NCBI GenBank assembly: GCA_016795375.1 | Contig: JAEUHJ010000167.1 | Span: 1 to 64,000 of the forward strand | Direction: 5' to 3' | Origin: Verrucomicrobiaceae bacterium | Lineage (GTDB): Bacteria > Verrucomicrobiota > Verrucomicrobiia > Verrucomicrobiales > Verrucomicrobiaceae | Length of the DNA: 64,000 bases | Shown: piece by piece, positions 1 through 64,000 of the stretch | How positions within the stretch are numbered: position 1 is the stretch's first letter | Layout of the letters: each line of letters begins with the position of its first letter | Made by a program: the position numbers and the translations under genes | The notes under the pieces: model-generated | What the model saw: the letters and a program-made list of their open reading frames with translations, nothing else | The model's database searches: none | Told to the model about the DNA's origin: nothing

Positions 1-7
1 CATCAGC

Positions 8-568
8 TCACTTTTGCAGGAACTCAAAGATCACCACGGCGGCGACGGGTGGCAGGATGCCGGCGATCAGCAGCCATTTGCCCCGGCCGCCGATGCCGTT
101 TCTGCCCTTGAGCATGAACCAGCCGGAGACGGTGACGAAGAGCAGGAGGACGGCAAAGACATCCGAGGCCCAGCGCCAGCCTTTCAGGCTGTTGCGATGC
201 AGGGCGTTGGCCTGGTAGAAGAAGGGGCGGCGGCGGACGCTCTCATAGGCGCCGCTCCTGGCAGTGAGGTCCACGAGCAAGGAGGCGTCGTCATAGTAGA
301 GCTTCACATGCTCCGGGGTGGGGAAGTCGTGAACCTTGGGTGTGGTTTCGCCGACCATGGCGGAAAACTCCGCGATCCGCTGCTCGGTGATGTCGCCCTG
401 GGTGAAGGTGCGGTCCAGGGTGATCGTGCGTTTGTGGATGATGAAGTCGGAATTCCAGTCGTCCACATGATTGAGGGCGATGCCGGAGAGGCAGTAGATG
501 AAAATCAGCCCGGAGAGGAAGTAGCCGATGTCGCGGTGCAGGTCCGCATTGAGGCGTCGGAGTTTCAC
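8..568 (-). CDS. PepSY-associated transmembrane protein
   Basis: 186 residues. The N-terminal stretch around residues 1-32 (basic start, then a hydrophobic segment FLSGLIFIYCLSGIALNH) is the first helix typical of PepSY-associated membrane proteins. Two further hydrophobic segments lie at about 133-152 and 164-181, giving roughly three membrane spans with an extracytoplasmic loop between the first two. Such proteins often accompany TonB-dependent metal or siderophore uptake genes. It follows a CbiX-like gene on the same strand by 12 bases, so the two are probably cotranscribed. A minus-strand ATG at positions 3-1 may start the next gene beyond the window edge. Family assignment is good; the role is inferred. 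Confidence 0.8.
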   Translation of the reverse strand: MKLRRLNADLHRDIGYFLSGLIFIYCLSGIALNHVDDWNSDFIIHKRTITLDRTFTQGDITEQRIAEFSAMVGETTPKVHDFPTPEHVKLYYDDASLLVDLTARSGAYESVRRRPFFYQANALHRNSLKGWRWASDVFAVLLLFVTVSGWFMLKGRNGIGGRGKWLLIAGILPPVAAVVIFEFLQK

Positions 569-580
569 GGCAGGTGTCTG

Positions 581-1522
581 TTATTCTCCGGCGGTCCCGG
601 CCTCCTGCGCGGTCTCGATTTTTGAAACGAGCTTCCCGGCGATGCGCACCACCCAGTCCTCGATGTTGCGATCCGGCAGGATGGCATCGGGCCGGTAGGA
701 CACCCGCGAGCGGCTGTCAGGAATCTTCGCGATGCCATCGCCGATGATCTTGACCTGGAACATCTCATCATGCGCCACGAGCACGGGAACCACGAGCGCC
801 TTCTTCTTGCTCTCCAGCACCCGTGCGATGGCCTCGGTGGTCTTTGCCGGATCGTAGTGGGCGACATGGCCGCACCAGCCATGCGCGTAGGCATTGATGC
901 CCGTCTCCTCCTTCACATGATCGGCCACTCCGGCCAGCAACGCGGCCCACTGCTTCTCATAAGTGGCGTCGCCATACGCGATGAGCACGAGGCCCTCGTC
1001 CGCCGGATTGGTGGAGAGATTTCGCAGCCGGCGCAGCACGTTCTTCTTCAAAACCCCCGCGAAATCCAGGTTCGGCGCGATCTCCACGGCGGCCTTGGGC
1101 GAGTAGCGTTCGATCTTCTCCAGCTTCATCATCTCCAGCGAATGCGAATCGACCTTCCTGCCGATGATGGTGGGGATGTCGTCGAAGGTGTGCGAGCTGA
1201 CGGTCAGGAACAGCGGCACAATGACCACATGCGTGAAGCCGCCGGCGTCAAACTCCTTCATGCGCGTGGCGATGGAAGGCTCGGTGTATTCCATGAAGGC
1301 CGTGCTGAGGCCCTTGACCGCCGGATTTTTCATCAGGGCGGGGCGGACGCTTTTTTCGAGCTCCAGCAGTGAGTTCCGCCAGGACGCCGAGCGCGAGCCA
1401 TGGTTTACCAGCAGGACGCCGATCTTGCGGCCGGAGACCGGGGCCTCCGCCATGCTCCACGGGGCGGAAGCGGCGAGGAGGGAACAAAGCACGAGGTGAT
1501 GACAAACTCTGAAGGAGTGCAT
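581..1522 (-). CDS. Secreted CbiX/SirB-like chelatase-fold protein
   Basis: 313 residues from the ATG at 1522. A longer reading from 1558 exists, but 1522 puts a classical signal peptide (MHSFRVCHHLVLCSLLAASA) at the N-terminus. Mature residues begin with GVLLVNHGSR, the strand-His motif of CbiX/SirB sirohydrochlorin cobalto/ferrochelatases. A second similar half (LVLIAYGDATYEKQW, then HGWCGHV) gives the two-lobed chelatase fold. Known CbiX enzymes insert Co or Fe into sirohydrochlorin in the cytoplasm; the export signal here suggests an envelope metal or tetrapyrrole role instead. Its partner is the PepSY membrane protein downstream. No cobalamin pathway gene is visible nearby, so the substrate is unknown. 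Confidence 0.75.
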   Translation of the reverse strand: MHSFRVCHHLVLCSLLAASAPWSMAEAPVSGRKIGVLLVNHGSRSASWRNSLLELEKSVRPALMKNPAVKGLSTAFMEYTEPSIATRMKEFDAGGFTHVVIVPLFLTVSSHTFDDIPTIIGRKVDSHSLEMMKLEKIERYSPKAAVEIAPNLDFAGVLKKNVLRRLRNLSTNPADEGLVLIAYGDATYEKQWAALLAGVADHVKEETGINAYAHGWCGHVAHYDPAKTTEAIARVLESKKKALVVPVLVAHDEMFQVKIIGDGIAKIPDSRSRVSYRPDAILPDRNIEDWVVRIAGKLVSKIETAQEAGTAGE

Positions 1523-1796
1523 GGGGTGGCGGATGAGTGGATGATTGGCATCGCGCAAAGAGCTGGATGCCCTGCAACGCGCCGACCTCTAGCTGACGGG
1601 CCACTGATCCGCTTGCGTCAGAATGCCGGGAACTGTCGTGCGTTTGCGGTGGCTCGCCAAAGGTTTGATTCAGGTCAAGATTTCATCGGCAGTGTGCGCG
1701 ACGAATCACGGCGGACAGCGCGATGCGCCCGGCGATCAGACAGGCACGTTGACCGCGGTCAATCACGCGGAGATCCAGCCTCTCCAATACAGGCTT

Positions 1797-3701
1797 GTGA
1801 ACCGCTCATCCATCCCCTTCCTGCTCGCGGTACTCGTTCAGGCAATCGCGTCGGCTGATGCGCACGAAGGCCGCCTTCAGCACTTCATCACCCGCCAGGG
1901 CAACAAGCTCCACGACGGCGCGGAGGAGTTCCGTTTCGTCGGTGTGAACATGCCGGGGCTGGTGCTGCCTTACGACTGGACGCTGTATCTGCCGGAGCGC
2001 ATGCGGCTGCCCACGCCGTGGGAGCAGGAGGACGGGCTCAAGACGGTCGTCCAGATGAACGGGCGCGTCGTGCGCACCTGGAATCTGCCCATCCGCAAGC
2101 CCGACGAGGAGCCGAAGCCGTGGCACTACGTCCTCGGGCCGGGCCGGTTCAATGAGGAGGCGTTCAAATGCCTCGATCACTTGCTGGCTCTGGCGAACAA
2201 ACACGGCGTGCGCGTGATGCCGGACTTCACGGCGGAGTATGGCGACTACCACGGTGGCATCAGCACCTACGCGGCGCATCGCGGCAAAAAGCGCGCGGAG
2301 TTCTACACCGACGCGCAGATCAAAGAAGACTATAAGGCCACCGTCCGCCACGTCCTCACGCGCATCAACACGGTCAGCGGCGTGCCGTATCGCGATGACA
2401 AGGCGGTGCTCGCCTGGCAGTTCGGCAACGAGATGCACGGCGCGCCCGACGCCTGGCTCTCGGAAATTGCGGCTTTCATCAAAAGCCTGGCCCCGAATCA
2501 TCTCGTCGCCGAGACGCGCCACCAGCCCGGCCAGCCGCTGCTGCTGGATCCGAACATCGACATCCTCACCCGGCATCTCTACGCCGACTACCGTGGCGTC
2601 GAGGCGGGCTGGCCTGCGGCCATGCGCACGGAGATGCAAAAGCTCGGCGACGCGCGACCGCTCTTCATCGGCGAGTTCGGCCCCTACATCGACGGCAAGA
2701 TGTTCACTCATGAGAACGTCGTCGGGAAGACGCGCGAGTTCCTCGACTACGTGCAAAACGAGCCGGGCATCTGCGGAGCGCTGCTCTGGAGCATGTATTT
2801 CCATCACCAGGACGGCGGCTTCTACTGGCACCAGATCATGACCTATCCGGCAGTCTGGTCGTATCACTGGCCCGGCTTCCCCAGCGCCGGCGCGCAGCGG
2901 GAGATCGACCTCATGACTGCGATGCGCGAGGCCGCGTTCCGCATCGAAGGCAAACCCGCGCCGCCAGTGCCTGCGCCCGATCCGCCGGAGCTGCTGCCCG
3001 TCGGCGAGGTGCCGCTCCTCTCATGGCGCGGCTCCACAGGCGCGAGCGGTTACGACATCGAGCGCGCACCGGCGGCCGACGGCCCGTGGAAAATCATCGC
3101 CGCCAATGTCTCCGATGCCGACGTGGCCTATCGCCCGCTGTTCAGCGACACTACGGCGCGTGTCGGCGCGACCTGCTACTACCGCGTCACCGCGCGCAAC
3201 TCGTCGGGCGGCTCCAAGCCCTCGAACATCATCGGTCCCGTGAAGGTGAAGCGCGTCTGCTTCGTGGACGAGCTCCAAGACCTCTCCCGCGTTCATGCCA
3301 GGTCCGGCTCACTGACGCTGAACAACGATTTCAACGCCTACTATGCCGAATACCTCTTCCGGGCCAAAGGCGAGGCCGGTGCATGGCTCGCCTACACCGT
3401 CCCCGGTGGCATGCACGCGATCAAAGTCGTGGCTTTTGTCGCCGCCGATGACGCTCCCGGCCTGGCGTTCCAAATTTCAGCCGATGACAAGACCTGCGCG
3501 GATTTGTCAGTGCGGCGCCGCGTGCGCCGTCTGCCCGGACCGCCGCGCGGCATCAAGTCCGGCCAGCGCCTCACGATGATCGAATACGAAACCGCCGTCC
3601 CGGCAGGGCAGCGCCTCCTGAAAATCCGCTGGAACGGCCCTGCTGAGCTGGATCGCGTGGAGATCGAGCACAGCGGCCTGCCGCGCCGGGCATCCAGATG
3701 A
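1797..3701 (+). CDS. Secreted GH5-like beta-mannanase/cellulase with C-terminal Fn3-like region
   Basis: 634 residues from a GTG at 1797. The frame is open from 1623, but the first 58 residues look non-coding and the GTG gives a proper signal peptide (NRSSIPFLLAVLVQAIASADA). The catalytic TIM barrel covers about residues 25-400. The acid/base Glu sits in WQFGNEMHG (about residue 212) and the nucleophile in LFIGEFGPY (about residue 293), the clan GH-A arrangement. A Fn3-like beta-sandwich follows (about 425-515), then a possible carbohydrate-binding beta domain. Beta-mannosidase/mannanase-type GH5 is the closest resemblance. It acts outside the cytoplasm on plant- or algal-type polysaccharide. 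It is divergent from the CbiX gene, with no close downstream partner. Confidence 0.8.
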   Translation: MNRSSIPFLLAVLVQAIASADAHEGRLQHFITRQGNKLHDGAEEFRFVGVNMPGLVLPYDWTLYLPERMRLPTPWEQEDGLKTVVQMNGRVVRTWNLPIRKPDEEPKPWHYVLGPGRFNEEAFKCLDHLLALANKHGVRVMPDFTAEYGDYHGGISTYAAHRGKKRAEFYTDAQIKEDYKATVRHVLTRINTVSGVPYRDDKAVLAWQFGNEMHGAPDAWLSEIAAFIKSLAPNHLVAETRHQPGQPLLLDPNIDILTRHLYADYRGVEAGWPAAMRTEMQKLGDARPLFIGEFGPYIDGKMFTHENVVGKTREFLDYVQNEPGICGALLWSMYFHHQDGGFYWHQIMTYPAVWSYHWPGFPSAGAQREIDLMTAMREAAFRIEGKPAPPVPAPDPPELLPVGEVPLLSWRGSTGASGYDIERAPAADGPWKIIAANVSDADVAYRPLFSDTTARVGATCYYRVTARNSSGGSKPSNIIGPVKVKRVCFVDELQDLSRVHARSGSLTLNNDFNAYYAEYLFRAKGEAGAWLAYTVPGGMHAIKVVAFVAADDAPGLAFQISADDKTCADLSVRRRVRRLPGPPRGIKSGQRLTMIEYETAVPAGQRLLKIRWNGPAELDRVEIEHSGLPRRASR

Positions 3702-3802
3702 GTCGCAAGAACTCGCTTTCCGCGAAAATGCCCGAGGTGAGACCTTGAGCGCCGTCACATGCTCGCCATAGAAAACGCTCCCAATCAATCCCAGCAGCGA
3801 TC

Positions 3803-4591
3803 ATGCGACTCCAAGACCAGGTCATCCTCATCACCGGCAGCACCACGGGCATCGGCGAGCACATGGCACGTCGTTTTGTGCAGGAAGGAGCGAAAGTCAT
3901 CCTGCATGGGCGTGACGCGGCGCGTGGTGAATCGCTGCGCAAAGAACTCGGTGAAGACAGGGCCGCGTTCTGTCAGGGCAGCCTCGAAGATGCCGCTTAC
4001 CCGGAAAAACTGGCGGCGGATGCGGTCACGGCCTTTGGCAAGGTCGATGCGCTGGTGAACAACGCCGCGCTGACAAATCGCGCGAGGATCGGCGGGACGG
4101 ACGCGGCGTTTTTCGACCGCATCATCGCGGTGAACGCGCGCGCGCCCATGCTGCTCATCCGCGCGCTGCTGCCGGAGTTGAAAAAAAATCAGGGCGTCGT
4201 GCTGAACATCGGCTCCGTGCTCGCGCATTGCGGCCAGGCCAATCTGCTCGCGTATTCGATGTCGAAAGGCGCGCTGATGACCATGACGCGCAACCTGGCT
4301 GACTCGCTCGGCATGGACCGCGTGCGGGTGAACCAGCTCAACGTCGGCTGGACGCTCACGGAGAACGAATACCAGGTGAAACTCGGCGACGGTCTCGGCG
4401 AGGGCTGGCCGGAGCGCCTGCCGTCCCAGGTCGTGCCGATGGGCCGCCTGCTGAAGCCGGAGGACATCGCCGCGGCCGCTGTTTATTGGGTGGGCCGCGA
4501 AAGCCACCCCGTCACCGGAACTGTGGCCGAACTGGAGCAATATCCGATCATCGGCCGCTATGCGAACGCCGAAGGCGAAGAGAAGAAATGA
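3803..4591 (+). CDS. SDR-family NAD(P)-dependent oxidoreductase
   Basis: 262 residues, normal length for a classical short-chain dehydrogenase. The cofactor glycine motif TGSTTGIG is at residues 11-18 and NNAA at 86-89. The catalytic Ser is near 138 (NIGSV) and YSMSK gives Tyr151 and Lys155, so the triad is intact. No signal peptide, so it is cytoplasmic. It lies 38 bases upstream of a fumarylacetoacetate-hydrolase-family gene. SDR plus FAH pairs are known in the non-phosphorylative L-fucose/L-rhamnose route, where an SDR oxidises a 2-keto-3-deoxy acid and the FAH protein hydrolyses the product; that assignment is inference from pairing. Other SDR substrates cannot be excluded. Confidence 0.85.
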   Translation: MRLQDQVILITGSTTGIGEHMARRFVQEGAKVILHGRDAARGESLRKELGEDRAAFCQGSLEDAAYPEKLAADAVTAFGKVDALVNNAALTNRARIGGTDAAFFDRIIAVNARAPMLLIRALLPELKKNQGVVLNIGSVLAHCGQANLLAYSMSKGALMTMTRNLADSLGMDRVRVNQLNVGWTLTENEYQVKLGDGLGEGWPERLPSQVVPMGRLLKPEDIAAAAVYWVGRESHPVTGTVAELEQYPIIGRYANAEGEEKK

Positions 4592-4599
4592 CGAATTGA

Positions 4600-4623
4600 A
4601 ACTGAGAACCGCGAACTGAGAAC
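4600..4623. repeat. Direct repeat of AACTGAGAAC between SDR and FAH genes
   Basis: AACTGAGAAC occurs at 4600-4609 and again at 4614-4623 with a 4-base spacer. It fills most of the short gap before the FAH start codon at 4630 and takes the place of a recognisable Shine-Dalgarno sequence. It looks like one of the short simple-repeat families that spread in intergenic DNA. Confidence 0.6.
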
Positions 4624-4629
4624 AACACG

Positions 4630-5484
4630 ATGAAACTGATCCGCTTTGGCAACCCTGGAGAAGAAAAACCCGGCCTGCAGCTCGACGACGGCCGCCGCAT
4701 CGACGCGAGCGCGTTTGGCGGCGACTACGACGAGAAATTCTTCGGCGGCGACGGTTTGCAGCGCCTCGCCGCCTGGGCGAAGGCCAACGCGGCCTCCGCG
4801 CCGACGGTGGATGCGGGTGTGCGCCTCGGGCCGTGCATCGCGCGTCCGAGCAAGATCATCTGCATCGGTTTGAACTACGTCGATCACGCGAAGGAGAGCG
4901 GCATGCCCATCCCGGCGGAGCCGATCGTGTTTTTCAAGGCCACGTCCGCGATCTGCGGGCCGAATGACAACGTCGTCATCCCGCGCAACTCGAAGAAGAC
5001 CGACTGGGAGGTCGAACTGGCCTTCGTGATCGGCAAAAAGGCCAGCTATGTCAGTGAGGAGGACGCGCTGAGCCATGTGGCCGGCTACTGCGTGCATAAT
5101 GACTACAGCGAACGTGAATGGCAGCTCGAACGTGGCGGCCAGTGGGTCAAAGGCAAGAGCTGCGACACCTTCGCGCCGCTCGGGCCGTTCCTCGCCACGA
5201 GCGACGAGATCCCTGATCCGCAGAATTTGAAGCTGTGGCTGAAATTGAACGGCAAGACGATTCAAAACAGCAGCACCGCGCAGATGATCTTCGGCGTGCG
5301 GAAGCTGGTCAGCTATCTGAGCCAGTTCATGAGCCTGCTGCCCGGCGACATCATCACCACCGGCACGCCTCCCGGCGTCGGCCTCGGCTTCAAGCCGGAA
5401 CCGGTCTTCATGAAGCCCGGTGACGTGATCGAACTCGGCGTCGATGGACTCGGAGTTCAGGGGCAGGCGGCGGTGGCGGCCTGA
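4630..5484 (+). CDS. Fumarylacetoacetate hydrolase family protein
   Basis: 284 residues. The C-terminal FAH fold (about residues 70-284) has the hallmarks of the family: CIGLNYVDHAKE near residue 78, the metal-binding acidic pair in DWEVELAFVIGKK near 118-130, NDYSERE near 157, and the conserved GDIITTGTPPGVG loop near 240. The short N-terminal domain is the type seen in bacterial hydratase/hydrolase members annotated as 2,4-didehydro-3-deoxy-L-rhamnonate or -fuconate hydrolase, or ureidoglycolate lyase. It is cytoplasmic and divalent-metal dependent. Together with the SDR just upstream it suggests two consecutive steps of deoxysugar-acid breakdown. The exact substrate is not readable from sequence. 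Confidence 0.85.
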   Translation: MKLIRFGNPGEEKPGLQLDDGRRIDASAFGGDYDEKFFGGDGLQRLAAWAKANAASAPTVDAGVRLGPCIARPSKIICIGLNYVDHAKESGMPIPAEPIVFFKATSAICGPNDNVVIPRNSKKTDWEVELAFVIGKKASYVSEEDALSHVAGYCVHNDYSEREWQLERGGQWVKGKSCDTFAPLGPFLATSDEIPDPQNLKLWLKLNGKTIQNSSTAQMIFGVRKLVSYLSQFMSLLPGDIITTGTPPGVGLGFKPEPVFMKPGDVIELGVDGLGVQGQAAVAA

Positions 5485-5572
5485 TTCCAGCAACAATCGC
5501 GAAGTCGTCAAAATGAGCCCGATGGCGGCGCGGTAGCGTTTGCCCGGCGTCGCAGTCGCGGCATCATGCGGC

Positions 5573-5917
5573 ATGACCATCGAGCAAATCACCGCGCGCA
5601 TCTGCGCGTTTCGCGACGCCCGGGACTGGATGCAGTTTCACAACCCCAAGGAGCTCGCCGTCGCCATCACCGCGGAGGCGGGTGAGCTGCTGCAGCACTT
5701 CGTCTGGCAGCAGCCGGACCAGATCGAACAACGCGTGAAGGACAAGATGCCCGAGTTGAAGGATGAGATGGCCGATGTGGGCATCCTGCTGTTTGAACTG
5801 GCCAGCAATCTCGGTGTCGATCTCGGCCAGGCGATGCTCGACAAGATCGAGCGCAATGAGAAGCGCTATCCCGTGGCGAAGGCGCGCGGCTCCAACGCCA
5901 AATACAACGAGCTGTGA
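5573..5917 (+). CDS. MazG-like nucleotide pyrophosphohydrolase
   Basis: 114 residues from the ATG at 5573; an upstream in-frame start at 5540 adds only non-conserved residues. It is a single-domain, all-helical MazG-like protein. The acidic metal-binding pattern is visible as AEAGELLQ (near residue 26) and KDEMADVGILLFE (near 62-74). It lacks the duplicated domain of full-length MazG and matches the small MazG-like/RS21-C6 group that hydrolyses non-canonical NTPs to NMP and pyrophosphate. It is cytoplasmic, in a housecleaning role. Its TGA overlaps the GTG of rsmH (GTGA), so the two are translationally coupled. Confidence 0.85.
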   Translation: MTIEQITARICAFRDARDWMQFHNPKELAVAITAEAGELLQHFVWQQPDQIEQRVKDKMPELKDEMADVGILLFELASNLGVDLGQAMLDKIERNEKRYPVAKARGSNAKYNEL

Positions 5918-6954
5918 GTGAATCCGATGCTCCAACGCCGCATCGTCGTCGTCCGCGCTACTCGGGCAAAAATCCGCGTCGTTTCGAGGACAAATACAAG
6001 GAGCTGAATCCCGAACGCCATGCCGAGACCATCGCGAAAGTGCGGGCGTCCGGCAAAACGCCCGCCGGGCAGCATGTGCCGATCCTTTTGCCTGAAATCA
6101 TGCAGATCCTCGCCCCGCAGCCCGGTGAACGCGCCGTGGATTGCACGCTCGGCTACGGTGGCCATGCCAGCGCGTTGCTGAAGGCCGTGCAACCGGGAGG
6201 AACACTGCTCGCGCTCGATCAAGACCCCATCGAGATCGTGCGCACCGAGGCGCGGCTGCGTGTCGGCGGATGCGAGGAGTCCGCGCTCGTCGTGAAACGC
6301 ATGAACTTCGCCGGTTTGCCGCGTGCGCTGGCCGAACTCGGCTGGAATGATGGCGTGGACGTGCTGCTGGCCGATCTGGGCTGCTCCTCGATGCAGTTCG
6401 ACAATCCCGCCCGCGGTTTCAGCTTCAAGCACGACGGTCCGCTCGACATGCGCATGAACCCGCAACGCGGCGCCTCCGCCCGCGATCTGCTGCAAAAGCT
6501 CTCCGCCGCGAAGCTGAAGACGATCCTCGAAGAAAACGCCGACGAACGTCACGCCGCCTTGCTCGCCGACGCTCTCGCCGGAACCGATCACGCCACCACC
6601 CGCTCGCTGGCCGAGGCCGTGCGCCATGCGCTTCCTCATCGTGTCGATGACGAAGAACGCGAAGCCACCGTGCGCCGTGTGTTCCAGGCCCTGCGCATCG
6701 CCGTGAACGAGGAATTCACCGCGCTCGACACCTTCCTGCACCAACTGCCGGACTGCCTGCGCTCAGGCGGTCGCGTCGCCATTTTGACCTTCCATTCCGG
6801 CGAGGACCGCCGCGTGAAGCATCTCTTCCGCGATGGTTTGAGAGGCGGAATCTTCACTTCCACCAACGACGAGGTCATCCGACCGTCACCTCAAGAAACA
6901 CGCGACAACCCACGCGCGGCACCAGCGAAATTGAGATGGGCGGTGAAGGCGTGA
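5914..6954 (+). CDS. rsmH: 16S rRNA (cytosine-1402-N4)-methyltransferase-like protein RsmH
   Basis: 346 residues from a GTG that overlaps the preceding stop codon. Residues 1-50 are a basic extension. HVPILLPEIM opens the methyltransferase, followed by the SAM motif DCTLGYGGHA, then LLADLGCSSMQFDNPARGFSF, GPLDMRMNPQ and FQALRIAVNEEF, all RsmH/MraW signatures. The usual FHSLEDR is FHSGEDR here, and LGCSSMQF replaces the commoner LGVSSxQL, so it is a divergent member. RsmH normally sits in the division/cell-wall cluster with mraZ and ftsI; here it is alone with a MazG-like gene. It may be a second copy or the sole relocated one. Confidence 0.85.
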   Translation: MSESDAPTPHRRRPRYSGKNPRRFEDKYKELNPERHAETIAKVRASGKTPAGQHVPILLPEIMQILAPQPGERAVDCTLGYGGHASALLKAVQPGGTLLALDQDPIEIVRTEARLRVGGCEESALVVKRMNFAGLPRALAELGWNDGVDVLLADLGCSSMQFDNPARGFSFKHDGPLDMRMNPQRGASARDLLQKLSAAKLKTILEENADERHAALLADALAGTDHATTRSLAEAVRHALPHRVDDEEREATVRRVFQALRIAVNEEFTALDTFLHQLPDCLRSGGRVAILTFHSGEDRRVKHLFRDGLRGGIFTSTNDEVIRPSPQETRDNPRAAPAKLRWAVKA

Positions 6955-6964
6955 TTCGCGAGGG

Positions 6965-7641
6965 TTAGGTTTCAGAGAGAAGGGAGCGGAGAGATGCGGC
7001 AATCGCTGCAAGATGCCAAAATGCAGCACCAAAAATCATGCCAATCCCCGCTCCAAAGCCGAGCGACGACATCCAGTCTCGGGCTTCATTGAAGGTGACA
7101 CCTGCGCGTTCATAGATCGCAACGTCGCTACTGTCCTCGACTCTGCGTTGATATTCGGCCAGATGTTCGAGCAGCGTCTTGTAAGCTGCTTCCAGACGAT
7201 CTCGCTCCGCTGGCTCCATGGTCTTGCTGCTTGCGGCACGTTTTTCCTCGAACTCATCGAACAACCGCTTGAAGAACTTCGACTGGCTCTGGCCTCGGAT
7301 GGCCTGTCGAAATGCAATGAACTCGTCCAGCAGCGCATTCAGATATGTTCGGACATAGATGCCATCGATTCCTGACGCGACGACATTGAAGATCGCGCTT
7401 CCTTTGGATTGCGCCGCAATGATCCGCACTTCGGATTCAGCAAGTTCCGGATTCAGGGCACGAACACGTTCACTGGCGCGGCGTTGGAACTCAGGAGACT
7501 CGAATGGGCGGCGGATTTGTCCATGCGGAACTGTATTGTCATGATTCCGTCAAAAAGCTTGTTCCGTGGCAAGGTCAATTTGCCGTTGATTTTGGAGAAA
7601 ATAGTGAGGCATTCGATTCCTGGGGCGGCAGAAAACGACAT
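6965..7641 (-). pseudogene. Probable frameshifted hypothetical protein with C-terminal membrane helix
   Basis: The downstream frame has its first usual start (GTG) at 7429 and ends at 6965. It is rich in charged helix (residues about 20-105) and ends with a hydrophobic helix WMSSLGFGAGIGMIFGAAF. Upstream of that GTG the same frame stays open for another 40 or so codons of protein-like sequence (RRPFESPEFQRRASERVRAL), back to a TGA near 7551. A second frame, open from 7641 or earlier, reads convincingly up to LPRNKLFDG and then turns into low-quality sequence. Joining the two by a one-base change near 7545-7549 gives one continuous protein of about 225 residues. No family recognised. It could also be two short overlapping ORFs. 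Confidence 0.45.
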
Positions 7642-7675
7642 TGAACCAGACGAATCCACGAGATAGCCTCCCAGC

Positions 7676-7897
7676 ATGATCGCCGAAACCATTCCGCAAC
7701 TGCGCACGATGGGCACTCAAGAGAAGTTTCAACTCGCCGCCGAGCTGTGGGAGGATGTGCTTCAGCATGAGGATCAAATTGACGACCCGCCTGGCATTGT
7801 GGCTCTTCTGGAGCAGCGGCTTGCCAGCTATCGGGCAGGTGAAGTGAGCGGCAAGTCTTGGGAAGAAGTGCGTGCTGCCATTCAGAGCCGTAAATGA
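7676..7897 (+). CDS. Addiction-module antitoxin (RelB/Phd-like component)
   Basis: 73 residues. The sequence (MGTQEKFQLAAELWEDV near the start, SYRAGEVSGKSWEEVRAAI near the end) matches the short acidic addiction-module component family, whose C-terminal helix wraps the toxin. It lies directly upstream of a RelE/ParE-fold gene with one base between the antitoxin stop and the toxin GTG, the classic antitoxin-first TA order. Such antitoxins usually repress their own promoter with the toxin as corepressor; no clear operator was identified. Its start lies on top of the possible start region of the minus-strand gene described at 6965-7641. Confidence 0.85.
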   Translation: MIAETIPQLRTMGTQEKFQLAAELWEDVLQHEDQIDDPPGIVALLEQRLASYRAGEVSGKSWEEVRAAIQSRK

Positions 7898-7898
7898 A

Positions 7899-8210
7899 GT
7901 GAATGCTCCGATTATCATCCTCGCGGGTGCCGAATCGGACATCCAGCGCATCTACAACCGTCTCACTGACTATCGCGACGGTGCGGGGGATGAGTTCATG
8001 GACCGTCTGGGAGGTGTGGTTCACCAACTGGAGGCTTTTCCAGAGTCCTCGCCGCTGCGGATGCTCGGTTTTCGCCGCGCTCTGGTGCCAGGTCACGTTT
8101 ACGGCGTTTTTTATCAAATCGAATCCCGGGGCGTCGTGGTTCATGCGGTCGCGGATCTGCGCCAGGATCCATCGTGGCTGGAACGGACGTTGAAGGAGCG
8201 ACTGGAGTAG
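7899..8210 (+). CDS. RelE/ParE-family toxin
   Basis: 103 residues from the GTG at 7899. The open frame extends upstream inside the antitoxin, but this GTG is the only usual start beyond its stop. The core pattern AESDIQRIYNRLTDY, LGGVVHQLEAFPESSPLRM, FRRALVPGHVYGVFYQIE and VHAVADLRQDP is the ParE/RelE plasmid-stabilisation toxin fold: two N-terminal helices, then a beta-sheet with a C-terminal basic strand. RelE members cleave ribosome-bound mRNA and ParE members poison gyrase; which applies is not readable here. It is paired with the antitoxin at 7676. Confidence 0.85.
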   Translation: MNAPIIILAGAESDIQRIYNRLTDYRDGAGDEFMDRLGGVVHQLEAFPESSPLRMLGFRRALVPGHVYGVFYQIESRGVVVHAVADLRQDPSWLERTLKERLE

Positions 8211-8264
8211 CATGCGCCGATCCTCATGGTGAAGGCATGAACGGGCGGAAACTGGCTCTGGCGC

Positions 8265-8287
8265 AATTCGAATTATTATGCCATAAT
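8265..8287. promoter_or_regulatory. AT-rich double palindrome upstream of fic
   Basis: Two adjacent dyads stand out in an otherwise GC-rich region. AATTCGAATT (8265-8274) is a perfect 10-base palindrome, and ATTATG-C-CATAAT (8275-8287) has 6-base arms around one base. The string ATTATGCCA recurs at 8332-8340 across the fic start codon. The arrangement suggests an operator and promoter region, possibly for autoregulation by the winged-helix N-terminus of the Fic protein. Inference from sequence symmetry only. Confidence 0.45.
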
Positions 8288-8334
8288 TGCGCCACAATTC
8301 CGCTATTTACCTTTTAAAGCGCGAAAAATTAATT

Positions 8335-9729
8335 ATGCCACATTCCGCCACCAATGACGACATGGACGCCATTCTTGAGGTGATGGACGGGCATCCTGCC
8401 GGAGTCACGCTCGGGGAGCTGATGCTTGTTAAAAAGCTGCGTCTTTCCACCCGCACGCTCCAGCGCCGTCTGGAGCGGCTGGTGGCGGAACAGCGTCTCG
8501 TCGCCGTGGGCACCACGCGTGCGCGGCGTTACTATCTGCCTTCTCAAAACACGCCGGGGTCCGAAACACGCTCCGCAGCCTCCAAAACGCCCGCATCCAC
8601 CGTTTTCGGCACGGAGGCGCAAAAACTTCGTGCCGCGATCCGCCGCCCGGTCACGCAACGCACGCCCGTGGGCTATCAGGGCCGCTTTTTGGACGCGTAT
8701 CAGCCGAACAAGACCTTTTACCTGCCCGCCGCCACGCGGAAGCAGCTTCTCCAGATGGGCCAGGTCGGCCTTTCGGAGCTGCCGGCAGGCACTTACCTGC
8801 GTCAGGTGCTCCAGCGTTTGCTCGTGGACCTTTCCTGGAACTCCAGCCGCCTCGAAGGCAACACCTACTCGCTGCTGGAGACGCAACGATTGCTCGAACT
8901 CGGCTCCAGCGCCGAAGGCCACAGCGCGCGGGAGACGCAGATGATCCTTAATCACAAGGCCGCCATCGAAATGCTGGCCGAGGAGGCCGAGGGCATCGGC
9001 TTCAACCGCCACACCATCTGCAACCTGCACGCCATGCTGTCCGACAACCTCATGAGCGAGCCAGAGGCATGCGGACGCCTGCGCAGCCGCGCCGTCGGCA
9101 TCAGCGGCACCGTGTTTCACCCGCTGGAGGTGCCGCAGCTCATCGAGCAGCGTTTTGACCAGCTCCTCGCCAAGGCGGAAGCCATCGGCGATCCCTTCGA
9201 GCAGGCGTTCTTCATCATGGTGCATCTGCCGTATTTGCAGCCGTTCGAGGACGTGAACAAACGCGTCTCCCGCCTCGCCGCGAACATCCCGCTCATCCGG
9301 CACAATCTGTGCCCGCTCTCCTTCATCGAGGTCGAGCAGGCGGACTATGTGGACGGCACGCTCGTCGTGTATGAGCAGACCCGCGTCGAATGCCTGCGCG
9401 ATGTCTTTGTGTGGGCCTACCAGCGATCCTGCGCCCGCTACGCCGCGGTGCGCCAGTCCCTCGGCGATCCCGATCCCTTCCGGCTGAAGCATCGCGCCGT
9501 CATCGGTGATGCTGTGCGAGCTGTCGTGCAGGGCAAAATGAATGCCGCGGCCACGAAGCGTGCGTTGACGAAACACGCCGCCGCCTTGCCCGCCGCCGAA
9601 CGCGCTCAGTTCATCAAAGTCGTGCAAAAAGAGCTCTCCGCGCTGCATCCTGGCAGCATCATGCGCTACCGACTGCGGCCGGGCGAGTTTGCGGCGTGGT
9701 CAAAGCATCAAATGCGGCGACTTCGCTGA
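8335..9729 (+). CDS. Fic-family protein with degenerate Fic motif and N-terminal HTH
   Basis: 464 residues from the ATG at 8335 (a TTG 48 bases earlier is in frame but less likely). Residues about 5-60 form a winged-helix-like DNA-binding region (GVTLGELMLVKKLRLSTRTLQRRL). An inhibitory-helix signature S-x-x-x-E-G occurs at Ser170 to Gly175, inside the family core. The Fic motif is at residues 302-313 and reads QPFEDVNKRVSR instead of HxFx(D/E)GNGRxxR. The catalytic His is Gln and the first loop Gly is Val. Canonical Fic enzymes transfer AMP to Ser/Thr/Tyr; this one may be inactive, use another nucleotide chemistry, or act as a regulator. It lies next to a TA pair in an accessory patch. Confidence 0.8.
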   Translation: MPHSATNDDMDAILEVMDGHPAGVTLGELMLVKKLRLSTRTLQRRLERLVAEQRLVAVGTTRARRYYLPSQNTPGSETRSAASKTPASTVFGTEAQKLRAAIRRPVTQRTPVGYQGRFLDAYQPNKTFYLPAATRKQLLQMGQVGLSELPAGTYLRQVLQRLLVDLSWNSSRLEGNTYSLLETQRLLELGSSAEGHSARETQMILNHKAAIEMLAEEAEGIGFNRHTICNLHAMLSDNLMSEPEACGRLRSRAVGISGTVFHPLEVPQLIEQRFDQLLAKAEAIGDPFEQAFFIMVHLPYLQPFEDVNKRVSRLAANIPLIRHNLCPLSFIEVEQADYVDGTLVVYEQTRVECLRDVFVWAYQRSCARYAAVRQSLGDPDPFRLKHRAVIGDAVRAVVQGKMNAAATKRALTKHAAALPAAERAQFIKVVQKELSALHPGSIMRYRLRPGEFAAWSKHQMRRLR

Positions 9730-9761
9730 AAGAGGCAGGACTCACGGCGGCTTTTATTCGC

Positions 9762-12700
9762 ATGCTCCGATTCCTCCTTCCGTGTCTTCTGTGTTTTCCG
9801 TGGTCAGCCCTGGCTTTACAAGAAACCTGGGAGACGGGTTACACGAAGGAAGACGCCACGGGCGCGCATGTGCTGGGGCATTGGGATTTTGAAAAGGCGG
9901 ACGGGTTGAAGCTGCAAGGCGCGGTTTTGAATGCCAAAGGGCGGTTTGGCGGCGGGTTGGAATCGTTCCCTGGTTTTCCGGTGGAGGACAAGCAGCACGG
10001 GGCCGTGGTGGCGGTGAAGCCGGTGAGGGGCGCGTTCACGCTGGAGATGTGGATCAAGCCGAAGGCGGAGTTCAAGCCGGAGCTGCGCTGCTACCTGCTC
10101 GACAAGAAGTATGTCGATCCCACGGATTACCAGTGGCAGGTCAGCGAGGCGGACAAAGGCGGCATGCGGCGGATGTTTGTGACGCTGGGCTTCGGCGCGG
10201 AGTCGCGGGCGATCAGCTCGCTGCCTGTGAAATTTGAAACGGAGGTGTGGCAGCATGTGGCTTTCACTTATGATGGCGCGGGCGAGGGGCGGTTTTATCG
10301 AAACGGCACGGCGGCGGGCGGCGCGCGGCTGGCGGGCTACGGCGCGGTGGTTCCGGGAAGAAAGGCGCTGTGCCTGGGCGACCGGCTGGGCAGCAATTAC
10401 GGCGGATTCCCCGGCGTGATCGACGAGGTGCGCGTCTGCGATGGCGTGCGCAGCTTTGAGCGTGTGTCGATGCAGATCGTGAAGACGCGCGCCGTCTGGC
10501 GGCGCATGGAGGCGGCGAAGCCGGTCGATATCGTCGTCACGAATCTCAAGCGCGAGACGATGAAGGGTGCGACGCTCAAGGTGGGCCTCGGCGGCAAGGA
10601 CGAGGAATTCATCGTGCCCGATTTGGCGGCGGGGAAGGCGTTCACGGCGCATTTCACCGTGAACACGGCGCTGAAACCGGCGGAGTATGTGCTGCGCGCC
10701 CGGTTTGAAACCGGGGACTATGCCACGGAGCAGTCCGCGACGTTTCAAATCGTTCCGCGCCTGCCGCCACGCATGCCGGTGGTCATGTGGGGCGCGGGCG
10801 GGGATGAGATCGCGCGGCTGAAGGATCTGGGCTTCACGCATTTCATCGGCCTCGGCTCGCAGAGCGCGGCTGAGATGTGGAAGGAGAAGAAGGTGCTGCC
10901 CGCAGGCACCCCGGAATACATCGCACGAAACCGCACCATGCTGGATGAGGCGTTGAAGAACGGCCTCGAAGCCGTCGCCAGCCTGTCGCCGGGCCGCATC
11001 TTGGAGTCGGACACCAGGAACCTGCGCGTGGATCGTGCCGGGAAGCCGTATGCGCGGCAGGATATCGACGCCGCGATGCCGGAGTTCGCACCGTATTTCC
11101 AAAGCGTGGGCACGAGCATGGCTAAGACGTATGGCGACCACCCGGCCTTCTCCACGGTGCTGATCGACTCCGAGGTGCGCGACAATTCGCAGGTGAGCTT
11201 CAACACGGTGGATGTGGAGGCTTACAAGAAATTCGCCGGCACGGACATTCCTGTCGAGGTGACGGCGAAGTGGGGCGTGGACTGGATGAAGCTGAAGGAT
11301 TTTCCAAAGGACCGGGTGATCGCGGATGATCATCCCATTTTGAAATACTACCGCTGGTTCTGGACGTCTGGGGATGGCTGGAACGGGCTGCACACCGCGC
11401 TGCACAAAGGCGTGAAGAGCGGCAGCAAGGCGTGGACCTTTTTCGATCCCGCCGTGCGGCAGCCGAGCATCAGCGGCGCGGGCGGTGGCGTGGATGTGAT
11501 CTCCCACTGGACCTACACCTATCCTGATCCGCAGAAGATCGGCATGTGCGCGGACCAGCTTTTCGCGATGAGCGAGGCGAGTGGGAAAAACCAGCGCGTG
11601 ATGAAGATGACGCAGCTCATCTGGTATCGCTCGCAAACCGCGCCGATCGGCAGCAAGGCGCCGGGCGAGGTCGTGGCGTGGGAGGATCACGATCCGGAGG
11701 CGGCCTACATCACCATCGCGCCGATGCATCTGAAGGAGGCGCTGTGGACGAAGATCGCGCGGCCGATCCAGGGCATCATGTATCATGGCTGGCAGTCGCT
11801 GGTGCAGACGGACAGCCCCAGCGCGTATCGTTTCACCAATGCGAACACCGCGCCTGTGTTGAAACAACTCGTGCATGATGTGATCGAGCCGCTGGGGCCG
11901 ACGCTGATGGCGATTCCCGATGAGCGAAGCGAGGTGGCGTTTCTGGAGAGCTTCACCTCGCAGATGTTCGCGCATCGTGGTGAATACGGCTCGAACACCG
12001 GCTGGGAGGCGGATGCGTGGCTCGCCTTGCAGCACGCGCATGTGCAGACGGACATTCTTTTTGAGGAGACGCTGCTCAAAAACGGCCTCAGCGGCCGCAA
12101 GGTGCTCGTCATGCCGTTTTGTGATGTGCTGACGAAGTCCGCCGTCGCACGCATCGCCGACTGGCAGAAGAAAGGCGGCAAGATCGTGGCCGATGAGTTC
12201 CTGTGTCCCGGCTTGAAGGCCGATTTCACGATCCAGAGCTTCAAACGTGAGAAAAAGGCCGCGGAGGACAAAAACAAGGTGCTCGCGCTGGCGAGGACGC
12301 TCGGCGGCTTCTCACTGCCGCAACGAGTGAGCTGCGACAATCCGGAGATCATCGTGCGCACACGGAAATTTGGCGATGCGACGTATGTTTTCGTCGTGAA
12401 CGACAAACGCGAGTCTGGCAGCTATGTGGGCCAGCATGGCCTGGTGATGGAAAACGGGCTGCCTGCGAAGGGAATTGTGAGTTTGAAAGCTGAATCAGCC
12501 AACGTGTATGAACTCACCGGCACGCGTTTCATCGTGCCGAAACGCGGCGACGACGGCAGCATGGGCTGGCCGGTGGAGCTCGGCCCGTGCGACGGCAAAA
12601 TCTTCCTGGTGATGTCCAAGCCGCTATTGGGCATCCAGATCGACGCGCCGGAGAACGCCACGCTGGGCAACACCGCGAAGATCATCACCCGTATCACCAC

Positions 12701-12923
12701 CACGCAGGACGCGCCGGCGAAGGCGGTGATTCCTGTGCGCGTGGACATCCGCGACGCCAATGGCAATGCCAGCGAAGGCAGCGGTTTTTACGCCGCGGAG
12801 AACGGCATCGTCGAGATCGCGTTCAACCTCGCACCAAATGATGATCCTGGAACGTGGGAAATCCGCGTGAAGGAACTGGCGAGCGGGATGGAGGCGGTGA
12901 GGTGGATGCGGGTGGGGAAATAA
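9762..12923 (+). CDS. Secreted LamG-fused putative glycoside hydrolase
   Basis: 1,053 residues from the ATG at 9762, which begins a signal peptide (MLRFLLPCLLCFPWSALA); the open frame upstream is ignored. A concanavalin-like LamG domain covers about residues 30-240 (FTLEMWIKPKAEF, WQHVAFTYDGAGEGRFYRNG, GVIDEVRVCDGV). A beta-sandwich follows at 250-350, then a TIM-barrel-like region from about 355 to 700 with acidic residues in DHPAFSTVLIDSEVRDN. A Rossmann-like domain of the beta-galactosidase trimerisation type follows (HVQTDILFEETL, KVLVMPFCDVL), then a C-terminal beta domain. I do not recognise the exact hydrolase family; the architecture resembles GH42-like or unclassified enzymes. It lies just upstream of the sialic-acid regulator. 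Confidence 0.65.
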   Translation: MLRFLLPCLLCFPWSALALQETWETGYTKEDATGAHVLGHWDFEKADGLKLQGAVLNAKGRFGGGLESFPGFPVEDKQHGAVVAVKPVRGAFTLEMWIKPKAEFKPELRCYLLDKKYVDPTDYQWQVSEADKGGMRRMFVTLGFGAESRAISSLPVKFETEVWQHVAFTYDGAGEGRFYRNGTAAGGARLAGYGAVVPGRKALCLGDRLGSNYGGFPGVIDEVRVCDGVRSFERVSMQIVKTRAVWRRMEAAKPVDIVVTNLKRETMKGATLKVGLGGKDEEFIVPDLAAGKAFTAHFTVNTALKPAEYVLRARFETGDYATEQSATFQIVPRLPPRMPVVMWGAGGDEIARLKDLGFTHFIGLGSQSAAEMWKEKKVLPAGTPEYIARNRTMLDEALKNGLEAVASLSPGRILESDTRNLRVDRAGKPYARQDIDAAMPEFAPYFQSVGTSMAKTYGDHPAFSTVLIDSEVRDNSQVSFNTVDVEAYKKFAGTDIPVEVTAKWGVDWMKLKDFPKDRVIADDHPILKYYRWFWTSGDGWNGLHTALHKGVKSGSKAWTFFDPAVRQPSISGAGGGVDVISHWTYTYPDPQKIGMCADQLFAMSEASGKNQRVMKMTQLIWYRSQTAPIGSKAPGEVVAWEDHDPEAAYITIAPMHLKEALWTKIARPIQGIMYHGWQSLVQTDSPSAYRFTNANTAPVLKQLVHDVIEPLGPTLMAIPDERSEVAFLESFTSQMFAHRGEYGSNTGWEADAWLALQHAHVQTDILFEETLLKNGLSGRKVLVMPFCDVLTKSAVARIADWQKKGGKIVADEFLCPGLKADFTIQSFKREKKAAEDKNKVLALARTLGGFSLPQRVSCDNPEIIVRTRKFGDATYVFVVNDKRESGSYVGQHGLVMENGLPAKGIVSLKAESANVYELTGTRFIVPKRGDDGSMGWPVELGPCDGKIFLVMSKPLLGIQIDAPENATLGNTAKIITRITTTQDAPAKAVIPVRVDIRDANGNASEGSGFYAAENGIVEIAFNLAPNDDPGTWEIRVKELASGMEAVRWMRVGK

Positions 12924-12968
12924 GATTCTCCGCCCTCTCTTCCCAGGGGCGGTCTTGCACACAAAATC

Positions 12969-14027
12969 ATGAAGCCGCATCCGTTACGCGCACCGCTCCC
13001 AGGGCAGGCCGCGGCTGCTCTGCGGAACGCGATTGCCGAGGGCGTGTGGGAGCGCTGGCTGCCGGGAGAACTTGAGCTGGTCAAATGCCTGCATGTGGGC
13101 CGCAACACGTTGCGCGCGGCGCTGGCACAGCTCGAACGTGAGGGGCTGGTCAGCGCAGGGCAGGGCAGGCGGCGGGAGATCCGCCGGAAGAACACATCTG
13201 TGAAGGTGCGCCGTGACACAAGCACCCGTGTCGTCCTGCTTTCACCGGAGCCGTTTCATCGTCAGCCGCACTCCGCCGTGCTTTGGATGGGCGAGCTCCG
13301 CGCTCATCTCGCCAGTTTTGGCTACAAGCTGGAGATGCAGTCGCCGCAGGCCGTGTGGCGGCGTCATCCCGGCCGGGCGCTGGAGGACATGGCCTCCCGG
13401 CTCGCGCCGGCGGCATGGATTCTTCACCGCTCGACGCCACAGATGCAGCGTTGGTTCAGCGTCAGCCTGCTGCCCTGCCTGGTCGCCGGAACACGTCATG
13501 AGGATGTGGAGCTGTCGAGCCTGGACATCGACCACCGTGCAACCGGGCGTCATGCAGCGGGCCGTTTCCGGGCGTGTGGACGTCGTGACCTCGCCCTGTT
13601 GCGCATGCGCACCACGCTCGCGGGAGATCAGGAGACTGTCGCGGGTTTCCGTGAGGGCGCGGGCAACGCGGCAGTCCGTGACATTTTTCATGACGGCACG
13701 TCTGAAGGCGTGTGCGCCGCCCTCCGTCGTGCCTTTCAGCATGCGCCGCCGGACGGGCTGTTCGTTTTTCACGCGGGACATGCGCTGGCCGCCCTCGGGC
13801 ATCTCACGCGGTCGGGTGTCCGGATTCCCGCGGATCTCGCGCTCATCTGCCGCGACGACGAGCCGTTTCTTTCCCATGCGGTGCCGGAGCCCGCGCGCTA
13901 TGTCATCAATGCCGCGGTGTTCGCGCGCAAGATATCCGGGCTGGTCCGCGACATCCTGTGCGGCGGAGGGGCAAAGACGCGCGCCCGTGTGATGATGCCG
14001 GATTTTCTCCCAGGGAAGACCCTTTGA
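12969..14027 (+). CDS. GntR/LacI-hybrid transcriptional regulator
   Basis: 352 residues. Residues about 8-75 are a GntR winged helix-turn-helix (LPGELELVKCLHVGRNTLRAALAQLEREGLVSA). The remainder resembles a LacI-type periplasmic-binding effector domain: VVLLSPEP at its start, ALEDMASRLAPAAWI, a stretch like GVCAALRRAF and the closing RIPADLALICRDDEPFL typical of LacI proteins. It is a cytoplasmic, ligand-responsive regulator. It lies directly upstream of the N-acetylneuraminate lyase gene, with a perfect palindrome between them, so it probably controls the sialic-acid genes and perhaps itself. The ligand could be sialic acid or ManNAc (inference). Confidence 0.8.
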   Translation: MKPHPLRAPLPGQAAAALRNAIAEGVWERWLPGELELVKCLHVGRNTLRAALAQLEREGLVSAGQGRRREIRRKNTSVKVRRDTSTRVVLLSPEPFHRQPHSAVLWMGELRAHLASFGYKLEMQSPQAVWRRHPGRALEDMASRLAPAAWILHRSTPQMQRWFSVSLLPCLVAGTRHEDVELSSLDIDHRATGRHAAGRFRACGRRDLALLRMRTTLAGDQETVAGFREGAGNAAVRDIFHDGTSEGVCAALRRAFQHAPPDGLFVFHAGHALAALGHLTRSGVRIPADLALICRDDEPFLSHAVPEPARYVINAAVFARKISGLVRDILCGGGAKTRARVMMPDFLPGKTL

Positions 14028-14048
14028 CTTGTTCCATCTTGGAACAAG
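14028..14048. promoter_or_regulatory. Perfect palindromic operator candidate upstream of the sialic-acid genes
   Basis: Arms CTTGTTCCA (14028-14036) and TGGAACAAG (14040-14048) are exact reverse complements around a 3-base centre. The palindrome starts one base after the regulator stop codon. It overlaps a -35-like TTGACT at 14024-14029 and lies 108 bases before the nanA-like start. There is no run of T after it, which argues against a terminator. It is the best candidate binding site for the upstream GntR-type regulator, placed to block a promoter for 14156-18757. Confidence 0.6.
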
Positions 14049-14155
14049 CATCCGCGTGTTGGCAGGATCGCCGCCAGGGCTAGATTCCTCCGGGCGGCGC
14101 CATCGTGCCTGTTTTCGTCACCTGCTGAGAGAATCGTGAAAATCACCGTCACAAA

Positions 14156-15076
14156 ATGAACACCACACCTCCCCTCCACGGCCTCGTCGCCGCCACGCAC
14201 ACGCCTTTTCACGCGGATGGATCGCTCAATCCGGGCGCGGTCGAGACGCAGGCGGCCTTTCTTTTGAAAAACGGCGTCCGTACCGTCTTCATCAATGGCA
14301 GCACGGCGGAGAGCAGCTCGCTCACCGTCGAGGAACGCCTCGCGCTGGCGCAGCGCTGGATGGCGGTCACACGCGGCTCCGAGCTGCGTGTCATCATCCA
14401 TGTCGGAGCGAACGCCCTGGCGGACTCCCGCGTGCTGGCGGAGCAGGCGCAGCAGCGCGGCGCGGCGGCCATCGCCGCCCTTTCCCCTTCGTATTACAAG
14501 CCGCGTTCGCTCGCCGTGCTCATCGATTGCTGCGCGGACATCGCCGCCGCCGCGCCGGAGACGCCGTTTTACTTCTACGACATCCCGGCGCTCACGAATG
14601 TGAACTTCTCGATGGCCGATTTCCTCAACCAGGCCCCCGCCCGCATCCCCACGCTCGCCGGCATCAAGTTCACCAACCCCGACCTCATGGCCTACCAGGT
14701 CTGCCTGCGCGCCGATGGCGGCAAGTGGGATGTGCCCTTCGGCGTGGACGAGCACATGCTCGGCGCGCTGGCGATGGGCGCGAAGGGCGCCGTCGGCAGC
14801 GGCTTCAACTTCGCCGCGCCGATCTATGCACGCATGATCGCCGCCTTTGAGCGTGGCGACATGGCGGCGGCACGCGAGGAGCAATTCCGCGGCGTGCGCC
14901 TCATCCAGCTCTTCGCCGGCATGGGCTACATGGCCGCCGCAAAGGCCGCGATGGGCTTCCTCGGCGTGAATGTCGGCCCCGCCCGCCTGCCGAATGCGAA
15001 CCTCACGGCGGAACAAATCACCAAGCTCCGCAAGGAACTGGAAACGATGGGCTTTTTCGACTGGGTGAAGAATTGA
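14156..15076 (+). CDS. nanA: N-acetylneuraminate lyase (DapA/NanA superfamily)
   Basis: 306 residues, normal length for the class I aldolase TIM barrel. GSTAESSSL (residues 48-56) is the carboxylate-binding loop. Tyr141 in FYFYDIPALTN and the Schiff-base Lys171 in AGIKFTNPD match the NanA pattern, and GVDEHMLGAL near residue 198 is also lyase-like. The reaction is reversible cleavage of N-acetylneuraminate to ManNAc and pyruvate, in the cytoplasm. Two sialidase genes follow by 12 and 42 bases in the same direction and a 2-epimerase lies further down, which supports NanA over dihydrodipicolinate synthase. Probably controlled by the adjacent GntR-type regulator. Confidence 0.85.
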   Translation: MNTTPPLHGLVAATHTPFHADGSLNPGAVETQAAFLLKNGVRTVFINGSTAESSSLTVEERLALAQRWMAVTRGSELRVIIHVGANALADSRVLAEQAQQRGAAAIAALSPSYYKPRSLAVLIDCCADIAAAAPETPFYFYDIPALTNVNFSMADFLNQAPARIPTLAGIKFTNPDLMAYQVCLRADGGKWDVPFGVDEHMLGALAMGAKGAVGSGFNFAAPIYARMIAAFERGDMAAAREEQFRGVRLIQLFAGMGYMAAAKAAMGFLGVNVGPARLPNANLTAEQITKLRKELETMGFFDWVKN

Positions 15077-15088
15077 TCCCTCTCGCGC

Positions 15089-16243
15089 ATGAAACACCGC
15101 AGCCTTATCTTCCTCCTCTGCTGCTGCCTTACCGCACTCGCCATCCCTGCTGCGGAGCCGCAGTTCTCCGATGTCTTCGTCGGCGGCAGGGAGGGCTATC
15201 CGTTTTACCGCATCCCGGCCGTCGTGGTGTCGAAAAAAGGCACCGTGCTGGCCTTCTCGGAGGCGCGGCAGAAAATCAATGACCAGGCGCAGAACGACAT
15301 CGTGCTCAAACGCAGCACCGATGGCGGCGCGACGTGGCTGCCGCTGCAAATCGTCCACGAAGACGGCCAAAACTCGCTGAACAACCCCACCGCCGTCGTC
15401 GAGCAGCAGAGCGGGCGCATTTTGCTCATGTATCAGCGCATCCCCGCGCACCTCACCGAGCACAGCCGCGAAAAAATCGCCAAGGGTTTCGACGGGCCGG
15501 ACGTGTATCGCAGCCTGCTCGTCACCAGTGACGACGACGGCGCGACGTGGAGCAAGCCGCGCGATGTGACCCGCGTCACGAAACGCCCCGTGCGGGCCGA
15601 CACCATCGCCAGCGGCCCCGGCATCGGCATCCAGCTCACCCGCGGCCCGCACAGAGGGCGGCTCATCATGCCCTTCAACGAAGGCCCGTTCGGCCAATGG
15701 CAAAACTACGCCGCATGGAGTGATGACGCCGGCGTCACATGGCAATGCGGCGCCGATGTGCCCGGCGCCCTCGTGCCCGATGGCAAAGGCGGCGAGAAAA
15801 GCCAGATCAACGAAGTGCAGATGGCCGAGCTCAGCGATGGCAGCGTGCGGCTCGATTCGCGGCAGTTCGCCGGCGCCAAAGTGCGCCGCACCGCCGTGAG
15901 CAAGGACGGCGGCGCGACGTGGAGCGCCGTGGCCGAGCTGTCGCAGCTCACCGACCCCAGCTGCATGGCCGGGCTGCTGCGTTTTTCCTTCGACGACGCG
16001 GGCGGCAAAGGCCGCCTCATCCACACCGGCCCCGACAGCACGAAGCGCGAACGCGGCACCATCTGGCTCAGCACCGACGACGGCGCGACCTGGCCCGTGA
16101 AGCGCCTGCTCTGGCCCGGCGGCTTCGCCTACAGCGTGCCCACCCGCCTGGCCGATGGGCAGCTCGGCGTGCTCTTCGAGGCGGATGGCTACAAGATCAT
16201 CAAGTTCGCCCGCCTGCCGTTGGAATGGATGGAGGGCAGATGA
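15089..16243 (+). CDS. Secreted exo-alpha-sialidase (GH33)
   Basis: 384 residues with a signal peptide (MKHRSLIFLLCCCLTALAIPAAE). YRIP near residue 36 supplies the first Arg of the sialidase triad. At least four or five Asp-boxes are visible (STDGGATW, SDDDGATW, SDDAGVTW, SKDGGATW, STDDGATW), spaced as in a six-bladed propeller. INEVQMAELSDGS and a late Tyr in GGFAYSVPTRL fit the family active-site pattern. It releases terminal sialic acid from glycans outside the cytoplasm. It is 12 bases after the lyase gene and 42 bases before a second sialidase, so it is probably in one operon. Confidence 0.9.
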   Translation: MKHRSLIFLLCCCLTALAIPAAEPQFSDVFVGGREGYPFYRIPAVVVSKKGTVLAFSEARQKINDQAQNDIVLKRSTDGGATWLPLQIVHEDGQNSLNNPTAVVEQQSGRILLMYQRIPAHLTEHSREKIAKGFDGPDVYRSLLVTSDDDGATWSKPRDVTRVTKRPVRADTIASGPGIGIQLTRGPHRGRLIMPFNEGPFGQWQNYAAWSDDAGVTWQCGADVPGALVPDGKGGEKSQINEVQMAELSDGSVRLDSRQFAGAKVRRTAVSKDGGATWSAVAELSQLTDPSCMAGLLRFSFDDAGGKGRLIHTGPDSTKRERGTIWLSTDDGATWPVKRLLWPGGFAYSVPTRLADGQLGVLFEADGYKIIKFARLPLEWMEGR

Positions 16244-16285
16244 GATGCAGGCCCGCACGTTCCTTCGCCTCAAAATATCTCTCCC

Positions 16286-18757
16286 ATGAAACGCTTCATC
16301 TTCCTCACCTTCGCCGCAGGCGCATTCGCCGCCGAGCCTGATGCCGCCGGGCTGCATGCCTGGTATCGTGCCGGGAGTTTGAAGGCCGATGGCATGCGCG
16401 TGACCGCGTGGGAAAATGCCGCCGCTTCCGGTGATGTGCGCTCGCTCACGCGTATCGTCGGCCAGCCGCATGCTTTCCGCGTGAAATCCGCGAGCGGCGA
16501 TCAAACGGTCCTCCGGCTCGATGGCAAGGCCGCGCTGTGGCAGGCCGTGGGCGGCTGGGGCACACTCGATGGGGGGCGCACAGTTCTCGCAGTTCTTCGC
16601 CTCGCACCCGGCGCGGAGGGATTCCTTTTTGATGGCTCGACCAAGAGCGGTCGATCCCATGCGCAGGTGAAAAACGGTGCCTGGCAGGTCGGGTTCGGCA
16701 CGAACGAAGTCTTGTCCACGCACGACGCCAGGACAGGCACCTGGCAGATTCACGCCTTCATGTTCACCCAGACCGCCGCTGGCACGGACATCGTGCATAC
16801 GATTGCAGGGGCGGGGTCGAAGTCCGTCCACGCGAGCGCCGCGCAGCCGCTCGGTGGATTCATCATCGGCGCGGACGCCTCGACGAAGAACGGCCTCGAA
16901 TGCGACATCGCCGAAGTCATCGTCCACGACCGTGCCCTCGCCGGTGCCGGGTTGAACGCCGCCGTGAGCGATCTGCAAAGTCGCTGGGGTCAGCCGTCCG
17001 ATGCGCCTGAGGCCGAGCAGCCGCAGGCAGCCATCATCCCCGCCGACCCGCGCATCTTCCGCACCGTCGTGCGCGCACCGGGCGACGATGGGGTGAAAAG
17101 CTACCGCATCCCCGGCCTCGCCACTTCCACGAAAGGCACGCTGCTCGCCGTCTTCGACATCCGTCACAAACACTCCGGCGACCTGCCAGCGGACATCGAC
17201 GTCGGCCTCATGCGTTCCACCGACGATGGCAAGACCTGGGGCAAGATGCAGGCCATCATGGACTTCGACGCCAGCGAGCCCGGTTCGCGCGGCAACGGCG
17301 TCGGCGACCCCGCCATTCTCGTGGATCAAGAGACCGGTGCGATTTTTGTCGTCGCCCTCTGGAGCAAAGGCGCGCGTGGCTGGGGCGGCAGCGGTCCCGG
17401 CATGACGCCGGATGAAACCGGCCAGCTCGTCCTCGTGAAAAGCACCGATGACGGCGTGACGTGGAGCAAGCCCGGGAGCATCACGCCGCAGGTCAAAGAC
17501 CCCGCGTGGCGGCTCTGTTTCAACGGCCCCGGCTGCGGCATCCAGCTCCGGGACGGCACGCTCGTCTTCGCTGCGCAGTTCAAAGGCGCGGACAACGTGC
17601 CGCACTCGTGCTTCATCGCCAGCGGCGACCATGGCGGGACGTGGAAGATTTCGCCTGCGGCCATCCCCGCCCGCCCGCCGACGAGCGAGGCGCAAATCGC
17701 CGAACTCGCCGACGGCTCGTTGCTCCTCTCCATGCGTGATGAATCCCGCTCCGGCAAACGCGCCTGGGCGCGGTGGAACAATGGTAAATGGAGCGAGCCC
17801 TGGTCCGCCGTCACCGATCCGACGTGCATGGCCAGCCTCATCCGTCATCCCCACGGCGAACTCATTTCCTCCAATCCCAACAACACCTCCCGTCGTGACA
17901 ACCTCACCCTTCGCTCCAGCAGCGACGGCGGCAGGACATGGAGCGCCGGCCGCGTGCTCGATCCCGGACCGGCGATGTATTCCTGCATGACCGTGTTGCG
18001 CGACGGCAGCATCGGCATCCTTTATGAAAGCGGCCCCGAGTGCAGCCTCACCTTCGCCCGTTTCCCGATCGAGTGGGTGCTGGAAGGCGCCACCTCTCCC
18101 GCCGTCCCCGAAGGCCGTCTCGAGACCACCGGCAAATTCGCCTGGTGGATGAAACGGCACGAGCAAAAACTCGCCGAAGTCAAAGCCGGCGCCGATGCCG
18201 AAGTCGTTTTCATCGGCGACTCCATCACCCAGGGCTGGGAAGCCGCCGGGAAGGAGCTGTGGCACCGCGGCTACGCCCCCCGCCGTGCCTTGAACCTCGG
18301 CTTCGGTGGCGACAGCACTCACCACGTCCTCTGGCGGCTCGACCACGGCGAATTCGACGGCCTCAAGCCCAAAGTCTGCGTCCTGCACATCGGCACCAAT
18401 AACGTCCGCCACAGCGACTCCACCCCGCAGCAGATCACGGAAGGCATCCGCGCCATCATCGACCGCATCGCCAATAAATCCCCCGGCACAAGAATCATCC
18501 TCCACGCCATCTTCCCGCGCGGTGCGGACGCCACCGATCCCTGGCGCCAGCGCAGCCAGCAGGTCAACGCCCTGCTCCCCGCCCTCGCCGACGGCCGGCG
18601 CGTCCACTTCCTCGACATCGGCAGCGCCTTCACCGGCCCCGGCGGCGCCGTGAGCAAAGAAGTCATGCCCGACCTCCTCCACCTCAGTCCCAAAGGCTAC
18701 GCCCTCTGGGCCACAGCCCTCGAACCCAAGCTCCGCGAGTTGCTCGCCGCGCCTTGA
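16286..18757 (+). CDS. Trimodular LamG-sialidase-SGNH esterase
   Basis: 823 residues, secreted (MKRFIFLTFAAGAFAAE). Residues about 20-235 are a concanavalin/LamG-like domain. A GH33 sialidase covers about 250-605 with a YRIP motif near 272 and Asp-boxes STDDGKTW, STDDGVTW, SGDHGGTW and SSDGGRTW. From about residue 630 it is an SGNH/GDSL hydrolase: nucleophile Ser646 in GDSITQGW, GGDSTHH, HIGTNN, and Asp796 and His799 in DLLHLSPKGY. The combination suggests removal of O-acetyl groups that block sialidases, followed by sialic acid release, in one polypeptide. The last 50 codons are repeated almost exactly at 23963-24116. An RM island starts immediately after it. Confidence 0.85.
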   Translation: MKRFIFLTFAAGAFAAEPDAAGLHAWYRAGSLKADGMRVTAWENAAASGDVRSLTRIVGQPHAFRVKSASGDQTVLRLDGKAALWQAVGGWGTLDGGRTVLAVLRLAPGAEGFLFDGSTKSGRSHAQVKNGAWQVGFGTNEVLSTHDARTGTWQIHAFMFTQTAAGTDIVHTIAGAGSKSVHASAAQPLGGFIIGADASTKNGLECDIAEVIVHDRALAGAGLNAAVSDLQSRWGQPSDAPEAEQPQAAIIPADPRIFRTVVRAPGDDGVKSYRIPGLATSTKGTLLAVFDIRHKHSGDLPADIDVGLMRSTDDGKTWGKMQAIMDFDASEPGSRGNGVGDPAILVDQETGAIFVVALWSKGARGWGGSGPGMTPDETGQLVLVKSTDDGVTWSKPGSITPQVKDPAWRLCFNGPGCGIQLRDGTLVFAAQFKGADNVPHSCFIASGDHGGTWKISPAAIPARPPTSEAQIAELADGSLLLSMRDESRSGKRAWARWNNGKWSEPWSAVTDPTCMASLIRHPHGELISSNPNNTSRRDNLTLRSSSDGGRTWSAGRVLDPGPAMYSCMTVLRDGSIGILYESGPECSLTFARFPIEWVLEGATSPAVPEGRLETTGKFAWWMKRHEQKLAEVKAGADAEVVFIGDSITQGWEAAGKELWHRGYAPRRALNLGFGGDSTHHVLWRLDHGEFDGLKPKVCVLHIGTNNVRHSDSTPQQITEGIRAIIDRIANKSPGTRIILHAIFPRGADATDPWRQRSQQVNALLPALADGRRVHFLDIGSAFTGPGGAVSKEVMPDLLHLSPKGYALWATALEPKLRELLAAP
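18604..18757 (+). repeat. Direct repeat, copy 1 (3-prime end of sialidase-esterase gene)
   Basis: 150 bases (18604-18753) match 23963-24112 with a single difference (G at 18624, A in the other copy). After one further mismatch, TGA is shared. The offset is 5,359 bases. This copy is the natural C-terminus of the SGNH domain. It marks the left boundary of the hsdM-hepT-hsdS-fic-hsdR island. Confidence 0.95.
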
Positions 18758-18872
18758 TCGATGATGCGATGGGTGCCGAGGCGGTGATCCAGGATCGCCC
18801 GTTGATTCCCCCCCCGCGGGCGAAAGGAAAGTTGCCACGGCATTTCCATGTCCCATCGTGGACGCTTCCCGC

Positions 18873-20345
18873 ATGTTCGAACAAACCTTCAAAAACATCG
18901 ACGACGTCCTCTGGAAGGACGCCGGCTGCACCAGCGAGCTGGATTACTCCGAGCAGTCCTCATGGCTGCTGTTCCTGAAATACCTCGACAGCCTGGAGCA
19001 GGACAAAGCCGCCGTCGCCGTGCTGGAAGGCAGGAAACACACGCCCATCCTCGCCCCGGAGTTCCGCTGGTCCGCCTGGGCCGCGCCCAAGGATCCGAGC
19101 GGCGCGATCGACCACAACCGGGCCCTCACCGGCGAAGACCTGCGCGACTTCGTGAACGGGAAACTTTTCCCCTACCTGCACGGATTCAAACAGCGCGCCA
19201 CCAGGCCGGATACCATCGAATACAAGATCGGGGAAATTTTCGGCGAGATCCGCAACAAGATCCAAAGCGGCTACAACCTGCGCGACATCATCGACCATGT
19301 GGACGAACTGCGGTTTGGGACGCAGAAGGAAAAGCACGAGCTGTCCCACCTCTACGAGGCCAAGATCAGGAACATGGGCAACGCCGGGCGCAACGGCGGC
19401 GAATACTACACGCCGCGCCCGCTCATCCGCGCCATCATCCGCGTCGTCGCGCCCCGCATCGGCGAGACCATCTACGACGGCGCCTGCGGCTCCGCCGGGT
19501 TCTTGTGCGAGTCGTATGATTATCTGACCCAGGCGACCAAATTGGCGACGAAGGATTTGGCGACCCTCCAAACCAAAACCTTTTACGGCAAGGAGAAGAA
19601 GTCCCTCGCCTACGTCATCGGCGTGATGAACCTCATCCTCCACGGCATCGAAGCACCCAACCTCGTCCACACCAACACCCTCGCGGAGAACCTCGCCGAC
19701 ATTCAGGAAAAGGACCGCCACCACATCGTGCTGGCCAATCCGCCCTTCGGCGGCAAGGAGCGCCCGGAGGTGCAGCAGAACTTCCCCATCCGCACCGGCG
19801 AGACGGCCTTCCTCTTCCTCCAGCACTTCATCAAGACCCTCAAGGCCGGCGGCCGCGCCGGCGTGGTCATCAAGAACACCTTCCTTTCCAACACCGACAA
19901 CGCCTCCGTCAGCCTCAGAAAACACCTGCTGGAAAGCTGCAACCTCCACACCGTGCTCGACTGCCCCGGCGGCACCTTCCAGGGCGCGGGCGTGAAGACC
20001 GTGGTCCTGTTCTTTGAAAAAGGCGCGCCCACCCGCCGCGTCTGGTTCTACCAGCTCGACCCCGGCCGCAACCTCGGCAAAATCAACCCGCTCAACGACG
20101 CGGACCTCGCGGACTTCATTGAGAAACAGAAGACCTTCGCCGACTCCGACCGGAGCTGGAGCGTGGAGGCCAGGGACATCGACCCGGCGACCTGGGACCT
20201 CTCCGTGAAAAACCCCAACGGCGGCGAGGAAGTGCAGCACCGCAGCCCCGAACAAATCATTGCGGAAATGCAGCAGCTCGACACCGAAGCCCAGGCTTCT
20301 TTACAAAAAATCAAAGCCCTCCTGGGTTCACGATTCACCGACTAA
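18873..20345 (+). CDS. hsdM: Type I restriction-modification methyltransferase subunit HsdM
   Basis: 490 residues from the ATG at 18873 (a GTG at 18858 is in frame). The N-terminal helical HsdM domain runs to about residue 120 (FEQTFKNIDDVLWKDAG). The SAM-binding region follows GGEYYTPRPLI and reads DGACGSAGF where DPxCGSGGF is usual. The target-adenine motif NPPF is near residue 289, within NPPFGGKERP. A C-terminal helical segment binds HsdS. It methylates adenine N6 as M2S. It is the first gene of the island and lies 6 bases upstream of the HEPN gene. The 100 bases before it contain no clear promoter. Confidence 0.9.
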   Translation: MFEQTFKNIDDVLWKDAGCTSELDYSEQSSWLLFLKYLDSLEQDKAAVAVLEGRKHTPILAPEFRWSAWAAPKDPSGAIDHNRALTGEDLRDFVNGKLFPYLHGFKQRATRPDTIEYKIGEIFGEIRNKIQSGYNLRDIIDHVDELRFGTQKEKHELSHLYEAKIRNMGNAGRNGGEYYTPRPLIRAIIRVVAPRIGETIYDGACGSAGFLCESYDYLTQATKLATKDLATLQTKTFYGKEKKSLAYVIGVMNLILHGIEAPNLVHTNTLAENLADIQEKDRHHIVLANPPFGGKERPEVQQNFPIRTGETAFLFLQHFIKTLKAGGRAGVVIKNTFLSNTDNASVSLRKHLLESCNLHTVLDCPGGTFQGAGVKTVVLFFEKGAPTRRVWFYQLDPGRNLGKINPLNDADLADFIEKQKTFADSDRSWSVEARDIDPATWDLSVKNPNGGEEVQHRSPEQIIAEMQQLDTEAQASLQKIKALLGSRFTD

Positions 20346-20351
20346 GCACTC

Positions 20352-20768
20352 ATGAATGCCCCGCAAGACATCCGCTGGAAACAGCGATTTCAAAACTTCA
20401 CCAAAGCACTTGTCCGCCTAAGTGACGCCGTCGAGTTGGCGACGGAGCGGGAACTGACCGACCTGGAGCAACAAGGGCTGATCCAGGCTTTTGAGTTCAC
20501 GCATGAACTGGCTTGGAACACGCTCAAGGATTACCTGATCTATCAGGGTGCTGATCCCTCCATCGTCGGCAGTCGCGATGCCACCCGATTGGCCTTCCAG
20601 AATCAACTGATCGGCAACAGCGAGGCATGGATGGAGATGATCAAGAGTCGCAACCAGACCTCCCATACCTACAACCAGGAAACTGCCGATGAGATTGTCG
20701 CCCTCATCATTGCTTCCTATTATCCCGAGTTCGAGCAACTGCGCGTCCTGCTCACAGGCAAACTCTGA
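20352..20768 (+). CDS. hepT: HepT-like HEPN toxin / nucleotidyltransferase substrate-binding protein
   Basis: 138 residues, all-helical, of the HI0074 (nucleotidyltransferase substrate-binding) type. The HEPN ribonuclease motif R-x4-H-x-Y is complete: Arg100, His105 and Tyr107 in SRNQTSHTYN. In studied HepT/MntA pairs HepT is an RNase toxin and MntA silences it by adding AMP to the Tyr of this motif. The conserved GSRDATRLAFQNQLI segment is also present. It lies 6 bases after hsdM and 2 bases before the MntA-HsdS fusion gene, so it is an internal cistron of the RM operon. Confidence 0.85.
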   Translation: MNAPQDIRWKQRFQNFTKALVRLSDAVELATERELTDLEQQGLIQAFEFTHELAWNTLKDYLIYQGADPSIVGSRDATRLAFQNQLIGNSEAWMEMIKSRNQTSHTYNQETADEIVALIIASYYPEFEQLRVLLTGKL

Positions 20769-20770
20769 CC

Positions 20771-22297
20771 ATGCCCTACGGCCTTCCCAGCGAAAGCATC
20801 GAACAGATCCGCGCGGTCTTTGCCCGCCATCCGGAGCTGAAGCAGGCCATTCTCTACGGCTCCCGCGCCATGGGAACCCAGCGCGAGGGATCGGACATCG
20901 ATCTCACGCTCACGGGCAAGGATCTGAACCTCAGAGTCCTTTCCCGCATCGAAACCGAACTCGACGACCTCCTCCTGCCCTACCCATTCGATCTCTCCCT
21001 CCGCCGCCAAATTAAGAACGACTCCCTGCTCAACCACATCGAACGAGTGGGAGTTCTGTTTTACGAGAAGGATAATGGAGACCAAGGGAAACAGCGGGAA
21101 GATGGAATGAAGGAGGGGTGGGAGTGGAAGAAGCTGGGGGAGGTGTTGGCGAAAACTGAAACCACCGACCCGACACGCTCGCCAAACGCTGAGTTCGACT
21201 ACATCGACGTTTCCAGCGTCTCGAATGAAACACTCACGATCCAGGAAACCCAGCGTCTGAAAGGAAAAGACGCGCCGAGCCGAGCGCGACGGCTTGTCAG
21301 AACCAACGACATCCTCTTTGCGACGATTCGCCCGACGCTCCGCAGAATCGCCATCGTGCCCGAAGAACTGGACGAGCAGGTTTGCAGCACGGGTTACTTT
21401 GTTCTTCGCGCTACACCCGCGGTGGATGCCCGCTTCGTCTTCTACTTTCTCCAAACCGGAGACTTCATGGCTGCAATGGAGAAGCTGCAGAAGGGCGCGA
21501 GCTATCCTGCTGTTACAGACGGCGACGTCCGCTCGCAGCCGTTCCCCCTCCCCCCGCTGGCCGAGCAGCGGCGGATCGTGGGGGTGCTGGACGAAGCGTT
21601 TGCCGGGCTGGCGCGCGCCAAAGCCAACGCCGAACAGAACCTCCAAAACGCCCGCGCCCTCTTCGCCAGCCACCTCCAAGCCGTCTTCTCCCAACGCGGA
21701 AACGGGTGGGTGGAGAGGACGCTGGGGGAGCTATGCACGGCTGTGGAGTATGGGTCTTCCTCGAAATCCAAGAAGGAAGGAAGGTTGCCCGTGCTGCGAA
21801 TGGGGAATATTCAAGACGGCAGGCTTGATTGGGGAAATCTCGTTTATTCTGACAACGAAGCGGAAAACGAAAGATACCAGCTCAAGCATAATGACGTTTT
21901 GTTCAATCGGACAAACAGCCCTGAGCTGGTTGGGAAAACCGCAATCTACAAAGGCGAACGGCCCGCAATCTTTGCCGGCTACCTCATTCGTATTCACCGA
22001 AAGGAAGACCTGCTCGACGCGGACTACTTGAACTACTTTCTAAACAGCCGCATTGCCTTCGACTACGGGAAGACGGTTGTGATTTCGAGCGTCAACCAAG
22101 CAAACATTAACGGCGCGAAGCTGAAAACGTATCCGATTCCGACTCCTCCGCTCCCCGAACAACGCCGCATCGCCACTCAACTCGACGCGCTCTCCGCCGA
22201 GACGCAGCGGCTGGCGGGGGTGTATGCGCGGCAGTCGGCGGCACTGGCGGAGTTGAAGCAGGCCCTGCTGCACCGGGCCTTCGCCGGGGCGCTGTGA
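20771..22297 (+). CDS. hsdS: MntA nucleotidyltransferase fused to type I specificity subunit HsdS
   Basis: 508 residues in one open frame. Residues 1-100 are a minimal nucleotidyltransferase of the MNT group: GSRAMG at 30-35, DxD at 42-44 (the GSx10DxD motif) and a third Asp at 74. A purine-rich linker covers about residues 100-113. From there it is HsdS: first target-recognition domain about 115-260, conserved helix about 268-310 (PPLAEQRRIVGVLDEAF), second target domain about 315-465, second helix to the end (PPLPEQRRIATQLDAL). No stop separates the two parts. An internal ATG at 21107 with a purine-rich upstream stretch could also start HsdS alone. The second target domain is visibly more AT-rich than its surroundings, as often seen with exchanged HsdS domains. 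Confidence 0.85.
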   Translation: MPYGLPSESIEQIRAVFARHPELKQAILYGSRAMGTQREGSDIDLTLTGKDLNLRVLSRIETELDDLLLPYPFDLSLRRQIKNDSLLNHIERVGVLFYEKDNGDQGKQREDGMKEGWEWKKLGEVLAKTETTDPTRSPNAEFDYIDVSSVSNETLTIQETQRLKGKDAPSRARRLVRTNDILFATIRPTLRRIAIVPEELDEQVCSTGYFVLRATPAVDARFVFYFLQTGDFMAAMEKLQKGASYPAVTDGDVRSQPFPLPPLAEQRRIVGVLDEAFAGLARAKANAEQNLQNARALFASHLQAVFSQRGNGWVERTLGELCTAVEYGSSSKSKKEGRLPVLRMGNIQDGRLDWGNLVYSDNEAENERYQLKHNDVLFNRTNSPELVGKTAIYKGERPAIFAGYLIRIHRKEDLLDADYLNYFLNSRIAFDYGKTVVISSVNQANINGAKLKTYPIPTPPLPEQRRIATQLDALSAETQRLAGVYARQSAALAELKQALLHRAFAGAL

Positions 22298-22435
22298 GCG
22301 GCTGGACCGGAACCCTGACTTGCGGTCCACGGGGCCGGGCATATCCATGCCATCGCCACAGGAGACTGCTCGCGCCGAAAAAACGTCGTTTCTTCGACAC
22401 ATCCCGGCGCTCGTGCTCAACAAACGCATCCATTC

Positions 22436-22462
22436 TTTACAGGTTGGCGGCAACGTGATAAG
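22436..22462 (+). promoter_or_regulatory. Possible promoter for the island fic gene
   Basis: TTTACA (22436-22441), 15 bases, then GATAAG (22457-22462), about 20 bases before the fic ATG at 22483. TTCTTTACA occurs again right at the start codon (22476 onward). It sits in a 185-base gap between hsdS and fic, the only real gap in the island, so fic and hsdR may have their own transcript. Elements are imperfect. Confidence 0.3.
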
Positions 22463-22482
22463 GGAACGCCGATTTTCTTTAC

Positions 22483-23559
22483 ATGAACACGCTGCGTCCA
22501 TTGCCGCTTCAGGATCCAACCTCGCTGGAAACTCGCGAGGTCTGGGCCGCGCTCACCGAAGCGCACCGGCATTTGGCGGAGCTGAAGGGCTTGTGTGCCT
22601 CGCTGCCGAATCAGGGCATCCTGCTGGACACACTGGGCATCCAGGAGGCGAAGGACAGCTCGGAGATCGAGAACATCATCACCACGCACGACCAGATCTT
22701 CGCCTCTCAGTCTGATGCGGCGGTGACTCCCGCCGCGAAGGAGGTGCGGCACTATGTGTCCGCCCTGCGCACGGGCTACGAAGCCGTCCGGGATTCGCGC
22801 CTGATCCGGCTGGAGACGGTGCTGGCCGTGCAGGCGGAACTGGAGCAAAACCGTGCGGGCTTGCGCAGGCTACCGGGCACAGTCTTGAAGAATGAAGCGA
22901 CAGGAAAGGTGGTCTATGAGCCGCCGCAGGATGCCGCCGCGGTGGAGCGATTGATGGGAAACCTCATCGACTTCATCCACGCAGACGACGGTCTGGATCC
23001 TCTGCTGCGCATGGCCATCGCGCATCATCAGTTCGAGAGCATTCACCCTTTCTATGACGGCAATGGCCGCACGGGGCGCATCCTCAATTTGTTGATGATG
23101 CAGCGCGACGGCCTGCTGGATGTGCCGGTGCTTTATCTCAGCCGCTACATCACGACGACGAAGGCGGACTACTACCGTCTGCTGCAAACGGTGCGTGATG
23201 AGGATCGCTGGGCGGAATGGTGCCTCTACATTCTGCGGGGCGTGGCACTGACCTCGCGCAGTGCGATCTCATCGGTGACAGCCTTGCGTGAACTGATGCT
23301 GAAGACCAAGCACGACATGCGGGACAAGCTGCCGAAGCTCTACAGCCAGGATCTGCTGAACAACCTCTTCCGTTACCCCTACACGAAGATTGAGTTCGTC
23401 GAGCGCGAACTTTCCGTGTCGCGCATCACGGCGGCAAAGTATCTGGATCAACTGACCGCGGCGGGCTTCGTGACGAAGCGCAAGGTCGGCAGGACGAACT
23501 TCTACATCAACGCGCCGCTCTTTGCGCTGTTGAGCAACGTGACCCTCGACACACCATGA
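22483..23559 (+). CDS. Fic-family AMP-transferase-like protein in RM island
   Basis: 358 residues. An N-terminal Fic/DOC helix region has the inhibitory motif S-x-x-x-E-N at Ser59-Asn64 (SSEIEN). The catalytic motif HPFYDGNGRTGR at residues 188-199 is canonical and complete. The C-terminus (about 270-358) is a winged-helix domain (FVERELSVSRITAAKYLDQLTAAGFV). This matches class II Fic proteins, which AMPylate proteins when the inhibitory Glu is displaced. Its stop overlaps the ATG of the hsdR remnant by 4 bases (ATGA), so it is translationally coupled to restriction. Fic genes are recurrent neighbours of type I RM operons; their role there is not established. Confidence 0.9.
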   Translation: MNTLRPLPLQDPTSLETREVWAALTEAHRHLAELKGLCASLPNQGILLDTLGIQEAKDSSEIENIITTHDQIFASQSDAAVTPAAKEVRHYVSALRTGYEAVRDSRLIRLETVLAVQAELEQNRAGLRRLPGTVLKNEATGKVVYEPPQDAAAVERLMGNLIDFIHADDGLDPLLRMAIAHHQFESIHPFYDGNGRTGRILNLLMMQRDGLLDVPVLYLSRYITTTKADYYRLLQTVRDEDRWAEWCLYILRGVALTSRSAISSVTALRELMLKTKHDMRDKLPKLYSQDLLNNLFRYPYTKIEFVERELSVSRITAAKYLDQLTAAGFVTKRKVGRTNFYINAPLFALLSNVTLDTP

Positions 23560-24116
23560 ACGAATCCGAAACCCGCGCTGAACTCATTGACCCCGCGCTC
23601 GCCGCCGCAGGCTGGGGCGTGGTTCCGGGCAGCCGCATCCGACGGGAGTTTGTCATCGCGCCGGGGCGCATCGAAGGGAAAGGCAAGCGCGGGAAGGTGC
23701 TGAAGGCGGATTATCTTCTGGAATACCGGAATACGAAGCTGGCGGTGGTGGAAGCGAAAGCCGTTTCGGAAGCCCACACCGAAGGCGTGGGGCAGGCGAA
23801 GGACTATGCGGGGAAGCTGGCGATCCGCTTCACCTACGCGACGAACGGGAAGGGCATCTACGGCATCGACATGCACACCGGCAAGGAGGGGGATGTGGCG
23901 GCCTATCCTTCCCCCGAGGAGCTGTGGGCGCGCACCTTCTCCGAAGCCAACGCCTGGCGCGACCACTTCCTCGACATCGGCAACGCCTTCACCGGCCCCG
24001 GCGGCGCCGTGAGCAAAGAAGTCATGCCCGACCTCCTCCACCTCAGTCCCAAAGGCTACGCCCTCTGGGCCACAGCCCTCGAACCCAAGCTCCGCGAGTT
24101 GCTCGCCGCGCCATGA
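23556..24116 (+). pseudogene. hsdR: Truncated HsdR nuclease domain fused to SGNH C-terminal tail
   Basis: 186 residues. Residues 1 to about 136 are the N-terminal endonuclease region of a type I R subunit: RAELIDPALAAAGW, then the PD-(D/E)xK residues Asp52 and Glu66-x-Lys68 (VVEAKA), and SPEELWARTFSEANAWRDHF, the segment just before the helicase in intact HsdR. At that point the sequence switches, in frame, to the last 50 residues of the sialidase-SGNH protein and ends at its stop. All helicase and translocase motifs are absent, so it cannot restrict DNA on its own. The junction lies in a short similarity (GGCGCG then CCACTTC), which suggests recombination or a deletion. An assembly join is the alternative. 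Confidence 0.85.
23963..24116 (+). repeat. Direct repeat, copy 2 (right edge of the RM island)
   Basis: Matches 18604-18757 at 149 of 150 bases plus the shared TGA after one mismatch. The exact run common to both copies is 129 bases. It supplies the abnormal C-terminus of the hsdR remnant and marks the right boundary of the island. The final bases GCCATGA create an ATG overlapping the stop. Confidence 0.95.
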
Positions 24117-24301
24117 CCACTGATCTCACCCACGCCGACAGCCGCTCCCAGCTCGGCGTGCTGCTTGATGGCGGGAGCCGATCCGGCTGCGGCACGGCCC
24201 AACAATCCCCGCCGGTGGCGCGGGACGCGCGCGAATCATCCCGAAATGATGCCTGCTCCGGGTTCCGGCTTGCGAGCGTTTCCGCGGCAGGCCACCAGTG
24301 A
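24113..24301 (+). other. Short ORF resembling the start of the 2-epimerase gene
   Basis: An ATG overlapping the stop of the second repeat opens 62 codons. The first 15 or so (TDLTHADSRSQLGVL) resemble the beginning of the N-acylglucosamine 2-epimerase at 26036 (TDLTTPGSRAHLAEL); 8 of 15 residues agree. After that the similarity vanishes. It may be the scar of a second epimerase gene that once followed a sialidase-esterase copy. Otherwise this 180-base gap before the SulP gene holds nothing recognisable. Confidence 0.3.
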
Positions 24302-25977
24302 TCGCCAACATGCGCTCGTTCTTTCGCCCGCGCCTTTTCGAAATCTTCCACCGCTACTCGCGAGCGGATTTCTTCGCCGATTTCGCCGCAGGAGCGACCG
24401 TGGGCATCATCGCGCTGGCGCTCTCGATGGCGTTGGGCATCGCCAGCGAACGCACGCCGGGCGTGGGCGTGGTCACGGCGATCATCGCGGGATTCCTCAC
24501 CGCCGCGTGCAGCGGCTCCCGGGTTCAAATCGGCGGGCCGACCGCGGCGTTCATCCCGGTCGTCGTCGGCGTCGCGCAAGGCTACGGCGTGGACGGGCTC
24601 GTCGTCTGCACGCTGCTCGCGGGCGTGATGCTCATCGTCATGGGCGCCGCACGGCTGGGCGTGATGATCAAATACATCCCCATGCCCGTCATCGCCGGGT
24701 TCACCGCCGGAATCGCGATCTACATCTTCAGCACGCAGGTGAAGGACTTCCTCGGCCTCAGCATCCCCGGCGCGGTGCCTGCGGAATTCATCCATAAAAT
24801 GCGCGTCCTCGTGGCGCACATCGACACCCTGCACTGGCCGAGCGTGGGCGTCGCCGCGGGCTCGCTCGCGATATTGAAGGCATGGCCGCAGCGATGGGGG
24901 CGGCATGTTCCCGCGAGCATCGTGGCGGTCGTCGCCGGCACGGTGCTGGTCGTAGCGTTCCGCATCCCGGTGGAGACCATCGGCACTCGCTTCGGCGCCG
25001 ATGCGATCCCGCGCAGCCTGCCGGTGCCGCGGGTTCCGGATTTCGACTGGAGCGCGCTCGGCGGGCTCATCCGTCCGGCCTTCACCATCGCGCTGCTCGC
25101 GGCCATCGAGTCGCTGCTTTGTGCCGTCGTCGCGGACGGCATGATCGAGGACAGGCACGACTCGAACACCGAACTGTGCGCGCAGGGCCTCGCGAACATC
25201 GGCAGCGCGCTTTTCGCCGGGCTTCCCGCCACCGGTGCCCTCGCTCGCACTGCCGCGAACATCCGCAGCGGCGCGCGCAGCCCCGTCGCCGGGATGATTC
25301 ACTCGCTCACCATCCTTGGCGTCGTCCTCGCCGGCGGGCCGCTCGCGTGCCACGTCCCGCTGCCGGTGCTCAGCGCGGTGCTCGTCGTCGTCGCGCTGAA
25401 CATGGGGGAGTGGCGTCACTTCGCCCGGCTGCGCCACTGGCCGCGCAGCGATGTCGCCGTCTTCCTGCTCACTTTCTCGCTCACCGTGCTGACGGACATC
25501 ACCATCGCCGTCGAAGTCGGCATGGTGCTCTCCAGCGTCCTTTTCATCCGGCGCATCGCTGAAACCACGAAGCTCATCAGCGTGGACGAGCGCGCGCTCG
25601 ACTACGACGGTCCGCAGTCGCTGCATGGCAAGACGCTGCCGCCCGGCGTGGTTGCCTTCCAGCTTCAGGGCGCATTCATGTTCGGGGCCACCGACCGGCT
25701 GGAGAGCATCCTGACCCGCAGCGACCAGAAGCCGCGCGTCATCGTCCTCGGCATGACCCGCGTGCTCGCCCTCGACGCCACCGGCCTGCACGCGCTGGAG
25801 GACTTTCACGACGACGTCCGTGCGCACGGAGGGCAGCTCCTCATTGCAGGCGTCCACACCCATCCCTTGACGGCGCTCGGCAGGGGTGGTTTCGTCGAAC
25901 GCCTCGGCAAGGAAAATTTCTGCCCCGACATGGACGCAGCGATCGAGCGGGCCGGGGCGCTGGTGGACGCGCAATGA
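24298..25977 (+). CDS. SulP-family anion transporter with STAS domain
   Basis: 559 residues from a GTG at 24298, with an ATG at 24310 as an equally good start. DFAAGATVGIIALALSMALGIAS is the first SulP helix and signature. About 10-12 hydrophobic segments follow up to residue 420, including GSRVQIGGPTAAFI, and a cytoplasmic STAS domain covers about 440-559 (VVAFQLQGAFMFG, VIVLGMTRVLALDATGLHAL). SulP proteins move sulfate, bicarbonate, dicarboxylates or related anions across the inner membrane. It sits between the RM island and the epimerase. Sulfate handling would suit a sulfatase-rich genome, but a role with sialic acid cannot be excluded. Confidence 0.9.
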   Translation: MIANMRSFFRPRLFEIFHRYSRADFFADFAAGATVGIIALALSMALGIASERTPGVGVVTAIIAGFLTAACSGSRVQIGGPTAAFIPVVVGVAQGYGVDGLVVCTLLAGVMLIVMGAARLGVMIKYIPMPVIAGFTAGIAIYIFSTQVKDFLGLSIPGAVPAEFIHKMRVLVAHIDTLHWPSVGVAAGSLAILKAWPQRWGRHVPASIVAVVAGTVLVVAFRIPVETIGTRFGADAIPRSLPVPRVPDFDWSALGGLIRPAFTIALLAAIESLLCAVVADGMIEDRHDSNTELCAQGLANIGSALFAGLPATGALARTAANIRSGARSPVAGMIHSLTILGVVLAGGPLACHVPLPVLSAVLVVVALNMGEWRHFARLRHWPRSDVAVFLLTFSLTVLTDITIAVEVGMVLSSVLFIRRIAETTKLISVDERALDYDGPQSLHGKTLPPGVVAFQLQGAFMFGATDRLESILTRSDQKPRVIVLGMTRVLALDATGLHALEDFHDDVRAHGGQLLIAGVHTHPLTALGRGGFVERLGKENFCPDMDAAIERAGALVDAQ

Positions 25978-26035
25978 TTGATTGAACAAAAACGCTTCCC
26001 CGCATCCGGTCGACCGGTCCGATCCTCCCCCGAAT

Positions 26036-27238
26036 ATGCACAACGCCACACACACCGATCTCACCACCCCCGGAAGCCGCGCACACCTCGCGGAGCTCTA
26101 TCGCAGCACCCTCGTCGATGACGTGATGCCCTTCTGGCTCCGTCACGGCATGGATCGCGAGCACGGCGGCATCATCACCGCGCTCGATCGCGACGGCTCG
26201 CGCCTCGATACCGACAAGAGCGTGTGGTTCCAGGGCCGCGCGGGCTGGATGTTTGGCACACTTTACAACACCGTCGAGCCGCGCCCCGAGTGGCTGGAGG
26301 CGGCGCGCTCCTGTGTCGAGTTCTCGCGCAAGCATTGCCATTCTCCCGAAGGCAAAATGTGGTTCACCGTCACCCGCGAAGGCGCGCCGCTGCGCATGCG
26401 GCGCTACGTTTTCAGCGAGAGCTTCGCCGCCATCAGCTACGCCGCCTTTGCCAAAGCCACCGGCGAGCAACGCGCCGCCGCCGACGCGGTGAAAGCGTGG
26501 GCCGCCTATCTGCGCCTCAGCTTCGAGCCGGGCGCCATGCTGGCGAAATTCGAGCCCACACGCCCGATGAAAGGCATCGGCGCGCTCATGATCGGCATCG
26601 TCACCGCCCAGGAACTCCGCGCGAACCTCGGCGACATCGCCGTCTCAGGAAAAACGTGCGGCGAGTGGATCACCGCCTTCATCACCGAGATCGAGCGCGA
26701 CTTTTTGAAGCCGGAGCATCAGGCGCTCATGGAAGTCGTCGCGCCGGGCGGTGAGATCATCCATCACATCGACGGGACGACGTTGAATCCCGGCCACGCC
26801 ATCGAGTGCGCCTGGTTCATCATGCATGAAGGCCGCCACCGCGGCGAGCCGCGCCTCATCGCCCTCGGCGCGCAAATCCTCGACTGGATGTGGGCGCGCG
26901 GCTGGGACGCGGAGCACGGCGGCATGCTCTACTTCGCCGAGCTGAACGGCAGGCCCGTGCAGGAATACTGGCATGACATGAAATTCTGGTGGCCGCACAA
27001 CGAGGCCCTCATCGCCACGCTGCTTGCCTGGAAACTCACCGGCGAAGCCCGTTACGCGAAAATGCACGCGCAAGTCCACGACTGGGCCTTCACCCATTTC
27101 CCCGACCGCGAGCACGGCGAGTGGTTCGGCTACCTCCATCGCGACGGCAGCGTGTCCCAACCTGCCAAAGGCAACATGTTCAAAGGCCCCTTCCACCTGC
27201 CGCGCGCGCTGTGGTATTGCGCACGGGAGCTGGCGTGA
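26036..27238 (+). CDS. N-acylglucosamine 2-epimerase (AGE family)
   Basis: 400 residues from the ATG at 26036; the frame upstream (from a TTG at 25982) is discarded. The alpha6/alpha6-barrel AGE pattern is clear: VMPFWLRHGMDREHGGI at the start, WFQGRAGWMFGTLYN, HAIECAWFIMHE, WDAEHGGMLYF, KFWWPHNEALIA and FPDREHGEWFGYL. These carry the conserved His, Arg and Glu residues of the active site. It interconverts ManNAc and GlcNAc in the cytoplasm, the step after N-acetylneuraminate lyase. It completes the sialic-acid route begun at 14156, from which it is now separated by the RM island and the SulP gene. Confidence 0.85.
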   Translation: MHNATHTDLTTPGSRAHLAELYRSTLVDDVMPFWLRHGMDREHGGIITALDRDGSRLDTDKSVWFQGRAGWMFGTLYNTVEPRPEWLEAARSCVEFSRKHCHSPEGKMWFTVTREGAPLRMRRYVFSESFAAISYAAFAKATGEQRAAADAVKAWAAYLRLSFEPGAMLAKFEPTRPMKGIGALMIGIVTAQELRANLGDIAVSGKTCGEWITAFITEIERDFLKPEHQALMEVVAPGGEIIHHIDGTTLNPGHAIECAWFIMHEGRHRGEPRLIALGAQILDWMWARGWDAEHGGMLYFAELNGRPVQEYWHDMKFWWPHNEALIATLLAWKLTGEARYAKMHAQVHDWAFTHFPDREHGEWFGYLHRDGSVSQPAKGNMFKGPFHLPRALWYCARELA

Positions 27239-27615
27239 AAGTGCGTTGCGCGCATTCAGGGGGGACTGATAACACCCGGAGGTGTCGCGGAACTTTTTTG
27301 GTTTTTCGTGAGTTTGGGAGAACGGCCCGATGACGCGGGCTGTGAGGGGTGAAGGCCGCGCGCGGGGAAGCTGCCCGCGCCCATGGAGCGAACCTGTGGA
27401 GTTGTGCCGTCGCGAAATGCGGCAGCCGGAAGACAAACTCCAAGGAAGCGCTGAATCAAACCACAGAGGCAGGATGGATGCAGAGAAGAACCGTCGGGAA
27501 TCAACCTCCGCGTTCATCGTGCCTCGGCGGTTGATGAATTGTTCAGTGTCTCCCTAATCCTTCGGCGGCTGTTGCGTTGTTTTTGGGCCGGTCACCGGTC
27601 TCAAACTCTCCTGCC
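27239..27615. other. 377-base intergenic region with small hairpin
   Basis: No gene is supported. A small dyad ACACC-CGGA-GGTGT lies at 27272-27285, and a T run (TTTTTT) follows 8 bases later at 27294. It could be a weak terminator for the epimerase transcript, but the stem is only 5 bp. The rest (27320-27540) is GC-rich with short ORFs in several frames and no promoter that I can identify. Confidence 0.4.
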
Positions 27616-30015
27616 ATGCCCATCAAGCCACTTTCCTCCTCCTTCGCCGCGATGCTGATCACTGTCTCATCTGCTGCGACATTGCATGCGGCGGCTCCGC
27701 TGGTGTTTAACACCACGGCCCCGGTCAATGATTTGCAGGGGACGCTGGCGGCCGAGGTGCGGTTTGCGCAGAGCCAGATCATCCCGGCGCATCCGCGTGA
27801 GGGGGACGATCAGCCGCACCTCATCGGCCTGCGCAGGAGCCTGCTGCTGGTGCGCCCGCTGAAGCCGGATGACATCACGCCGATGATCCTCAGCGCCCGT
27901 GATGCGCAGGGGAAGGCTCTCGGCGCGCTGAAGCTCGCCGCGCCGAAGCTGCTGCCGAAGACCGCGTTTCATGTGGAGGATGTGCCGGAGGGCGGGATCG
28001 ATTTCACGCCGCTGGCAGGCCCCAGCAAGGCGCTGCGCAGCGAGCTGGGAAATCTCAGCGACGCGAAAGGGGCCTTCCTCACCGATCTGCTCAAAAACAA
28101 CGCCGTGGTGGACATCGAGACGGCGGATGGCCGCTGGGTGCGTGACATTTACCTGCCGGTGGATTCAGCGTTGGATGGGAAAATGGTCCGCGTGAAGTCC
28201 CAGGCCGGCTACGGCTCCACCATCCACTTTCGTGAGAGGAAGACGCCCATCTCACGCGGGCAGAGCCTTCAATTCAAATGCCTGGGCGGAAAATGGTTTC
28301 AGGACGGCGAGCTGGACAACAACGCCATCGTCTATGCCGAGCACACTTGGAGCGGCGTGCTGCCGGCGGAGTGGATCGCGCCCGGCCTGGTGCTCGAACT
28401 CCGCCAGGGCGCCGCCAGCGGCACGCTCGGCGATGTGAAAGTGGGCGCGCCCACGCAGTTGCTCATCCACACCATCGATGTGGGCATGCTGACCACGCCG
28501 CGCGGCGAGTTTGCCTTTGCCAGGGACCCTGAGGCGCACCGCGAGTATTTCCAAACCGTGCCCGTGAGCCGCCTCATCGTGGCGCAATACGCCCCGCTCA
28601 CCCTCACGGAGGTGATGATGCCTGATGGCACGCTGCTCAAAGAGCAAGACCCCGGCGAGGGCGGCTGGCACACCGGCGGCATGCGCCAGAGCATCGGCAA
28701 GGAGCTCATCTCCCACGGCATCGACAACGCGAACTACGGCCTGCACAGCACGCCCGGCCAGGGTGAGAAAAGCCATCCCTACACCGCCGCGCAGCTCGCC
28801 GCGCACACGAACCGCGGCAGGTATGCCAACGGCATCAAAGTGCATGGCGGCTCCGGCGGCGGCGGCATCGTCACCCTCGACAACACGATCGGCAACGAGT
28901 TCAGCCACGAAGTGGGGCACAACTACGGCCTCGGCCACTACGTCGGCGGCTTCAAAGGTTCCGTGCATCGCAGCGCCGGCAGCATCAACTCCACCTGGGG
29001 CTGGGACGCGGACAAAAACCGCTTCATCCCGAATTTTTATCCCACCCGCAGCGGCAAGGACACCTGCCAGGATGAAGAGTGCCAGCCGCCCTTTGACGGA
29101 CGCTCCTTCGGCAAGGACGCCATGGCCGGCGGCTCGCCCTTTTCGAACTTCAACCGCTTCACCCTCTACACCCCGTATGTGGCCACGATCATCCAGCGAT
29201 TTCTCGAAGGCAAAGCCGTCTTCGACGCCGTCTCTCCCACCGGTTTCAGCAAATGGAACGCCAGCACCGCGCGCATGGAGCCTTACCGTCACCGCCTGGA
29301 TGTGAGCCGCGAGACGACCGCCCCGGTGGAGGACCTCAGCGCGGAAAAACTCGCCGCGCTGCTCGTCAGGCATGACCTTGTGAAGATCACGATGGGAGAC
29401 GGGAATTGGAACAAGGAAATCCATCTCCCGCCCGCTGCCGCGGCCAACAAAGGCCGCACCGTCAGCCTCGATCACGGCGCTGGCTACAACAGCACCCTCC
29501 ACATCAATGACGGGCAGATCACCATCTCCCGCGGCTTCAAAAAGAGCTACACCTCCGACGGAAAAACCTGGAGCGAGGGCGAGTCCTCGCAGCCGGGCCT
29601 GACCCGCAAGCCGCAGGCATTCGGCGTGCCCGTGGTGACGCTCATCGGCTACTACGATCCCGCTGGAGAGAGGCCCAGCTACATCTATCCCGCGCTGCAC
29701 GGAGCCTGCGGCTTCTGTTATGCTGACGACAGTGGCACCGTGGGTGAGGCAGACACCCAGCTCGTGGTCGAAACCGCCGCCGGCACCGTGCTGCGCTTCC
29801 GCCTCGACAGCGAACCCCTCACCGGCCAGCGCCTGAAAGGCCCCGTCATGCACAAATTCCACGTCAACGTGCCGGAGGCCAGCCGGCCACGCAGCGTCTC
29901 CGTGGTCAGCCGTGGCAAGGTGCTGGTCAAAAAACTGATCACACCGGTGGCCGAAAAACTCACCTTCACCGTGAATGGCCACACAACGCCATCCACTACC
30001 CGCACGCAGCGCTGA
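27616..30015 (+). CDS. Secreted StcE-like zinc metalloprotease (peptidase M66)
   Basis: 799 residues from the ATG at 27616 with a signal peptide (LITVSSAATLHAA). The zinc site HEVGHNYGLGH is at residues 431-441, the extended HExxHxxGxxH metzincin pattern of the M66 family, followed by GSINSTWGWD and ATIIQRFLE. Two similar beta modules flank the catalytic part (about residues 165-250 and 585-670), each with DGxW, a LP turn, GYxST and ISRG. StcE cleaves densely O-glycosylated mucin-type proteins. Standing beside sialidases and a sialate-esterase fusion, it suggests attack on sialylated mucins or similar glycoproteins. Confidence 0.8.
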   Translation: MPIKPLSSSFAAMLITVSSAATLHAAAPLVFNTTAPVNDLQGTLAAEVRFAQSQIIPAHPREGDDQPHLIGLRRSLLLVRPLKPDDITPMILSARDAQGKALGALKLAAPKLLPKTAFHVEDVPEGGIDFTPLAGPSKALRSELGNLSDAKGAFLTDLLKNNAVVDIETADGRWVRDIYLPVDSALDGKMVRVKSQAGYGSTIHFRERKTPISRGQSLQFKCLGGKWFQDGELDNNAIVYAEHTWSGVLPAEWIAPGLVLELRQGAASGTLGDVKVGAPTQLLIHTIDVGMLTTPRGEFAFARDPEAHREYFQTVPVSRLIVAQYAPLTLTEVMMPDGTLLKEQDPGEGGWHTGGMRQSIGKELISHGIDNANYGLHSTPGQGEKSHPYTAAQLAAHTNRGRYANGIKVHGGSGGGGIVTLDNTIGNEFSHEVGHNYGLGHYVGGFKGSVHRSAGSINSTWGWDADKNRFIPNFYPTRSGKDTCQDEECQPPFDGRSFGKDAMAGGSPFSNFNRFTLYTPYVATIIQRFLEGKAVFDAVSPTGFSKWNASTARMEPYRHRLDVSRETTAPVEDLSAEKLAALLVRHDLVKITMGDGNWNKEIHLPPAAAANKGRTVSLDHGAGYNSTLHINDGQITISRGFKKSYTSDGKTWSEGESSQPGLTRKPQAFGVPVVTLIGYYDPAGERPSYIYPALHGACGFCYADDSGTVGEADTQLVVETAAGTVLRFRLDSEPLTGQRLKGPVMHKFHVNVPEASRPRSVSVVSRGKVLVKKLITPVAEKLTFTVNGHTTPSTTRTQR

Positions 30016-30131
30016 GCAGCGGCCTGCCGCGCAGGGTTCCGGATTTTTTTCATTTTCATGTCCTCGTCAGGGGCGCACACTCGTCGTGCTGTGACGGGAG
30101 CTCATCCCGGAACCACGAACCCAGCATCATC

Positions 30132-30662
30132 ATGAACCAACGCGCCCTCCTCATCACCCTCGCCGCCTGCGCGGCGCTCACCTCATGTCAAACCGGCAAG
30201 CCTGCGTCCAACGCCGGTGCCGTCATGCCGCCTCACAAAGGCTCCGCCGCCTTTGAGCGCATGAAATCCCTCGTCGGCAAATGGTCCGGTGAATCCCCCG
30301 AGATGGGGAAGATGATCACCGAGTTCCGCCTCATCGCCGGAGATTCCGTGATCGAGGAGCGTTTCGCCCAAGGCACGCCGATGGAGATGCTCAGCGTCTA
30401 TCACGACGTGAATGGCAAGCTGACGATGACCCACTACTGCATGCTGCGGAACCAGCCGCGCATGAAGCTGGCGAAGGCCACCGCCGACTCCCTCACCTTT
30501 GATCTGGCGCCGACGCCCGGCCTGAATGTCACCAAAGACAAGCACATGCACGGCGCCACCTACACCTTCCTTGATGCGAATCACTTCAAGCTGGCCGGTG
30601 TGGCCATGGAAAACGGCAAACTCTGCCCCTGCGGCCCGCCCGTGGTCTTCACCCGGCAGTAA
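30132..30662 (+). CDS. DUF1579 lipoprotein
   Basis: 176 residues. A lipoprotein signal ends at LTSC with Cys19. The body has the DUF1579 pattern MKSLVGKWSGE near residue 45, ending with a small lipocalin-like beta-barrel layout (VIEERF, MLSVYHDVNGKLTMTHYC). Function unknown. Proteins of this type are frequent targets of ECF sigma factors, and a fragment of one lies just downstream. The 116-base gap before it contains a T-rich stretch followed by TGTCCTCGTC at 30059-30068, which could be an ECF-type promoter. That is a guess. Confidence 0.75.
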   Translation: MNQRALLITLAACAALTSCQTGKPASNAGAVMPPHKGSAAFERMKSLVGKWSGESPEMGKMITEFRLIAGDSVIEERFAQGTPMEMLSVYHDVNGKLTMTHYCMLRNQPRMKLAKATADSLTFDLAPTPGLNVTKDKHMHGATYTFLDANHFKLAGVAMENGKLCPCGPPVVFTRQ

Positions 30663-30763
30663 CAGCATTCAACCCGCACCAACCCACCCACCATGCTCAA
30701 GAAAATCCTCATCGGCCTCGCTGATGCAGCCAAACATGTCACCGCGCCTGCTCCTGCCAGTCC

Positions 30764-31231
30764 ATGAGCGCATCTACATCCGACTTTCTTCTCCTCTTAC
30801 GCGGCCAGTGGGACAAGACGTCCGGCAAGGCTGACATCGAGGCCGGCATCGCCGCCTGTCACTGCCTCGCCGCGGATGAAGCGGGCACAGACTGGGCGCG
30901 CATTCTGAGTCTTTACGATCAACTCCTGCTCATCAAGCCCACATCCATCGTCGCCATGAACCGCAGCGTGGCTCTCGCCCGCGTGAAGGGGCCGCGCGCC
31001 GGACTGGAGGCTCTCGAAAGCATCCGCGGCCGTCATTCGCTGGAGACGCAGCATTTGTATCACGCCATCCGCGCCAGTTTCATCAGCAAACTCGGCCACC
31101 CCGCCGAGGCCCGCGCAGCATGGCAGCGCGCCGCCGAGCTGGCACCGCTGGAGGCCGAACGTGAGTTTTTGCAAAGGCAGGTGGCAAGAGTGAGTTCTTG
31201 GGCACAAACCTCCCTGAATGGCGCATCATGA
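30764..31231 (+). pseudogene. C-terminal fragment of an ECF42-type sigma factor
   Basis: 155 residues. From about residue 22 on it matches the C-terminal TPR-like extension of ECF42 (DUF6596) sigma factors: EAGIAACHCLAADEAGTDWARILSLYDQLL, VAMNRSVALARVKGP, HLYHAIRASFISKLGHPAEARAAWQRA and FLQRQVA. The sigma2 and sigma4 regions that bind promoters are absent upstream. Instead there is a 23-codon open stretch (30692-30763, starting MLKKILIGLADAAK) whose stop overlaps this ATG. It looks like two gene ends joined by deletion. It cannot work as a sigma factor; a small TPR protein is the alternative reading. Confidence 0.6.
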
Positions 31232-31256
31232 CGGCCGGACGCGGCGTTCTTCCTCC

Positions 31257-32399
31257 ATGTTCACATCATTCCGCATTCTCCTCACGCTGTTGTTTGCGAC
31301 GTGGCTGCCCGTGCCGTCAACCAGCGCGCTCGAGCCTGTGCGGGTGAGCCGTGACGGCCAGTCCTTCGTGCTGGCTGGTTCGGGACGTCCGTTCCGTGTC
31401 TGGGGGGTCAACTATGACCACGACAGCGAGGGCGAGAACGGGCGGTTGATCGAGGATTACTGGCATGACGAATGGGAGGTGGTGCGCGCGGATTTCCGCG
31501 AGATGCGCGACCTCGGCGCGAATGTGGTGCGCGTGCATCTACAGCTCGGCAGGTTCATGTCGGGGCCGGACAAGGCGGATGAAAAATCGCTCGCCCAACT
31601 GCGCAAGCTGCTCGCCCTGGCGGAGGAGACCGGGCTGTATCTCGACCTCACCGGCCTCGGCTGCTATCACAAGGCTGACACGCCGCCCTGGTATGATGCG
31701 ATGGACGCGCCCGCGCGCTGGCAGGTGCAGGCCAGGTTTTGGGCGGCCATCGCCCGCGCCTGCCGCGAGTCGCCCGCGGTGTTTTGTTACGACCTGATGA
31801 ACGAGCCGGTCATCGGCGGGAAAAAAGAGGAAGGCTGGCTCGCCGGCGAGCTGGGCGGGAAGCACTTCGTCCAGCGCATTGCCCACGCCCCGGCGCCTCG
31901 CACCAACATCGAGGTTGCAAAGGAGTGGTCCGCCTTGCTCACCAAGGCGATCCGCGCCGAGGATCCCGCTCACCTCATCACCGTCGGCGTCATTCCCTGG
32001 GCGCACACCTGGCCTGGGGCGAAGCCGGTCTTTTACGCGCCGGAGGTGACCGACGTGTTCGACTTCGTGAGCATCCACCTTTACCCCGAGAAGGGCGGTG
32101 TCGAGAAAGCGCTCGCCGCGCTGGCCGTGTATGACCTCGGCAAACCGCTGGTGATCGAGGAGACCTTTCCGTTGAACTGCACGATCGAGGAGATGGATGA
32201 GTTCCTGAAAAAATCACGCGCCCGCGCGGAGGGTCATGTGAGCTTTTACTGGGGCCGCACCATTGAGGAACTCTCCTCGGCGACGGAAAAGAAGGAGATC
32301 GCCGCGCTGATCGCCAAATGGTTCAGCTACTTCCGCGACCAGGCCGAGGCCATGAAGCGGCCTCTTGACCCCAAAGCCGGACGAAAAGGCCGGGAATAG
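31257..32399 (+). CDS. Secreted GH5-like cellulase-fold hydrolase
   Basis: 380 residues from the ATG at 31257; the signal peptide is FRILLTLLFATWLPVPSTSA. It is a single TIM barrel. WGVNYDHDSEGE and GANVVRVHLQLGRF belong to the early strands, CYDLMNEPVIGG holds the acid/base Glu (about residue 182) and PLVIEETFPLNC the nucleophile Glu (about residue 296). An aromatic residue in HVSFYWGRT closes the site. It belongs to clan GH-A and is nearest to GH5; substrate unknown. It is extracytoplasmic. A neighbouring beta-helix protein follows on the same strand after a 181-base gap, which contains nothing recognisable. Confidence 0.75.
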   Translation: MFTSFRILLTLLFATWLPVPSTSALEPVRVSRDGQSFVLAGSGRPFRVWGVNYDHDSEGENGRLIEDYWHDEWEVVRADFREMRDLGANVVRVHLQLGRFMSGPDKADEKSLAQLRKLLALAEETGLYLDLTGLGCYHKADTPPWYDAMDAPARWQVQARFWAAIARACRESPAVFCYDLMNEPVIGGKKEEGWLAGELGGKHFVQRIAHAPAPRTNIEVAKEWSALLTKAIRAEDPAHLITVGVIPWAHTWPGAKPVFYAPEVTDVFDFVSIHLYPEKGGVEKALAALAVYDLGKPLVIEETFPLNCTIEEMDEFLKKSRARAEGHVSFYWGRTIEELSSATEKKEIAALIAKWFSYFRDQAEAMKRPLDPKAGRKGRE

Positions 32400-32580
32400 C
32401 CGCGGGCGATTCCTGGCAACGCGCGAGCATCACCCATGTGCAGTGCCGCCTTCTTGCGCCAGCCGCACCACGCCCGCTTGCCGTCATTCTTGCGATTCAC
32501 GAGTCTCCCGTTGATGAAGGAAGCAAAAAACACCAACCAGCGCTCTTTCATGCTATCAGGTGGTGCTTCCTCGAATCGTC

Positions 32581-34593
32581 ATGAAACGTCTCGCCCTTTC
32601 CAGCCTCTTTTCCCTGGTCCTGCTGCACAGCCACGTCAATGCCGCGCCTGGGCCGACGCCGCCGGACCAAACGGCCATCGCCGAAGTCGCCTCCGGCAAG
32701 CGCACCGAGGCACGTGCGGCGTGGTGGGGATTTGATCCGGTGGACTCGACCGCTGCTTTGCAGGCGGCCATCAAGTCGGGGGCGAAGAAGCTCATCATCG
32801 AGGACATGGGCGCGCCGTGGATCACGGACAGGCTGCGGCTCGCGGGAGATCAGGAGATCGTCTTTGAGAAAGGCGTCGTCGTGCAGGCAAAGCGTGGCGG
32901 GTTCCATGAGCCGACCGCCAGCCTCTTCAGCGCGGAATTGAAGTCGGACATCACCCTCACCGGCCACGGAGCGACGCTGAAGATGTGGAAGCAGGACTAC
33001 GACGACCCGAAGCACTACAAGCACGCCGAATGGCGGAACGTGCTGAGCTTCCGCAGTTGTTCTCAGGTGCGCGTCACCGGCCTGACGCTGGCGGACAGCG
33101 GCGGTGATGGCATTTATCTCGGCGTCGCCAAGCGCGGCGTGCCGTGCTCCGACGTTGTCATCAAGGGTGTGAACTGCATCAACAACTATCGCCAGGGCAT
33201 CAGCGTCATCAGCGCGCGCGATCTGCTCATCGAGGACTGCGTGTTGAAGGACACGGGCGGCACCGCGCCGATGGCAGGCATTGATTTCGAGCCAAACGAC
33301 GCGTCCGAGGAGCTGGTCAACTGCGTCATGCGCAACTGCGTCTCCGAAAACAACCAGGGAGGAGCCTTCCTCTTCTACCTGCGCCCGCTGAATGCCGCCT
33401 CCACGCCGATTTCCATCCGCATCGAGAACTGCCGCGCGCGTGGCGGCAACAGCTCGGTGCGCTTTGTCACCGGCAACGACACGGAAACCGCCGGCGTGAA
33501 GGGCGCGGCGGATTTCATCAACTGCGACTTCGAGGCGGGCGAGCGGGCAGGCGTCGTCATCGGCAACAACCCCGCCAATGGCGCACGCGTGAATTTCGTG
33601 GACTGCCGCATCACCGATGCCGTCACGAACGAGCCGGCGACCACCCCCATCGCGTTCACCAGCCAGGCCATGGGAACGGGTGATTTCGGCAATGTGCGCT
33701 TCGACCACTGCACCATCACCGACCGTCACGACCGCCTGCCGATGTCCTACCAGGATCTGTCGGGCGGCGTAGGCCTGAGCGGCATCACCGGCACGCTCAT
33801 CATGAAACGCGGAGAGCAGCAGACGACGTACCGCCTCACGCCGGAGCTGATTGCAGAGTGGATGCCGTTTCGCTCCTTCAGAAAGATCGCCCGCATGGAT
33901 GTGAAGGCTGCAAATCTGGCTCCGGCCATGCCCGCAGCGAAGCCCGATGCCAAACAACGCAATCATGCCCGCCAACGCGGTCTTTCGGAGTGGCTGCTGT
34001 GGGCCGAGGCTGGCGGGAAGGCGGTGTTCACCGTGTCTATCGGCGTCGTCGGCAAAGCGGAGCCGAAATCCGCCGCCGTCAGCCTGCTTTTGCCTTCGGG
34101 AAAGCTCACGAAGCTCAAACAGGCCGCAGGCGGAGAGCAGAGCGCCTATGAATTCACTGCCGCCGAAACTGGCGCGCATAAAATCATCTGCGAGGCGGGC
34201 CAGTTCACCTCCACGGTGAACTCCGCCAGCCATCGCGTGTGCCTCTACTCGCAGAGCGCGGCCTTCCATCTCCTCGGCACGACGGGCCGCTACTTCTTCT
34301 GGGTGCCTCCGGGCGCCAAGGAGTTTGCCGTGAAGGTCTCCGGAGGTGGTGGCAGCGAAGGCGTGAAGGCCGCGCTGCTCGATCCCGCAGGAAACCTCGT
34401 CGAGGAAAAGGACACCATCACCCAGGCGCATCAATTCATCGCCAAGCCGGAAAAAGCCGCCGAAGGCGAAATCTGGAGCCTCCGCCTCGACAAACCCGGC
34501 GCCGGCGTGCTGGAGGACTTCCACGTCCAGCTCCAAGGCGTCCCGCCGCTGTTCTCCCACGCGAAGGAGTGCCTCTTGAAACCGGTGAAATAG
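32581..34593 (+). CDS. Secreted right-handed beta-helix protein
   Basis: 670 residues from the ATG at 32581 with a signal peptide (ALSSLFSLVLLHSHVNA). Residues about 45-430 read as a pectin-lyase-fold beta-helix: DSTAALQAAIKSGAKKLIIED is the usual first turn, then repeated coils such as VRVTGLTLADSGGDGIYLG, VVIKGVNCINNYRQGISVISA and LLIEDCVLKDTGG. After that come two beta-sandwich-like regions up to the C-terminus. The family includes polysaccharide lyases, epimerases and hydrolases; no catalytic set could be assigned. It runs convergently towards the gene at 34635. Confidence 0.75.
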   Translation: MKRLALSSLFSLVLLHSHVNAAPGPTPPDQTAIAEVASGKRTEARAAWWGFDPVDSTAALQAAIKSGAKKLIIEDMGAPWITDRLRLAGDQEIVFEKGVVVQAKRGGFHEPTASLFSAELKSDITLTGHGATLKMWKQDYDDPKHYKHAEWRNVLSFRSCSQVRVTGLTLADSGGDGIYLGVAKRGVPCSDVVIKGVNCINNYRQGISVISARDLLIEDCVLKDTGGTAPMAGIDFEPNDASEELVNCVMRNCVSENNQGGAFLFYLRPLNAASTPISIRIENCRARGGNSSVRFVTGNDTETAGVKGAADFINCDFEAGERAGVVIGNNPANGARVNFVDCRITDAVTNEPATTPIAFTSQAMGTGDFGNVRFDHCTITDRHDRLPMSYQDLSGGVGLSGITGTLIMKRGEQQTTYRLTPELIAEWMPFRSFRKIARMDVKAANLAPAMPAAKPDAKQRNHARQRGLSEWLLWAEAGGKAVFTVSIGVVGKAEPKSAAVSLLLPSGKLTKLKQAAGGEQSAYEFTAAETGAHKIICEAGQFTSTVNSASHRVCLYSQSAAFHLLGTTGRYFFWVPPGAKEFAVKVSGGGGSEGVKAALLDPAGNLVEEKDTITQAHQFIAKPEKAAEGEIWSLRLDKPGAGVLEDFHVQLQGVPPLFSHAKECLLKPVK

Positions 34594-34634
34594 ATTTCAA
34601 GGCAGCGAACGGTACTCAAGTCTCGTCCGCCGGC

Positions 34635-35909
34635 TCAGACCAGCCCGGAGAACGGCAGCAGGAACAGCAGCATGTCGGCCTGCATGTAGGCGCATTCCGT
34701 GATCTCTTCGCCCCGGTCGCGCATGGGCAGCAGACCGGACTTGGTGCGCTTGCCCAGGATGGTCTTCAGCAATCGCGCCGCCGTCTCCGTGTTTCGCTCG
34801 CCACCGATGCGGCGAAGCACGTTGTAAGTGATCACATAGGTCCAGAGATTGTGTCTGGCGGTGGAGGTTTCGTTTTTCTCCCAGAGCAGGCTGCCGTCCG
34901 CGTCCACGCAGCCGCGGAGAAAGCCGGTGGCGCTGTCGAAGGCTTTGCGCAGCGCGTCGGGTGGCGCGAAAGCGGCGATGCGTCTGGCGGCGGCGGCATC
35001 GAGCTGCAAATCCCGGCCAGCGCCGGGCTGCATCGGATCACGCAGCAGGTCGTGGATGTTGAGCAGGCACCAGAGCACCAGCGAGGTATAGTTGATCGTG
35101 ACACCTCCCGTACCCCGATACGGGAAACTGCCGTCCTTCGATTGCAGCGTCAACGTGTGCAGCACGCCGCGCCGGGCGCCCTGTTGGAAAATGTTCACGG
35201 GCCGCTGGAAAACCATCTCCGATGCCTTGAATGCCGCCATCAGCGTCTCGGCGGCGTGCAGGTTGGCGTTGAGTGTGTCATGCGGCGAGCGCTCATGGTG
35301 GGGGAAGATGCCGGACCCCGGCGGCCATTCGATGCCGAGCTGCCAGAGGCCCGCGCGTTGCAGGCAGTCGCTGTAGAGCTTCTTCGGCGGCAGGCCGAGC
35401 AGCAGCGCATGACCCAGGCCGCGTGCCACAAAGGCCGTCTCGATCGTCGAGCACTCCTCCAAACCGGTGCGCTCCCAGTCGCTGGGTTTCTCGTTGTTCT
35501 GGATCTCAAAGTAACCGCCACCCGGCCGCTGCCGTGCCGCCAGCCAGTCGAACGCCGCCTCCGCGCGATGTTTCAGTTCGGCATCGTTTCTCCTTAGCCC
35601 GATGAGCCACAAGGACAGCGCGGCGCTGCCCGCCGAGCGATGGTGATGGCTGCCGCCCGCGTGATAGTCCAGCAGCGGCCCATGATAAGCCTTCTCGCTC
35701 CAGAACGAGCCGTGATATTCGCCCGGTTTGAAATCCTGGACGCGCAGCAGATAGGCGAGGGTGCTCTCGCAAACCGGGCGGATTTTTTCGTCGTCTCCGG
35801 GCGACTCGCCTGCCACGACTTGTTTCGCAAGCCCCGTCGGTAAAGCCGCGGACATCAGGCTGAGGGCGCCTTTGTTCACAAACTGGCGGCGGGTGACGAT
35901 ATTACTCAT
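34635..35909 (-). CDS. Tat-exported alpha/alpha-toroid protein of unknown function
   Basis: 424 residues from the ATG at 35909, which starts MSNIVTRRQFVNKG, a twin-arginine export signal; the frame extends 13 codons upstream but the Tat signal fixes this start. The mature part is rich in paired helices with Gly-Gly turns (RPGGGYFEIQ, LQSKDGSFPYRGTGG, DGSLLWEKNE), like the prenyltransferase/terpene-cyclase toroid or a polysaccharide-lyase helical barrel. No catalytic DxDD or QW motif is evident. It is exported folded to the periplasm. The gene is divergent from the ceramidase-like gene at 36047. Confidence 0.6.
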   Translation of the reverse strand: MSNIVTRRQFVNKGALSLMSAALPTGLAKQVVAGESPGDDEKIRPVCESTLAYLLRVQDFKPGEYHGSFWSEKAYHGPLLDYHAGGSHHHRSAGSAALSLWLIGLRRNDAELKHRAEAAFDWLAARQRPGGGYFEIQNNEKPSDWERTGLEECSTIETAFVARGLGHALLLGLPPKKLYSDCLQRAGLWQLGIEWPPGSGIFPHHERSPHDTLNANLHAAETLMAAFKASEMVFQRPVNIFQQGARRGVLHTLTLQSKDGSFPYRGTGGVTINYTSLVLWCLLNIHDLLRDPMQPGAGRDLQLDAAAARRIAAFAPPDALRKAFDSATGFLRGCVDADGSLLWEKNETSTARHNLWTYVITYNVLRRIGGERNTETAARLLKTILGKRTKSGLLPMRDRGEEITECAYMQADMLLFLLPFSGLV

Positions 35910-36046
35910 GGTGTTGATGGAGGCTATCGCGGGAGCCTCTTCGATCAACTACGTTCCCCCCCAGGCGCCGTGTGCGCGAAAAACGGCATCAGCAATCATT
36001 TGAAACTGCCATCGCTTCACAACTGACCATGCAGTAGAATCCGGCG

Positions 36047-37372
36047 ATGCTTTTTTACCGCCTGCTTGCCTTGGTCCCCATCCATTTCCTCGCGTTCGCC
36101 GTGTGCCTCAGCGGCGATGTCGTTGCCGCGCCCGCCGGGGGACTCATCGACGCGGGTGTCGGCAGCGTGGACATCACGCCTGCGGAACCGGTGGTGCTCG
36201 CGGGCTCGCCGAGCCGGTTGATGTCCACCGCGATCAAATACCGGCTGTATGCTCGGGCGGTGGTCTTGTCGGATGGGCGGCAAAAGATTGCCATCGTCAC
36301 TCTCGACACGTTGAAGTACCCCGTGGAGCACTCGGAGCGTGCGCGGCGGCAGATCGAGAAAAACACCGGCATCCCGGCGAGCCATGTCATCATCTGCTCG
36401 TCGCACACGCATCGCGGGCCGTTATGGAGCTACTACCCGGACCAGCTTGTCACGCCCATCGCCGAGGCAGTGGCGAAAGCGGCGCAGAATCTCTCGCCCT
36501 GCCGGCTCGGCATGGCGGAGTGCCGCGCGGAGGGCGTGAGCGAATGCCGCCGCGTCATCAAGGACGGCCACGCATGGAACCGCTGGCAGTTGAAGCCCGA
36601 CGAGCGTGACAAGTATCCCGCTGAAGGCCCGTCCGATCCCGATTTCGACGTGCTCGCGTTCATCGGCGCGGACCAGAAGTGCAAGGCGGTGCTCTACAAC
36701 TTCGCCTGCCACGCGGCGAACGCGCGCGACTTGAGCGTCTCCGCCGATTTCCCCGGCGCGGTGCAGCGATATGTCAGCGACCACATCGGCTACGACGTGC
36801 CCGCGCTCTTTCTCACTGGCGCGTGCGGCGATGTGAACCCGATCTACTCGGTCAAAGAGGAGGTTTTCGGCGAAAAACTCGGCGGCGAGATCGTGCGCAG
36901 CCTGGGGCGGCTCGATTTCATCCCGCAGCCCGCGCTGTCGCTCGAGGCGCGCGAGTTTCAAATGCCAGGCCGCGAGAACCCCGAGTTCAAGGAATCCGAA
37001 GTCGCCCGCAACTGGCCCGCGCAGCTCGAGCACTACCGGAAAGCCTTCGCCGACATGAAGCGGCGCGAAAAACCATCCTACCCCTACTTCATCACCGGCC
37101 TGCGCATCGGTAGCGACTTCGCGCTCATCACGAACGCAAACGAACTCTTCTGTGGCATCGCCATCGACATCAAAAAGCAGTCGCCCTTCAAGCACACGAT
37201 GACCGTCGAGCAGACCAACGGCGCGCACGGCTATGTCCCCACCGCGAAGGCCTTCGAGAACGGAAGCTACGAAACCTGGTTCGGCGAGCACTCCCACCTC
37301 ACCGTCAAGGCCGCCGAGATCATCGAGCGCGAATCGCTGGACATCCTGCATCGCTTGAAAAACCAGCGCTGA
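36047..37372 (+). CDS. Neutral/alkaline ceramidase-like hydrolase (1)
   Basis: 441 residues with a signal peptide (LLALVPIHFLAFAVCLSGDVVAA). It has the ceramidase N-terminal domain: GVGSVDITPAEPV at the start, CSSHTHRGP (zinc-site His pair), NFACHAAN and TGACGDVNP. It lacks most of the C-terminal Ig-like domain of full-length neutral ceramidases (600+ residues), as do many PVC members. Family enzymes hydrolyse the N-acyl bond of ceramide; these bacterial short forms may act on other amides or sulfated sugar conjugates. It is 17 bases before a sulfatase gene, and a related ceramidase-like gene follows that. Confidence 0.8.
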   Translation: MLFYRLLALVPIHFLAFAVCLSGDVVAAPAGGLIDAGVGSVDITPAEPVVLAGSPSRLMSTAIKYRLYARAVVLSDGRQKIAIVTLDTLKYPVEHSERARRQIEKNTGIPASHVIICSSHTHRGPLWSYYPDQLVTPIAEAVAKAAQNLSPCRLGMAECRAEGVSECRRVIKDGHAWNRWQLKPDERDKYPAEGPSDPDFDVLAFIGADQKCKAVLYNFACHAANARDLSVSADFPGAVQRYVSDHIGYDVPALFLTGACGDVNPIYSVKEEVFGEKLGGEIVRSLGRLDFIPQPALSLEAREFQMPGRENPEFKESEVARNWPAQLEHYRKAFADMKRREKPSYPYFITGLRIGSDFALITNANELFCGIAIDIKKQSPFKHTMTVEQTNGAHGYVPTAKAFENGSYETWFGEHSHLTVKAAEIIERESLDILHRLKNQR

Positions 37373-37389
37373 GTCCTCAGCAGATTCAC

Positions 37390-38880
37390 ATGAAGCGTTT
37401 CCCCACTCAAAAGCGCCCCGCCAGTATCGCCGGGCTTCGGTGTCTCGTGCTGGGTATCCTGGCTTTCACATCATCGCTCGCCGCGGAGACGCGGCCGAAT
37501 GTGCTTTTCATCATGGCGGACGATCTGCGCCCGGAGCTGGGCTGCTACGGCGTGAAGCACGTCGTGACGCCGAACCTCGACCACCTTGCGGCGCAGGGCG
37601 TGCGCTTTGAACGCGCGTATTGCCAGGAGGCCATCTGCATGTCGTCGCGCACCAGCATGCTCAGCGGCTGCCGCCCGGACACTCGTGGCATTTGGACGAA
37701 CAAGGATGTGCGCCAGCAACTCGCCGATCTGCCATTTCTCCCCGAGCATTTCAAAAACCACGGCTACCACACCATCGGCCTTGGCAAGATCGCGCACAAC
37801 GGCTGGGAGATGGCGTCCTGCTGGTCGGAGCCACATTTTCTGCCCGCCAACACACCCTACGAATGCCGCACCCGTGCAGGACGGGCGTTGGTGAAGAAGA
37901 TTCAGGACGAGGCTGCGGCGGCAGGCAGGCCCGATCCCTTTCTCAACGTGCCCGAGGAAATCCGGCGCGGCCTGCCGGTGGAGTCGCTCGATGTGGCGGA
38001 CAATGAACTGGGTGACGGACAGCTTGCCGACAAGGCCATCGCCGTGCTGCGGCAGATGAAACAGCGCCCGTTTTTTCTCGGGCTCGGCTTCACGCGGCCT
38101 CATCTGCCCTTCGTGGCACCGAAAAAATACTTCGATCTCTACGACCCGGAAAAACTACCGCTCGCGCCTGTGGGCACCGTGCCCTCAGCGATGCCCGCTC
38201 TCGCCGTGAACAACTCCAGCGAGCTGCGCACGCAGTATCGCGAAGTGCCCACGAAAGGTTCGATCCCGGAGCCGCTGGCGCGTCATCTCCTCCACGGCTA
38301 CCTCGCCTGCGCCAGCTATGTGGACGCGCAGATCGGCCGCGTGCTCGACGAACTCGCCCGCCTCGACCTCAACGACAACACCATCGTCATCTTCACCAGC
38401 GACCACGGCTTTCATCTCGGCGACCTCGGCCAGTGGTGCAAGGCCACCAACTTCGAGGTGGCCACCCGTGTGCCGCTCATCATCCGCGCACCCGGAATGA
38501 AATCGCAGGGGGCGAAAAGCCGCGCGCTCGTCGAACTCGTCGGTCTGTATCCCACGCTTTGTGAACTCGCTCATTTGCCGAAACCCTCGCACTTGGAAGG
38601 CCGCAGCTTTGCGCCGCTTCTCGATGAGCCAGACCGCGAACTTTTCCATGCAGCCTTCAGCCAGTTTCCGCGCAAGGCCGCGATGGGACGCAGCATCCGC
38701 ACCGACCGCTATCGCTACACCGAGTGGCAGGAGCAAAAGAGCGGCAAGACCGTGGCCCGAGAACTCTACGACGAAGAAACGGACCCTCACGAGGCCGCGA
38801 ACCTCGCCGGAAAGCCGGAGCACGCGAACCTTGTCGAGTCCATGACGCAGCAACTTCGCCCATCCAACTCCCGCCCATGA
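37390..38880 (+). CDS. Secreted sulfatase, iduronate-2-sulfatase-like, with atypical CMSSR motif
   Basis: 496 residues, signal peptide ending near residue 31. RPNVLFIMADDLRPELGCYG carries the metal-binding Asp pair. The formylglycine site reads C83-M-S-S-R87; the usual third-position Pro of C-x-P-S-R is Ser. GLGKIAHNG, FFLGLGFTRPHLPF and IVIFTSDHGFHLGD are standard iduronate-sulfatase motifs. It removes sulfate esters from polysaccharides outside the cytoplasm after Cys is converted to formylglycine. Its TGA overlaps the ATG of the next ceramidase-like gene (ATGA), so ceramidase-sulfatase-ceramidase form one coupled unit. Confidence 0.85.
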   Translation: MKRFPTQKRPASIAGLRCLVLGILAFTSSLAAETRPNVLFIMADDLRPELGCYGVKHVVTPNLDHLAAQGVRFERAYCQEAICMSSRTSMLSGCRPDTRGIWTNKDVRQQLADLPFLPEHFKNHGYHTIGLGKIAHNGWEMASCWSEPHFLPANTPYECRTRAGRALVKKIQDEAAAAGRPDPFLNVPEEIRRGLPVESLDVADNELGDGQLADKAIAVLRQMKQRPFFLGLGFTRPHLPFVAPKKYFDLYDPEKLPLAPVGTVPSAMPALAVNNSSELRTQYREVPTKGSIPEPLARHLLHGYLACASYVDAQIGRVLDELARLDLNDNTIVIFTSDHGFHLGDLGQWCKATNFEVATRVPLIIRAPGMKSQGAKSRALVELVGLYPTLCELAHLPKPSHLEGRSFAPLLDEPDRELFHAAFSQFPRKAAMGRSIRTDRYRYTEWQEQKSGKTVARELYDEETDPHEAANLAGKPEHANLVESMTQQLRPSNSRP

Positions 38881-40274
38881 AATGGATCATCATACTGAAT
38901 GCCCTGCTTGTTCCTTTCGCCGCCGCCCTCGCTGCGGGCGGCGGAGACGCGCACGGTGAACTGAAGGCCGGCTTTGCGCAAACAGACATCACGCCGCCGG
39001 TCGGAGCCATCATCACGGGGCCGGCAGGCCCGATCAGCACGGGCACGGACGATCCGTTGCGCGCGAGGGCGATGGTGGTGCAGAGCGGCAATCGCAAACT
39101 GGCGATCGTCGGCGTGGACCTCGTGAAGGTCACGCGCGCCCTGGCGGACCAAACCATCGCGCTCGTGACGCAGCGGACGGACATCACGCGCGACGCCGTG
39201 TTGATTTGCCCGAGCCATAATCACAGCGGCCCCTTGATCCCGGCGCAAGGGGGCAAGGTCACGGCCAACAAGGCCTACATCGCCACGCTGCCGCAACGGA
39301 TCTCCGACAGCATCGTGCAGGCGAACGAGGCGCTGCAACCTGTGCGCATGTCGGTTGGCCGCTCGCTGGTTTATGAGGGGCACATCAACCGCCGCGTGAT
39401 TTCCAAGGCCGATGGACTCGCGCTGAACACGTGGCTGAAAAAGCTGAACGACCTCAGGCAAGTGCCGCAGGTGCTCGGCAGCGAAGGCGTCACCGATCCG
39501 GAGTTGTGGCTGGTGCGGTTCGATTCGCCGGATGGGAAAATGTTCGGCTCGCTCGTGAACTTCACATGCCATCCGTGCCTGCACGACCGAATCAAGATTC
39601 ACACATGGTCGGCGGATTTTCCCGGCGTGATCGCGGAGCACATCGCGCAAGCCTTCGGGCCGCAGGCGGTGTGCGTGTTCACGCAGGGCGCGTCCGGCAA
39701 CATCCAGCCGCCCGTGACGTGGACGCCCGACTGGAAGGAACGCTCCGCCGTCTTCGCGAAAGCTGCCGTGGATGCTGCGAAGGAAGCGCTTCCCGTGGAG
39801 GACCGCGTCGTCGTGGACTACGCACGCCGCGATGTGGATGTGCCTCGCTGCAATGCCGAGGCGCAGCGTCCCGAAGCCATCACGCGACTTGGCTGGCGGC
39901 CCGAATCCTTCGAAGGCGCGAAGCGCACCGCCGCGGCGATGCCGCGCACGCTGAACGTGCCCGTGAGCGTCGCGCGCATCGGCCCATTCGCCATCGCGAC
40001 GAATCCTGGCGAGCTATTTGTCGAATGGGGCATTTCGGTGAAGAAGCGATCGCCCTTCCCACACACCATCCTGGGCGAATTGACCAACGACTGGGTCGGC
40101 TACGAACCCACCGAGCTGGCCTTCCAGCACGAAGGCTACGAGACGCTCGCCGGCGCGAACTTCGTCTCGCTCGAAGGCATCCAGAAGCTCGTGGATGCGT
40201 CGGTCGATCTGTTGCAGGAGCTATGGAAGAAGGACGGCGGCAAAAGCACCGCATCGCCGACTCCCAAGCCATGA
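38877..40274 (+). CDS. Neutral/alkaline ceramidase-like hydrolase (2)
   Basis: 465 residues from the ATG at 38877, which overlaps the sulfatase stop; a longer open frame upstream lies inside the sulfatase gene. The signal peptide is WIIILNALLVPFAAALAAG. Family motifs are AGFAQTDITPPVGA, CPSHNHSGP, NFTCHPCL and TQGASGNIQP (SGN replaces CGD of the first copy). Paralogous to the gene at 36047 but clearly diverged. It is translationally coupled to the sulfatase, so the pair probably attacks the same substrate. The 164 bases after it hold nothing recognisable. Confidence 0.8.
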   Translation: MKWIIILNALLVPFAAALAAGGGDAHGELKAGFAQTDITPPVGAIITGPAGPISTGTDDPLRARAMVVQSGNRKLAIVGVDLVKVTRALADQTIALVTQRTDITRDAVLICPSHNHSGPLIPAQGGKVTANKAYIATLPQRISDSIVQANEALQPVRMSVGRSLVYEGHINRRVISKADGLALNTWLKKLNDLRQVPQVLGSEGVTDPELWLVRFDSPDGKMFGSLVNFTCHPCLHDRIKIHTWSADFPGVIAEHIAQAFGPQAVCVFTQGASGNIQPPVTWTPDWKERSAVFAKAAVDAAKEALPVEDRVVVDYARRDVDVPRCNAEAQRPEAITRLGWRPESFEGAKRTAAAMPRTLNVPVSVARIGPFAIATNPGELFVEWGISVKKRSPFPHTILGELTNDWVGYEPTELAFQHEGYETLAGANFVSLEGIQKLVDASVDLLQELWKKDGGKSTASPTPKP

Positions 40275-40438
40275 AAGCCCTCGCAGCGCCCTAATTCGAC
40301 TCGGTGAGCGTGTATGAAAGGCGGAACTCATCGCGCTCGAACCACGGTTCCAGCGCTACGCGCTGATGCTACCACGCCGGCCATTTTTTAACGCGCTTTG
40401 CGGCGTGGAACGGCAAAGCGGCGCGACATGCCAGTTCG

Positions 40439-43099
40439 CTACGGTTCCACCACGCAGCGGAAGCCGTCGCAGCGCCAGCGGCGGGTGGATGGCTGGTTGC
40501 CGCGAAAGGACGAGAGCAGCGGCGCCGGTGCGCTGCTGCCCCACGAGGCGCCGCGCAGGACGTGGTCCTTCTTTTCCTCGTTGTAAAAGTCCTCACACCA
40601 TTCCCACATGCTGCCGCCGAGATCGTGGATGCCCAGGACGTTCGGCGGGAAGCTCATCACCGGCGATGTGACAGCGAATCTGTCGGTGTAGCCTTCGATG
40701 ATCTTTTCGTTGGGATATTGCGTCCTGCACTCCGCTCCGGCGTAGTTGCCGGCGCCCTTTGTGGGCGGCCATTGCCTGCCCCAGGGATACACGCCCGCAA
40801 CTTTGCTGCTGAGTTTCTCCGGCGTGAGATCGTCGGCCTCTTGATCACCGAGGCCCACGGCGATGCTCCATTCGCGATCGGTCGGCAGACGATAGGTGCG
40901 GCCTTCCTTTTTGCCCAGCCACGCGCAGAACGCTTTCGCATCATCCCAGCTCACGTTCACCACGGGATGATCCTCGCTGGCGGTGGCGGAAATGCTGCCG
41001 AGTTTCCCATCCTTCCACGATGCGTCGGCTTGCGCGTCCGTCGAAGCATACGCCGCATAGTCGGATCGCCGCGTTTCATGGACGCACATCAGAATGCGCG
41101 TGCCTGGCACCGGCACGAACTCCATGCCCAGGCTGTTCACGAACGGCTGGCCCGCTTTGGTGCCGGACTGCGCGGAGGCGTTTTTGAAATCGTATCCCTT
41201 CACTGCCTCGGCGGCGAGTGTGGCGATGCGGTGGTGCAGTTGATAGACGGCGGGGCGGGTGTCGGCGACACCGGCCACGTAGCGGTTGCAGAGGAAGATG
41301 ACGAAGGTCTTCGAGAATGGATCAATCCAGAGCATCTGCCCGGTCCAACCGGTGTGACCATAACTGCCGATGGGGAAGAGCGCGCCACGCGCGAGCGAGT
41401 AGTCGTGCGGCGGCGTGCGGTAGGGCGTGTGGATGTCCCAGCCGAGGCCGCGCTGCACGGGCAGGTTCTTCGCAGCGGGCGAGCGGAGATCCGGCGGGCT
41501 TTGCACGCTGGTGAAGAGCTTGACGGTTTCGGGCTTGAAGACGCGCACGCCGTCGAGTTCGCCGAGGTTCAACATCATCCGGGCGAAGCGCGCCAGATCG
41601 GCCGTGGTGGCAAAGAGGGACGCATGCGCCGCCACGCCGCCGCATCGCCGCGCCACGGTGTCGTTCACCTGCCCACGCTCCGGAAAATCGGTGGGCGCGG
41701 TGCGCTGCAAACGCTCCCCCTCCGGGCGGAACACCGTGTCCTTCATGCCGAGGGGCTTGAAGATCTCCGTGGTGCAGAATTCATCGAACTTCCGGCCCGT
41801 CACGCGTTCGATCACGCCGCCGAGCGCCACCGTGCCCGCGCTGCTGTAGGAAAAGGCCGTGCCGGGGGCGAACAGCAGCTTTGTGCGGCATGCCTGCGCG
41901 ATGGCGTCGTCGTGCGTGGCAAAGGGCGGCACGGTCGAGTCGAGGTTCACCGGCAGGCCCGAGGTGTGCAGCAGCAGATGCCGGATTGTCACCTTCTCGC
42001 GTCCCTCGCCGGTGAACTCCGGCAGATGCTTCGACACGAGATCGTCTACATTCATCAATCCGCGCTCCACGCAGAGCATCGCCGCGCTCGTGCCAGCGGC
42101 GACCTTTGTGACCGAGGCCAGGTCAAAGAGCGTGTCCTCTGTCATGGCCTCCGACGCAGGCTTCGTCGTGCGTTGGCCGAAGGCCTTGTGATAAGCCGCG
42201 CCATTGCGCTCCACCCACAACGTCGCGCCGAGGAGTTTTGATCCACGCATCGCCTGCTCGATGGCGGCGTCCAGCTCCGTCAGCTTGCCGGCGTGAAAGC
42301 TGTCCACGAGTGCTGGTGGCGCGGATTTGGATTTCTCAGCCGCCGCGTTCATCGCGGCGAGGAGTGCGGCCTTGTGCTTCGGCCATTTGGGATTCGGCAG
42401 TGCCTCCCAGATGCGGAGATTGCGGAAGCTGGCCTCTGTCCCGGCCACGAGCATGATGCTGTGCTTCTCCACGGCGAGGAGCGGATTGCTCACCGTTATG
42501 CTCTTTCCATCGAGCGTGCCGACCGCTTCATCCCCGCGGATTTCGAGCACCAGCGTGTGCCATTCACCGAGCTTGACCGGCTTCAGCGCCCGCGCGGGCT
42601 GGCCGCGCATCCGCTGCTTCGTCTTGGGATCGATGCGGCCCGCGTCATACGGCGTGAGGAACGCACCGCCCGGCCCCATGCTCAGTGAAATGAGGTAATC
42701 CTTCGTGTCCGTCGCTTTCAGCGCGAGCGTGCGATACTGTCGCCCGTCCGCAGGCACGTCGTTGAGGCGCACGTCGCATTGAATGATCGCATCCTGGTAG
42801 CGGATGCCGAACGAGGCTGTCGCGGGATGCTTCGCGCCCGGCGTCTCGATGCCCGTGAAGATGCCGTCCGCCAGCACCCATCGCCCGGCTTTGCCTCCCG
42901 TCGGCCCGGCATTGAAACGCCAGCCGCTGAAGCCGCTGGCGAAGCCCACGGGCTTCCCCGTGAAGGGCGCGGGCGGTTTGGAAAAATCCTCGCTGGCAAG
43001 CAATCTGCCCCGAGTGGTCATCAAGGTCGCGGGAAGCTCGTCCGCCACGGCGACGCATGTGAGGAGGGCGGTGAACAGGGTGAAAGTCAGCGGTCGCAT
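40439..43099 (-). CDS. Secreted LamG/DUF1080-like - beta-lactamase - SUMF1 three-domain protein
   Basis: 886 residues from the ATG at 43099 (signal peptide LTFTLFTALLTCVAVADE); 70 upstream codons are discarded. Residues about 30-240 are a concanavalin-like sugar-binding domain of the DUF1080 type (GWRFNAGPTGG, GEWHTLVLEIRGDEAVG). A serine beta-lactamase/penicillin-binding-fold hydrolase covers about 290-610, with Ser329-V-T-K332 and a YSS in the second-motif position. A SUMF1/formylglycine-generating-fold domain runs from about 630 to the end (LPTDREWSIA, GSMWEWCEDFY, LRGASW, GFRCV). The SUMF1 part lacks an obvious catalytic Cys pair, so it is more likely a binding module than a sulfatase activator. 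Confidence 0.8.
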   Translation of the reverse strand: MRPLTFTLFTALLTCVAVADELPATLMTTRGRLLASEDFSKPPAPFTGKPVGFASGFSGWRFNAGPTGGKAGRWVLADGIFTGIETPGAKHPATASFGIRYQDAIIQCDVRLNDVPADGRQYRTLALKATDTKDYLISLSMGPGGAFLTPYDAGRIDPKTKQRMRGQPARALKPVKLGEWHTLVLEIRGDEAVGTLDGKSITVSNPLLAVEKHSIMLVAGTEASFRNLRIWEALPNPKWPKHKAALLAAMNAAAEKSKSAPPALVDSFHAGKLTELDAAIEQAMRGSKLLGATLWVERNGAAYHKAFGQRTTKPASEAMTEDTLFDLASVTKVAAGTSAAMLCVERGLMNVDDLVSKHLPEFTGEGREKVTIRHLLLHTSGLPVNLDSTVPPFATHDDAIAQACRTKLLFAPGTAFSYSSAGTVALGGVIERVTGRKFDEFCTTEIFKPLGMKDTVFRPEGERLQRTAPTDFPERGQVNDTVARRCGGVAAHASLFATTADLARFARMMLNLGELDGVRVFKPETVKLFTSVQSPPDLRSPAAKNLPVQRGLGWDIHTPYRTPPHDYSLARGALFPIGSYGHTGWTGQMLWIDPFSKTFVIFLCNRYVAGVADTRPAVYQLHHRIATLAAEAVKGYDFKNASAQSGTKAGQPFVNSLGMEFVPVPGTRILMCVHETRRSDYAAYASTDAQADASWKDGKLGSISATASEDHPVVNVSWDDAKAFCAWLGKKEGRTYRLPTDREWSIAVGLGDQEADDLTPEKLSSKVAGVYPWGRQWPPTKGAGNYAGAECRTQYPNEKIIEGYTDRFAVTSPVMSFPPNVLGIHDLGGSMWEWCEDFYNEEKKDHVLRGASWGSSAPAPLLSSFRGNQPSTRRWRCDGFRCVVEP

Positions 43100-43310
43100 G
43101 GCCGGGGGCGGAGTGGTTCTTTCTTGATGGCTGGTCGAGCGAAATAACGACCATCCTGCCACGCCCTTGCGAATGCGCGACACGAAGCGGTGGACGCACG
43201 TGAACAGACCGGGCGGCGTTGGTCTTGCATCGACGTGCCTTGCACGGAAAACCGCCTGAAGCACTGTCGCAAATCTCCTGGAACGTGAAGGGGGCTTCCC
43301 CAAAACCAAG

Positions 43311-43339
43311 TTTACACCTGCATTTGACCCCGCTATAAA
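43311..43339 (+). promoter_or_regulatory. Strong sigma-70-like promoter of rnk
   Basis: TTTACA at 43311-43316, a spacing of exactly 17 bases, then TATAAA at 43334-43339. The best promoter match noticed in the window. The -10 box ends only 8 bases before the ATG at 43348, so transcription should begin within about 0-2 bases of the start codon, giving a leaderless messenger. No Shine-Dalgarno sequence fits in the gap. Confidence 0.65.
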
Positions 43340-43347
43340 GGGCGACC

Positions 43348-43767
43348 ATGGCAGAACGAAAAATCTACATCACCGAACTCGACAAGACGCGGCTCAACAA
43401 AGAAATCATCGCCGTGGCGAAGGAGTTCAGCGCCCGTGACCGGGCGGACTTGCAGTCCCTGACCGCCGAGCTGGAGCGGGCCGAGGTCGTGCCGGCCAAG
43501 GAAATGCCTCCGAAGGTGGTGACGATGAACTCGAAGGTCGTCCTCCGTGACGTGGACAGCTCCGAAACCATGACCTATACCCTGGTGTTCCCCAAGCAGG
43601 CGGACATCGACGCGGGCCGCATCTCCGTCCTCGCTCCCGTGGGCACGGCGATCCTGGGCTACTCCGAGGGCGATGTCGTCGAATGGCCCGTGCCCTCCGG
43701 CGTGCGCCACATCTGCATCGCAGAGGTGCTCTACCAGCCCGAGGCGGCTGGGGATTACCATCTTTGA
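43348..43767 (+). CDS. rnk: Rnk/GreA-GreB C-terminal family transcription factor
   Basis: 139 residues. The N-terminal third is helical (IYITELDKTRLNKEI, LTAELERAEVV), followed by the GreA/GreB C-terminal domain: PPKVVTMNSKVVLRD, YTLVFPKQADI, ISVLAPVGTAILGYSEGDVVEWPVPSG and the very typical ending VLYQPEAAGDYHL. Rnk binds RNA polymerase near the secondary channel and lacks the long Gre coiled-coil acidic tip. In E. coli it influences nucleoside diphosphate kinase levels. It is cytoplasmic and a single-gene unit behind a strong promoter. Confidence 0.9.
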   Translation: MAERKIYITELDKTRLNKEIIAVAKEFSARDRADLQSLTAELERAEVVPAKEMPPKVVTMNSKVVLRDVDSSETMTYTLVFPKQADIDAGRISVLAPVGTAILGYSEGDVVEWPVPSGVRHICIAEVLYQPEAAGDYHL

Positions 43768-43805
43768 GCTGTGCTCACACGGGTGAACCGCTGAGTTCAA
43801 GGAGC

Positions 43806-43829
43806 GGAGGGCAGTCTGTTGCCTCCTTT
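43806..43829 (+). terminator. Possible terminator after rnk
   Basis: GGAGGGCA (43806-43813) can pair with TGCCTCC (43820-43826) with one bulged G and a 6-base loop, followed by TTT. It lies 39 bases after the rnk stop, in the convergent gap to 43944. The T run is very short, so confidence is low. Confidence 0.3.
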
Positions 43830-43943
43830 CGTGCGCAAAGTTTGGCAGGAAGACTTCGGGGCAAGAAATGGTGGGCGAAATCAGGCTTGGTAAAGCTGCT
43901 TGCCCATGAATGTTTTGCCAAAAAGAGCGGATGATTCCAGGCA

Positions 43944-46004
43944 TCAACGCGCGGACAGCTCATACACGCCCACGCCCAGGGCGGGCAGGGTCAGCGGGAT
44001 GCGGCCTGATTTTGGCTGCAAGGCGGGTGCGCCTGCGGCCAACGGCTTGGCGATGCCCTCGGCGGCGAGGAGCAGGTCGGCGGATTCGGTGCGGCGGGAG
44101 TCGTTGGCGATGATGAGCCAGCGTTTGCCTTTGTCCTCTTTCATCAGGACGTGCAGCGCGGGATTCGCGGGCTGCATCTGCGGTTGTTGTGCGGCGGCGG
44201 GGGCGATGAGCATCGTTTCGTGGGCGCGCAGCTCCTTCAACACGGTGCGCAGATTCTCGATCTGCTGCGGATGATCGGGGGTGAACCAGCCGCTGAGGGC
44301 GCGGGTTTTCGCGTCACGCACCTGATCTTCCCAGGAGTAGATGCCGAGGCCGTTCGCACCGCTGGCGATGGCGATCCAGGCCATGCAGCGCAGCTCGTCG
44401 AGCGTGGGCACTTTGGTGGCGTATTGCGGCAGCACGGTCCACACGGGCTTGTGTCCGGCGACGGCGCGAGACGCGGCGAGGGTGGCATCGGCGACGCCGC
44501 GCAGGGAGACATTCGGCACGGGATAGGGATCGACGGCGAGGATGTCGCACGCGGGCGCCGTGTCCTGCAGGCGCGAGAGATTGTTCTGCACGATGAAGAC
44601 GGGCGGGTCGGGCGCGAGCAGCTTGATCGTGTTGTAGCTCTCGTGCAGGCGCGTGATGTCGCCCCACGGCTCGTCAGCGCCATACCAGCCGAGCAGCGCG
44701 GGATGATCCTTCGCCGCGGGGATGGTGTGCAGATTGCCAAAGGCGGTGTTCGCGATGGCGAGCACGCCGAGGCCGTGCTGCTGCGCCGCATCGAGCGTTT
44801 CTTTCAACGCATGCGTGTAGGCGGCGCGGTCGGCCCTCGTCTCGCGTCTCAGGCAGAAATCATTGGCCACGGCGTTGAAGCCGAGCCCGGCCAGCACGGG
44901 GAAGTGTTCCGGCAGCGCATGGTAGATGAGCAGCGGGAAGAATTTCTTCCCCTCACGGGACATGGAGCCGTCGCTGTGCAGTTGCACGCGGCCCTTGGGT
45001 TTCAAGTTGGCGACGCGCAGACTTTTTGTGAGGATGCCGCGTCCGGCGGAGCTGACGCTGACATGGAAGGTGAAGAGCGTGCCCTTCCACGAAGGCAGCG
45101 CATCGAGCAGCAGATCACGTCGCGCGTGGGAGTCGAGTGTGGCCGTGTGCAGCATCTCCGACTCGCCGGATGGATACTCGCGCATGATGGCGGCCTCCAG
45201 CGGCAGCGGCAGCGCGGGGTCGATGTGGTCGAAGGTGAACATCACCTTGTCCTGATACGGCAGCGCATTGGCGAAAATCTCCAGCGTGGGCGCGGCGAGC
45301 TGAGGACGGCCTTTGCGCAGATGCACGGAACCGATGCGCATGCCCTTGAATCCTTGAAACAGGGTGAGCGCCTTCTTCACATCGCTCTGCATGACCTCCG
45401 CGCCGCGATGGCGGAAGCGGAAACGGTCCGTCACGCCGTCGATCCGCGTCGTCACCATGCCGAGCGCTTCGTCATAGGCCATCGTGAGGCGTGTCCATTT
45501 GCCGGACGGCACGATGCGCAGCCCGTTGATGCGATCCCCGCCGACGGGGAAGTATTTGAACTGCTTTGGCCCGGTTGTGAAAATTTCCTCGCTGGGGAAA
45601 GTCAGCCATTCCGTGGTGAGTCTGCCACCGGGCAGCGCCCAGGCGAAGGAGCCGATCTTCAGGGCGAGCGAGGAGCCCTTCGCCGGCGCGGGTTCGTCGA
45701 GACGCGCCCAGACATCAAGCGTCATGCCGCCTTCGAGGCTCAGCTTCCCGTCATCGCGCACGGTGATGCCGCTCTTTTCATCAACGAGATGCAAACACGG
45801 CCCGCCCCACGCCTCGTCATTCACAACCTCGCCGCCGCTCACCACGGGCTGTACACGCCCCGTCGCATCAACAAATGCACGCGACTCCGGATCCACGCGC
45901 AGAAGGAAAAGCGTCTGCGCGTCTGCTTTGAACTCAGGAAAGACCGCCAGCGCAGGCACGGCGGAGATGGCGAGGCAGAGAAGTGATTTGAGGATAGGGC
46001 ACAT
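43944..46004 (-). CDS. Secreted LamG-TIM barrel putative glycoside hydrolase
   Basis: 686 residues with a signal peptide (ILKSLLCLAISAVPALA). Residues about 30-235 are a LamG-like domain (MTLDVWARLDEP, KWTRLTMAYDEALGMV). A beta-sandwich follows, then from about 360 a TIM barrel: FFPLLIYHALPEHFPVLAGLGFNAV, HPALLGWYGADEPWGD with a DEP acidic pair placed like a GH acid/base, and NGLGIYSWEDQVRDAK with a late Glu-Asp. A C-terminal beta domain ends the protein. Architecture resembles the protein at 9762 in outline only. I do not recognise the exact family; it acts outside the cytoplasm. It is followed, 30 bases away, by a beta-helix protein gene on the same strand. Confidence 0.65.
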   Translation of the reverse strand: MCPILKSLLCLAISAVPALAVFPEFKADAQTLFLLRVDPESRAFVDATGRVQPVVSGGEVVNDEAWGGPCLHLVDEKSGITVRDDGKLSLEGGMTLDVWARLDEPAPAKGSSLALKIGSFAWALPGGRLTTEWLTFPSEEIFTTGPKQFKYFPVGGDRINGLRIVPSGKWTRLTMAYDEALGMVTTRIDGVTDRFRFRHRGAEVMQSDVKKALTLFQGFKGMRIGSVHLRKGRPQLAAPTLEIFANALPYQDKVMFTFDHIDPALPLPLEAAIMREYPSGESEMLHTATLDSHARRDLLLDALPSWKGTLFTFHVSVSSAGRGILTKSLRVANLKPKGRVQLHSDGSMSREGKKFFPLLIYHALPEHFPVLAGLGFNAVANDFCLRRETRADRAAYTHALKETLDAAQQHGLGVLAIANTAFGNLHTIPAAKDHPALLGWYGADEPWGDITRLHESYNTIKLLAPDPPVFIVQNNLSRLQDTAPACDILAVDPYPVPNVSLRGVADATLAASRAVAGHKPVWTVLPQYATKVPTLDELRCMAWIAIASGANGLGIYSWEDQVRDAKTRALSGWFTPDHPQQIENLRTVLKELRAHETMLIAPAAAQQPQMQPANPALHVLMKEDKGKRWLIIANDSRRTESADLLLAAEGIAKPLAAGAPALQPKSGRIPLTLPALGVGVYELSAR

Positions 46005-46034
46005 GGTTTGCGACGATCACAGAATGCGGCGCGC

Positions 46035-48332
46035 TCACTGCATCAACGTAGTTCCGAAAATCAGCGCCGTGGCCGACTCGTTTTCCAGATGGTATTCGAC
46101 CTCCTTGACCGGATACCACTCGTTGTCGTTCTTCCAGGTGACGAGGTAGAGGCGGGCTTGGCCGTCGGCGCTTTGCCAGGCGACTTCGGTTTGGAAGCCG
46201 GGATCATCATTGATGAGCTTGCCGTCCCATGGGCCGGTGCTGGGGCCGATGTTTTTGCCGCTTTCCCATTTCAGCTCGACGGTGGTGCCGTCCTGGCGCG
46301 TGATCTTGCATTTCAGCGGCACGCCTGGGCCGGGATCGATCACGCCGATGGCCATGTGCAGGGTTCGCATGGCCCGACCGTAGATGAGCTGGAGGGAGCG
46401 TTTGTCTTTGTTCAAGACGGCGGCGACGGGCGGCGTGGCGTTCATGAAGGGCACGCCCTTGAGGGTGAAGCCGGTCTTGGCGTTGGCCAGCTTGCCTGCG
46501 GGCAATCCTTTCGCGATGGCGTCGGAGAGCGCGGCGAACTCGACCGGCAGCGGTTTGTAGAAGGTGGAGGCGACGGGGCGCAACTGGGTCGCGGAGGCGG
46601 CGGGCTTCGGGCGGGCGGCGGGGAGGAACTTCGGATCGGCGTCGAAGGGGCCTGCCGTCGCCAGGTTGCCGCGTGCGCGGTGCCGGGAGCTGGCGTCGAA
46701 GATCATGCCCATGCGAGGCGGGGCGAAGAGGATGGCCGGGGATTTGTCGGCGGGCCGGTAGTCGTGCGCGGTCGCGTCGGCGAAGAGCGGCTCGGCGAGG
46801 ATGGAGTGGCGGTCCTGCCCGGTTTTGTCCTGCCATTCCTTGAGGTCCTTGCAGAGGTTCACTCCCCAGTTCCACCAGAAGGGGATGCCGCGTCCGTCGT
46901 TGCGGTGGAAAATGTTGTAGTCGGAGACGTTGCCCTTGTTCGAGGCGATGTTTTCGTCGGGCATGATCAGCTCGGCCCTGCCGGACCAGCCTTTGGGGGC
47001 CAGGCTGGGGTGGCAGTTGTCCATGAGGATGTTGCCCCAGACGACGTTGTTTCGGGCGGGCACGAAAGTGGTGTCGATGTCGGCGTCGGGGCCGCCTTCG
47101 CGCTCCACGCCGATGAGGGCGATGCCGCTCATGCCGTTGCGGTGGCAGAGGTTGAAGAGGATGGAGCAGTAGGCCGAGTTCGAGATGTAGATGCCGCGCC
47201 CGTTGTTCTCGTAGCAGACGTTGTTGCGGACGATGGCCCGCTCGCCGATCTCGAACATGATGCCCGCGTCGTTGTGGAAGCAGCGGTTGCCCTCGATGGT
47301 GACGTTGGCCACCGAGCCGTCGAACCAGATGCCGGGGCTCTTGATGTTGCCCTCGGCGGTGCAGCCGCTGATGATCGTGTCGCTGGAGAAGTTTTTCATG
47401 CCGCCGGCGTGCCAGCTCGCGCTCCAGAGGCGGCGGTTGTTGAAGCGCACCTCGCAGCCCACCACGCGGTGGCCGCGGTAGTAGGTGCTGATGCCGGAGT
47501 TGCCGTTGTGGTTCGATTTGCAGTTGAGCAGCGAATTGTAGGAGCCGCCCAGGCTGATGCCGCAAAAGTCCGCGTAGGAGACATCGCAACTGTCCACGGT
47601 GATATGCGAGCCGTAGGTGCCGCCGATGTTGAGGTTCGCGTGCGTGATCTTGAAGCCCGCGATGTCGTAGTAGTTCAAATCGGACACGAAGATGCCGGCG
47701 GTGCGGACGGACGCCTCGATCGTGTGCCTGGCAGGATCGGCCCCGGCGGGCAGCCAGAGGTAGAGCTTCTTCGCGTCGCGGTCGTAATAGAACGATCCTT
47801 CCTCCAAATCGGCGAGCCCCTCGCCCTTCCGGCCTTTCCAGTAGTCCTGCGCGGCGCCTTCGCCCACAAAGCCGGCGATCTGCGTGAGGACTTCGCCATC
47901 GCAAAAGACCTGCTGGGAGTTCGCCGCCCAGTCTTCCTTCACATAAATCGCGCCGGCGGGAGCGTCCTTGTGTTTCTTCCAGCCGGTGACGAGATCGCTG
48001 CCCTTGATCTCCACGGCGTCGCCCGGCACGGCCATGAGGCGGATGTGTGCGCCGGGCTTGCCGCTGTGGGCGTTGCCGCCGGTGAGGCTGAGTGTCTCGC
48101 GATAGACGCCATTATGAACAAGGAGCGTGTCGCCCGGCTTGAGACGGCCCTTGGCGGTCGCCGCAGTCAGAGTCTTGAACGGCTTCTCCGCCGTGCCCGC
48201 GTTCGCATCATCGGCGGCGGGATGTGTCTGCGCGACGTGGTATTCCATCGCCGGGCAAGGCAGCCCTGAAACGAAGAAGAGACAAAGGGCGGCAAGGAGC
48301 AGGCGCGGCGGTAGGGAGCGAGTGATATTCAT
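46035..48332 (-). CDS. Secreted right-handed parallel beta-helix protein (DUF1565-like)
   Basis: 765 residues from the ATG at 48332 (signal peptide LLLAALCLFFVSGLPCPA). The opening DANAGTAEKPFKTLTAATAKGRLKPGDTLLVHNGVYRET is the DUF1565/poly-beta-helix signature. Coils continue to about residue 500 (YGSHITVDSCDVSYADFCGISLGG, VANVTIEGNRCFHNDAGIMFE, GIYISNSAYCSILFNL). The C-terminal 200 residues form another beta domain. Many such proteins are polysaccharide lyases or hydrolases (PL6/GH-type helices), but catalytic residues were not assigned. It is divergent from a sugar porter and immediately upstream of the LamG-TIM gene, so the three may form one substrate-specific set. Confidence 0.75.
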   Translation of the reverse strand: MNITRSLPPRLLLAALCLFFVSGLPCPAMEYHVAQTHPAADDANAGTAEKPFKTLTAATAKGRLKPGDTLLVHNGVYRETLSLTGGNAHSGKPGAHIRLMAVPGDAVEIKGSDLVTGWKKHKDAPAGAIYVKEDWAANSQQVFCDGEVLTQIAGFVGEGAAQDYWKGRKGEGLADLEEGSFYYDRDAKKLYLWLPAGADPARHTIEASVRTAGIFVSDLNYYDIAGFKITHANLNIGGTYGSHITVDSCDVSYADFCGISLGGSYNSLLNCKSNHNGNSGISTYYRGHRVVGCEVRFNNRRLWSASWHAGGMKNFSSDTIISGCTAEGNIKSPGIWFDGSVANVTIEGNRCFHNDAGIMFEIGERAIVRNNVCYENNGRGIYISNSAYCSILFNLCHRNGMSGIALIGVEREGGPDADIDTTFVPARNNVVWGNILMDNCHPSLAPKGWSGRAELIMPDENIASNKGNVSDYNIFHRNDGRGIPFWWNWGVNLCKDLKEWQDKTGQDRHSILAEPLFADATAHDYRPADKSPAILFAPPRMGMIFDASSRHRARGNLATAGPFDADPKFLPAARPKPAASATQLRPVASTFYKPLPVEFAALSDAIAKGLPAGKLANAKTGFTLKGVPFMNATPPVAAVLNKDKRSLQLIYGRAMRTLHMAIGVIDPGPGVPLKCKITRQDGTTVELKWESGKNIGPSTGPWDGKLINDDPGFQTEVAWQSADGQARLYLVTWKNDNEWYPVKEVEYHLENESATALIFGTTLMQ

Positions 48333-48494
48333 CGGTTGATGAAATGAAATCGCCGGGGCGTTGGGCATCCTTTCGTGGAGGTTCCGTGTTCTCCTGTCGT
48401 GTGAAGTGGTCCGCCCGCCACACTAACGCGCACCATCGAAGATTCCCATCTTGATGATTGCCCCAGCCACCGCATTTCGGCAACCTTGCCACGG

Positions 48495-49820
48495 ATGAAT
48501 GCCCGTCTTTTTCTCTGGTCCGTCGTCTCCGCGCTCGCGGGGTTTCTCTTCGGCTTCGACACCGTGGTGATCTCCGGCGCGGAGAAGACGATCCAGGAGC
48601 TCTGGTCGCTGACGCCGACGATGCACGGGCTGGCGATGGGCGCGGCGCTCTGGGGCACGGTGATGGGTTCCCTCGCCGGGAGCTGGCCCACGGACCGGTT
48701 CGGACGGAAGGCCACGCTGCTCTGGATCGGCGTGCTGTTCCTCGTCGGCTCGCTCTGGTCGGCGCTGGCGACGGAGGTCTATTCGCTCATGCTCGCCCGG
48801 TTCATCGGCGGCATCGCCATCGGCGTGTCCACGGTCGCCGCGCCGCTTTACATCTCGGAAATTTCACCGCCGGGCAGCCGCGGGCGGCTCGCGGGCATGT
48901 TCCAGTTCAACATCGTCTTCGGCATCCTGGTCGCGTTTTTGTCGAACTACCTGCTGGCGCGGATGGGTGCCGATGCGTGGCGCTGGATGCTCGGCATCAT
49001 GGCGGTGCCGTCGGTCGTTTACACGATGGCGTGCTCGGTGATCCCCGAGAGCCCGCGCTGGCTGCTCTCGCGCAAAGGCGACCGCGCCGGGGCGATGGCG
49101 GTGCTGAAGCTGATGTCGCCCGATGCCACCGATGCCACCCTGCAGGCGCAGGCGGACGTGATGACCGCCCATGCGGAGGAGGCGGGCGACTCGCGCGGCT
49201 TCTGGCGCCGGGGGATGCGCACGCCGATCCTCATCGCGTTGCTGGTGGCGTTTTTCAACCAGCTCTCCGGCATCAACGCCGTCCTCTACTTCGCGCCGCG
49301 TATTTTTGAACTCACCGGCCTCGGCAAAAGCGCGGCTCTGCTGCAATCCGTCGGTATCGGCGTGACGAACCTGGTCTTCACCTTCGCCGGGCTGTGGCTG
49401 ATCGACCGGCTCGGGCGGCGCACGCTGCTCATCATTGGTTCCTTCGGCTACATCGCCTCGCTCGGGCTGTGTTCGTGGGCGTTTTTCACGGAGCATTTCG
49501 CCATCGTGCCCGCCTGCATCTTCGCCTTCATCGCGGCGCACGCCATCGGCCAGGGCGCGGTGATCTGGGTGCTGATCTCGGAGATATTCCCCGACCGGTT
49601 TCGCGCGATGGGGCAGTCGCTCGGCAGCTTCACGCACTGGATTTTCGCCGCACTGCTCACCACGTTTTTCCCAAAGATGGTCACGTCGTTTCCGCCCGGC
49701 TATGTGTTCCTCTTTTTCTGTTTCATGATGGTGCTGCAGCTCGTCTGGGTGAAAATGATGGTGCCCGAGACCAAGGGCCGCAGTCTCGACGAAATCCAGT
49801 CCGACCTTGGCATCGAATGA
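48495..49820 (+). CDS. Major facilitator sugar porter
   Basis: 441 residues from the ATG at 48495 (a TTG 9 bases earlier also in frame). Twelve hydrophobic segments with the sugar-porter signatures in order: FLFGFDTVVISGAE in TM1, DRFGRK after TM2, IGGIAIGVSTVAAPLYISEISP in TM4-5, PESPRWLLSRKG after TM6, NQLSGINAVLYFAP in TM7, DRLGRR after TM8 and VPETKGRSLDEIQ at the end. Comparable to XylE/GalP-type proton-sugar symporters. It imports a monosaccharide through the inner membrane. It is divergent from the beta-helix gene, so it may take up its product. Confidence 0.9.
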   Translation: MNARLFLWSVVSALAGFLFGFDTVVISGAEKTIQELWSLTPTMHGLAMGAALWGTVMGSLAGSWPTDRFGRKATLLWIGVLFLVGSLWSALATEVYSLMLARFIGGIAIGVSTVAAPLYISEISPPGSRGRLAGMFQFNIVFGILVAFLSNYLLARMGADAWRWMLGIMAVPSVVYTMACSVIPESPRWLLSRKGDRAGAMAVLKLMSPDATDATLQAQADVMTAHAEEAGDSRGFWRRGMRTPILIALLVAFFNQLSGINAVLYFAPRIFELTGLGKSAALLQSVGIGVTNLVFTFAGLWLIDRLGRRTLLIIGSFGYIASLGLCSWAFFTEHFAIVPACIFAFIAAHAIGQGAVIWVLISEIFPDRFRAMGQSLGSFTHWIFAALLTTFFPKMVTSFPPGYVFLFFCFMMVLQLVWVKMMVPETKGRSLDEIQSDLGIE

Positions 49821-49949
49821 GCGTGAAAAGCAAACACACCGCTTTCATCTCCGCTCGCTGTTCCAGACGGCATCGTGTCCCCTTCCAGGCAGCGACTGAG
49901 GATGGGGCTGCGCACACCGCCTGGAGGCGCGAACGCTGATCCCGCGTGA

Positions 49950-51491
49950 TCAGGGGAGCGGTTTGCGCGGCTCGATGTCGGTTGGATTGATCCAGCCGGC
50001 CTTCACAGGCTCGCCGCACATGAATTTCTCGTAGAAGCCGGCGTTGGGCTTCATGGCGTGCTCGTAAGTGTCAAAGACGTCTCCTTTGCCTTCCATGCGC
50101 GGGTCACCCTGTGCTTTCAGCTCGGCGTGAAGCTGGGCGCGCATCGCGATGACTCGCGGATCGGCGGGGAGGTTCTTCACGAGGTCGGGATCGGCTTTGA
50201 GGTCGTAGAACTCCGTGGCTGGACGCATGCCGAAGCAGAGCTGCCAGAAAGGATCGGCGGGGTTTTTGCGATGCGCGTCCAGGATATACGATTTCGTCGC
50301 CCCGGCGTCGCAATCCATGTAGCCGGTCTCAGGATTGCCGCCGGGCCAGCGCATTGGCTCGAAGTTCTCGATGAAGACGCTGTCGTGCTTCACGATGGCG
50401 CGGATGGGATAGCCCCAGTCGTCGGGACGGCCCACATCGTTGCGCTCCCTGCCGATGAGGACGTGATCGCGCATGTGAACAGGTTTGCTGGCAAAGAGAT
50501 CGGTCAGACTGCGCCCGGGGGACTCCGCCATTCCTGTCTCGTCCCACTTCAAACCGGCGACTTCGACGAACGTCGGCGCGAGGTCGATGAAGCTGATGAA
50601 ATCGTCGATCACGCGGCCGGGATTCGCGATGCCTTTCTTCCACATGACGGCGAAAGGCACATGATTGGCCAGCACGTTCGCGTTTCCCTTGCTACGCGGG
50701 AAGGGCATGCCGTGGTCGGCGGTGACGATGACGAGCGTGTTGTCCAGCAGGCCGCGTTTTTCCAGTTCGGCGAGCATGCGGCCGAGATGAGCGTCGAAAT
50801 GCTCCACCTCGAAGGCATAGTCGAGCATGTCGTTGCGGATCACGTCGTTGTCCGGCCAGCAGGCTGGCACATGGTTGACATCGGAGAGTTTTTTGCCGCC
50901 TTTGGCGACACCGCTGCCGAATTCATAACTCCGATGCGGTTCGATGGCGCCGTACCAGAAGCACCAGGGCTTGCCGGCGGGCGCGGCATCGAGGAAATCG
51001 GTGAAGTTCGCGGCGTAGTCATTTCTGCCGATCCCGGGCGTCGGCGGCGTGGCTTTGCGTTTGTTCCACGGGGTGCCGGTCATCTGGCGCGGCCTGCCGT
51101 TTGCATCGTTCGCCACGCCGGGACCCCAGCCTTTCGTCGTGTGGCCGACGTTCCAGCCGTTTTCGGCCAGTGCCTCGCCCCAGCCTTTGAACTCCGGCGG
51201 GAAGTAACAGATGTGATTTGCCGCCTCCTTGAGCTGCCAGGAGTTGCGGCCGGTGAGGATGCACGCGCGTGAGGGCGCGCACTTCGCATTCGGCGTGTAG
51301 GCGTTTTTGAAAAGCAGTCCGTCCTTCGCCACGCGGTCGAAATGCGGTGTCTTCACCCACGGCGTGCCATACGCGCCCGCGTGCGCGCCCCAGTCGTCGG
51401 CGATGGCGAAGAGGATGTTGGGGCGCGGCTCCGTCGCGAATGACGAAACCAGAATGATGAATGACGAATAAACGGCCGCGATGAGCTTCAT
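49950..51491 (-). CDS. Secreted sulfatase, heparan N-sulfatase-like
   Basis: 513 residues. The signal peptide spans the first 20 residues and is partly encoded by a short dispersed repeat (51438-51469). [16 protein letters not shown] gives the metal Asp pair. The formylglycine site is Cys71 in [12 protein letters not shown], fully canonical. [31 protein letters not shown] and the rest resemble N-sulfoglucosamine sulfohydrolase-type (S1_8-like) enzymes. Hydrolyses sulfate from glycosaminoglycan-like or algal polysaccharide, outside the cytoplasm. It is convergent with the sugar porter and just downstream of the second RM operon on the same strand. Confidence 0.85.
51438..51469 (-). repeat. TGACGAA-type dispersed repeat inside a signal-peptide coding region (1)
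   Basis: Plus-strand AATGACGAAACCAGAA, then TGATG, then AATGACGAAT; almost the same 30 bases occur at 59873-59903. Read on the minus strand it encodes the hydrophobic stretch [11 protein letters not shown] of the sulfatase signal peptide. The unit is built from copies of ATTCGTCATTC-like words. Confidence 0.75.
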
Positions 51492-51553
51492 GGGCGGAAT
51501 TAACGGCGGGTGAGCTGGAGATGCTTCAAGCGTCTCTCATGGCAGCACCGGTT

Positions 51554-53269
51554 TCAGATTTGTTTCAACCCCAGTAGCAACTCCTGTACTTCGCGGCCCT
51601 TCGTTTCAATGAGGTCGATGAGTTCGGCGGAGCTGCGGGTGTCTTCGGTGCTCTTGGCATTGGGATTGACGGCTTTGAGGTCAAAGGCTGCGTCTTCGAT
51701 GGACTGGGCTTTGGACTCGATCTCGCGGATTTCGCGTTCGCAGGCGGTGATGAGTTTTTTGGCTTCCTCCAGCTTCTCGGTCTTGGCTTTGGTCTTCTTG
51801 AGCTGGTCGAGCTGTTCTTGATGCTTCTTGAGCCGGGCTTTCGGCTCAGCGGCAGTGGCGCGGAGCTTGTCAGCTTCCGTTTTGGCCTGCCGACGGCGGT
51901 CAGCGATGTTGAGAGTCCAGCTTCGGTCGCCGTCAACGCGCGTTGGCAGCAGTTTGAAGAACTCCGCGAGATGCTGGCGGGTGAAGGGTGTCTTCTTCGC
52001 CACCTTCACGCCGCTGAGATCGAAGTACCAAATCTTCTCCGTGGCCCTGCCTTTGGTGAAGAACAGCACGTTCGTTTTCACGCCTGCACCTGTGGCGGTG
52101 AAGACGCCGCCGGGCAGGCTCAGCACGCACCAGAGATCACAGGTGTCGAGCAGGCGGCGCTTGGTTTTGATGAAGGCGTCTTGGTTCGTTTGAAAAAGGA
52201 TGCCCTCTGGCAGCACGATGGCGCAGCGGCCTTCGGGCTTGAGTGTCTCCATCACGTCCTGGAGGAAGAGCACCTCCGTGGCGCGGGATTTGTAGGCGAA
52301 GCGGGTCTGCGCGTCCTCGCCCTCCTTGCCGCCAAAGGGCGGATTGGTCAGGATCACGTCAAACTGCCCCGGCGCGTTCTGGTAGAGGCCGCTGTAGATT
52401 TCCTCGCGCGTCAATGTGTTGCCATGCCAGAGATGCGGCTCGTCGATACCGTGCAGCACCAGATTCGCCAAGGCGATGGGATAGACGAGGTTCTCCTTCT
52501 CCCGGCCGTAAAAGGTCTTGTGCTTCAACGCTTCGATTTGATCGCCCGTGGCGTTTTCACCCAGCGCGCCGCGCATGAACTCATACGCCTGCGCCAGGAA
52601 GCCGCCCGTGCCGCAGCAAGGATCGCACACGGTTTCTCCGACTTTCGGCGCGATCACCTCCACGATGGCGCGGATGACCTCACGCGGGGTGAAGAACTGA
52701 CCGCCGTCATTGCCCTTCTCGCCCATTTTCAGCAGGAGGCCCTCGTAAATCTGGCTCAGGGCAAAGACGTGCGTGTCATCCACCGTGTCGAGGCTGATCT
52801 CGTGAATCTTGTCCAGCACATCGAGCAGGTTCCGCTGGGTATCGACGCGGGTGCGGTCCACGCTGGACATGATCTCGCTCATCACCTTTTGACGCGGCGT
52901 GGCGTTCGGTTTGTCCTTCAGCGCCTTCAGGTGAGGGATGAGCCGCGTGTTCACGAAGTCGTAAAACGCGTTTGTCGTGCTCTCCACCAGCTTCTTGCGC
53001 TCCGGGGCCTCCGGCGCGGCCCAGTCCCGCCAACGAAACGGTGGCAAAAGCGAGGGGCGAAAGTCCGCTCCGACCACCGCCGCGTTTGCCGCCTCGATCT
53101 CCTCCGTTTCGTCCAGGATGCGCAGGAAAAGGATCCACGTCAGCTCCGGCACATACTGCAGCGCCCCCGCGCAGTTCGAGCGCCGCAGGATGTCACACAC
53201 GCTCCAGATCGCGCTGTCCAGCCCGGCGCGGGTGGTCGTTTTGGGCTTTGTCTTTGGTTTGGCTGCCAT
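51554..53269 (-). CDS. hsdM: Type I restriction-modification methyltransferase subunit HsdM (second system)
   Basis: 571 residues. The HsdM N-terminal helical domain runs to about residue 160. GGQFFTPREVIRAIVEVI leads into the SAM motif DPCCGTGGFL (about residue 215), and VILTNPPFGGKEG holds the NPPF catalytic motif (about residue 307). The C-terminal 130 residues are a long charged coiled coil (LKKHQEQLDQLKKTKAKTEKLEEAKK), longer than in the first HsdM. Adenine N6 methylation. It is the last gene of the operon, 2 bases after the DUF1828-type gene. It is only distantly similar to the HsdM at 18873, so the two systems are not recent duplicates. Confidence 0.9.
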   Translation of the reverse strand: MAAKPKTKPKTTTRAGLDSAIWSVCDILRRSNCAGALQYVPELTWILFLRILDETEEIEAANAAVVGADFRPSLLPPFRWRDWAAPEAPERKKLVESTTNAFYDFVNTRLIPHLKALKDKPNATPRQKVMSEIMSSVDRTRVDTQRNLLDVLDKIHEISLDTVDDTHVFALSQIYEGLLLKMGEKGNDGGQFFTPREVIRAIVEVIAPKVGETVCDPCCGTGGFLAQAYEFMRGALGENATGDQIEALKHKTFYGREKENLVYPIALANLVLHGIDEPHLWHGNTLTREEIYSGLYQNAPGQFDVILTNPPFGGKEGEDAQTRFAYKSRATEVLFLQDVMETLKPEGRCAIVLPEGILFQTNQDAFIKTKRRLLDTCDLWCVLSLPGGVFTATGAGVKTNVLFFTKGRATEKIWYFDLSGVKVAKKTPFTRQHLAEFFKLLPTRVDGDRSWTLNIADRRRQAKTEADKLRATAAEPKARLKKHQEQLDQLKKTKAKTEKLEEAKKLITACEREIREIESKAQSIEDAAFDLKAVNPNAKSTEDTRSSAELIDLIETKGREVQELLLGLKQI

Positions 53270-53271
53270 GC

Positions 53272-54060
53272 TTATGCAGCGAGCGAAAGATTCAGCCGGT
53301 CTGTTTCCGCAGGGAAGCTGACAATGTTGGAAACGCTCTCCAGTCGTTTCAGGTCTTCCTCGCGAAACACGTCATTGCTGGAGTCATACACCGTCAGGCA
53401 CTGGTAATCATTTCGCGTGGGTGTGATGTCATACCAGCGGGCAAATGCCTCGTTGCTCAGGGTGTGGGCTGCGAAACGGTTGGCGGTGGAGAGTATCTGC
53501 ACCAGCGAGCGCATGCGCTGTCCTTCAACGAGGAAATCAAACGACACCTCCTTGCCATACTGGCCCGCGATCTTGACTCCAGGCTGGTAGGGACGGTCCA
53601 GCGTGACGATGAACTCCTCAAAGTCCTCCGTGAGCGCCAGCGGTGCGCGCAGCCTTTGTGTGTAGGCCAGGTCGGCCACGCGGATGCAGACCTGCGCCAG
53701 CCGCAGCATCGCATCCGGCAGGTCTTTCATCTCCTCTTTCTTGAGCCGGACACGGAAGGCTCCGCCCTCCTGTTCCACGCCGAGCGTGGCGCAGATGTCC
53801 GCCAGGGTCTGCTTGCGTTTCTGGCTGGTCCAGGGCTTCACATGCAGGTCCAGCAGGTAGGCGGTCGTCTGGCCTTTGTCCGAAAGTTCGAAGCCCTCAA
53901 AAAGATCACCATCCACCTTGAGAAACACATCAATCTGAGAGCCATCCGGGTAGCGGAAGGGCGTCGCCAGACGCAGCGACCCGTCACGCACCTGGTCACA
54001 GGCAGTGATGAGGCAGACATCGGTGATGAGGCTGCGGATGTTGGAGCAGTCAGGCGTCAT
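53272..54060 (-). CDS. DUF1828/DUF1829 protein inside the second RM operon
   Basis: 262 residues. The N-terminal half resembles DUF1828 (TPFRYPDGSQIDVFLKVDG, FELSDKGQTTAYLLDL), a small domain found in phage and mobile-element neighbourhoods. The second half resembles DUF1829 (FDFLVEGQRMRSLVQILS, ARWYDITPTRNDYQCLTVYDSSND). Neither domain has a proven activity; no nuclease or nucleotide-binding motif is evident. The ATG overlaps the stop of the preceding 141-residue gene by 4 bases, and the stop is 2 bases from hsdM, so it is a tightly coupled internal cistron. An anti-phage or RM-modulating role is inference from position only. Confidence 0.75.
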   Translation of the reverse strand: MTPDCSNIRSLITDVCLITACDQVRDGSLRLATPFRYPDGSQIDVFLKVDGDLFEGFELSDKGQTTAYLLDLHVKPWTSQKRKQTLADICATLGVEQEGGAFRVRLKKEEMKDLPDAMLRLAQVCIRVADLAYTQRLRAPLALTEDFEEFIVTLDRPYQPGVKIAGQYGKEVSFDFLVEGQRMRSLVQILSTANRFAAHTLSNEAFARWYDITPTRNDYQCLTVYDSSNDVFREEDLKRLESVSNIVSFPAETDRLNLSLAA

Positions 54061-54482
54061 GGTTCGTTAAACGTGCCGGTGTGCTTGATGTTGGCCTGCT
54101 GGAGCAGAATCTCCCAGACTTCTTTCACCGTGGGCAGGTTTTCCAGGTCCGGGCGGGCCACGGCGGCAGGCAGGTTATTGCGTGGATCGCTGTCCTTGCG
54201 CAGGTCGTGCTTGTGCGTCCGCCCGACAAGCGGGTGGATAGTCCCGTTGACGCACACCCTGCAGATCGGCCCGGTCCCACGCAGCACGAAATTCAAGGTG
54301 ATCGAGGGTATCCCGGGCTTGTAGGTGCCGTTGAGCACCACGTCGTAATTCAGAACATTGTCCACCTTCACATCCTCAAACACCAGATTGGGGCTGGTGG
54401 GCTGCTTCAGTTCAAAAACAATGTCGGAAGTGATCTGCTTGTCGGGCAGGTTCCGCAGGGCTTCAAATTCGGCACGATTCAT
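54057..54482 (-). CDS. Hypothetical protein inside the second RM operon
   Basis: 141 residues, no family recognised. The middle is beta-rich (VFEDVKVDNVLNYDVVLNGTYKPGIPSITLNFVLRG), followed by PICRVCVNGTIH with a C-x-x-C, and HPLVGRTHKHDLRK, with a helical end (VKEVWEILLQQANI). The Cys pair with nearby His residues could bind metal, but the pattern is incomplete. It lies 10 bases after hsdS and overlaps the DUF1828-type gene by 4 bases (ATGA). The two unknown genes together form a module between hsdS and hsdM. A toxin-antitoxin or modulator pair is possible but unproven. Confidence 0.7.
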   Translation of the reverse strand: MNRAEFEALRNLPDKQITSDIVFELKQPTSPNLVFEDVKVDNVLNYDVVLNGTYKPGIPSITLNFVLRGTGPICRVCVNGTIHPLVGRTHKHDLRKDSDPRNNLPAAVARPDLENLPTVKEVWEILLQQANIKHTGTFNEP

Positions 54483-54492
54483 AATGAGGCGA

Positions 54493-55671
54493 TTATAGGC
54501 TCCCGAACGCCTCCCGCAAGAACGCGCCCGGCAGCTTGTCGAGGGCTTCGAGCTGGGTGCCCAGGGCCTTTTGGAGCTGCTGGAGGTGCGTGAACTGTTC
54601 CCGCAACCGCGCGGCGATCTGGCGCTGGGTTTTCAGCGGAGGAATTGGTATGTCCGTGGCGGCGAGTTGGGCACGTCCGATCTTTTTCATCGTGTCGCTG
54701 GCACCGGAGGCACGCTCCTGCCAGTAACCTGTCACAAACAGGTAGGAAAACCAAGCGGCGGCATAGGCAGGCACCACACCATCTCTGGCTCGCAGCCGGA
54801 TGGTGAGATCAGAGGCTACCAACGGCTGCTTGCTGCCTTCAAAGAGCGCGACACGGCCAACCAACGCGGGTGTGTTGCTGCGGGCGATCATAATCTCGCC
54901 AGAAGAGATGCGGGCATCAGCCACATCATCCTCCATCATGAGCGCGTCTTTCACGCCAGACTCGGTGAATCCAGTCTCTTGCAAACAGGCTGTGGTCACA
55001 GCCCTCACCGCCGCTGTGCCTTTCAAATTGATCGAACGGGCGGGAAGGAAATCGCAGGCATCTCCCACACTGCGCACAGGCCATTCGTTTGTCTCGTCCT
55101 CCTGAAAAATCTCCTTCAAAAGCCGTGTCGGGAGACTGGCGGCCGCCTTCGCCTGCTCCTCGACCCGGCGGCGGGTTTCTTCGACGGCGGTCATCTGGGA
55201 TTTCAGGTGCGTGGCGAGGCGGCGCTGGGTGGGGAGGTCGGGAAGCTCGACCGGTTGCGACAAAACCTGCTTGTCGGACACCGCTGGATAGTTTGCGCCT
55301 CGCGCAAGCTCCGTCAGGGCTTCGACAAAAGCAGGTGTTTGAACCGTGTAGAACAAGAAGTCAGCATCCACACATTTTGAAGGCCGCAGAACACAAAAAC
55401 CCGTGCTACAAACGGATTCGTCCAACTCCAATGGGATACATGCCACCGCATTCAGGTTTGGGCGAGTGGTGGCGATGATGACGTCTCCGGCCCGAACGGC
55501 ATTTCGGGCACGGCTTGGAGCATCTGCGCCCAAAAGCGTCTTTGCAGCGACGACTTTTTTACTGCGATTGTCCACCGCCGAGATGTCCACATATCGAAAC
55601 ACTCCATTAGGCTTCCGTGTCGGATCGACAGTTTCGGTTGGAACACAGATTTTACCCAGTGTCGTCCTCAT
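54493..55671 (-). CDS. hsdS: Type I specificity subunit HsdS (second system)
   Basis: 392 residues: first target-recognition domain about 1-150, conserved helix about 152-190 (LPDLPTQRRLATHLKSQM), second target domain about 195-335, second helix to the end (PPLKTQRQIAARLREQFTHLQQL). The start is fixed by the ATGA overlap with hsdR. The first target domain strongly resembles that of the HsdS at 20771: shared DPTR-PN, DAPSRAR, ATxRP, ELDExVCSTG and VLRP/VLRA patterns in the same order. The second target domain is unrelated. It determines the bipartite recognition sequence. Confidence 0.9.
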   Translation of the reverse strand: MRTTLGKICVPTETVDPTRKPNGVFRYVDISAVDNRSKKVVAAKTLLGADAPSRARNAVRAGDVIIATTRPNLNAVACIPLELDESVCSTGFCVLRPSKCVDADFLFYTVQTPAFVEALTELARGANYPAVSDKQVLSQPVELPDLPTQRRLATHLKSQMTAVEETRRRVEEQAKAAASLPTRLLKEIFQEDETNEWPVRSVGDACDFLPARSINLKGTAAVRAVTTACLQETGFTESGVKDALMMEDDVADARISSGEIMIARSNTPALVGRVALFEGSKQPLVASDLTIRLRARDGVVPAYAAAWFSYLFVTGYWQERASGASDTMKKIGRAQLAATDIPIPPLKTQRQIAARLREQFTHLQQLQKALGTQLEALDKLPGAFLREAFGSL

Positions 55672-58094
55672 GCCGCAAACAACCTCTCTTTCGTTCCCGT
55701 GAGCAGTTTCGCCGGATCATCGAACAGCCGCAGCGCGGGGATGCCGCCGGCTTTGACGACCATGGGGGTGTTGAAGATGTGCGGGGTCTCCAGCGCTTCC
55801 GTTCCACCGAGGGAGAACTGACTGGCGATGGCCTTCACGGTGGCGGCGGTGGGCGGGGGCATGAGCTGGAGCCAGGGCTGCTGCTTGTAGGTGAAGGCAT
55901 AGGCGCGGTCCGCCCGCGTCTGGCGCACGATGCCGTAGCCCACCTCGCCCAGCACGTCGTAGAGATCGCACTCGGCGGCTTCCTGGGCCACTTGCAGGGC
56001 GCGGGGTGAGAAACCGCCGCGCACGATGCTGTCAATGAGGCCGCGACGCTCCGGCGGCAGCACCCACAGCCTGCGGAACTCGGTGATGCTCCCGGCCTGG
56101 GCGATGAGCCGCTGCGCGATGTGCTCCCGATACTGCTCCAGTGTCACGCGGGCATGGCGGCCCTCCAGCGTGGCGGTGAGGTAGCGCCCGGTGGGCTCGA
56201 TGCGGATGGTGACGCCCTCGACGATGGCGGGTGGCTCCGCAGGCGGAGGTGGCGTTTTTTTCTCGCCGGAACTGCCTTTGAACTTCGTGAAAAACTCCCG
56301 CCCCAGCAGCGCGGTGGCCTCCGTGTAGTCAAACACGCGGAACATCATCTTTCCGCTGTCAGGGTCCAGCCGCGTGCCGCGCCCCAGCATCTGCGCGAAG
56401 ACGATGGGGCTGCGCACATACTGCATGAAGGCGATGTTTTGCAGGCAGGGCACATCGACGCCGGTGCTGAGCAGATCGACCGTGCACGCGATGAAGTGGG
56501 ATGAGGCGCTGCCACGCAGATCCGGCACATGATCCGTGCCGCCGGACTTCGCGGTGCATTTGAAGGCGAAGTAGGCCTTTGCCTCCTGCCCGTGCGCCAG
56601 GCACCAATCGCGGTAGAGATTGCCAAGCTGCTCGCTCATGGCCTCCGCATGGCGGTCACTGGCGCAGAAGAGGATGGTCTTTTGCTCCGGCGTGCCACCG
56701 TGGGTGATGAGCTGCTCCAGCAGATGCTGCGAGAGAGCCAGAACACGCTCCGGCAGCAGCAGGCGCTCATCCAGCTCGCCGGGGCTGTATTCCTCTTTCA
56801 AGTTCGCGGAGGTGATGGGTGCGCCGGTGGCGCTGCTTTTAAGATTTTTCGCCTCCAGCTCGGCGCGGGTCACATTCCGCAGCCGCTCGGCCTCGGTCTG
56901 GCCTTCGTGGAAGAGATCAAAGGTGAAAATCTCCGGCGGGGCCAGGTAGCCGTCCTCGATGCCCTGGGAGAGCGTGTATTCATACACCGGCTCGCCAAAG
57001 TGTTTCACATTGTCCCGCCACTTGGCCTCATCATGGCTGGCCTCGCTGGATTTCTTGCCCAGCTCGATCTGCCGCGGAGTGGCGGTGAGGCCGATCTGCA
57101 CAGCGGCGGGATTTTCCTCCAAAATGAACTTCCAGTCACCCCACGCGGAGCGGTGACACTCGTCGATGACGATGTGGGAGAAGGTGTTCTTTTCGGCGTA
57201 GTGCTTGAAGAAGAAGTTCCGCGCCTCCTTGCCGCGGTCGCCATCCAGCGTCTGGTAGGTGGCGATGTGGATGCGGGCGTTTTTGGCGAAGTTTTTGCCA
57301 TCCTCCGTCTCATACACCTCCGCCACATCGGAGCCGAAGAGGTTCCGAAACGCCCCGAGCGCCTGCGAGCGCAGCTCATCCCGATCGCACACGAAAAGCG
57401 CCTTTCGCAGCAGCCCGGCATCGGCAATGCGCTTGAGCAGATTCACCGCGATGAAGGTCTTTCCCGCACCCGTGGCGAGACTCAGCAGCGCACGCAGCTT
57501 TCCGCCCGCCAGCGCCTCAAACACGGCCCGGATGGCCGCATCCTGATAATACCGCCGCACCGCCTCGCCACCCGCATACGGAATGAGCAGCGGACGCGCG
57601 GCCTCGGAGTCCAGCGAGAAGCCTTTCCCGATCTCATACCGCTGCCGCAGCGCCTCTGGCGTGGGAAACTCGCTCATCGGCCGCGCCGGCGAAACCTGCC
57701 CGGTGAAGTGGTCATACTCGATGAAGGCATGACCATTGCTGGCGAAGACAAACGGGACATTGAACCGCTTCGACGCGCCGGAGTAGTCAATCCCCTGCTG
57801 AAGCCCCTCCGCCGGGTCTTTCGTCTCCGCCTTCGCCTCGATGTAGGCCAGCGCCACCGGCTGCGCACTGGCGCTGATCTTGAAACGAAGCGTGTAATCG
57901 ACGCGACCCTTCGACAACCGCCGTGCCTCGCCCTCAATGACCTCGATCCCGCCCGCCGTCTCCTCCCGGCGGATGTGCTCCTCCGTCCACTGCGCCGCGT
58001 AGAGCCGCGGATCGATCAGTTTTGCCCGCGTGTCCGCCTCTCCGTATGGCTCGCGGTCTTCGAGAGTCCAGGGTGCGTGTGAGAGGGCGGGCAT
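55668..58094 (-). CDS. hsdR: Type I restriction subunit HsdR (second system)
   Basis: 808 residues from the ATG at 58094 (another ATG at 58142 is in frame). The N-terminal PD-(D/E)xK nuclease has VDYTLRF and AYIEAKAET (about residues 83-108). Walker A is LATGAGKTF (about residue 210), the DEAH-type box is VIDECHRS and the following TATP is present. The helicase C-terminal motif is GRGTRLDPDSGK. All motor and nuclease elements are therefore intact. It cuts unmethylated DNA after translocation, with M2S. It is the first gene of the operon; its stop overlaps the hsdS ATG. Its nuclease domain is homologous to the truncated HsdR at 23556. Confidence 0.9.
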   Translation of the reverse strand: MPALSHAPWTLEDREPYGEADTRAKLIDPRLYAAQWTEEHIRREETAGGIEVIEGEARRLSKGRVDYTLRFKISASAQPVALAYIEAKAETKDPAEGLQQGIDYSGASKRFNVPFVFASNGHAFIEYDHFTGQVSPARPMSEFPTPEALRQRYEIGKGFSLDSEAARPLLIPYAGGEAVRRYYQDAAIRAVFEALAGGKLRALLSLATGAGKTFIAVNLLKRIADAGLLRKALFVCDRDELRSQALGAFRNLFGSDVAEVYETEDGKNFAKNARIHIATYQTLDGDRGKEARNFFFKHYAEKNTFSHIVIDECHRSAWGDWKFILEENPAAVQIGLTATPRQIELGKKSSEASHDEAKWRDNVKHFGEPVYEYTLSQGIEDGYLAPPEIFTFDLFHEGQTEAERLRNVTRAELEAKNLKSSATGAPITSANLKEEYSPGELDERLLLPERVLALSQHLLEQLITHGGTPEQKTILFCASDRHAEAMSEQLGNLYRDWCLAHGQEAKAYFAFKCTAKSGGTDHVPDLRGSASSHFIACTVDLLSTGVDVPCLQNIAFMQYVRSPIVFAQMLGRGTRLDPDSGKMMFRVFDYTEATALLGREFFTKFKGSSGEKKTPPPPAEPPAIVEGVTIRIEPTGRYLTATLEGRHARVTLEQYREHIAQRLIAQAGSITEFRRLWVLPPERRGLIDSIVRGGFSPRALQVAQEAAECDLYDVLGEVGYGIVRQTRADRAYAFTYKQQPWLQLMPPPTAATVKAIASQFSLGGTEALETPHIFNTPMVVKAGGIPALRLFDDPAKLLTGTKERLFAA

Positions 58095-58152
58095 GGGTGT
58101 GACAAGAGATGCTGGAGCCGCTATCTCAAGGCAAGAAAGCATTATTCAACGG

Positions 58153-59925
58153 TCACTGTTTGTGAGTGAGCTTCACATGCTTCAAGTCGATGCCGGGAAG
58201 GGAAAGAGCTTCGAGCGTGAGTGTCGCGGGGCCGGGTTTGAGGCTGAGGGTGCCGAGTTTGGCGTGCGACCACTCGCGGTTGCGGTAACGGGCCTTGCCC
58301 TCTTCGTCGCGGTGGGGAAGGGGGAGTGCGGGAGCTTCGGCGGCGGGCAACGTGGCAAGGAGGGCCAAATCACCGGCGTGGAGTCGCATCCTGGTTTCGG
58401 CGGCAGCGCCGTGGGCGATTTCGATTTCGTAATTGCCTGCGGTGGCGACTTCGATCTCGAAGCGCACTGTTGCCTTCGCGTCCGTCCAGCCGGTGAGCCA
58501 GTCGTTGGCGTAGCCGGGGCCGCTGGCGAAGTGCAGCGGTGGATCGTAAAAGGCCTGGGGCGCGTGCAGTTCGACGGGATTGTGCTCCGCGTGGCCGACA
58601 GGAATGGGGAAACGCTTCAAACCATCGCGCGAGATGTCGGCGAACCAGGCGTCGTATTTCGCGGCGAGCTCTTTGACGATCTCTGGATGCTCCTTCGCGA
58701 TGTTTTTCTCCTGACCTGGATCGTTTTCCATGTCGTAGAGCTGCCAGGGCGTGGCGCTGTCGTCGTTGGCGACCGCCGAGGAGCCACCGCTTTTGCCTTT
58801 GATCTCGCGCACGAGGCGGTGGCGCTGTGTGCGCACCGCGCCGGGGAACTTGTTCTTTTCGTTGATGGGATTGTGCGTGAAGAGCACGCGCTCCGGCCAG
58901 TTTCCGCTGTTTTGCAGCAGCGGCTTCAGGCTGACGCCGTCCAGCTTGGAATCGGAAACTTCCACATCACAGAGATCCGTGATTGTCGGGAAGAGGTCGA
59001 TGTGTGCGGTGATTTCCTTCACCACATGCGGCGTCCATTTCGCCGCAGGCCAGCGGATGAAGAGCGGGACGCGCGTGCCGCCCTCGTGCACGCTGGTTTT
59101 GCCGCCGCGCATGCCGGCGTTGAAGGTCTTCACGCCGGCGGTGCCGCCGTTGTCGGTCAAAAACAGCACGATGGTGTTTTCGGCGAGTTTGAGCGTGTCG
59201 AGATGCGCGAGCAGGCGGCCCACGTTGTCGTCGATGTTCTCGCACATGCCGTAAAAGGCGGCCACGTTGTCCTCGAAGCCCTTCGCTTTGAATTTGTCGA
59301 AGAACTTGTCCGGCACCTGGTAGGGCGAGTGCGGCGCGTTGTAGGCCAGATAGCAGAAAAACGGCTCCTTTTGCCGCGTGGAGATGAAACGCATCGCCTC
59401 GTCGGTCAGCACGTCGGTGATGTAGCCTTGGGTGTCCTCGTGTTTCGTGCCGCGCAGCAATGTGGCGTCAAAGTAGTTGTTCCAGTGGCCGTTGTTGAAG
59501 CCGAAGACGTGCTCAAATCCCTGTCCGGCGGGTGTGAAGGGGAATTGTTCGCCGTTATGCCATTTGCCGATGCAGGCGGTTTGATAACCGTTTGCGCCCA
59601 AGGCCTCCGCCAGCGTCAGCTCGGACGGTTTCATGGCCTCTTTGTTATGCGTGACGCCATGGACGCCGGTGCGCAGCGGCCAGCGCCCGGTGAGCAGTGC
59701 CGCGCGTGTCGGCGCGCAGAAGGAGTTCACATAAAAGCGGTCAAAGCGCACGCCTTCATGACCCAGTTTGTCGATCTGCGGCGTTTGCAGGTGTGGATTG
59801 CCGTGGATCGAGAAATCGCCGTAGCCTTGGTCGTCGGTGATGATGAGGAGGACGTTTGGCCGCTGCGCGGACAATGACGAAACCAGAAAGACGAATGACG
59901 AAAGGAGAATGAGGATGCGGTGCAT
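58153..59925 (-). CDS. Secreted arylsulfatase-type sulfatase
   Basis: 590 residues. The signal peptide (residues 1-20) is again encoded partly by a dispersed repeat (59873-59903). PNVLLIITDDQGYGDFSIHGNP is the arylsulfatase start. Cys70 in CAPTRAALLTGR is the formylglycine site (x-P-T-R variant, common). GKWHNGEQFPFTP, PFFCYLAYNAPHSPYQVP and VLFLTDNGGTAGVKT complete the family motifs. The C-terminal 130 residues form an extra beta-sandwich (TVRFEIEVATAGNYEIEI, AHGAAAETRMRLH), probably carbohydrate binding. It is 5 bases downstream of another sulfatase gene on the same strand. Confidence 0.9.
   Translation of the reverse strand: MHRILILLSSFVFLVSSLSAQRPNVLLIITDDQGYGDFSIHGNPHLQTPQIDKLGHEGVRFDRFYVNSFCAPTRAALLTGRWPLRTGVHGVTHNKEAMKPSELTLAEALGANGYQTACIGKWHNGEQFPFTPAGQGFEHVFGFNNGHWNNYFDATLLRGTKHEDTQGYITDVLTDEAMRFISTRQKEPFFCYLAYNAPHSPYQVPDKFFDKFKAKGFEDNVAAFYGMCENIDDNVGRLLAHLDTLKLAENTIVLFLTDNGGTAGVKTFNAGMRGGKTSVHEGGTRVPLFIRWPAAKWTPHVVKEITAHIDLFPTITDLCDVEVSDSKLDGVSLKPLLQNSGNWPERVLFTHNPINEKNKFPGAVRTQRHRLVREIKGKSGGSSAVANDDSATPWQLYDMENDPGQEKNIAKEHPEIVKELAAKYDAWFADISRDGLKRFPIPVGHAEHNPVELHAPQAFYDPPLHFASGPGYANDWLTGWTDAKATVRFEIEVATAGNYEIEIAHGAAAETRMRLHAGDLALLATLPAAEAPALPLPHRDEEGKARYRNREWSHAKLGTLSLKPGPATLTLEALSLPGIDLKHVKLTHKQ
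59873..59903 (-). repeat. TGACGAA-type dispersed repeat inside a signal-peptide coding region (2)
   Basis: Plus-strand AATGACGAAACCAGAA, then AGACG, then AATGACGAA, nearly identical to 51438-51469. On the minus strand it encodes SSFVFLVSSLS of the arylsulfatase signal peptide. The following mature sequences of the two sulfatases are only distantly related, so this is not inherited from a duplicated gene. Confidence 0.75.
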
Positions 59926-59930
59926 GGCAT

Positions 59931-61502
59931 TCAGCGGCTGGTGTCTCCGGTAAACTCTGCGCGGGTCACTTTGCCATCGCTGTTGTGGTCGAAATTTTTG
60001 AAGCGGCCCTCCACGTTGTCCTTTTTGGCGAGGCCATTGCGGTATTCATCGAGGGTGAGGTGGCCGTCCTGGTTCTTGTCCCAGTTTTTGAAGGCGCGCA
60101 GTCGGGTCGCCGGCGTGATCTCGGCAGGCTTGGGCGCGGTTTTGACCTGCATGGCAGGATCGACACTTTTCGGCAGCGTGGCAAACCACGCGTCGATGGC
60201 GGCGGTCATGCGCTTCACGCGATCTGGTTCGGTGGTGGCGAGGTTCTTTGCCTGGAAACGATCCGTGATGACATCAAAGAGCTCCACGCGTTGCTTCATC
60301 TCGTCGAGGATGAGCATGCGCGGCCCTTCGCGCATGGCAAAGGCGGGCCAGTCGTCGCCGCTGTGGCCGCCCTGCCACCACCAGAAGACGGGCTTCACGC
60401 GGGTCTGCTTTTCGCCTTTGAAGGCGGCAAGCATGTTCTCGCCATCGGAGACGTAGCCCTCAGGTGTTTTCGCACCGGTGGCGGCGAGCACGGTGGGGAA
60501 GACATCCACCCCGGCGAGCGCGGTCTCCTTGTCCACGCGGCCTGCGGGCACGACGCCGGGCCAGCGTGCGAGAAAGGCCACGTTCACGCCGCCCATGAGC
60601 AGGCTGCGCTTGCGCCCGCGCAGGCCGCCGGTGCTGCCCTGGCTGTGATAAAATTTCTGTCCAGGCCGCGCATGGCTGTTCTCCGGCCCGTTGTCGCTGG
60701 AGAACATGACAAGCGTGTTTTCGGCGATGCCGAGTTCATCCAGCACATCGAGCACGCGGCCCACCTGCCGGTCCGCGCGGGTGACGGCGGCGTAGTAGGT
60801 GCGCCGCGGCTCCGGCACGTCGGGATAGGTTTTTTTGTCGTCCTCGGTGGCCGAGACGAGGTGATGCGTCTCGTGCAGCCAGAGGTTGAGATAAAACGGA
60901 GCACCCTTTGCCTCACGGATGAAACGCAGCGCATGATCCGTGGCCGCCACGCTGATCCATGACGCGGCTTGCGTGTCATGCGCGGAGGCGTCGCCACTGG
61001 CGAAGTCATATTTCAATCCATCAAAGACATGCCGTCCTGGTCCGGTCCACACCGCCGCGTCATCGTAGCCGTAAACCGCCGGCAGCGGCGCGCCTTCGAT
61101 GTCGCCGCCGGAGAGATGCCATTTGCCAAAATGCGCGGTCTTGTAACCGGCCTCCTTCATCACACGCGGCAGCAGCGGGGCTTGCGGATCGAGCCAGTCG
61201 GGCATGTGGCGTTGCACATTCTGCTCGTGCGAGGCGAAGTGCTGATGCACACCCCAGCGTGAGGGAAACTGGCCCGTCACAATGCCTGCGCGGCTCGGCG
61301 AGCACACCGGATTCACCACCGTGAAGCTCCAGAAATCGGTGCCTTCCTTCGCCATCCGGTCGAGATGCGGCGTCTGGATGCGTGGATGCCCGTGGCAGGC
61401 CAGGTCGCCGAAACCGAGGTCGTCACAGTCGATGAACACGATGTTCGGCCGCGCCGCGTGAAGCGAGGTGCCAAGGACGAGGAGAAAAAGGAGAAGTCTC
61501 AT
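59931..61502 (-). CDS. Secreted sulfatase with C-terminal EF-hand pair
   Basis: 523 residues with a signal peptide (LLLFLLVLGTSLHAA). PNIVFIDCDDLGFGDLACHG opens the sulfatase; the formylglycine site Cys67 in CSPSRAGIVTG is canonical. GKWHLSGGDIEGAP, PFYLNLWLHETHH and MFSSDNGPENSH follow. After a short linker two EF-hand loops occur: DKNQDGHLTLDE (residues 475-486) and DHNSDGKVTRAE (505-516), with Asp/Asn at positions 1, 3 and 5 and Glu at 12. These probably bind calcium and stabilise the enzyme or anchor it. It is paired with the arylsulfatase downstream. Confidence 0.9.
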   Translation of the reverse strand: MRLLLFLLVLGTSLHAARPNIVFIDCDDLGFGDLACHGHPRIQTPHLDRMAKEGTDFWSFTVVNPVCSPSRAGIVTGQFPSRWGVHQHFASHEQNVQRHMPDWLDPQAPLLPRVMKEAGYKTAHFGKWHLSGGDIEGAPLPAVYGYDDAAVWTGPGRHVFDGLKYDFASGDASAHDTQAASWISVAATDHALRFIREAKGAPFYLNLWLHETHHLVSATEDDKKTYPDVPEPRRTYYAAVTRADRQVGRVLDVLDELGIAENTLVMFSSDNGPENSHARPGQKFYHSQGSTGGLRGRKRSLLMGGVNVAFLARWPGVVPAGRVDKETALAGVDVFPTVLAATGAKTPEGYVSDGENMLAAFKGEKQTRVKPVFWWWQGGHSGDDWPAFAMREGPRMLILDEMKQRVELFDVITDRFQAKNLATTEPDRVKRMTAAIDAWFATLPKSVDPAMQVKTAPKPAEITPATRLRAFKNWDKNQDGHLTLDEYRNGLAKKDNVEGRFKNFDHNSDGKVTRAEFTGDTSR

Positions 61503-61582
61503 GGCTGGATGCGTGCGCCGCCGGCGGCTGCCGACAGGATGAACGGACGTGCTGCATCAACGGCCGGCCAGCGTGACATCGA

Positions 61583-64000
61583 TCACTCCTTCGTGATCGT
61601 CTCGTCGAGGTTCAGCAGCACGCGGGCGATGATGGTGCGCGGCGGGAGTCCGCCTTTGCCCTGCTCGCGGCGGCGCAGCATGGCGAGCAGGACGCCGCTT
61701 TCCTTCGAGGTCGGGGCGCGGCCGGTGCAGAGCTTGAAGCCGTAAGAGATGCGTGAGGCGTCATCGCCGCCGCCTTCCTTCCACATGCGCTCGCCGAGGG
61801 ATCTGGCGGCCTCCATGCTCATCGTTTCATTGAGCGTCATGAGCGCTTGCATCGGTGTGTTGCTTCTGGAGCGGCGGATGCAGGAAGATTCGCCGTTGGG
61901 AACGTCGAAGGTGCCCAGGAACGGATAGGGCGTGCTGCGGCGGCGGAACACATAAACGCTGCGGCGGAACTGATCCGCGCCTTGCTCGACCTTCCACGGG
62001 AAGGGCGCGTAGCTGGCGGGTTTCTCGAAGAGGTGGGCGGGCGCGGGCGGCATGACGGGACGTCCGCCAATTCCGGGGTTGAGCAAACCGCTGGCGGCGA
62101 GCTGGATGTCGCGCACGACCTCGCCTTCGACGCGGAAGCGCGGCCCGCGGGCGAGCAGGCGGTTGTAAGGATCGCGTTCGAGCAACTGCGGCGTGATCTT
62201 GCTGGACTGCTGGTAGGTCTCACTCGTCACGATGAGCTTGAGCAGATGCTTCGTGCTCCATCGATGCTCCATGAAATCGACGGCGAGCCAGTCGAGCAGC
62301 TCAGGATGAGTCGGCAGCGCGCCCTGTGTGCCGAAGTCGTCGGCGGTTTCGACCAGGCCGGTGCCGAAGATGGCCTGCCACACGCGGTTCACATAAGCAC
62401 GGGCTGTGGTGGGAGATTTTGGATCGACCAGCCACTTCGCGAAGGTGAGGCGGGAGCTGTCCGCACTTTCCGGCAGGGGATTGAGCACGGCGGGAACGCC
62501 GGTGGTGACTTTCTCCCCTGGCCGGGTGAAGTCGCCGCGTTTCAGCAGGGTGGTCATGCGTGGCTGGGCGCGTGAGTCGAGCACAAGCGTGGTCGCGCCT
62601 TCAGGATGTTGCTGCCACAGCGATTCGATCTCGTCGTTCACGGCCTTCCACCCGGGGACGGTGGCGCGGAAGACGGCGAAGGTGTTTTTCACGCCGTGGA
62701 GCGGATCGGCCTCCGCGTCCGCGGCCTCGGTGCTGCTGATGCGGTAGCGACCGAGGTTCATGGTTTGCAGGTCGTCGCTGTTCCAGCCGCCGTGCTTCAT
62801 GCTGAGGCCGAGGGTGAGTTCGGAGTCCGTTGTCACCACGACGGGTTTTTCGAGCACGAAGACCGCGTTGCGCGGCACGTTGCGGCGTCCGGGGCCGGCG
62901 TCGATGCCCCAGGCGGTTTCGTTTTTGCCATCAATGGCGTAGCTGACGGGGCCGGTGACGCGTTTGTCCTTCTCCGGATCCTTGTCGCGCGCGAAGGCCA
63001 CGAGCGGCGTGTTTTCCGGTTCGCCGAAGTCGGCGGTGGCCCTGGCGAATTTCAGTTTCTCCACCTTGCCGTTGATCTTCATCGACGCGTTGAACTCGGT
63101 GAGCGCGGCGGTGCCTTTCTGCGAACGGCCGGGGCCGTAGGCGGGCAGGTTCGGATCGTTCATGAGTTCCAGACGGAAGGCGGAGATTTTCAAGGGCGCG
63201 CCGGTCTTCACGATGAATCTCACCTCGCTCTTCGTCGGCGCGTAGCCTTGGGCGAGGATGCTGCCGTCGGGCTGGCGCAGGGCTTTCTCCCCACCGGAGG
63301 GATCATCCTCAAACTGGAGCGTGCGCCACCGCGGTCGCGCGTTTTTGAGTTTCGCCTGCCATTCATCCATCTGTCTCTTCCAGCCGGGATGTTCGCGCTT
63401 GAGCATGTTTTCCAGCTCCGTGACGCGCGCGAGCAACTGCGAGCGCCGCACCTGCTCCGCTGTGGTGTAAACGACGCGCCAGGGCTCGTTGTCGTTGTTC
63501 AGCCAGGCGAACATGCGGTAGTACTCCTCCTGTGAGACGGGATCGTACTTGTGGTCGTGGCATTGCGCGCAGCCGATGGTGAGGCCGAGGATGCTTTTGC
63601 CGATGACGTCCATGTGGTCGAACATCGCCTCCATGCGGAACTGTTCGGGATCGACGCCGCCTTCCTCGTTGATCATCGAATTGCGCAGGAAGCCGGTGGC
63701 GACGATCTGGTCCTGCGTGGCGTTTGGGAGCTGGTCGCCGGCGATCTGCTGGATGATGAACTGGTCGTAAGGCAGGTCGCGGTTGAACGCGCTGATGACC
63801 CAGTCGCGGTAAAACCAGATGTGGCGCATGGGATCCTTCTCGTAGCCGTTGCTGTCGGCGTAATGCGCGGCGTCCAGCCAGTGCCGCGCCCAGCGTTCGC
63901 CGAAGTGCGGGGAGTCCAGGAGGCTGGATGCTTGATGCTCGATGCTGGATGCTGGATTTTTCAGATACGCGGACACAAAGGTGTCGATCTCCTCCGGTGT
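61583..64000 (-). CDS. DUF1549/DUF1553 (PSD1-type) protein, N-terminus beyond window
   Basis: At least 805 residues; the frame is open to base 64000 and the start is missing. ERWARHWLDAAHYADSNGYEKD, YDQFIIQQIAGDQLPN, INEEGGVDPEQFRMEAMFDHMD and CAQCHDHKYDPVSQEEYYRMF are DUF1549. The latter contains C-x-x-C-H. The C-terminal half (RLTFAKWLVDPKSPTTARAYVNRVW, GVLLAMLRRREQ at the end) is DUF1553. A beta-sandwich insert lies between them. These proteins typify Planctomycetes and Verrucomicrobia, usually secreted and next to sulfatases or DUF1501 genes; function is unproven. A short microsatellite lies in frame near its N-terminus. Confidence 0.85.
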   Translation of the reverse strand, partial: TPEEIDTFVSAYLKNPASSIEHQASSLLDSPHFGERWARHWLDAAHYADSNGYEKDPMRHIWFYRDWVISAFNRDLPYDQFIIQQIAGDQLPNATQDQIVATGFLRNSMINEEGGVDPEQFRMEAMFDHMDVIGKSILGLTIGCAQCHDHKYDPVSQEEYYRMFAWLNNDNEPWRVVYTTAEQVRRSQLLARVTELENMLKREHPGWKRQMDEWQAKLKNARPRWRTLQFEDDPSGGEKALRQPDGSILAQGYAPTKSEVRFIVKTGAPLKISAFRLELMNDPNLPAYGPGRSQKGTAALTEFNASMKINGKVEKLKFARATADFGEPENTPLVAFARDKDPEKDKRVTGPVSYAIDGKNETAWGIDAGPGRRNVPRNAVFVLEKPVVVTTDSELTLGLSMKHGGWNSDDLQTMNLGRYRISSTEAADAEADPLHGVKNTFAVFRATVPGWKAVNDEIESLWQQHPEGATTLVLDSRAQPRMTTLLKRGDFTRPGEKVTTGVPAVLNPLPESADSSRLTFAKWLVDPKSPTTARAYVNRVWQAIFGTGLVETADDFGTQGALPTHPELLDWLAVDFMEHRWSTKHLLKLIVTSETYQQSSKITPQLLERDPYNRLLARGPRFRVEGEVVRDIQLAASGLLNPGIGGRPVMPPAPAHLFEKPASYAPFPWKVEQGADQFRRSVYVFRRRSTPYPFLGTFDVPNGESSCIRRSRSNTPMQALMTLNETMSMEAARSLGERMWKEGGGDDASRISYGFKLCTGRAPTSKESGVLLAMLRRREQGKGGLPPRTIIARVLLNLDETITKE
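63925..63957 (-). repeat. GGATGCT microsatellite inside the PSD1-type gene
   Basis: Four or five imperfect copies of a GATGCT(G/T/C)-type unit run through 63925-63957. In the gene frame they encode PASSIEHQASS between AYLKN and LLDSPHF. Family members normally have a short, variable segment there, so the repeat looks like an in-frame expansion or an inserted dispersed element that the protein tolerates. Confidence 0.65.

Follow-up and report, generated by a model that had tools for sequence, protein, structure and literature searches.

Toxin-antitoxin (TA) genes are often found inside restriction-modification (RM) operons, and it is unsettled, except in the case of PrrC/EcoprrI, whether such neighbors are physically coupled or merely share a locus. 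One gene in the window (the whole 64,000-nucleotide stretch of Verrucomicrobiaceae DNA that was analyzed) raises this question directly: has an antitoxin become part of the HsdS subunit of a type I RM system, and, if it has, does the join couple toxin control to RM? The gene lies in an operon with the order hsdM-hepn-[mnt:hsdS]-fic-hsdR', in which the spacing is operon-like (6 bases between the hsdM and HEPN genes and 2 bases between the HEPN gene and the MNT). The features of the operon are as follows.

18858 to 20345, + strand: hsdM, type I methyltransferase gene (PADLOC MTase_I); its product shares 66-82% identity with the HsdM proteins of EcoAI-type loci.
20352 to 20768, + strand: HEPN toxin gene of the HI0074/NTase_sub_bind family; its product retains RX4HXY (RNQTSHTY) as well as the Q/E pair (within GLIQAFE).
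20771 to 22297, + strand: MNT-HsdS fusion gene, 508 aa, 57.0 kDa (calculated).
20771 to 21073, + strand: MNT domain (residues 1-101) carrying GSX10DXD as GSRAMGTQREGSDID; among solved structures it is nearest to the L. pneumophila MNT (8xeh/8xeo).
21074 to 21106, + strand: linker of ~11 residues (102-112, NGDQGKQREDG), predicted disordered.
21107 to 21110, + strand: ATGA, in which an in-frame internal ATG overlaps a +1-frame TGA, arranged as in unfused relatives.
21107 to 22297, + strand: HsdS part, residues 113-508, with two target-recognition domains and the internal repeat GWEWKKLGE / GWVERTLGE.
22483 to 23559, + strand: SoFic-type Fic protein adenylyltransferase gene, a frequent extra gene in these operons.
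23556 to 24116, + strand: truncated hsdR, ~130 N-terminal residues of EcoAI-type HsdR running in frame into a copy of a GDSL gene end.

The frame at 20771-22297 (+) runs for 508 codons without a stop. In the predicted protein, Pfam places a Polbeta domain at residues 11-102 (E 2.5e-15) and Methylase_S (PF01420) twice (E 3.9e-30). Residues 3-101 align to residues 9-107 of the 108-aa L. pneumophila MNT chain (8xeh, E 3.7e-30), and because this alignment spans nearly all of that chain, the window MNT is a complete domain and not a fragment. The two PF01420 matches, which represent two target-recognition domains with helical conserved regions, together with the hsdM gene upstream, identify the remainder of the protein as an HsdS. 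The AlphaFold model contains confident modules at residues 1-100 and about 113-508, and its confidence falls below 50 only at residues 104-110, between the modules, and at residues 438-442; the placement of the MNT relative to HsdS in this model is not to be interpreted. The first ~26 residues of the unfused HsdS rows were misplaced in the input alignment, and it is unlikely that the modelled module boundaries depend on those rows. Foldseek superposes the MNT module on 8xeo at 0.9 Å with a TM score of 0.96, and the best fold match of the HsdS module is 5ybb_D (TM 0.85 by target). These results bear out the first-pass annotation of this DNA, which had described a nucleotidyltransferase running without a stop into a two-domain HsdS and a product of about 57 kDa.

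That annotation had also named the antitoxin MntA, a label that we reject. The window pair scores 42.4 bits against the NCBIfam model for MntA and 19.9 bits against that for HepT (the Shewanella type), below the cut-offs of 60. The HEPN protein, which is 138 aa long, instead scores 108.5 bits against TIGR01987 (cut-off 55.8) and 155 bits against PF08780, and its gene adjoins the MNT, as is characteristic of a pair of the HI0073/HI0074 type. Among solved structures this HEPN is closest to the HEPN toxin of L. pneumophila (2.9e-46), and alignment to 8xdj and 8xeh reveals the type VII motifs RNQTSHTY, GLIQAFE and GSRAMGTQREGSDID. Judged by its sequence, the window pair is an HI0074-type HEPN-MNT pair, with the HEPN-MNT toxin-antitoxin of Legionella pneumophila as its nearest relative. 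In the Legionella system, where the HEPN motif residues and the MNT motif have been tested experimentally, MNT adenylylates the tyrosine of the HEPN RX4HXY motif, the HEPN Q/E pair is reported to be a Mg site, and the parts of MNT that touch HEPN are the alpha2 helix and the alpha2-beta3 loop, with the C-terminus not among them (PMC11586414). Since the C-terminus lies outside this interface, fusion of HsdS to it would not need to block contact with HEPN.

The downstream end of the operon is damaged. A search of the draft genome (240 contigs, 87% complete) did not turn up the missing part of hsdR, and the window locus lacks the intact HsdR that a functional type I restriction system requires. 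With hsdR truncated, the window complex could at most methylate; restriction by this locus has probably been lost, and this copy of the operon may be decaying. The first-pass annotation makes no mention of the truncation. The RM island is flanked by a direct repeat (18604-18753 and 23963-24112) whose two copies are ~150 nt long and differ by a single mismatch; a longer ungapped match gives 95% over 179 nt. The repeat is the end of a sialidase/GDSL gene, and its right copy shortens hsdR in frame. In form it resembles an att-type site or a recombination scar, in which case either a circular excised form or an empty site would be predicted. Fic-domain genes adjoin HEPN-MNT/RM genes at other loci as well, as SoFic in the window and at loci L053, L061, L076, L078 and L080 and as a RhuM-Fic protein at L301 (8075-9025). 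The window carries a second type I RM operon at 51554-58142 (-) with full-length hsdM, hsdS and hsdR; two extra genes, DUF1828 (53272-54060) and one without a Pfam match (54057-54482), occupy its hsdM-hsdS interval.

We sampled MNT homologs from whole genomes of several phyla and measured the length of the reading frame for each, which yielded 131 distinct near-complete MNT domains. Eight of these have an hsdS within 900 nt downstream, and five of the eight, spread over three phyla, are fused to it in frame: the window, L300 and L301 (from a Bacteroidota-side search), and L302 and L303 (from a Pseudomonadota-side search). Two of the eight overlap hsdS by 4 nt (L078 and L165/L208), and one is separated from it by 406 nt (L235). 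Seven MNTs have hsdR downstream, and one of the seven is fused to it. In this last case (L127/L207, G321:C517), the MNT is preceded by a HEPN gene and is in frame with a complete EcoR124-like HsdR from residue 121, giving a protein of 1061 aa. For the remaining 116 MNTs, no HsdS or HsdR was found downstream; in the sequence read, they are followed by a Fic or hsdM match at most, and otherwise by no RM gene of those tested. No frame in this group continues into a further gene, and the longest of the tails ends at 147 residues. Fusion is thus found in 6/15 MNTs with HsdS or HsdR downstream versus 0/116 of the others (Fisher p 8e-7; 7e-6 without the window), and among the 131 MNTs fusions were observed only with RM subunits. 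For most MNTs the earlier statement, that such genes are normally separate, is correct, but fusion is common among MNTs that lie directly upstream of hsdS. The completeness of the MNT, the recurrence of the join and the Fisher test lead us to reject a chance open frame.

A sixth MNT-HsdS fusion lies on a finished sequence, plasmid pZMOB01 of Zymomonas mobilis ATCC 10988 (NC_017180.1; L304/P0002). Its 527-aa product (WP_014466389.1; Polbeta at 17-105, then Methylase_S) is annotated only as 'restriction endonuclease subunit S', and the MNT domain is unannotated; proteins with just this name can hide an antitoxin. As in the window, the MNT-HsdS gene follows an HI0074-family gene in a compact operon, here hsdM-hepn-[mnt:hsdS]-hsdR. 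Unlike in the window, the MNT and HsdS are divergent (21% identity to the window protein), hsdR is full-length, and the plasmid sequence is finished. The fusion is accompanied by a full-length hsdR at L301 also. The fused gene is present in full at L300, L301 and L304, and at L302 and L303 it extends past the end of the contig. Every fused locus has an intact HEPN gene of the cognate type immediately upstream, and the HEPN RX4HXY and MNT GSX10DXD motifs are intact in all of them. We are highly confident that fusion of MNT to HsdS is a genuine architecture that recurs, and the independent fusions, one of them on a finished plasmid, lead us to reject artefact as an explanation of the whole class.

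Several related arrangements were encountered. Acetobacter plasmids have the same gene order in unfused form, with an overlap of 1-8 nt (L323, L324) or a short gap. On one of them, Acetobacter pasteurianus pAPA01-020 (L327), hsdM-HEPN-MNT is intact, but an IS5 transposase gene interrupts hsdS, which is followed by a short 'type I restriction endonuclease'; this natural disruption of hsdS with the TA pair retained would be useful for testing whether the pair depends on HsdS. At L303, hsdM and the HEPN gene are separated by a YhcG/DUF1016 PDDEXK nuclease gene (6933-7976). In same-phylum type I operons, a HEPN-MNT cassette directly precedes hsdR (L005, L049, L051, L129 and L155), which suggests that the cassette enters type I operons at different positions. 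A DNA-level search of 68 family genomes returned no other locus with the window fusion, and many of these genomes share HsdM, Fic or HsdR stretches. The nearest MNTs are about 58% identical to the window MNT, and no close relative of the exact fusion was found. Viral contigs yielded no relatives of the window protein; for the L304/P0002 protein they yielded 15 loci that match from residue 106 or later, outside the MNT domain, and phage records contained one unannotated MNT relative.

The fusions do not descend from a single event. The HsdM proteins of L300-L302 are only about 25% identical to the window HsdM and that of L303 is 66% identical, a divergence that places the fusions in different type I families. 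Five fused rows require five changes on a 62-row MNT tree, and monophyly of the fused MNTs is rejected by the AU test (p 0.009; 0.019 without the long-branched L302). FUS_L301 clusters with two unfused MNTs with support of 99/94. We therefore reject one ancient fusion that was passed around. For the window and L300 alone, a shared origin is compatible with the data (p 0.5), and the exact number of origins is uncertain, given that the tree has only 100 columns and that L302 is a long branch.

The unfused hsdM-hepn-mnt-hsdS relatives mostly overlap by a few bases at the MNT/HsdS boundary, and at L078 and L165 the MNT stop and the HsdS start share an ATGA. The first-pass annotation had proposed checking homologs for a stop near codons 100-112; unfused relatives do have one, in the form of this ATGA overlap, and other homologs are fused in frame. 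In the window, the +1 frame is open back through METKGNSGKME and ends in a stop at 21108-21110. Since the ATGA persists in that frame, the fusion amounts to one net +1 change from separate genes. The unfused MNT of the Gallionellaceae locus L078 has a C-terminal tail whose coding stretch (6300-6330, CCTTCGACAAGCTCAGGGCGAAC) resembles a dispersed REP-type repeat that has invaded the gene end.

A one-base change of this kind could also be a sequencing or assembly indel, the true MNT stop in the window genome overlapping the HsdS start as it does in the relatives. The genome is a draft in 240 contigs that is 87% complete. Third-position G+C over the 12 linker codons amounts to 4/12 for the fused frame, compared with 9/12 for the +1 frame with its terminal ATGA. 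Codon likelihood for the same 12 junction codons slightly favors the +1 frame, by 1.4 log units, which is a weak signal. However, the junction has no long homopolymer, the neighboring genes are intact, and the fusions in other genomes, including one on a finished plasmid, show that the fused state exists. We consider an indel improbable and the window copy very probably truly fused. A stop or frameshift revealed by re-sequencing of 21070-21107 is now a matter that concerns the window genome only and no longer the architecture.

A genuine fusion might nevertheless be functionless. Overlapping, translationally coupled genes could have been joined by a 1-nt change or by loss of a stop, with HsdS still being produced from the ATG at 21107 or tolerating an N-terminal passenger. 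The overlaps in unfused relatives of the same gene order (4 nt at L078 and L165/L208; 1-8 nt at L323 and L324), the ATGA that the window retains at 21107 in the +1 frame and the truncation of the window hsdR are what such a history would leave. The ATG at 21107 is codon 113 and opens the usual HsdS N-terminus (MKEGWEWKKLGEV), which is repeated where the second half starts; a start there would give an HsdS of 44.3 kDa (calculated), and free HsdS from this internal ATG is possible. An ATG is likewise present at the HsdS start of L300. In contrast, L303 has no in-frame ATG, GTG or TTG near its junction and L304 has no start codon at its HsdS start, so HsdS at these two loci appears to depend on the MNT start. 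This, the repeated independent fusions restricted to RM subunits, and the MNT and HEPN motifs that are intact in all fused cases argue against a functionless join, which we regard as unlikely.

Overall, we lean toward the fusion functionally coupling toxin control to type I RM. In such a system, the antitoxin half of an HI0074/HI0073-type pair would have become the N-terminal domain of HsdS in a type I RM operon. The fused MNT would AMPylate the HEPN ribonuclease at the RX4HXY tyrosine and thereby keep it silent, and the HsdS part would assemble with HsdM on DNA, so that the antitoxin would sit on the methyltransferase and its supply would be tied one to one to HsdS. That the antitoxin is fused and held at the methyltransferase had been proposed in the first-pass annotation, and it is a sound reading of the sequence, since the join is present there and recurs in other genomes and an intact HEPN gene lies directly upstream. 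If HsdS were lost, displaced or degraded, as upon loss of the plasmid or island or through phage anti-restriction, newly made HEPN would remain unmodified and would attack RNA. In the window genome, only modification and toxin control could remain, hsdR being truncated. A fused MNT might instead have been repurposed to nucleotidylate an RM component, a DNA-bound partner or a phage protein; HsdS would indeed put it beside HsdM and DNA, but the intact, cognate-type HEPN gene immediately upstream in every fused locus makes this highly improbable.

An extension of the coupling mechanism, which we offer tentatively, is that MNT-HsdS is a convergent guard device in which the RM complex doubles as its own tamper sensor: disabling or removing HsdS would stop AMPylation of HEPN and trigger RNA cleavage. 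We found no direct test of the coupling of HEPN-MNT to RM in the literature. That antitoxins have become fused to HsdS more than once, and only ever to RM subunits, provides direct evidence from genomes of physical coupling, and the pZMOB01 copy, a complete operon on a finished plasmid, makes the question testable now. The portions of the open-licence literature that were searched contain no published description of an MNT-HsdS or MNT-HsdR protein.

The closest solved relatives of both window proteins belong to the type VII HEPN-MNT system of Legionella pneumophila (8xdj, 8xeh and 8xeo; PMC11586414). The Legionella and window MNTs are both short and lack the alpha4 helix, and the residues reported to be active or modified in the Legionella pair are kept in the window pair, but the Legionella MNT is a free 108-aa protein, whereas the C-terminus of the window MNT continues into HsdS (PMC11586414). 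The best precedent for the proposed coupling is PrrC, which is kept inactive by EcoprrI, a type IC RM enzyme, and is released when that enzyme is inhibited (PMC3874165). Like the window operon, the EcoprrI operon includes a HEPN-type ribonuclease, and its RM enzyme is the keeper of the toxin, a likeness to the window locus in logic only (PMC3874165). PrrC is an ABC-ATPase-HEPN anticodon nuclease held directly by the RM complex (PMC3874165); the window toxin, in contrast, is a small HI0074-type HEPN of 138 aa without an ATPase, which places the locus outside the PrrC/EcoprrI class, and it is the antitoxin enzyme that is covalently part of HsdS. A survey of HEPN domains describes families that cluster with RM operons, as well as fusions in which a HEPN domain is joined to an RM nuclease or helicase (PMC3710099). 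In the fusions that it reports it is the toxin HEPN that is joined to the RM protein, whereas in the window it is the antitoxin MNT.

Follow-up and report, generated by a model that had tools for sequence, protein, structure and literature searches.

A candidate toxin-antitoxin-type PDC-M24 gene pair between hsdS and hsdM of a type I restriction-modification operon in a Verrucomicrobiaceae bacterium

The gene pair and its host operon

The window analysed here is a stretch of 64,000 nucleotides from the genome of a Verrucomicrobiaceae bacterium. Its second restriction-modification (RM) operon lies on the minus strand in the order hsdR, hsdS, A, B, hsdM, where A and B denote the two genes that are the subject of this work. 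The ORF calls and the evidence for each assignment are as follows.

55668..58142, minus strand: hsdR, type I restriction subunit of the host operon (ResIII 2e-34; EcoEI_R_C 1.3e-6; NCBIfam EcoAI-type 1.5e-118, below its cut-off)
54493..55671, minus strand: hsdS, type I specificity subunit of the host operon (Methylase_S 9.8e-15; PADLOC Specificity_I 2.7e-48)
54057..54482, minus strand: A, 141 aa, PDC-M24A, putative toxin (ORF; PADLOC PDLC04533 6.9e-13; family alignment; dN/dS 0.14 against L033)
53272..54060, minus strand: B, 262-aa DUF1828 protein, PDC-M24B, putative antitoxin or regulator (ORF; Pfam DUF1828 1.9e-14; PADLOC PDLC04540 1.9e-47; dN/dS 0.06 against L033)
51554..53269, minus strand: hsdM, type I methyltransferase subunit of the host operon (N6_Mtase 8.6e-58; HsdM_N 6e-10)

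A previous sequence-only reading had placed two genes at exactly these positions between hsdS and hsdM, with a short overlap and narrow gaps, and the ORF coordinates bear this out: A and B overlap by 4 bp (ATGA), 10 bp separate hsdS from A, and 2 bp separate B from hsdM. A TATAAT sequence is present at the hsdS stop and is kept in a close relative, L033, described below; a strict scan for an internal promoter found none. Searches of A and B against Pfam, PADLOC and NCBIfam revealed no Hsd-type domains. Another N6 methyltransferase of the window is encoded at 19329-20240.

Protein A, which had been described as belonging to no known family, indeed has no match in Pfam or NCBIfam, but it is matched by the PADLOC PDC-M24A profile over profile positions 2-142 of 151, and the adjoining B is matched by the PDC-M24B profile. 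PDC-M24 is a PADLOC phage-defence candidate, and the A-B pair is thus already catalogued, with A in a divergent subfamily (PDLC04533) that is without a Pfam match. The earlier labelling of B as a DUF1828/DUF1829 protein holds for DUF1828, but the DUF1829 score of 14.4 bits falls under the Pfam cut-off of 22.2 bits. PDC-M24 has so far been a catalogue name; a literature search found no paper naming it and no experimental test of it, and its probable defining source, going by a citation in PMC13092281, is a preprint by Payne et al. (2024). The catalogue entry is the part already known, and the invariant arginine and histidine residues of A, the resemblance to the toxin TumE and the pair's outliving of an RM operon, all described below, are new.

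Genomic distribution and relatives of the pair

The occurrence of the pair in type I operons and other defence islands, a search that the sequence-only reading had proposed, was examined across the phylum. PDC-M24B occurs in 14 of the 276 genomes surveyed, the window's own included, and nine of the 13 other loci lie in RM or BREX-like clusters. The pair stands beside hsd genes at L021, L022, L023, L029 and L032 (hsdS in the last three being read by eye), beside type III mod/res genes at L025, in MmeI-like and Eco57I-like contexts at L024 and L030, respectively, and with DUF6079 and a methylase in a BREX-like context at L028; L020, L026, L027 and L031 fall outside this set. In a control using N6_Mtase alone, this domain was present within 10 kb at four of the 13 loci, against 0.37 expected (P about 6e-4). 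Among the neighbours at individual loci, TIR- and SLATT-like ORFs lie near the L020 pair and queC/queE-like ORFs beside the L031 pair, and the pairs at L022 and L023 follow reverse-transcriptase-like ORFs; all of these were read by eye apart from a reverse transcriptase Pfam match in L003 (the same locus as L023).

The two genes are closely tied to each other. A gene in the A position lies upstream of B at all 12 phylum loci whose contig extends there (spread over two frames at L026), the overlapping tandem arrangement is found at nearly all loci, and no A was found without a neighbouring B; B-like N-terminal fragments without A occur at L036 and L037. Distances among A proteins and among B proteins are correlated across 22 loci (r=0.94, reached by none of 2000 permutations), as expected of genes inherited together. 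Gene order is not fixed, since A and B are convergent rather than tandem on the viral contig L062 (4944-6180). Pairs are also carried on plasmids (Acetobacter, pRSB223 and Aerococcus) and on viral or prophage-like contigs, where some adjoin repressor-like and ImmA-like ORFs (read by eye). For the window's own proteins, no match to A was found on plasmids, no viral-contig relative of its A subfamily was found, and tblastn of B against phage records gave no match.

Two further relatives were found in a species-genome collection. L033 (UBA2429) is 96% identical to the window in A and 93% in B, and L034 (Chthoniobacteraceae) is 74% and 77% identical, respectively. A and B are real genes under purifying selection, with dN/dS well below one for both against L033. 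The hsd genes of L033 are reduced to two short hsdR fragments and the 3' end of hsdS, with an hsdM that still aligns across residues 14-571; both A and B have remained intact. The gene ahead of the L034 pair matches RepB-primase weakly (20.0 bits against a cut-off of 24.3), and tblastn found no R, S or M genes at this locus. The pair therefore persists without a complete RM system and, being found without restriction genes and intact after the decay at L033, appears to be a unit of its own and not a set of RM subunits.

Two peculiarities of L033 concern the history of the locus. A stretch of about 100 bp from the hsdS 3' end is duplicated on either side of A-B (7462-7561 and 8796-8896, 91% identical), and next comes an ORF whose HipA_2 match is below threshold; the repeat possibly records a past movement of the module or of a second hsdS. 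Additionally, the window and L033 differ at synonymous sites far less in A (dS 0.14) than they do in B (dS 0.68), a hint that recombination or gene conversion has acted around A and the end of hsdS.

The conserved site of protein A and its resemblance to TumE

Alignment of 14 diverse A proteins revealed only five invariant columns, namely R75, H83, H90, H92 and A109 in window numbering. This R...H...HxH set contradicts the initial impression that neither protein has catalytic motifs. The C-x-x-C noted earlier near histidine residues is present (C74-x-x-C77, close to H83, H90 and H92); the histidines are those invariant across the alignment, but the cysteines are conserved in just three close relatives, and a zinc knuckle was rejected on this ground. 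A cupin-like HxH(x)3-4E site and an HNH nuclease were also considered for A; both are unsupported, and the lack of a PDB relative for the model described below does not exclude them. At L029, L031 and L032, the A position is occupied by a gene that equals A in size and has no HxH motif; these genes share RVRG, GWHxN and NxH motifs instead. A direct profile link between them and the A family is weak (probability 2.6%, above 100 of 100 shuffles), and they possibly encode another effector that shares the DUF1828 partner.

Window A does not match Pfam DUF6978 (PF22398), and a profile comparison of its subgroup with the DUF6978 and other A proteins is marginal (P=0.02, reached by 2 of 100 shuffles). 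The tie between the two rests mainly on PDLC04533 matching both window A (7e-13) and the DUF6978 proteins of L003 (5.6e-5) and L020 (0.0016), together with a common motif and the place before DUF1828. The DUF6978-DUF1828 pair of L020 is assigned to the same two PADLOC entries as window A and B, and the DUF6978-type protein of the phage contig L059 reads RLCVNGTPH...GTHWH where window A reads RVCVNGTIH...GRTHKH.

Structure prediction, also proposed at the outset, was informative for a relative and not for window A itself. The AlphaFold2 model of window A is poor (pLDDT 51) and its fold search was uninformative, while that of the DUF6978 relative L039, built from 14 sequences, reached pLDDT 90.7 and pTM 0.85. 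It begins with an N-terminal helix, continues in antiparallel-type strands, one of which bears the HxH, and ends in a C-terminal helix. No convincing relative of the L039 model was found in the PDB (Foldseek best E 0.34; VIA-align best Z 4.9), and it resembles one viral protein without assigned function (E 4.8e-4). Sequence searches of solved structures likewise turned up nothing credible for A, B, DUF6978, DUF1828 or TumE. Since TumE itself has no PDB match (PMC10584680), the missing match of the A family is neutral with respect to a link between the two.

TumE (DUF6516, PF20126) is a validated translation-blocking toxin (PMC10584680). Sequences for comparison were fetched from plasmids using two bait sequences as leads, and most matches were annotated as DUF6516 or TumE. 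The A family aligned with TumE by hhalign with a probability of 72% (P=3.4e-5, reached by none of 100 column shuffles), and the invariant R, H and HxH of the family were aligned to TumE; the three-sequence subgroup to which window A belongs was not significant when compared alone (0.4%). Window A has no match to the Pfam TumE model up to E=1, and none of 59 phylum genomes searched contained TumE. The likeness extends to the order of elements (strand, R-x-[DN], HxH, short strand, C-terminal helix) and to the organization in two genes with the toxin, or in our case the putative toxin, first, several of the fetched TumE genes preceding an overlapping HTH gene. Conversely, A has an additional N-terminal helix, and its partner is a DUF1828 protein rather than the RelB-like or HTH antitoxin of TumE. 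TumE has two helices packed on a seven-stranded antiparallel sheet; the DUF6978 model has two helices and about ten strands.

Possible roles of the pair

We lean, if only somewhat, towards A-B being a self-contained toxin-antitoxin-type (abortive-infection) PDC-M24 module that a type I RM operon carries as cargo, a reading drawn from sequence comparison. We infer from the same comparisons the toxicity of A, its neutralization by B, and the target, trigger and defence role of the pair. The toxin would be A, a small alpha/beta protein whose invariant residues include an Arg...His...His-x-His set and which would act like TumE, probably as an RNase or another translation-blocking effector. The DUF1828 protein B, as antitoxin or sensor, would bind A and hold it inactive, possibly regulating the two genes as well, and may free A upon infection or loss of the operon. 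The weak points are the lack of significance of the window's A subgroup against TumE together with the missing Pfam TumE match, the upstream genes without HxH at L029, L031 and L032, the absence of a structure match, and the size of B, which as the larger protein could itself be the effector. The original suggestion of defence or anti-anti-restriction cargo survives in its first half: a defence component fits the PDC-M24 candidacy, the RM and BREX-like enrichment, the prophage-like contigs and the plasmids, but an anti-anti-restriction role is unsupported because the pair is found without restriction genes and outlasts their decay in L033. A bolder and improbable version would make PDC-M24 a distant TumE-type branch with DUF1828 as a new antitoxin class, serving as a back-up in RM and BREX-like loci that would stall or kill cells in which a phage has disabled or withstood restriction.

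It is similarly improbable that the pair is a selfish, addiction-type toxin-antitoxin cassette with no defence role, hitch-hiking in mobile loci that include RM operons. Such a cassette could be expected on the plasmids and phage or prophage-like contigs where the pair is seen, behind the primase-like gene of L034, and surviving at L033 after the loss of hsdR and hsdS; the strong RM and BREX-like enrichment, the exact intergenic positions occupied there and the PADLOC candidacy argue against it. A reversal of roles, with B as the effector (nuclease-like, for example) and A as a small inhibitor or sensor, is less probable again. B is larger, has near-invariant residues of its own (P34, D61, L69 and D175) and has no assigned fold, but the invariant Arg/His set and the TumE resemblance belong to A, B-like N-terminal fragments occur without A whereas no A was found without B, and DUF1829-type partners are described as antitoxins in HipAD-like systems (PMC12548924, PMC13092281). 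Least probable is a role for A and B within the type I enzyme itself, as accessory subunits or as regulators, where they would tune restriction or counteract anti-restriction proteins, since the tight fit between hsdS and hsdM and the recurrence beside hsd genes are set against relatives with type III, MmeI-like, Eco57I-like or DUF6079/BREX-like genes or with no RM at all, and against the intact pair of L033.

For the toxin-antitoxin-type module, published descriptions offer a parallel. A DUF3037 protein neutralizes a HipA-like kinase in a validated defence pair (PMC12548924), and the HipAD partner DS-6B carries DUF3037 and DUF1829 (PMC13092281). By these descriptions, the window pair resembles HipAD/DS-6/PDC-M66, a validated two-gene system with a DUF1829-bearing toxin partner, but it lacks a kinase and DUF3037, and the DUF1829 score of B is below the cut-off. 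At L029, A-B is followed by a DUF3037 gene, and the HipA_2 match of L033, also sub-threshold, lies behind A-B. Taken together, these partners and neighbours favour B as an antitoxin or regulator, without proving it.

A toxin-like gene inside an hsd operon is also known in the PrrC-type anticodon nuclease, which can back up restriction as a second line. That nuclease is a single large protein bound by Hsd subunits; A and B are two small genes, A having its own partner, and also occur free of RM.

Were A a TumE-like toxin kept in check by a DUF1828 antitoxin, there would be a mechanism for this recurrent pair of uncharacterized domains, and DUF1828 and DUF6978 would be explained. The locus would then be a further example of toxin-type back-ups inside restriction operons, and the other RM operon of the window seems to hold one as well. 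In that type I operon (19329-23559, plus strand), a HEPN-type NTase_sub_bind gene (20352-20768) is followed by an HsdS with a fused nucleotidyltransferase domain (20771-22297) and by a Fic gene (22483-23559), which together have the appearance of a second toxin-antitoxin-like insert in which the antitoxin-type domain is fused to the specificity subunit.
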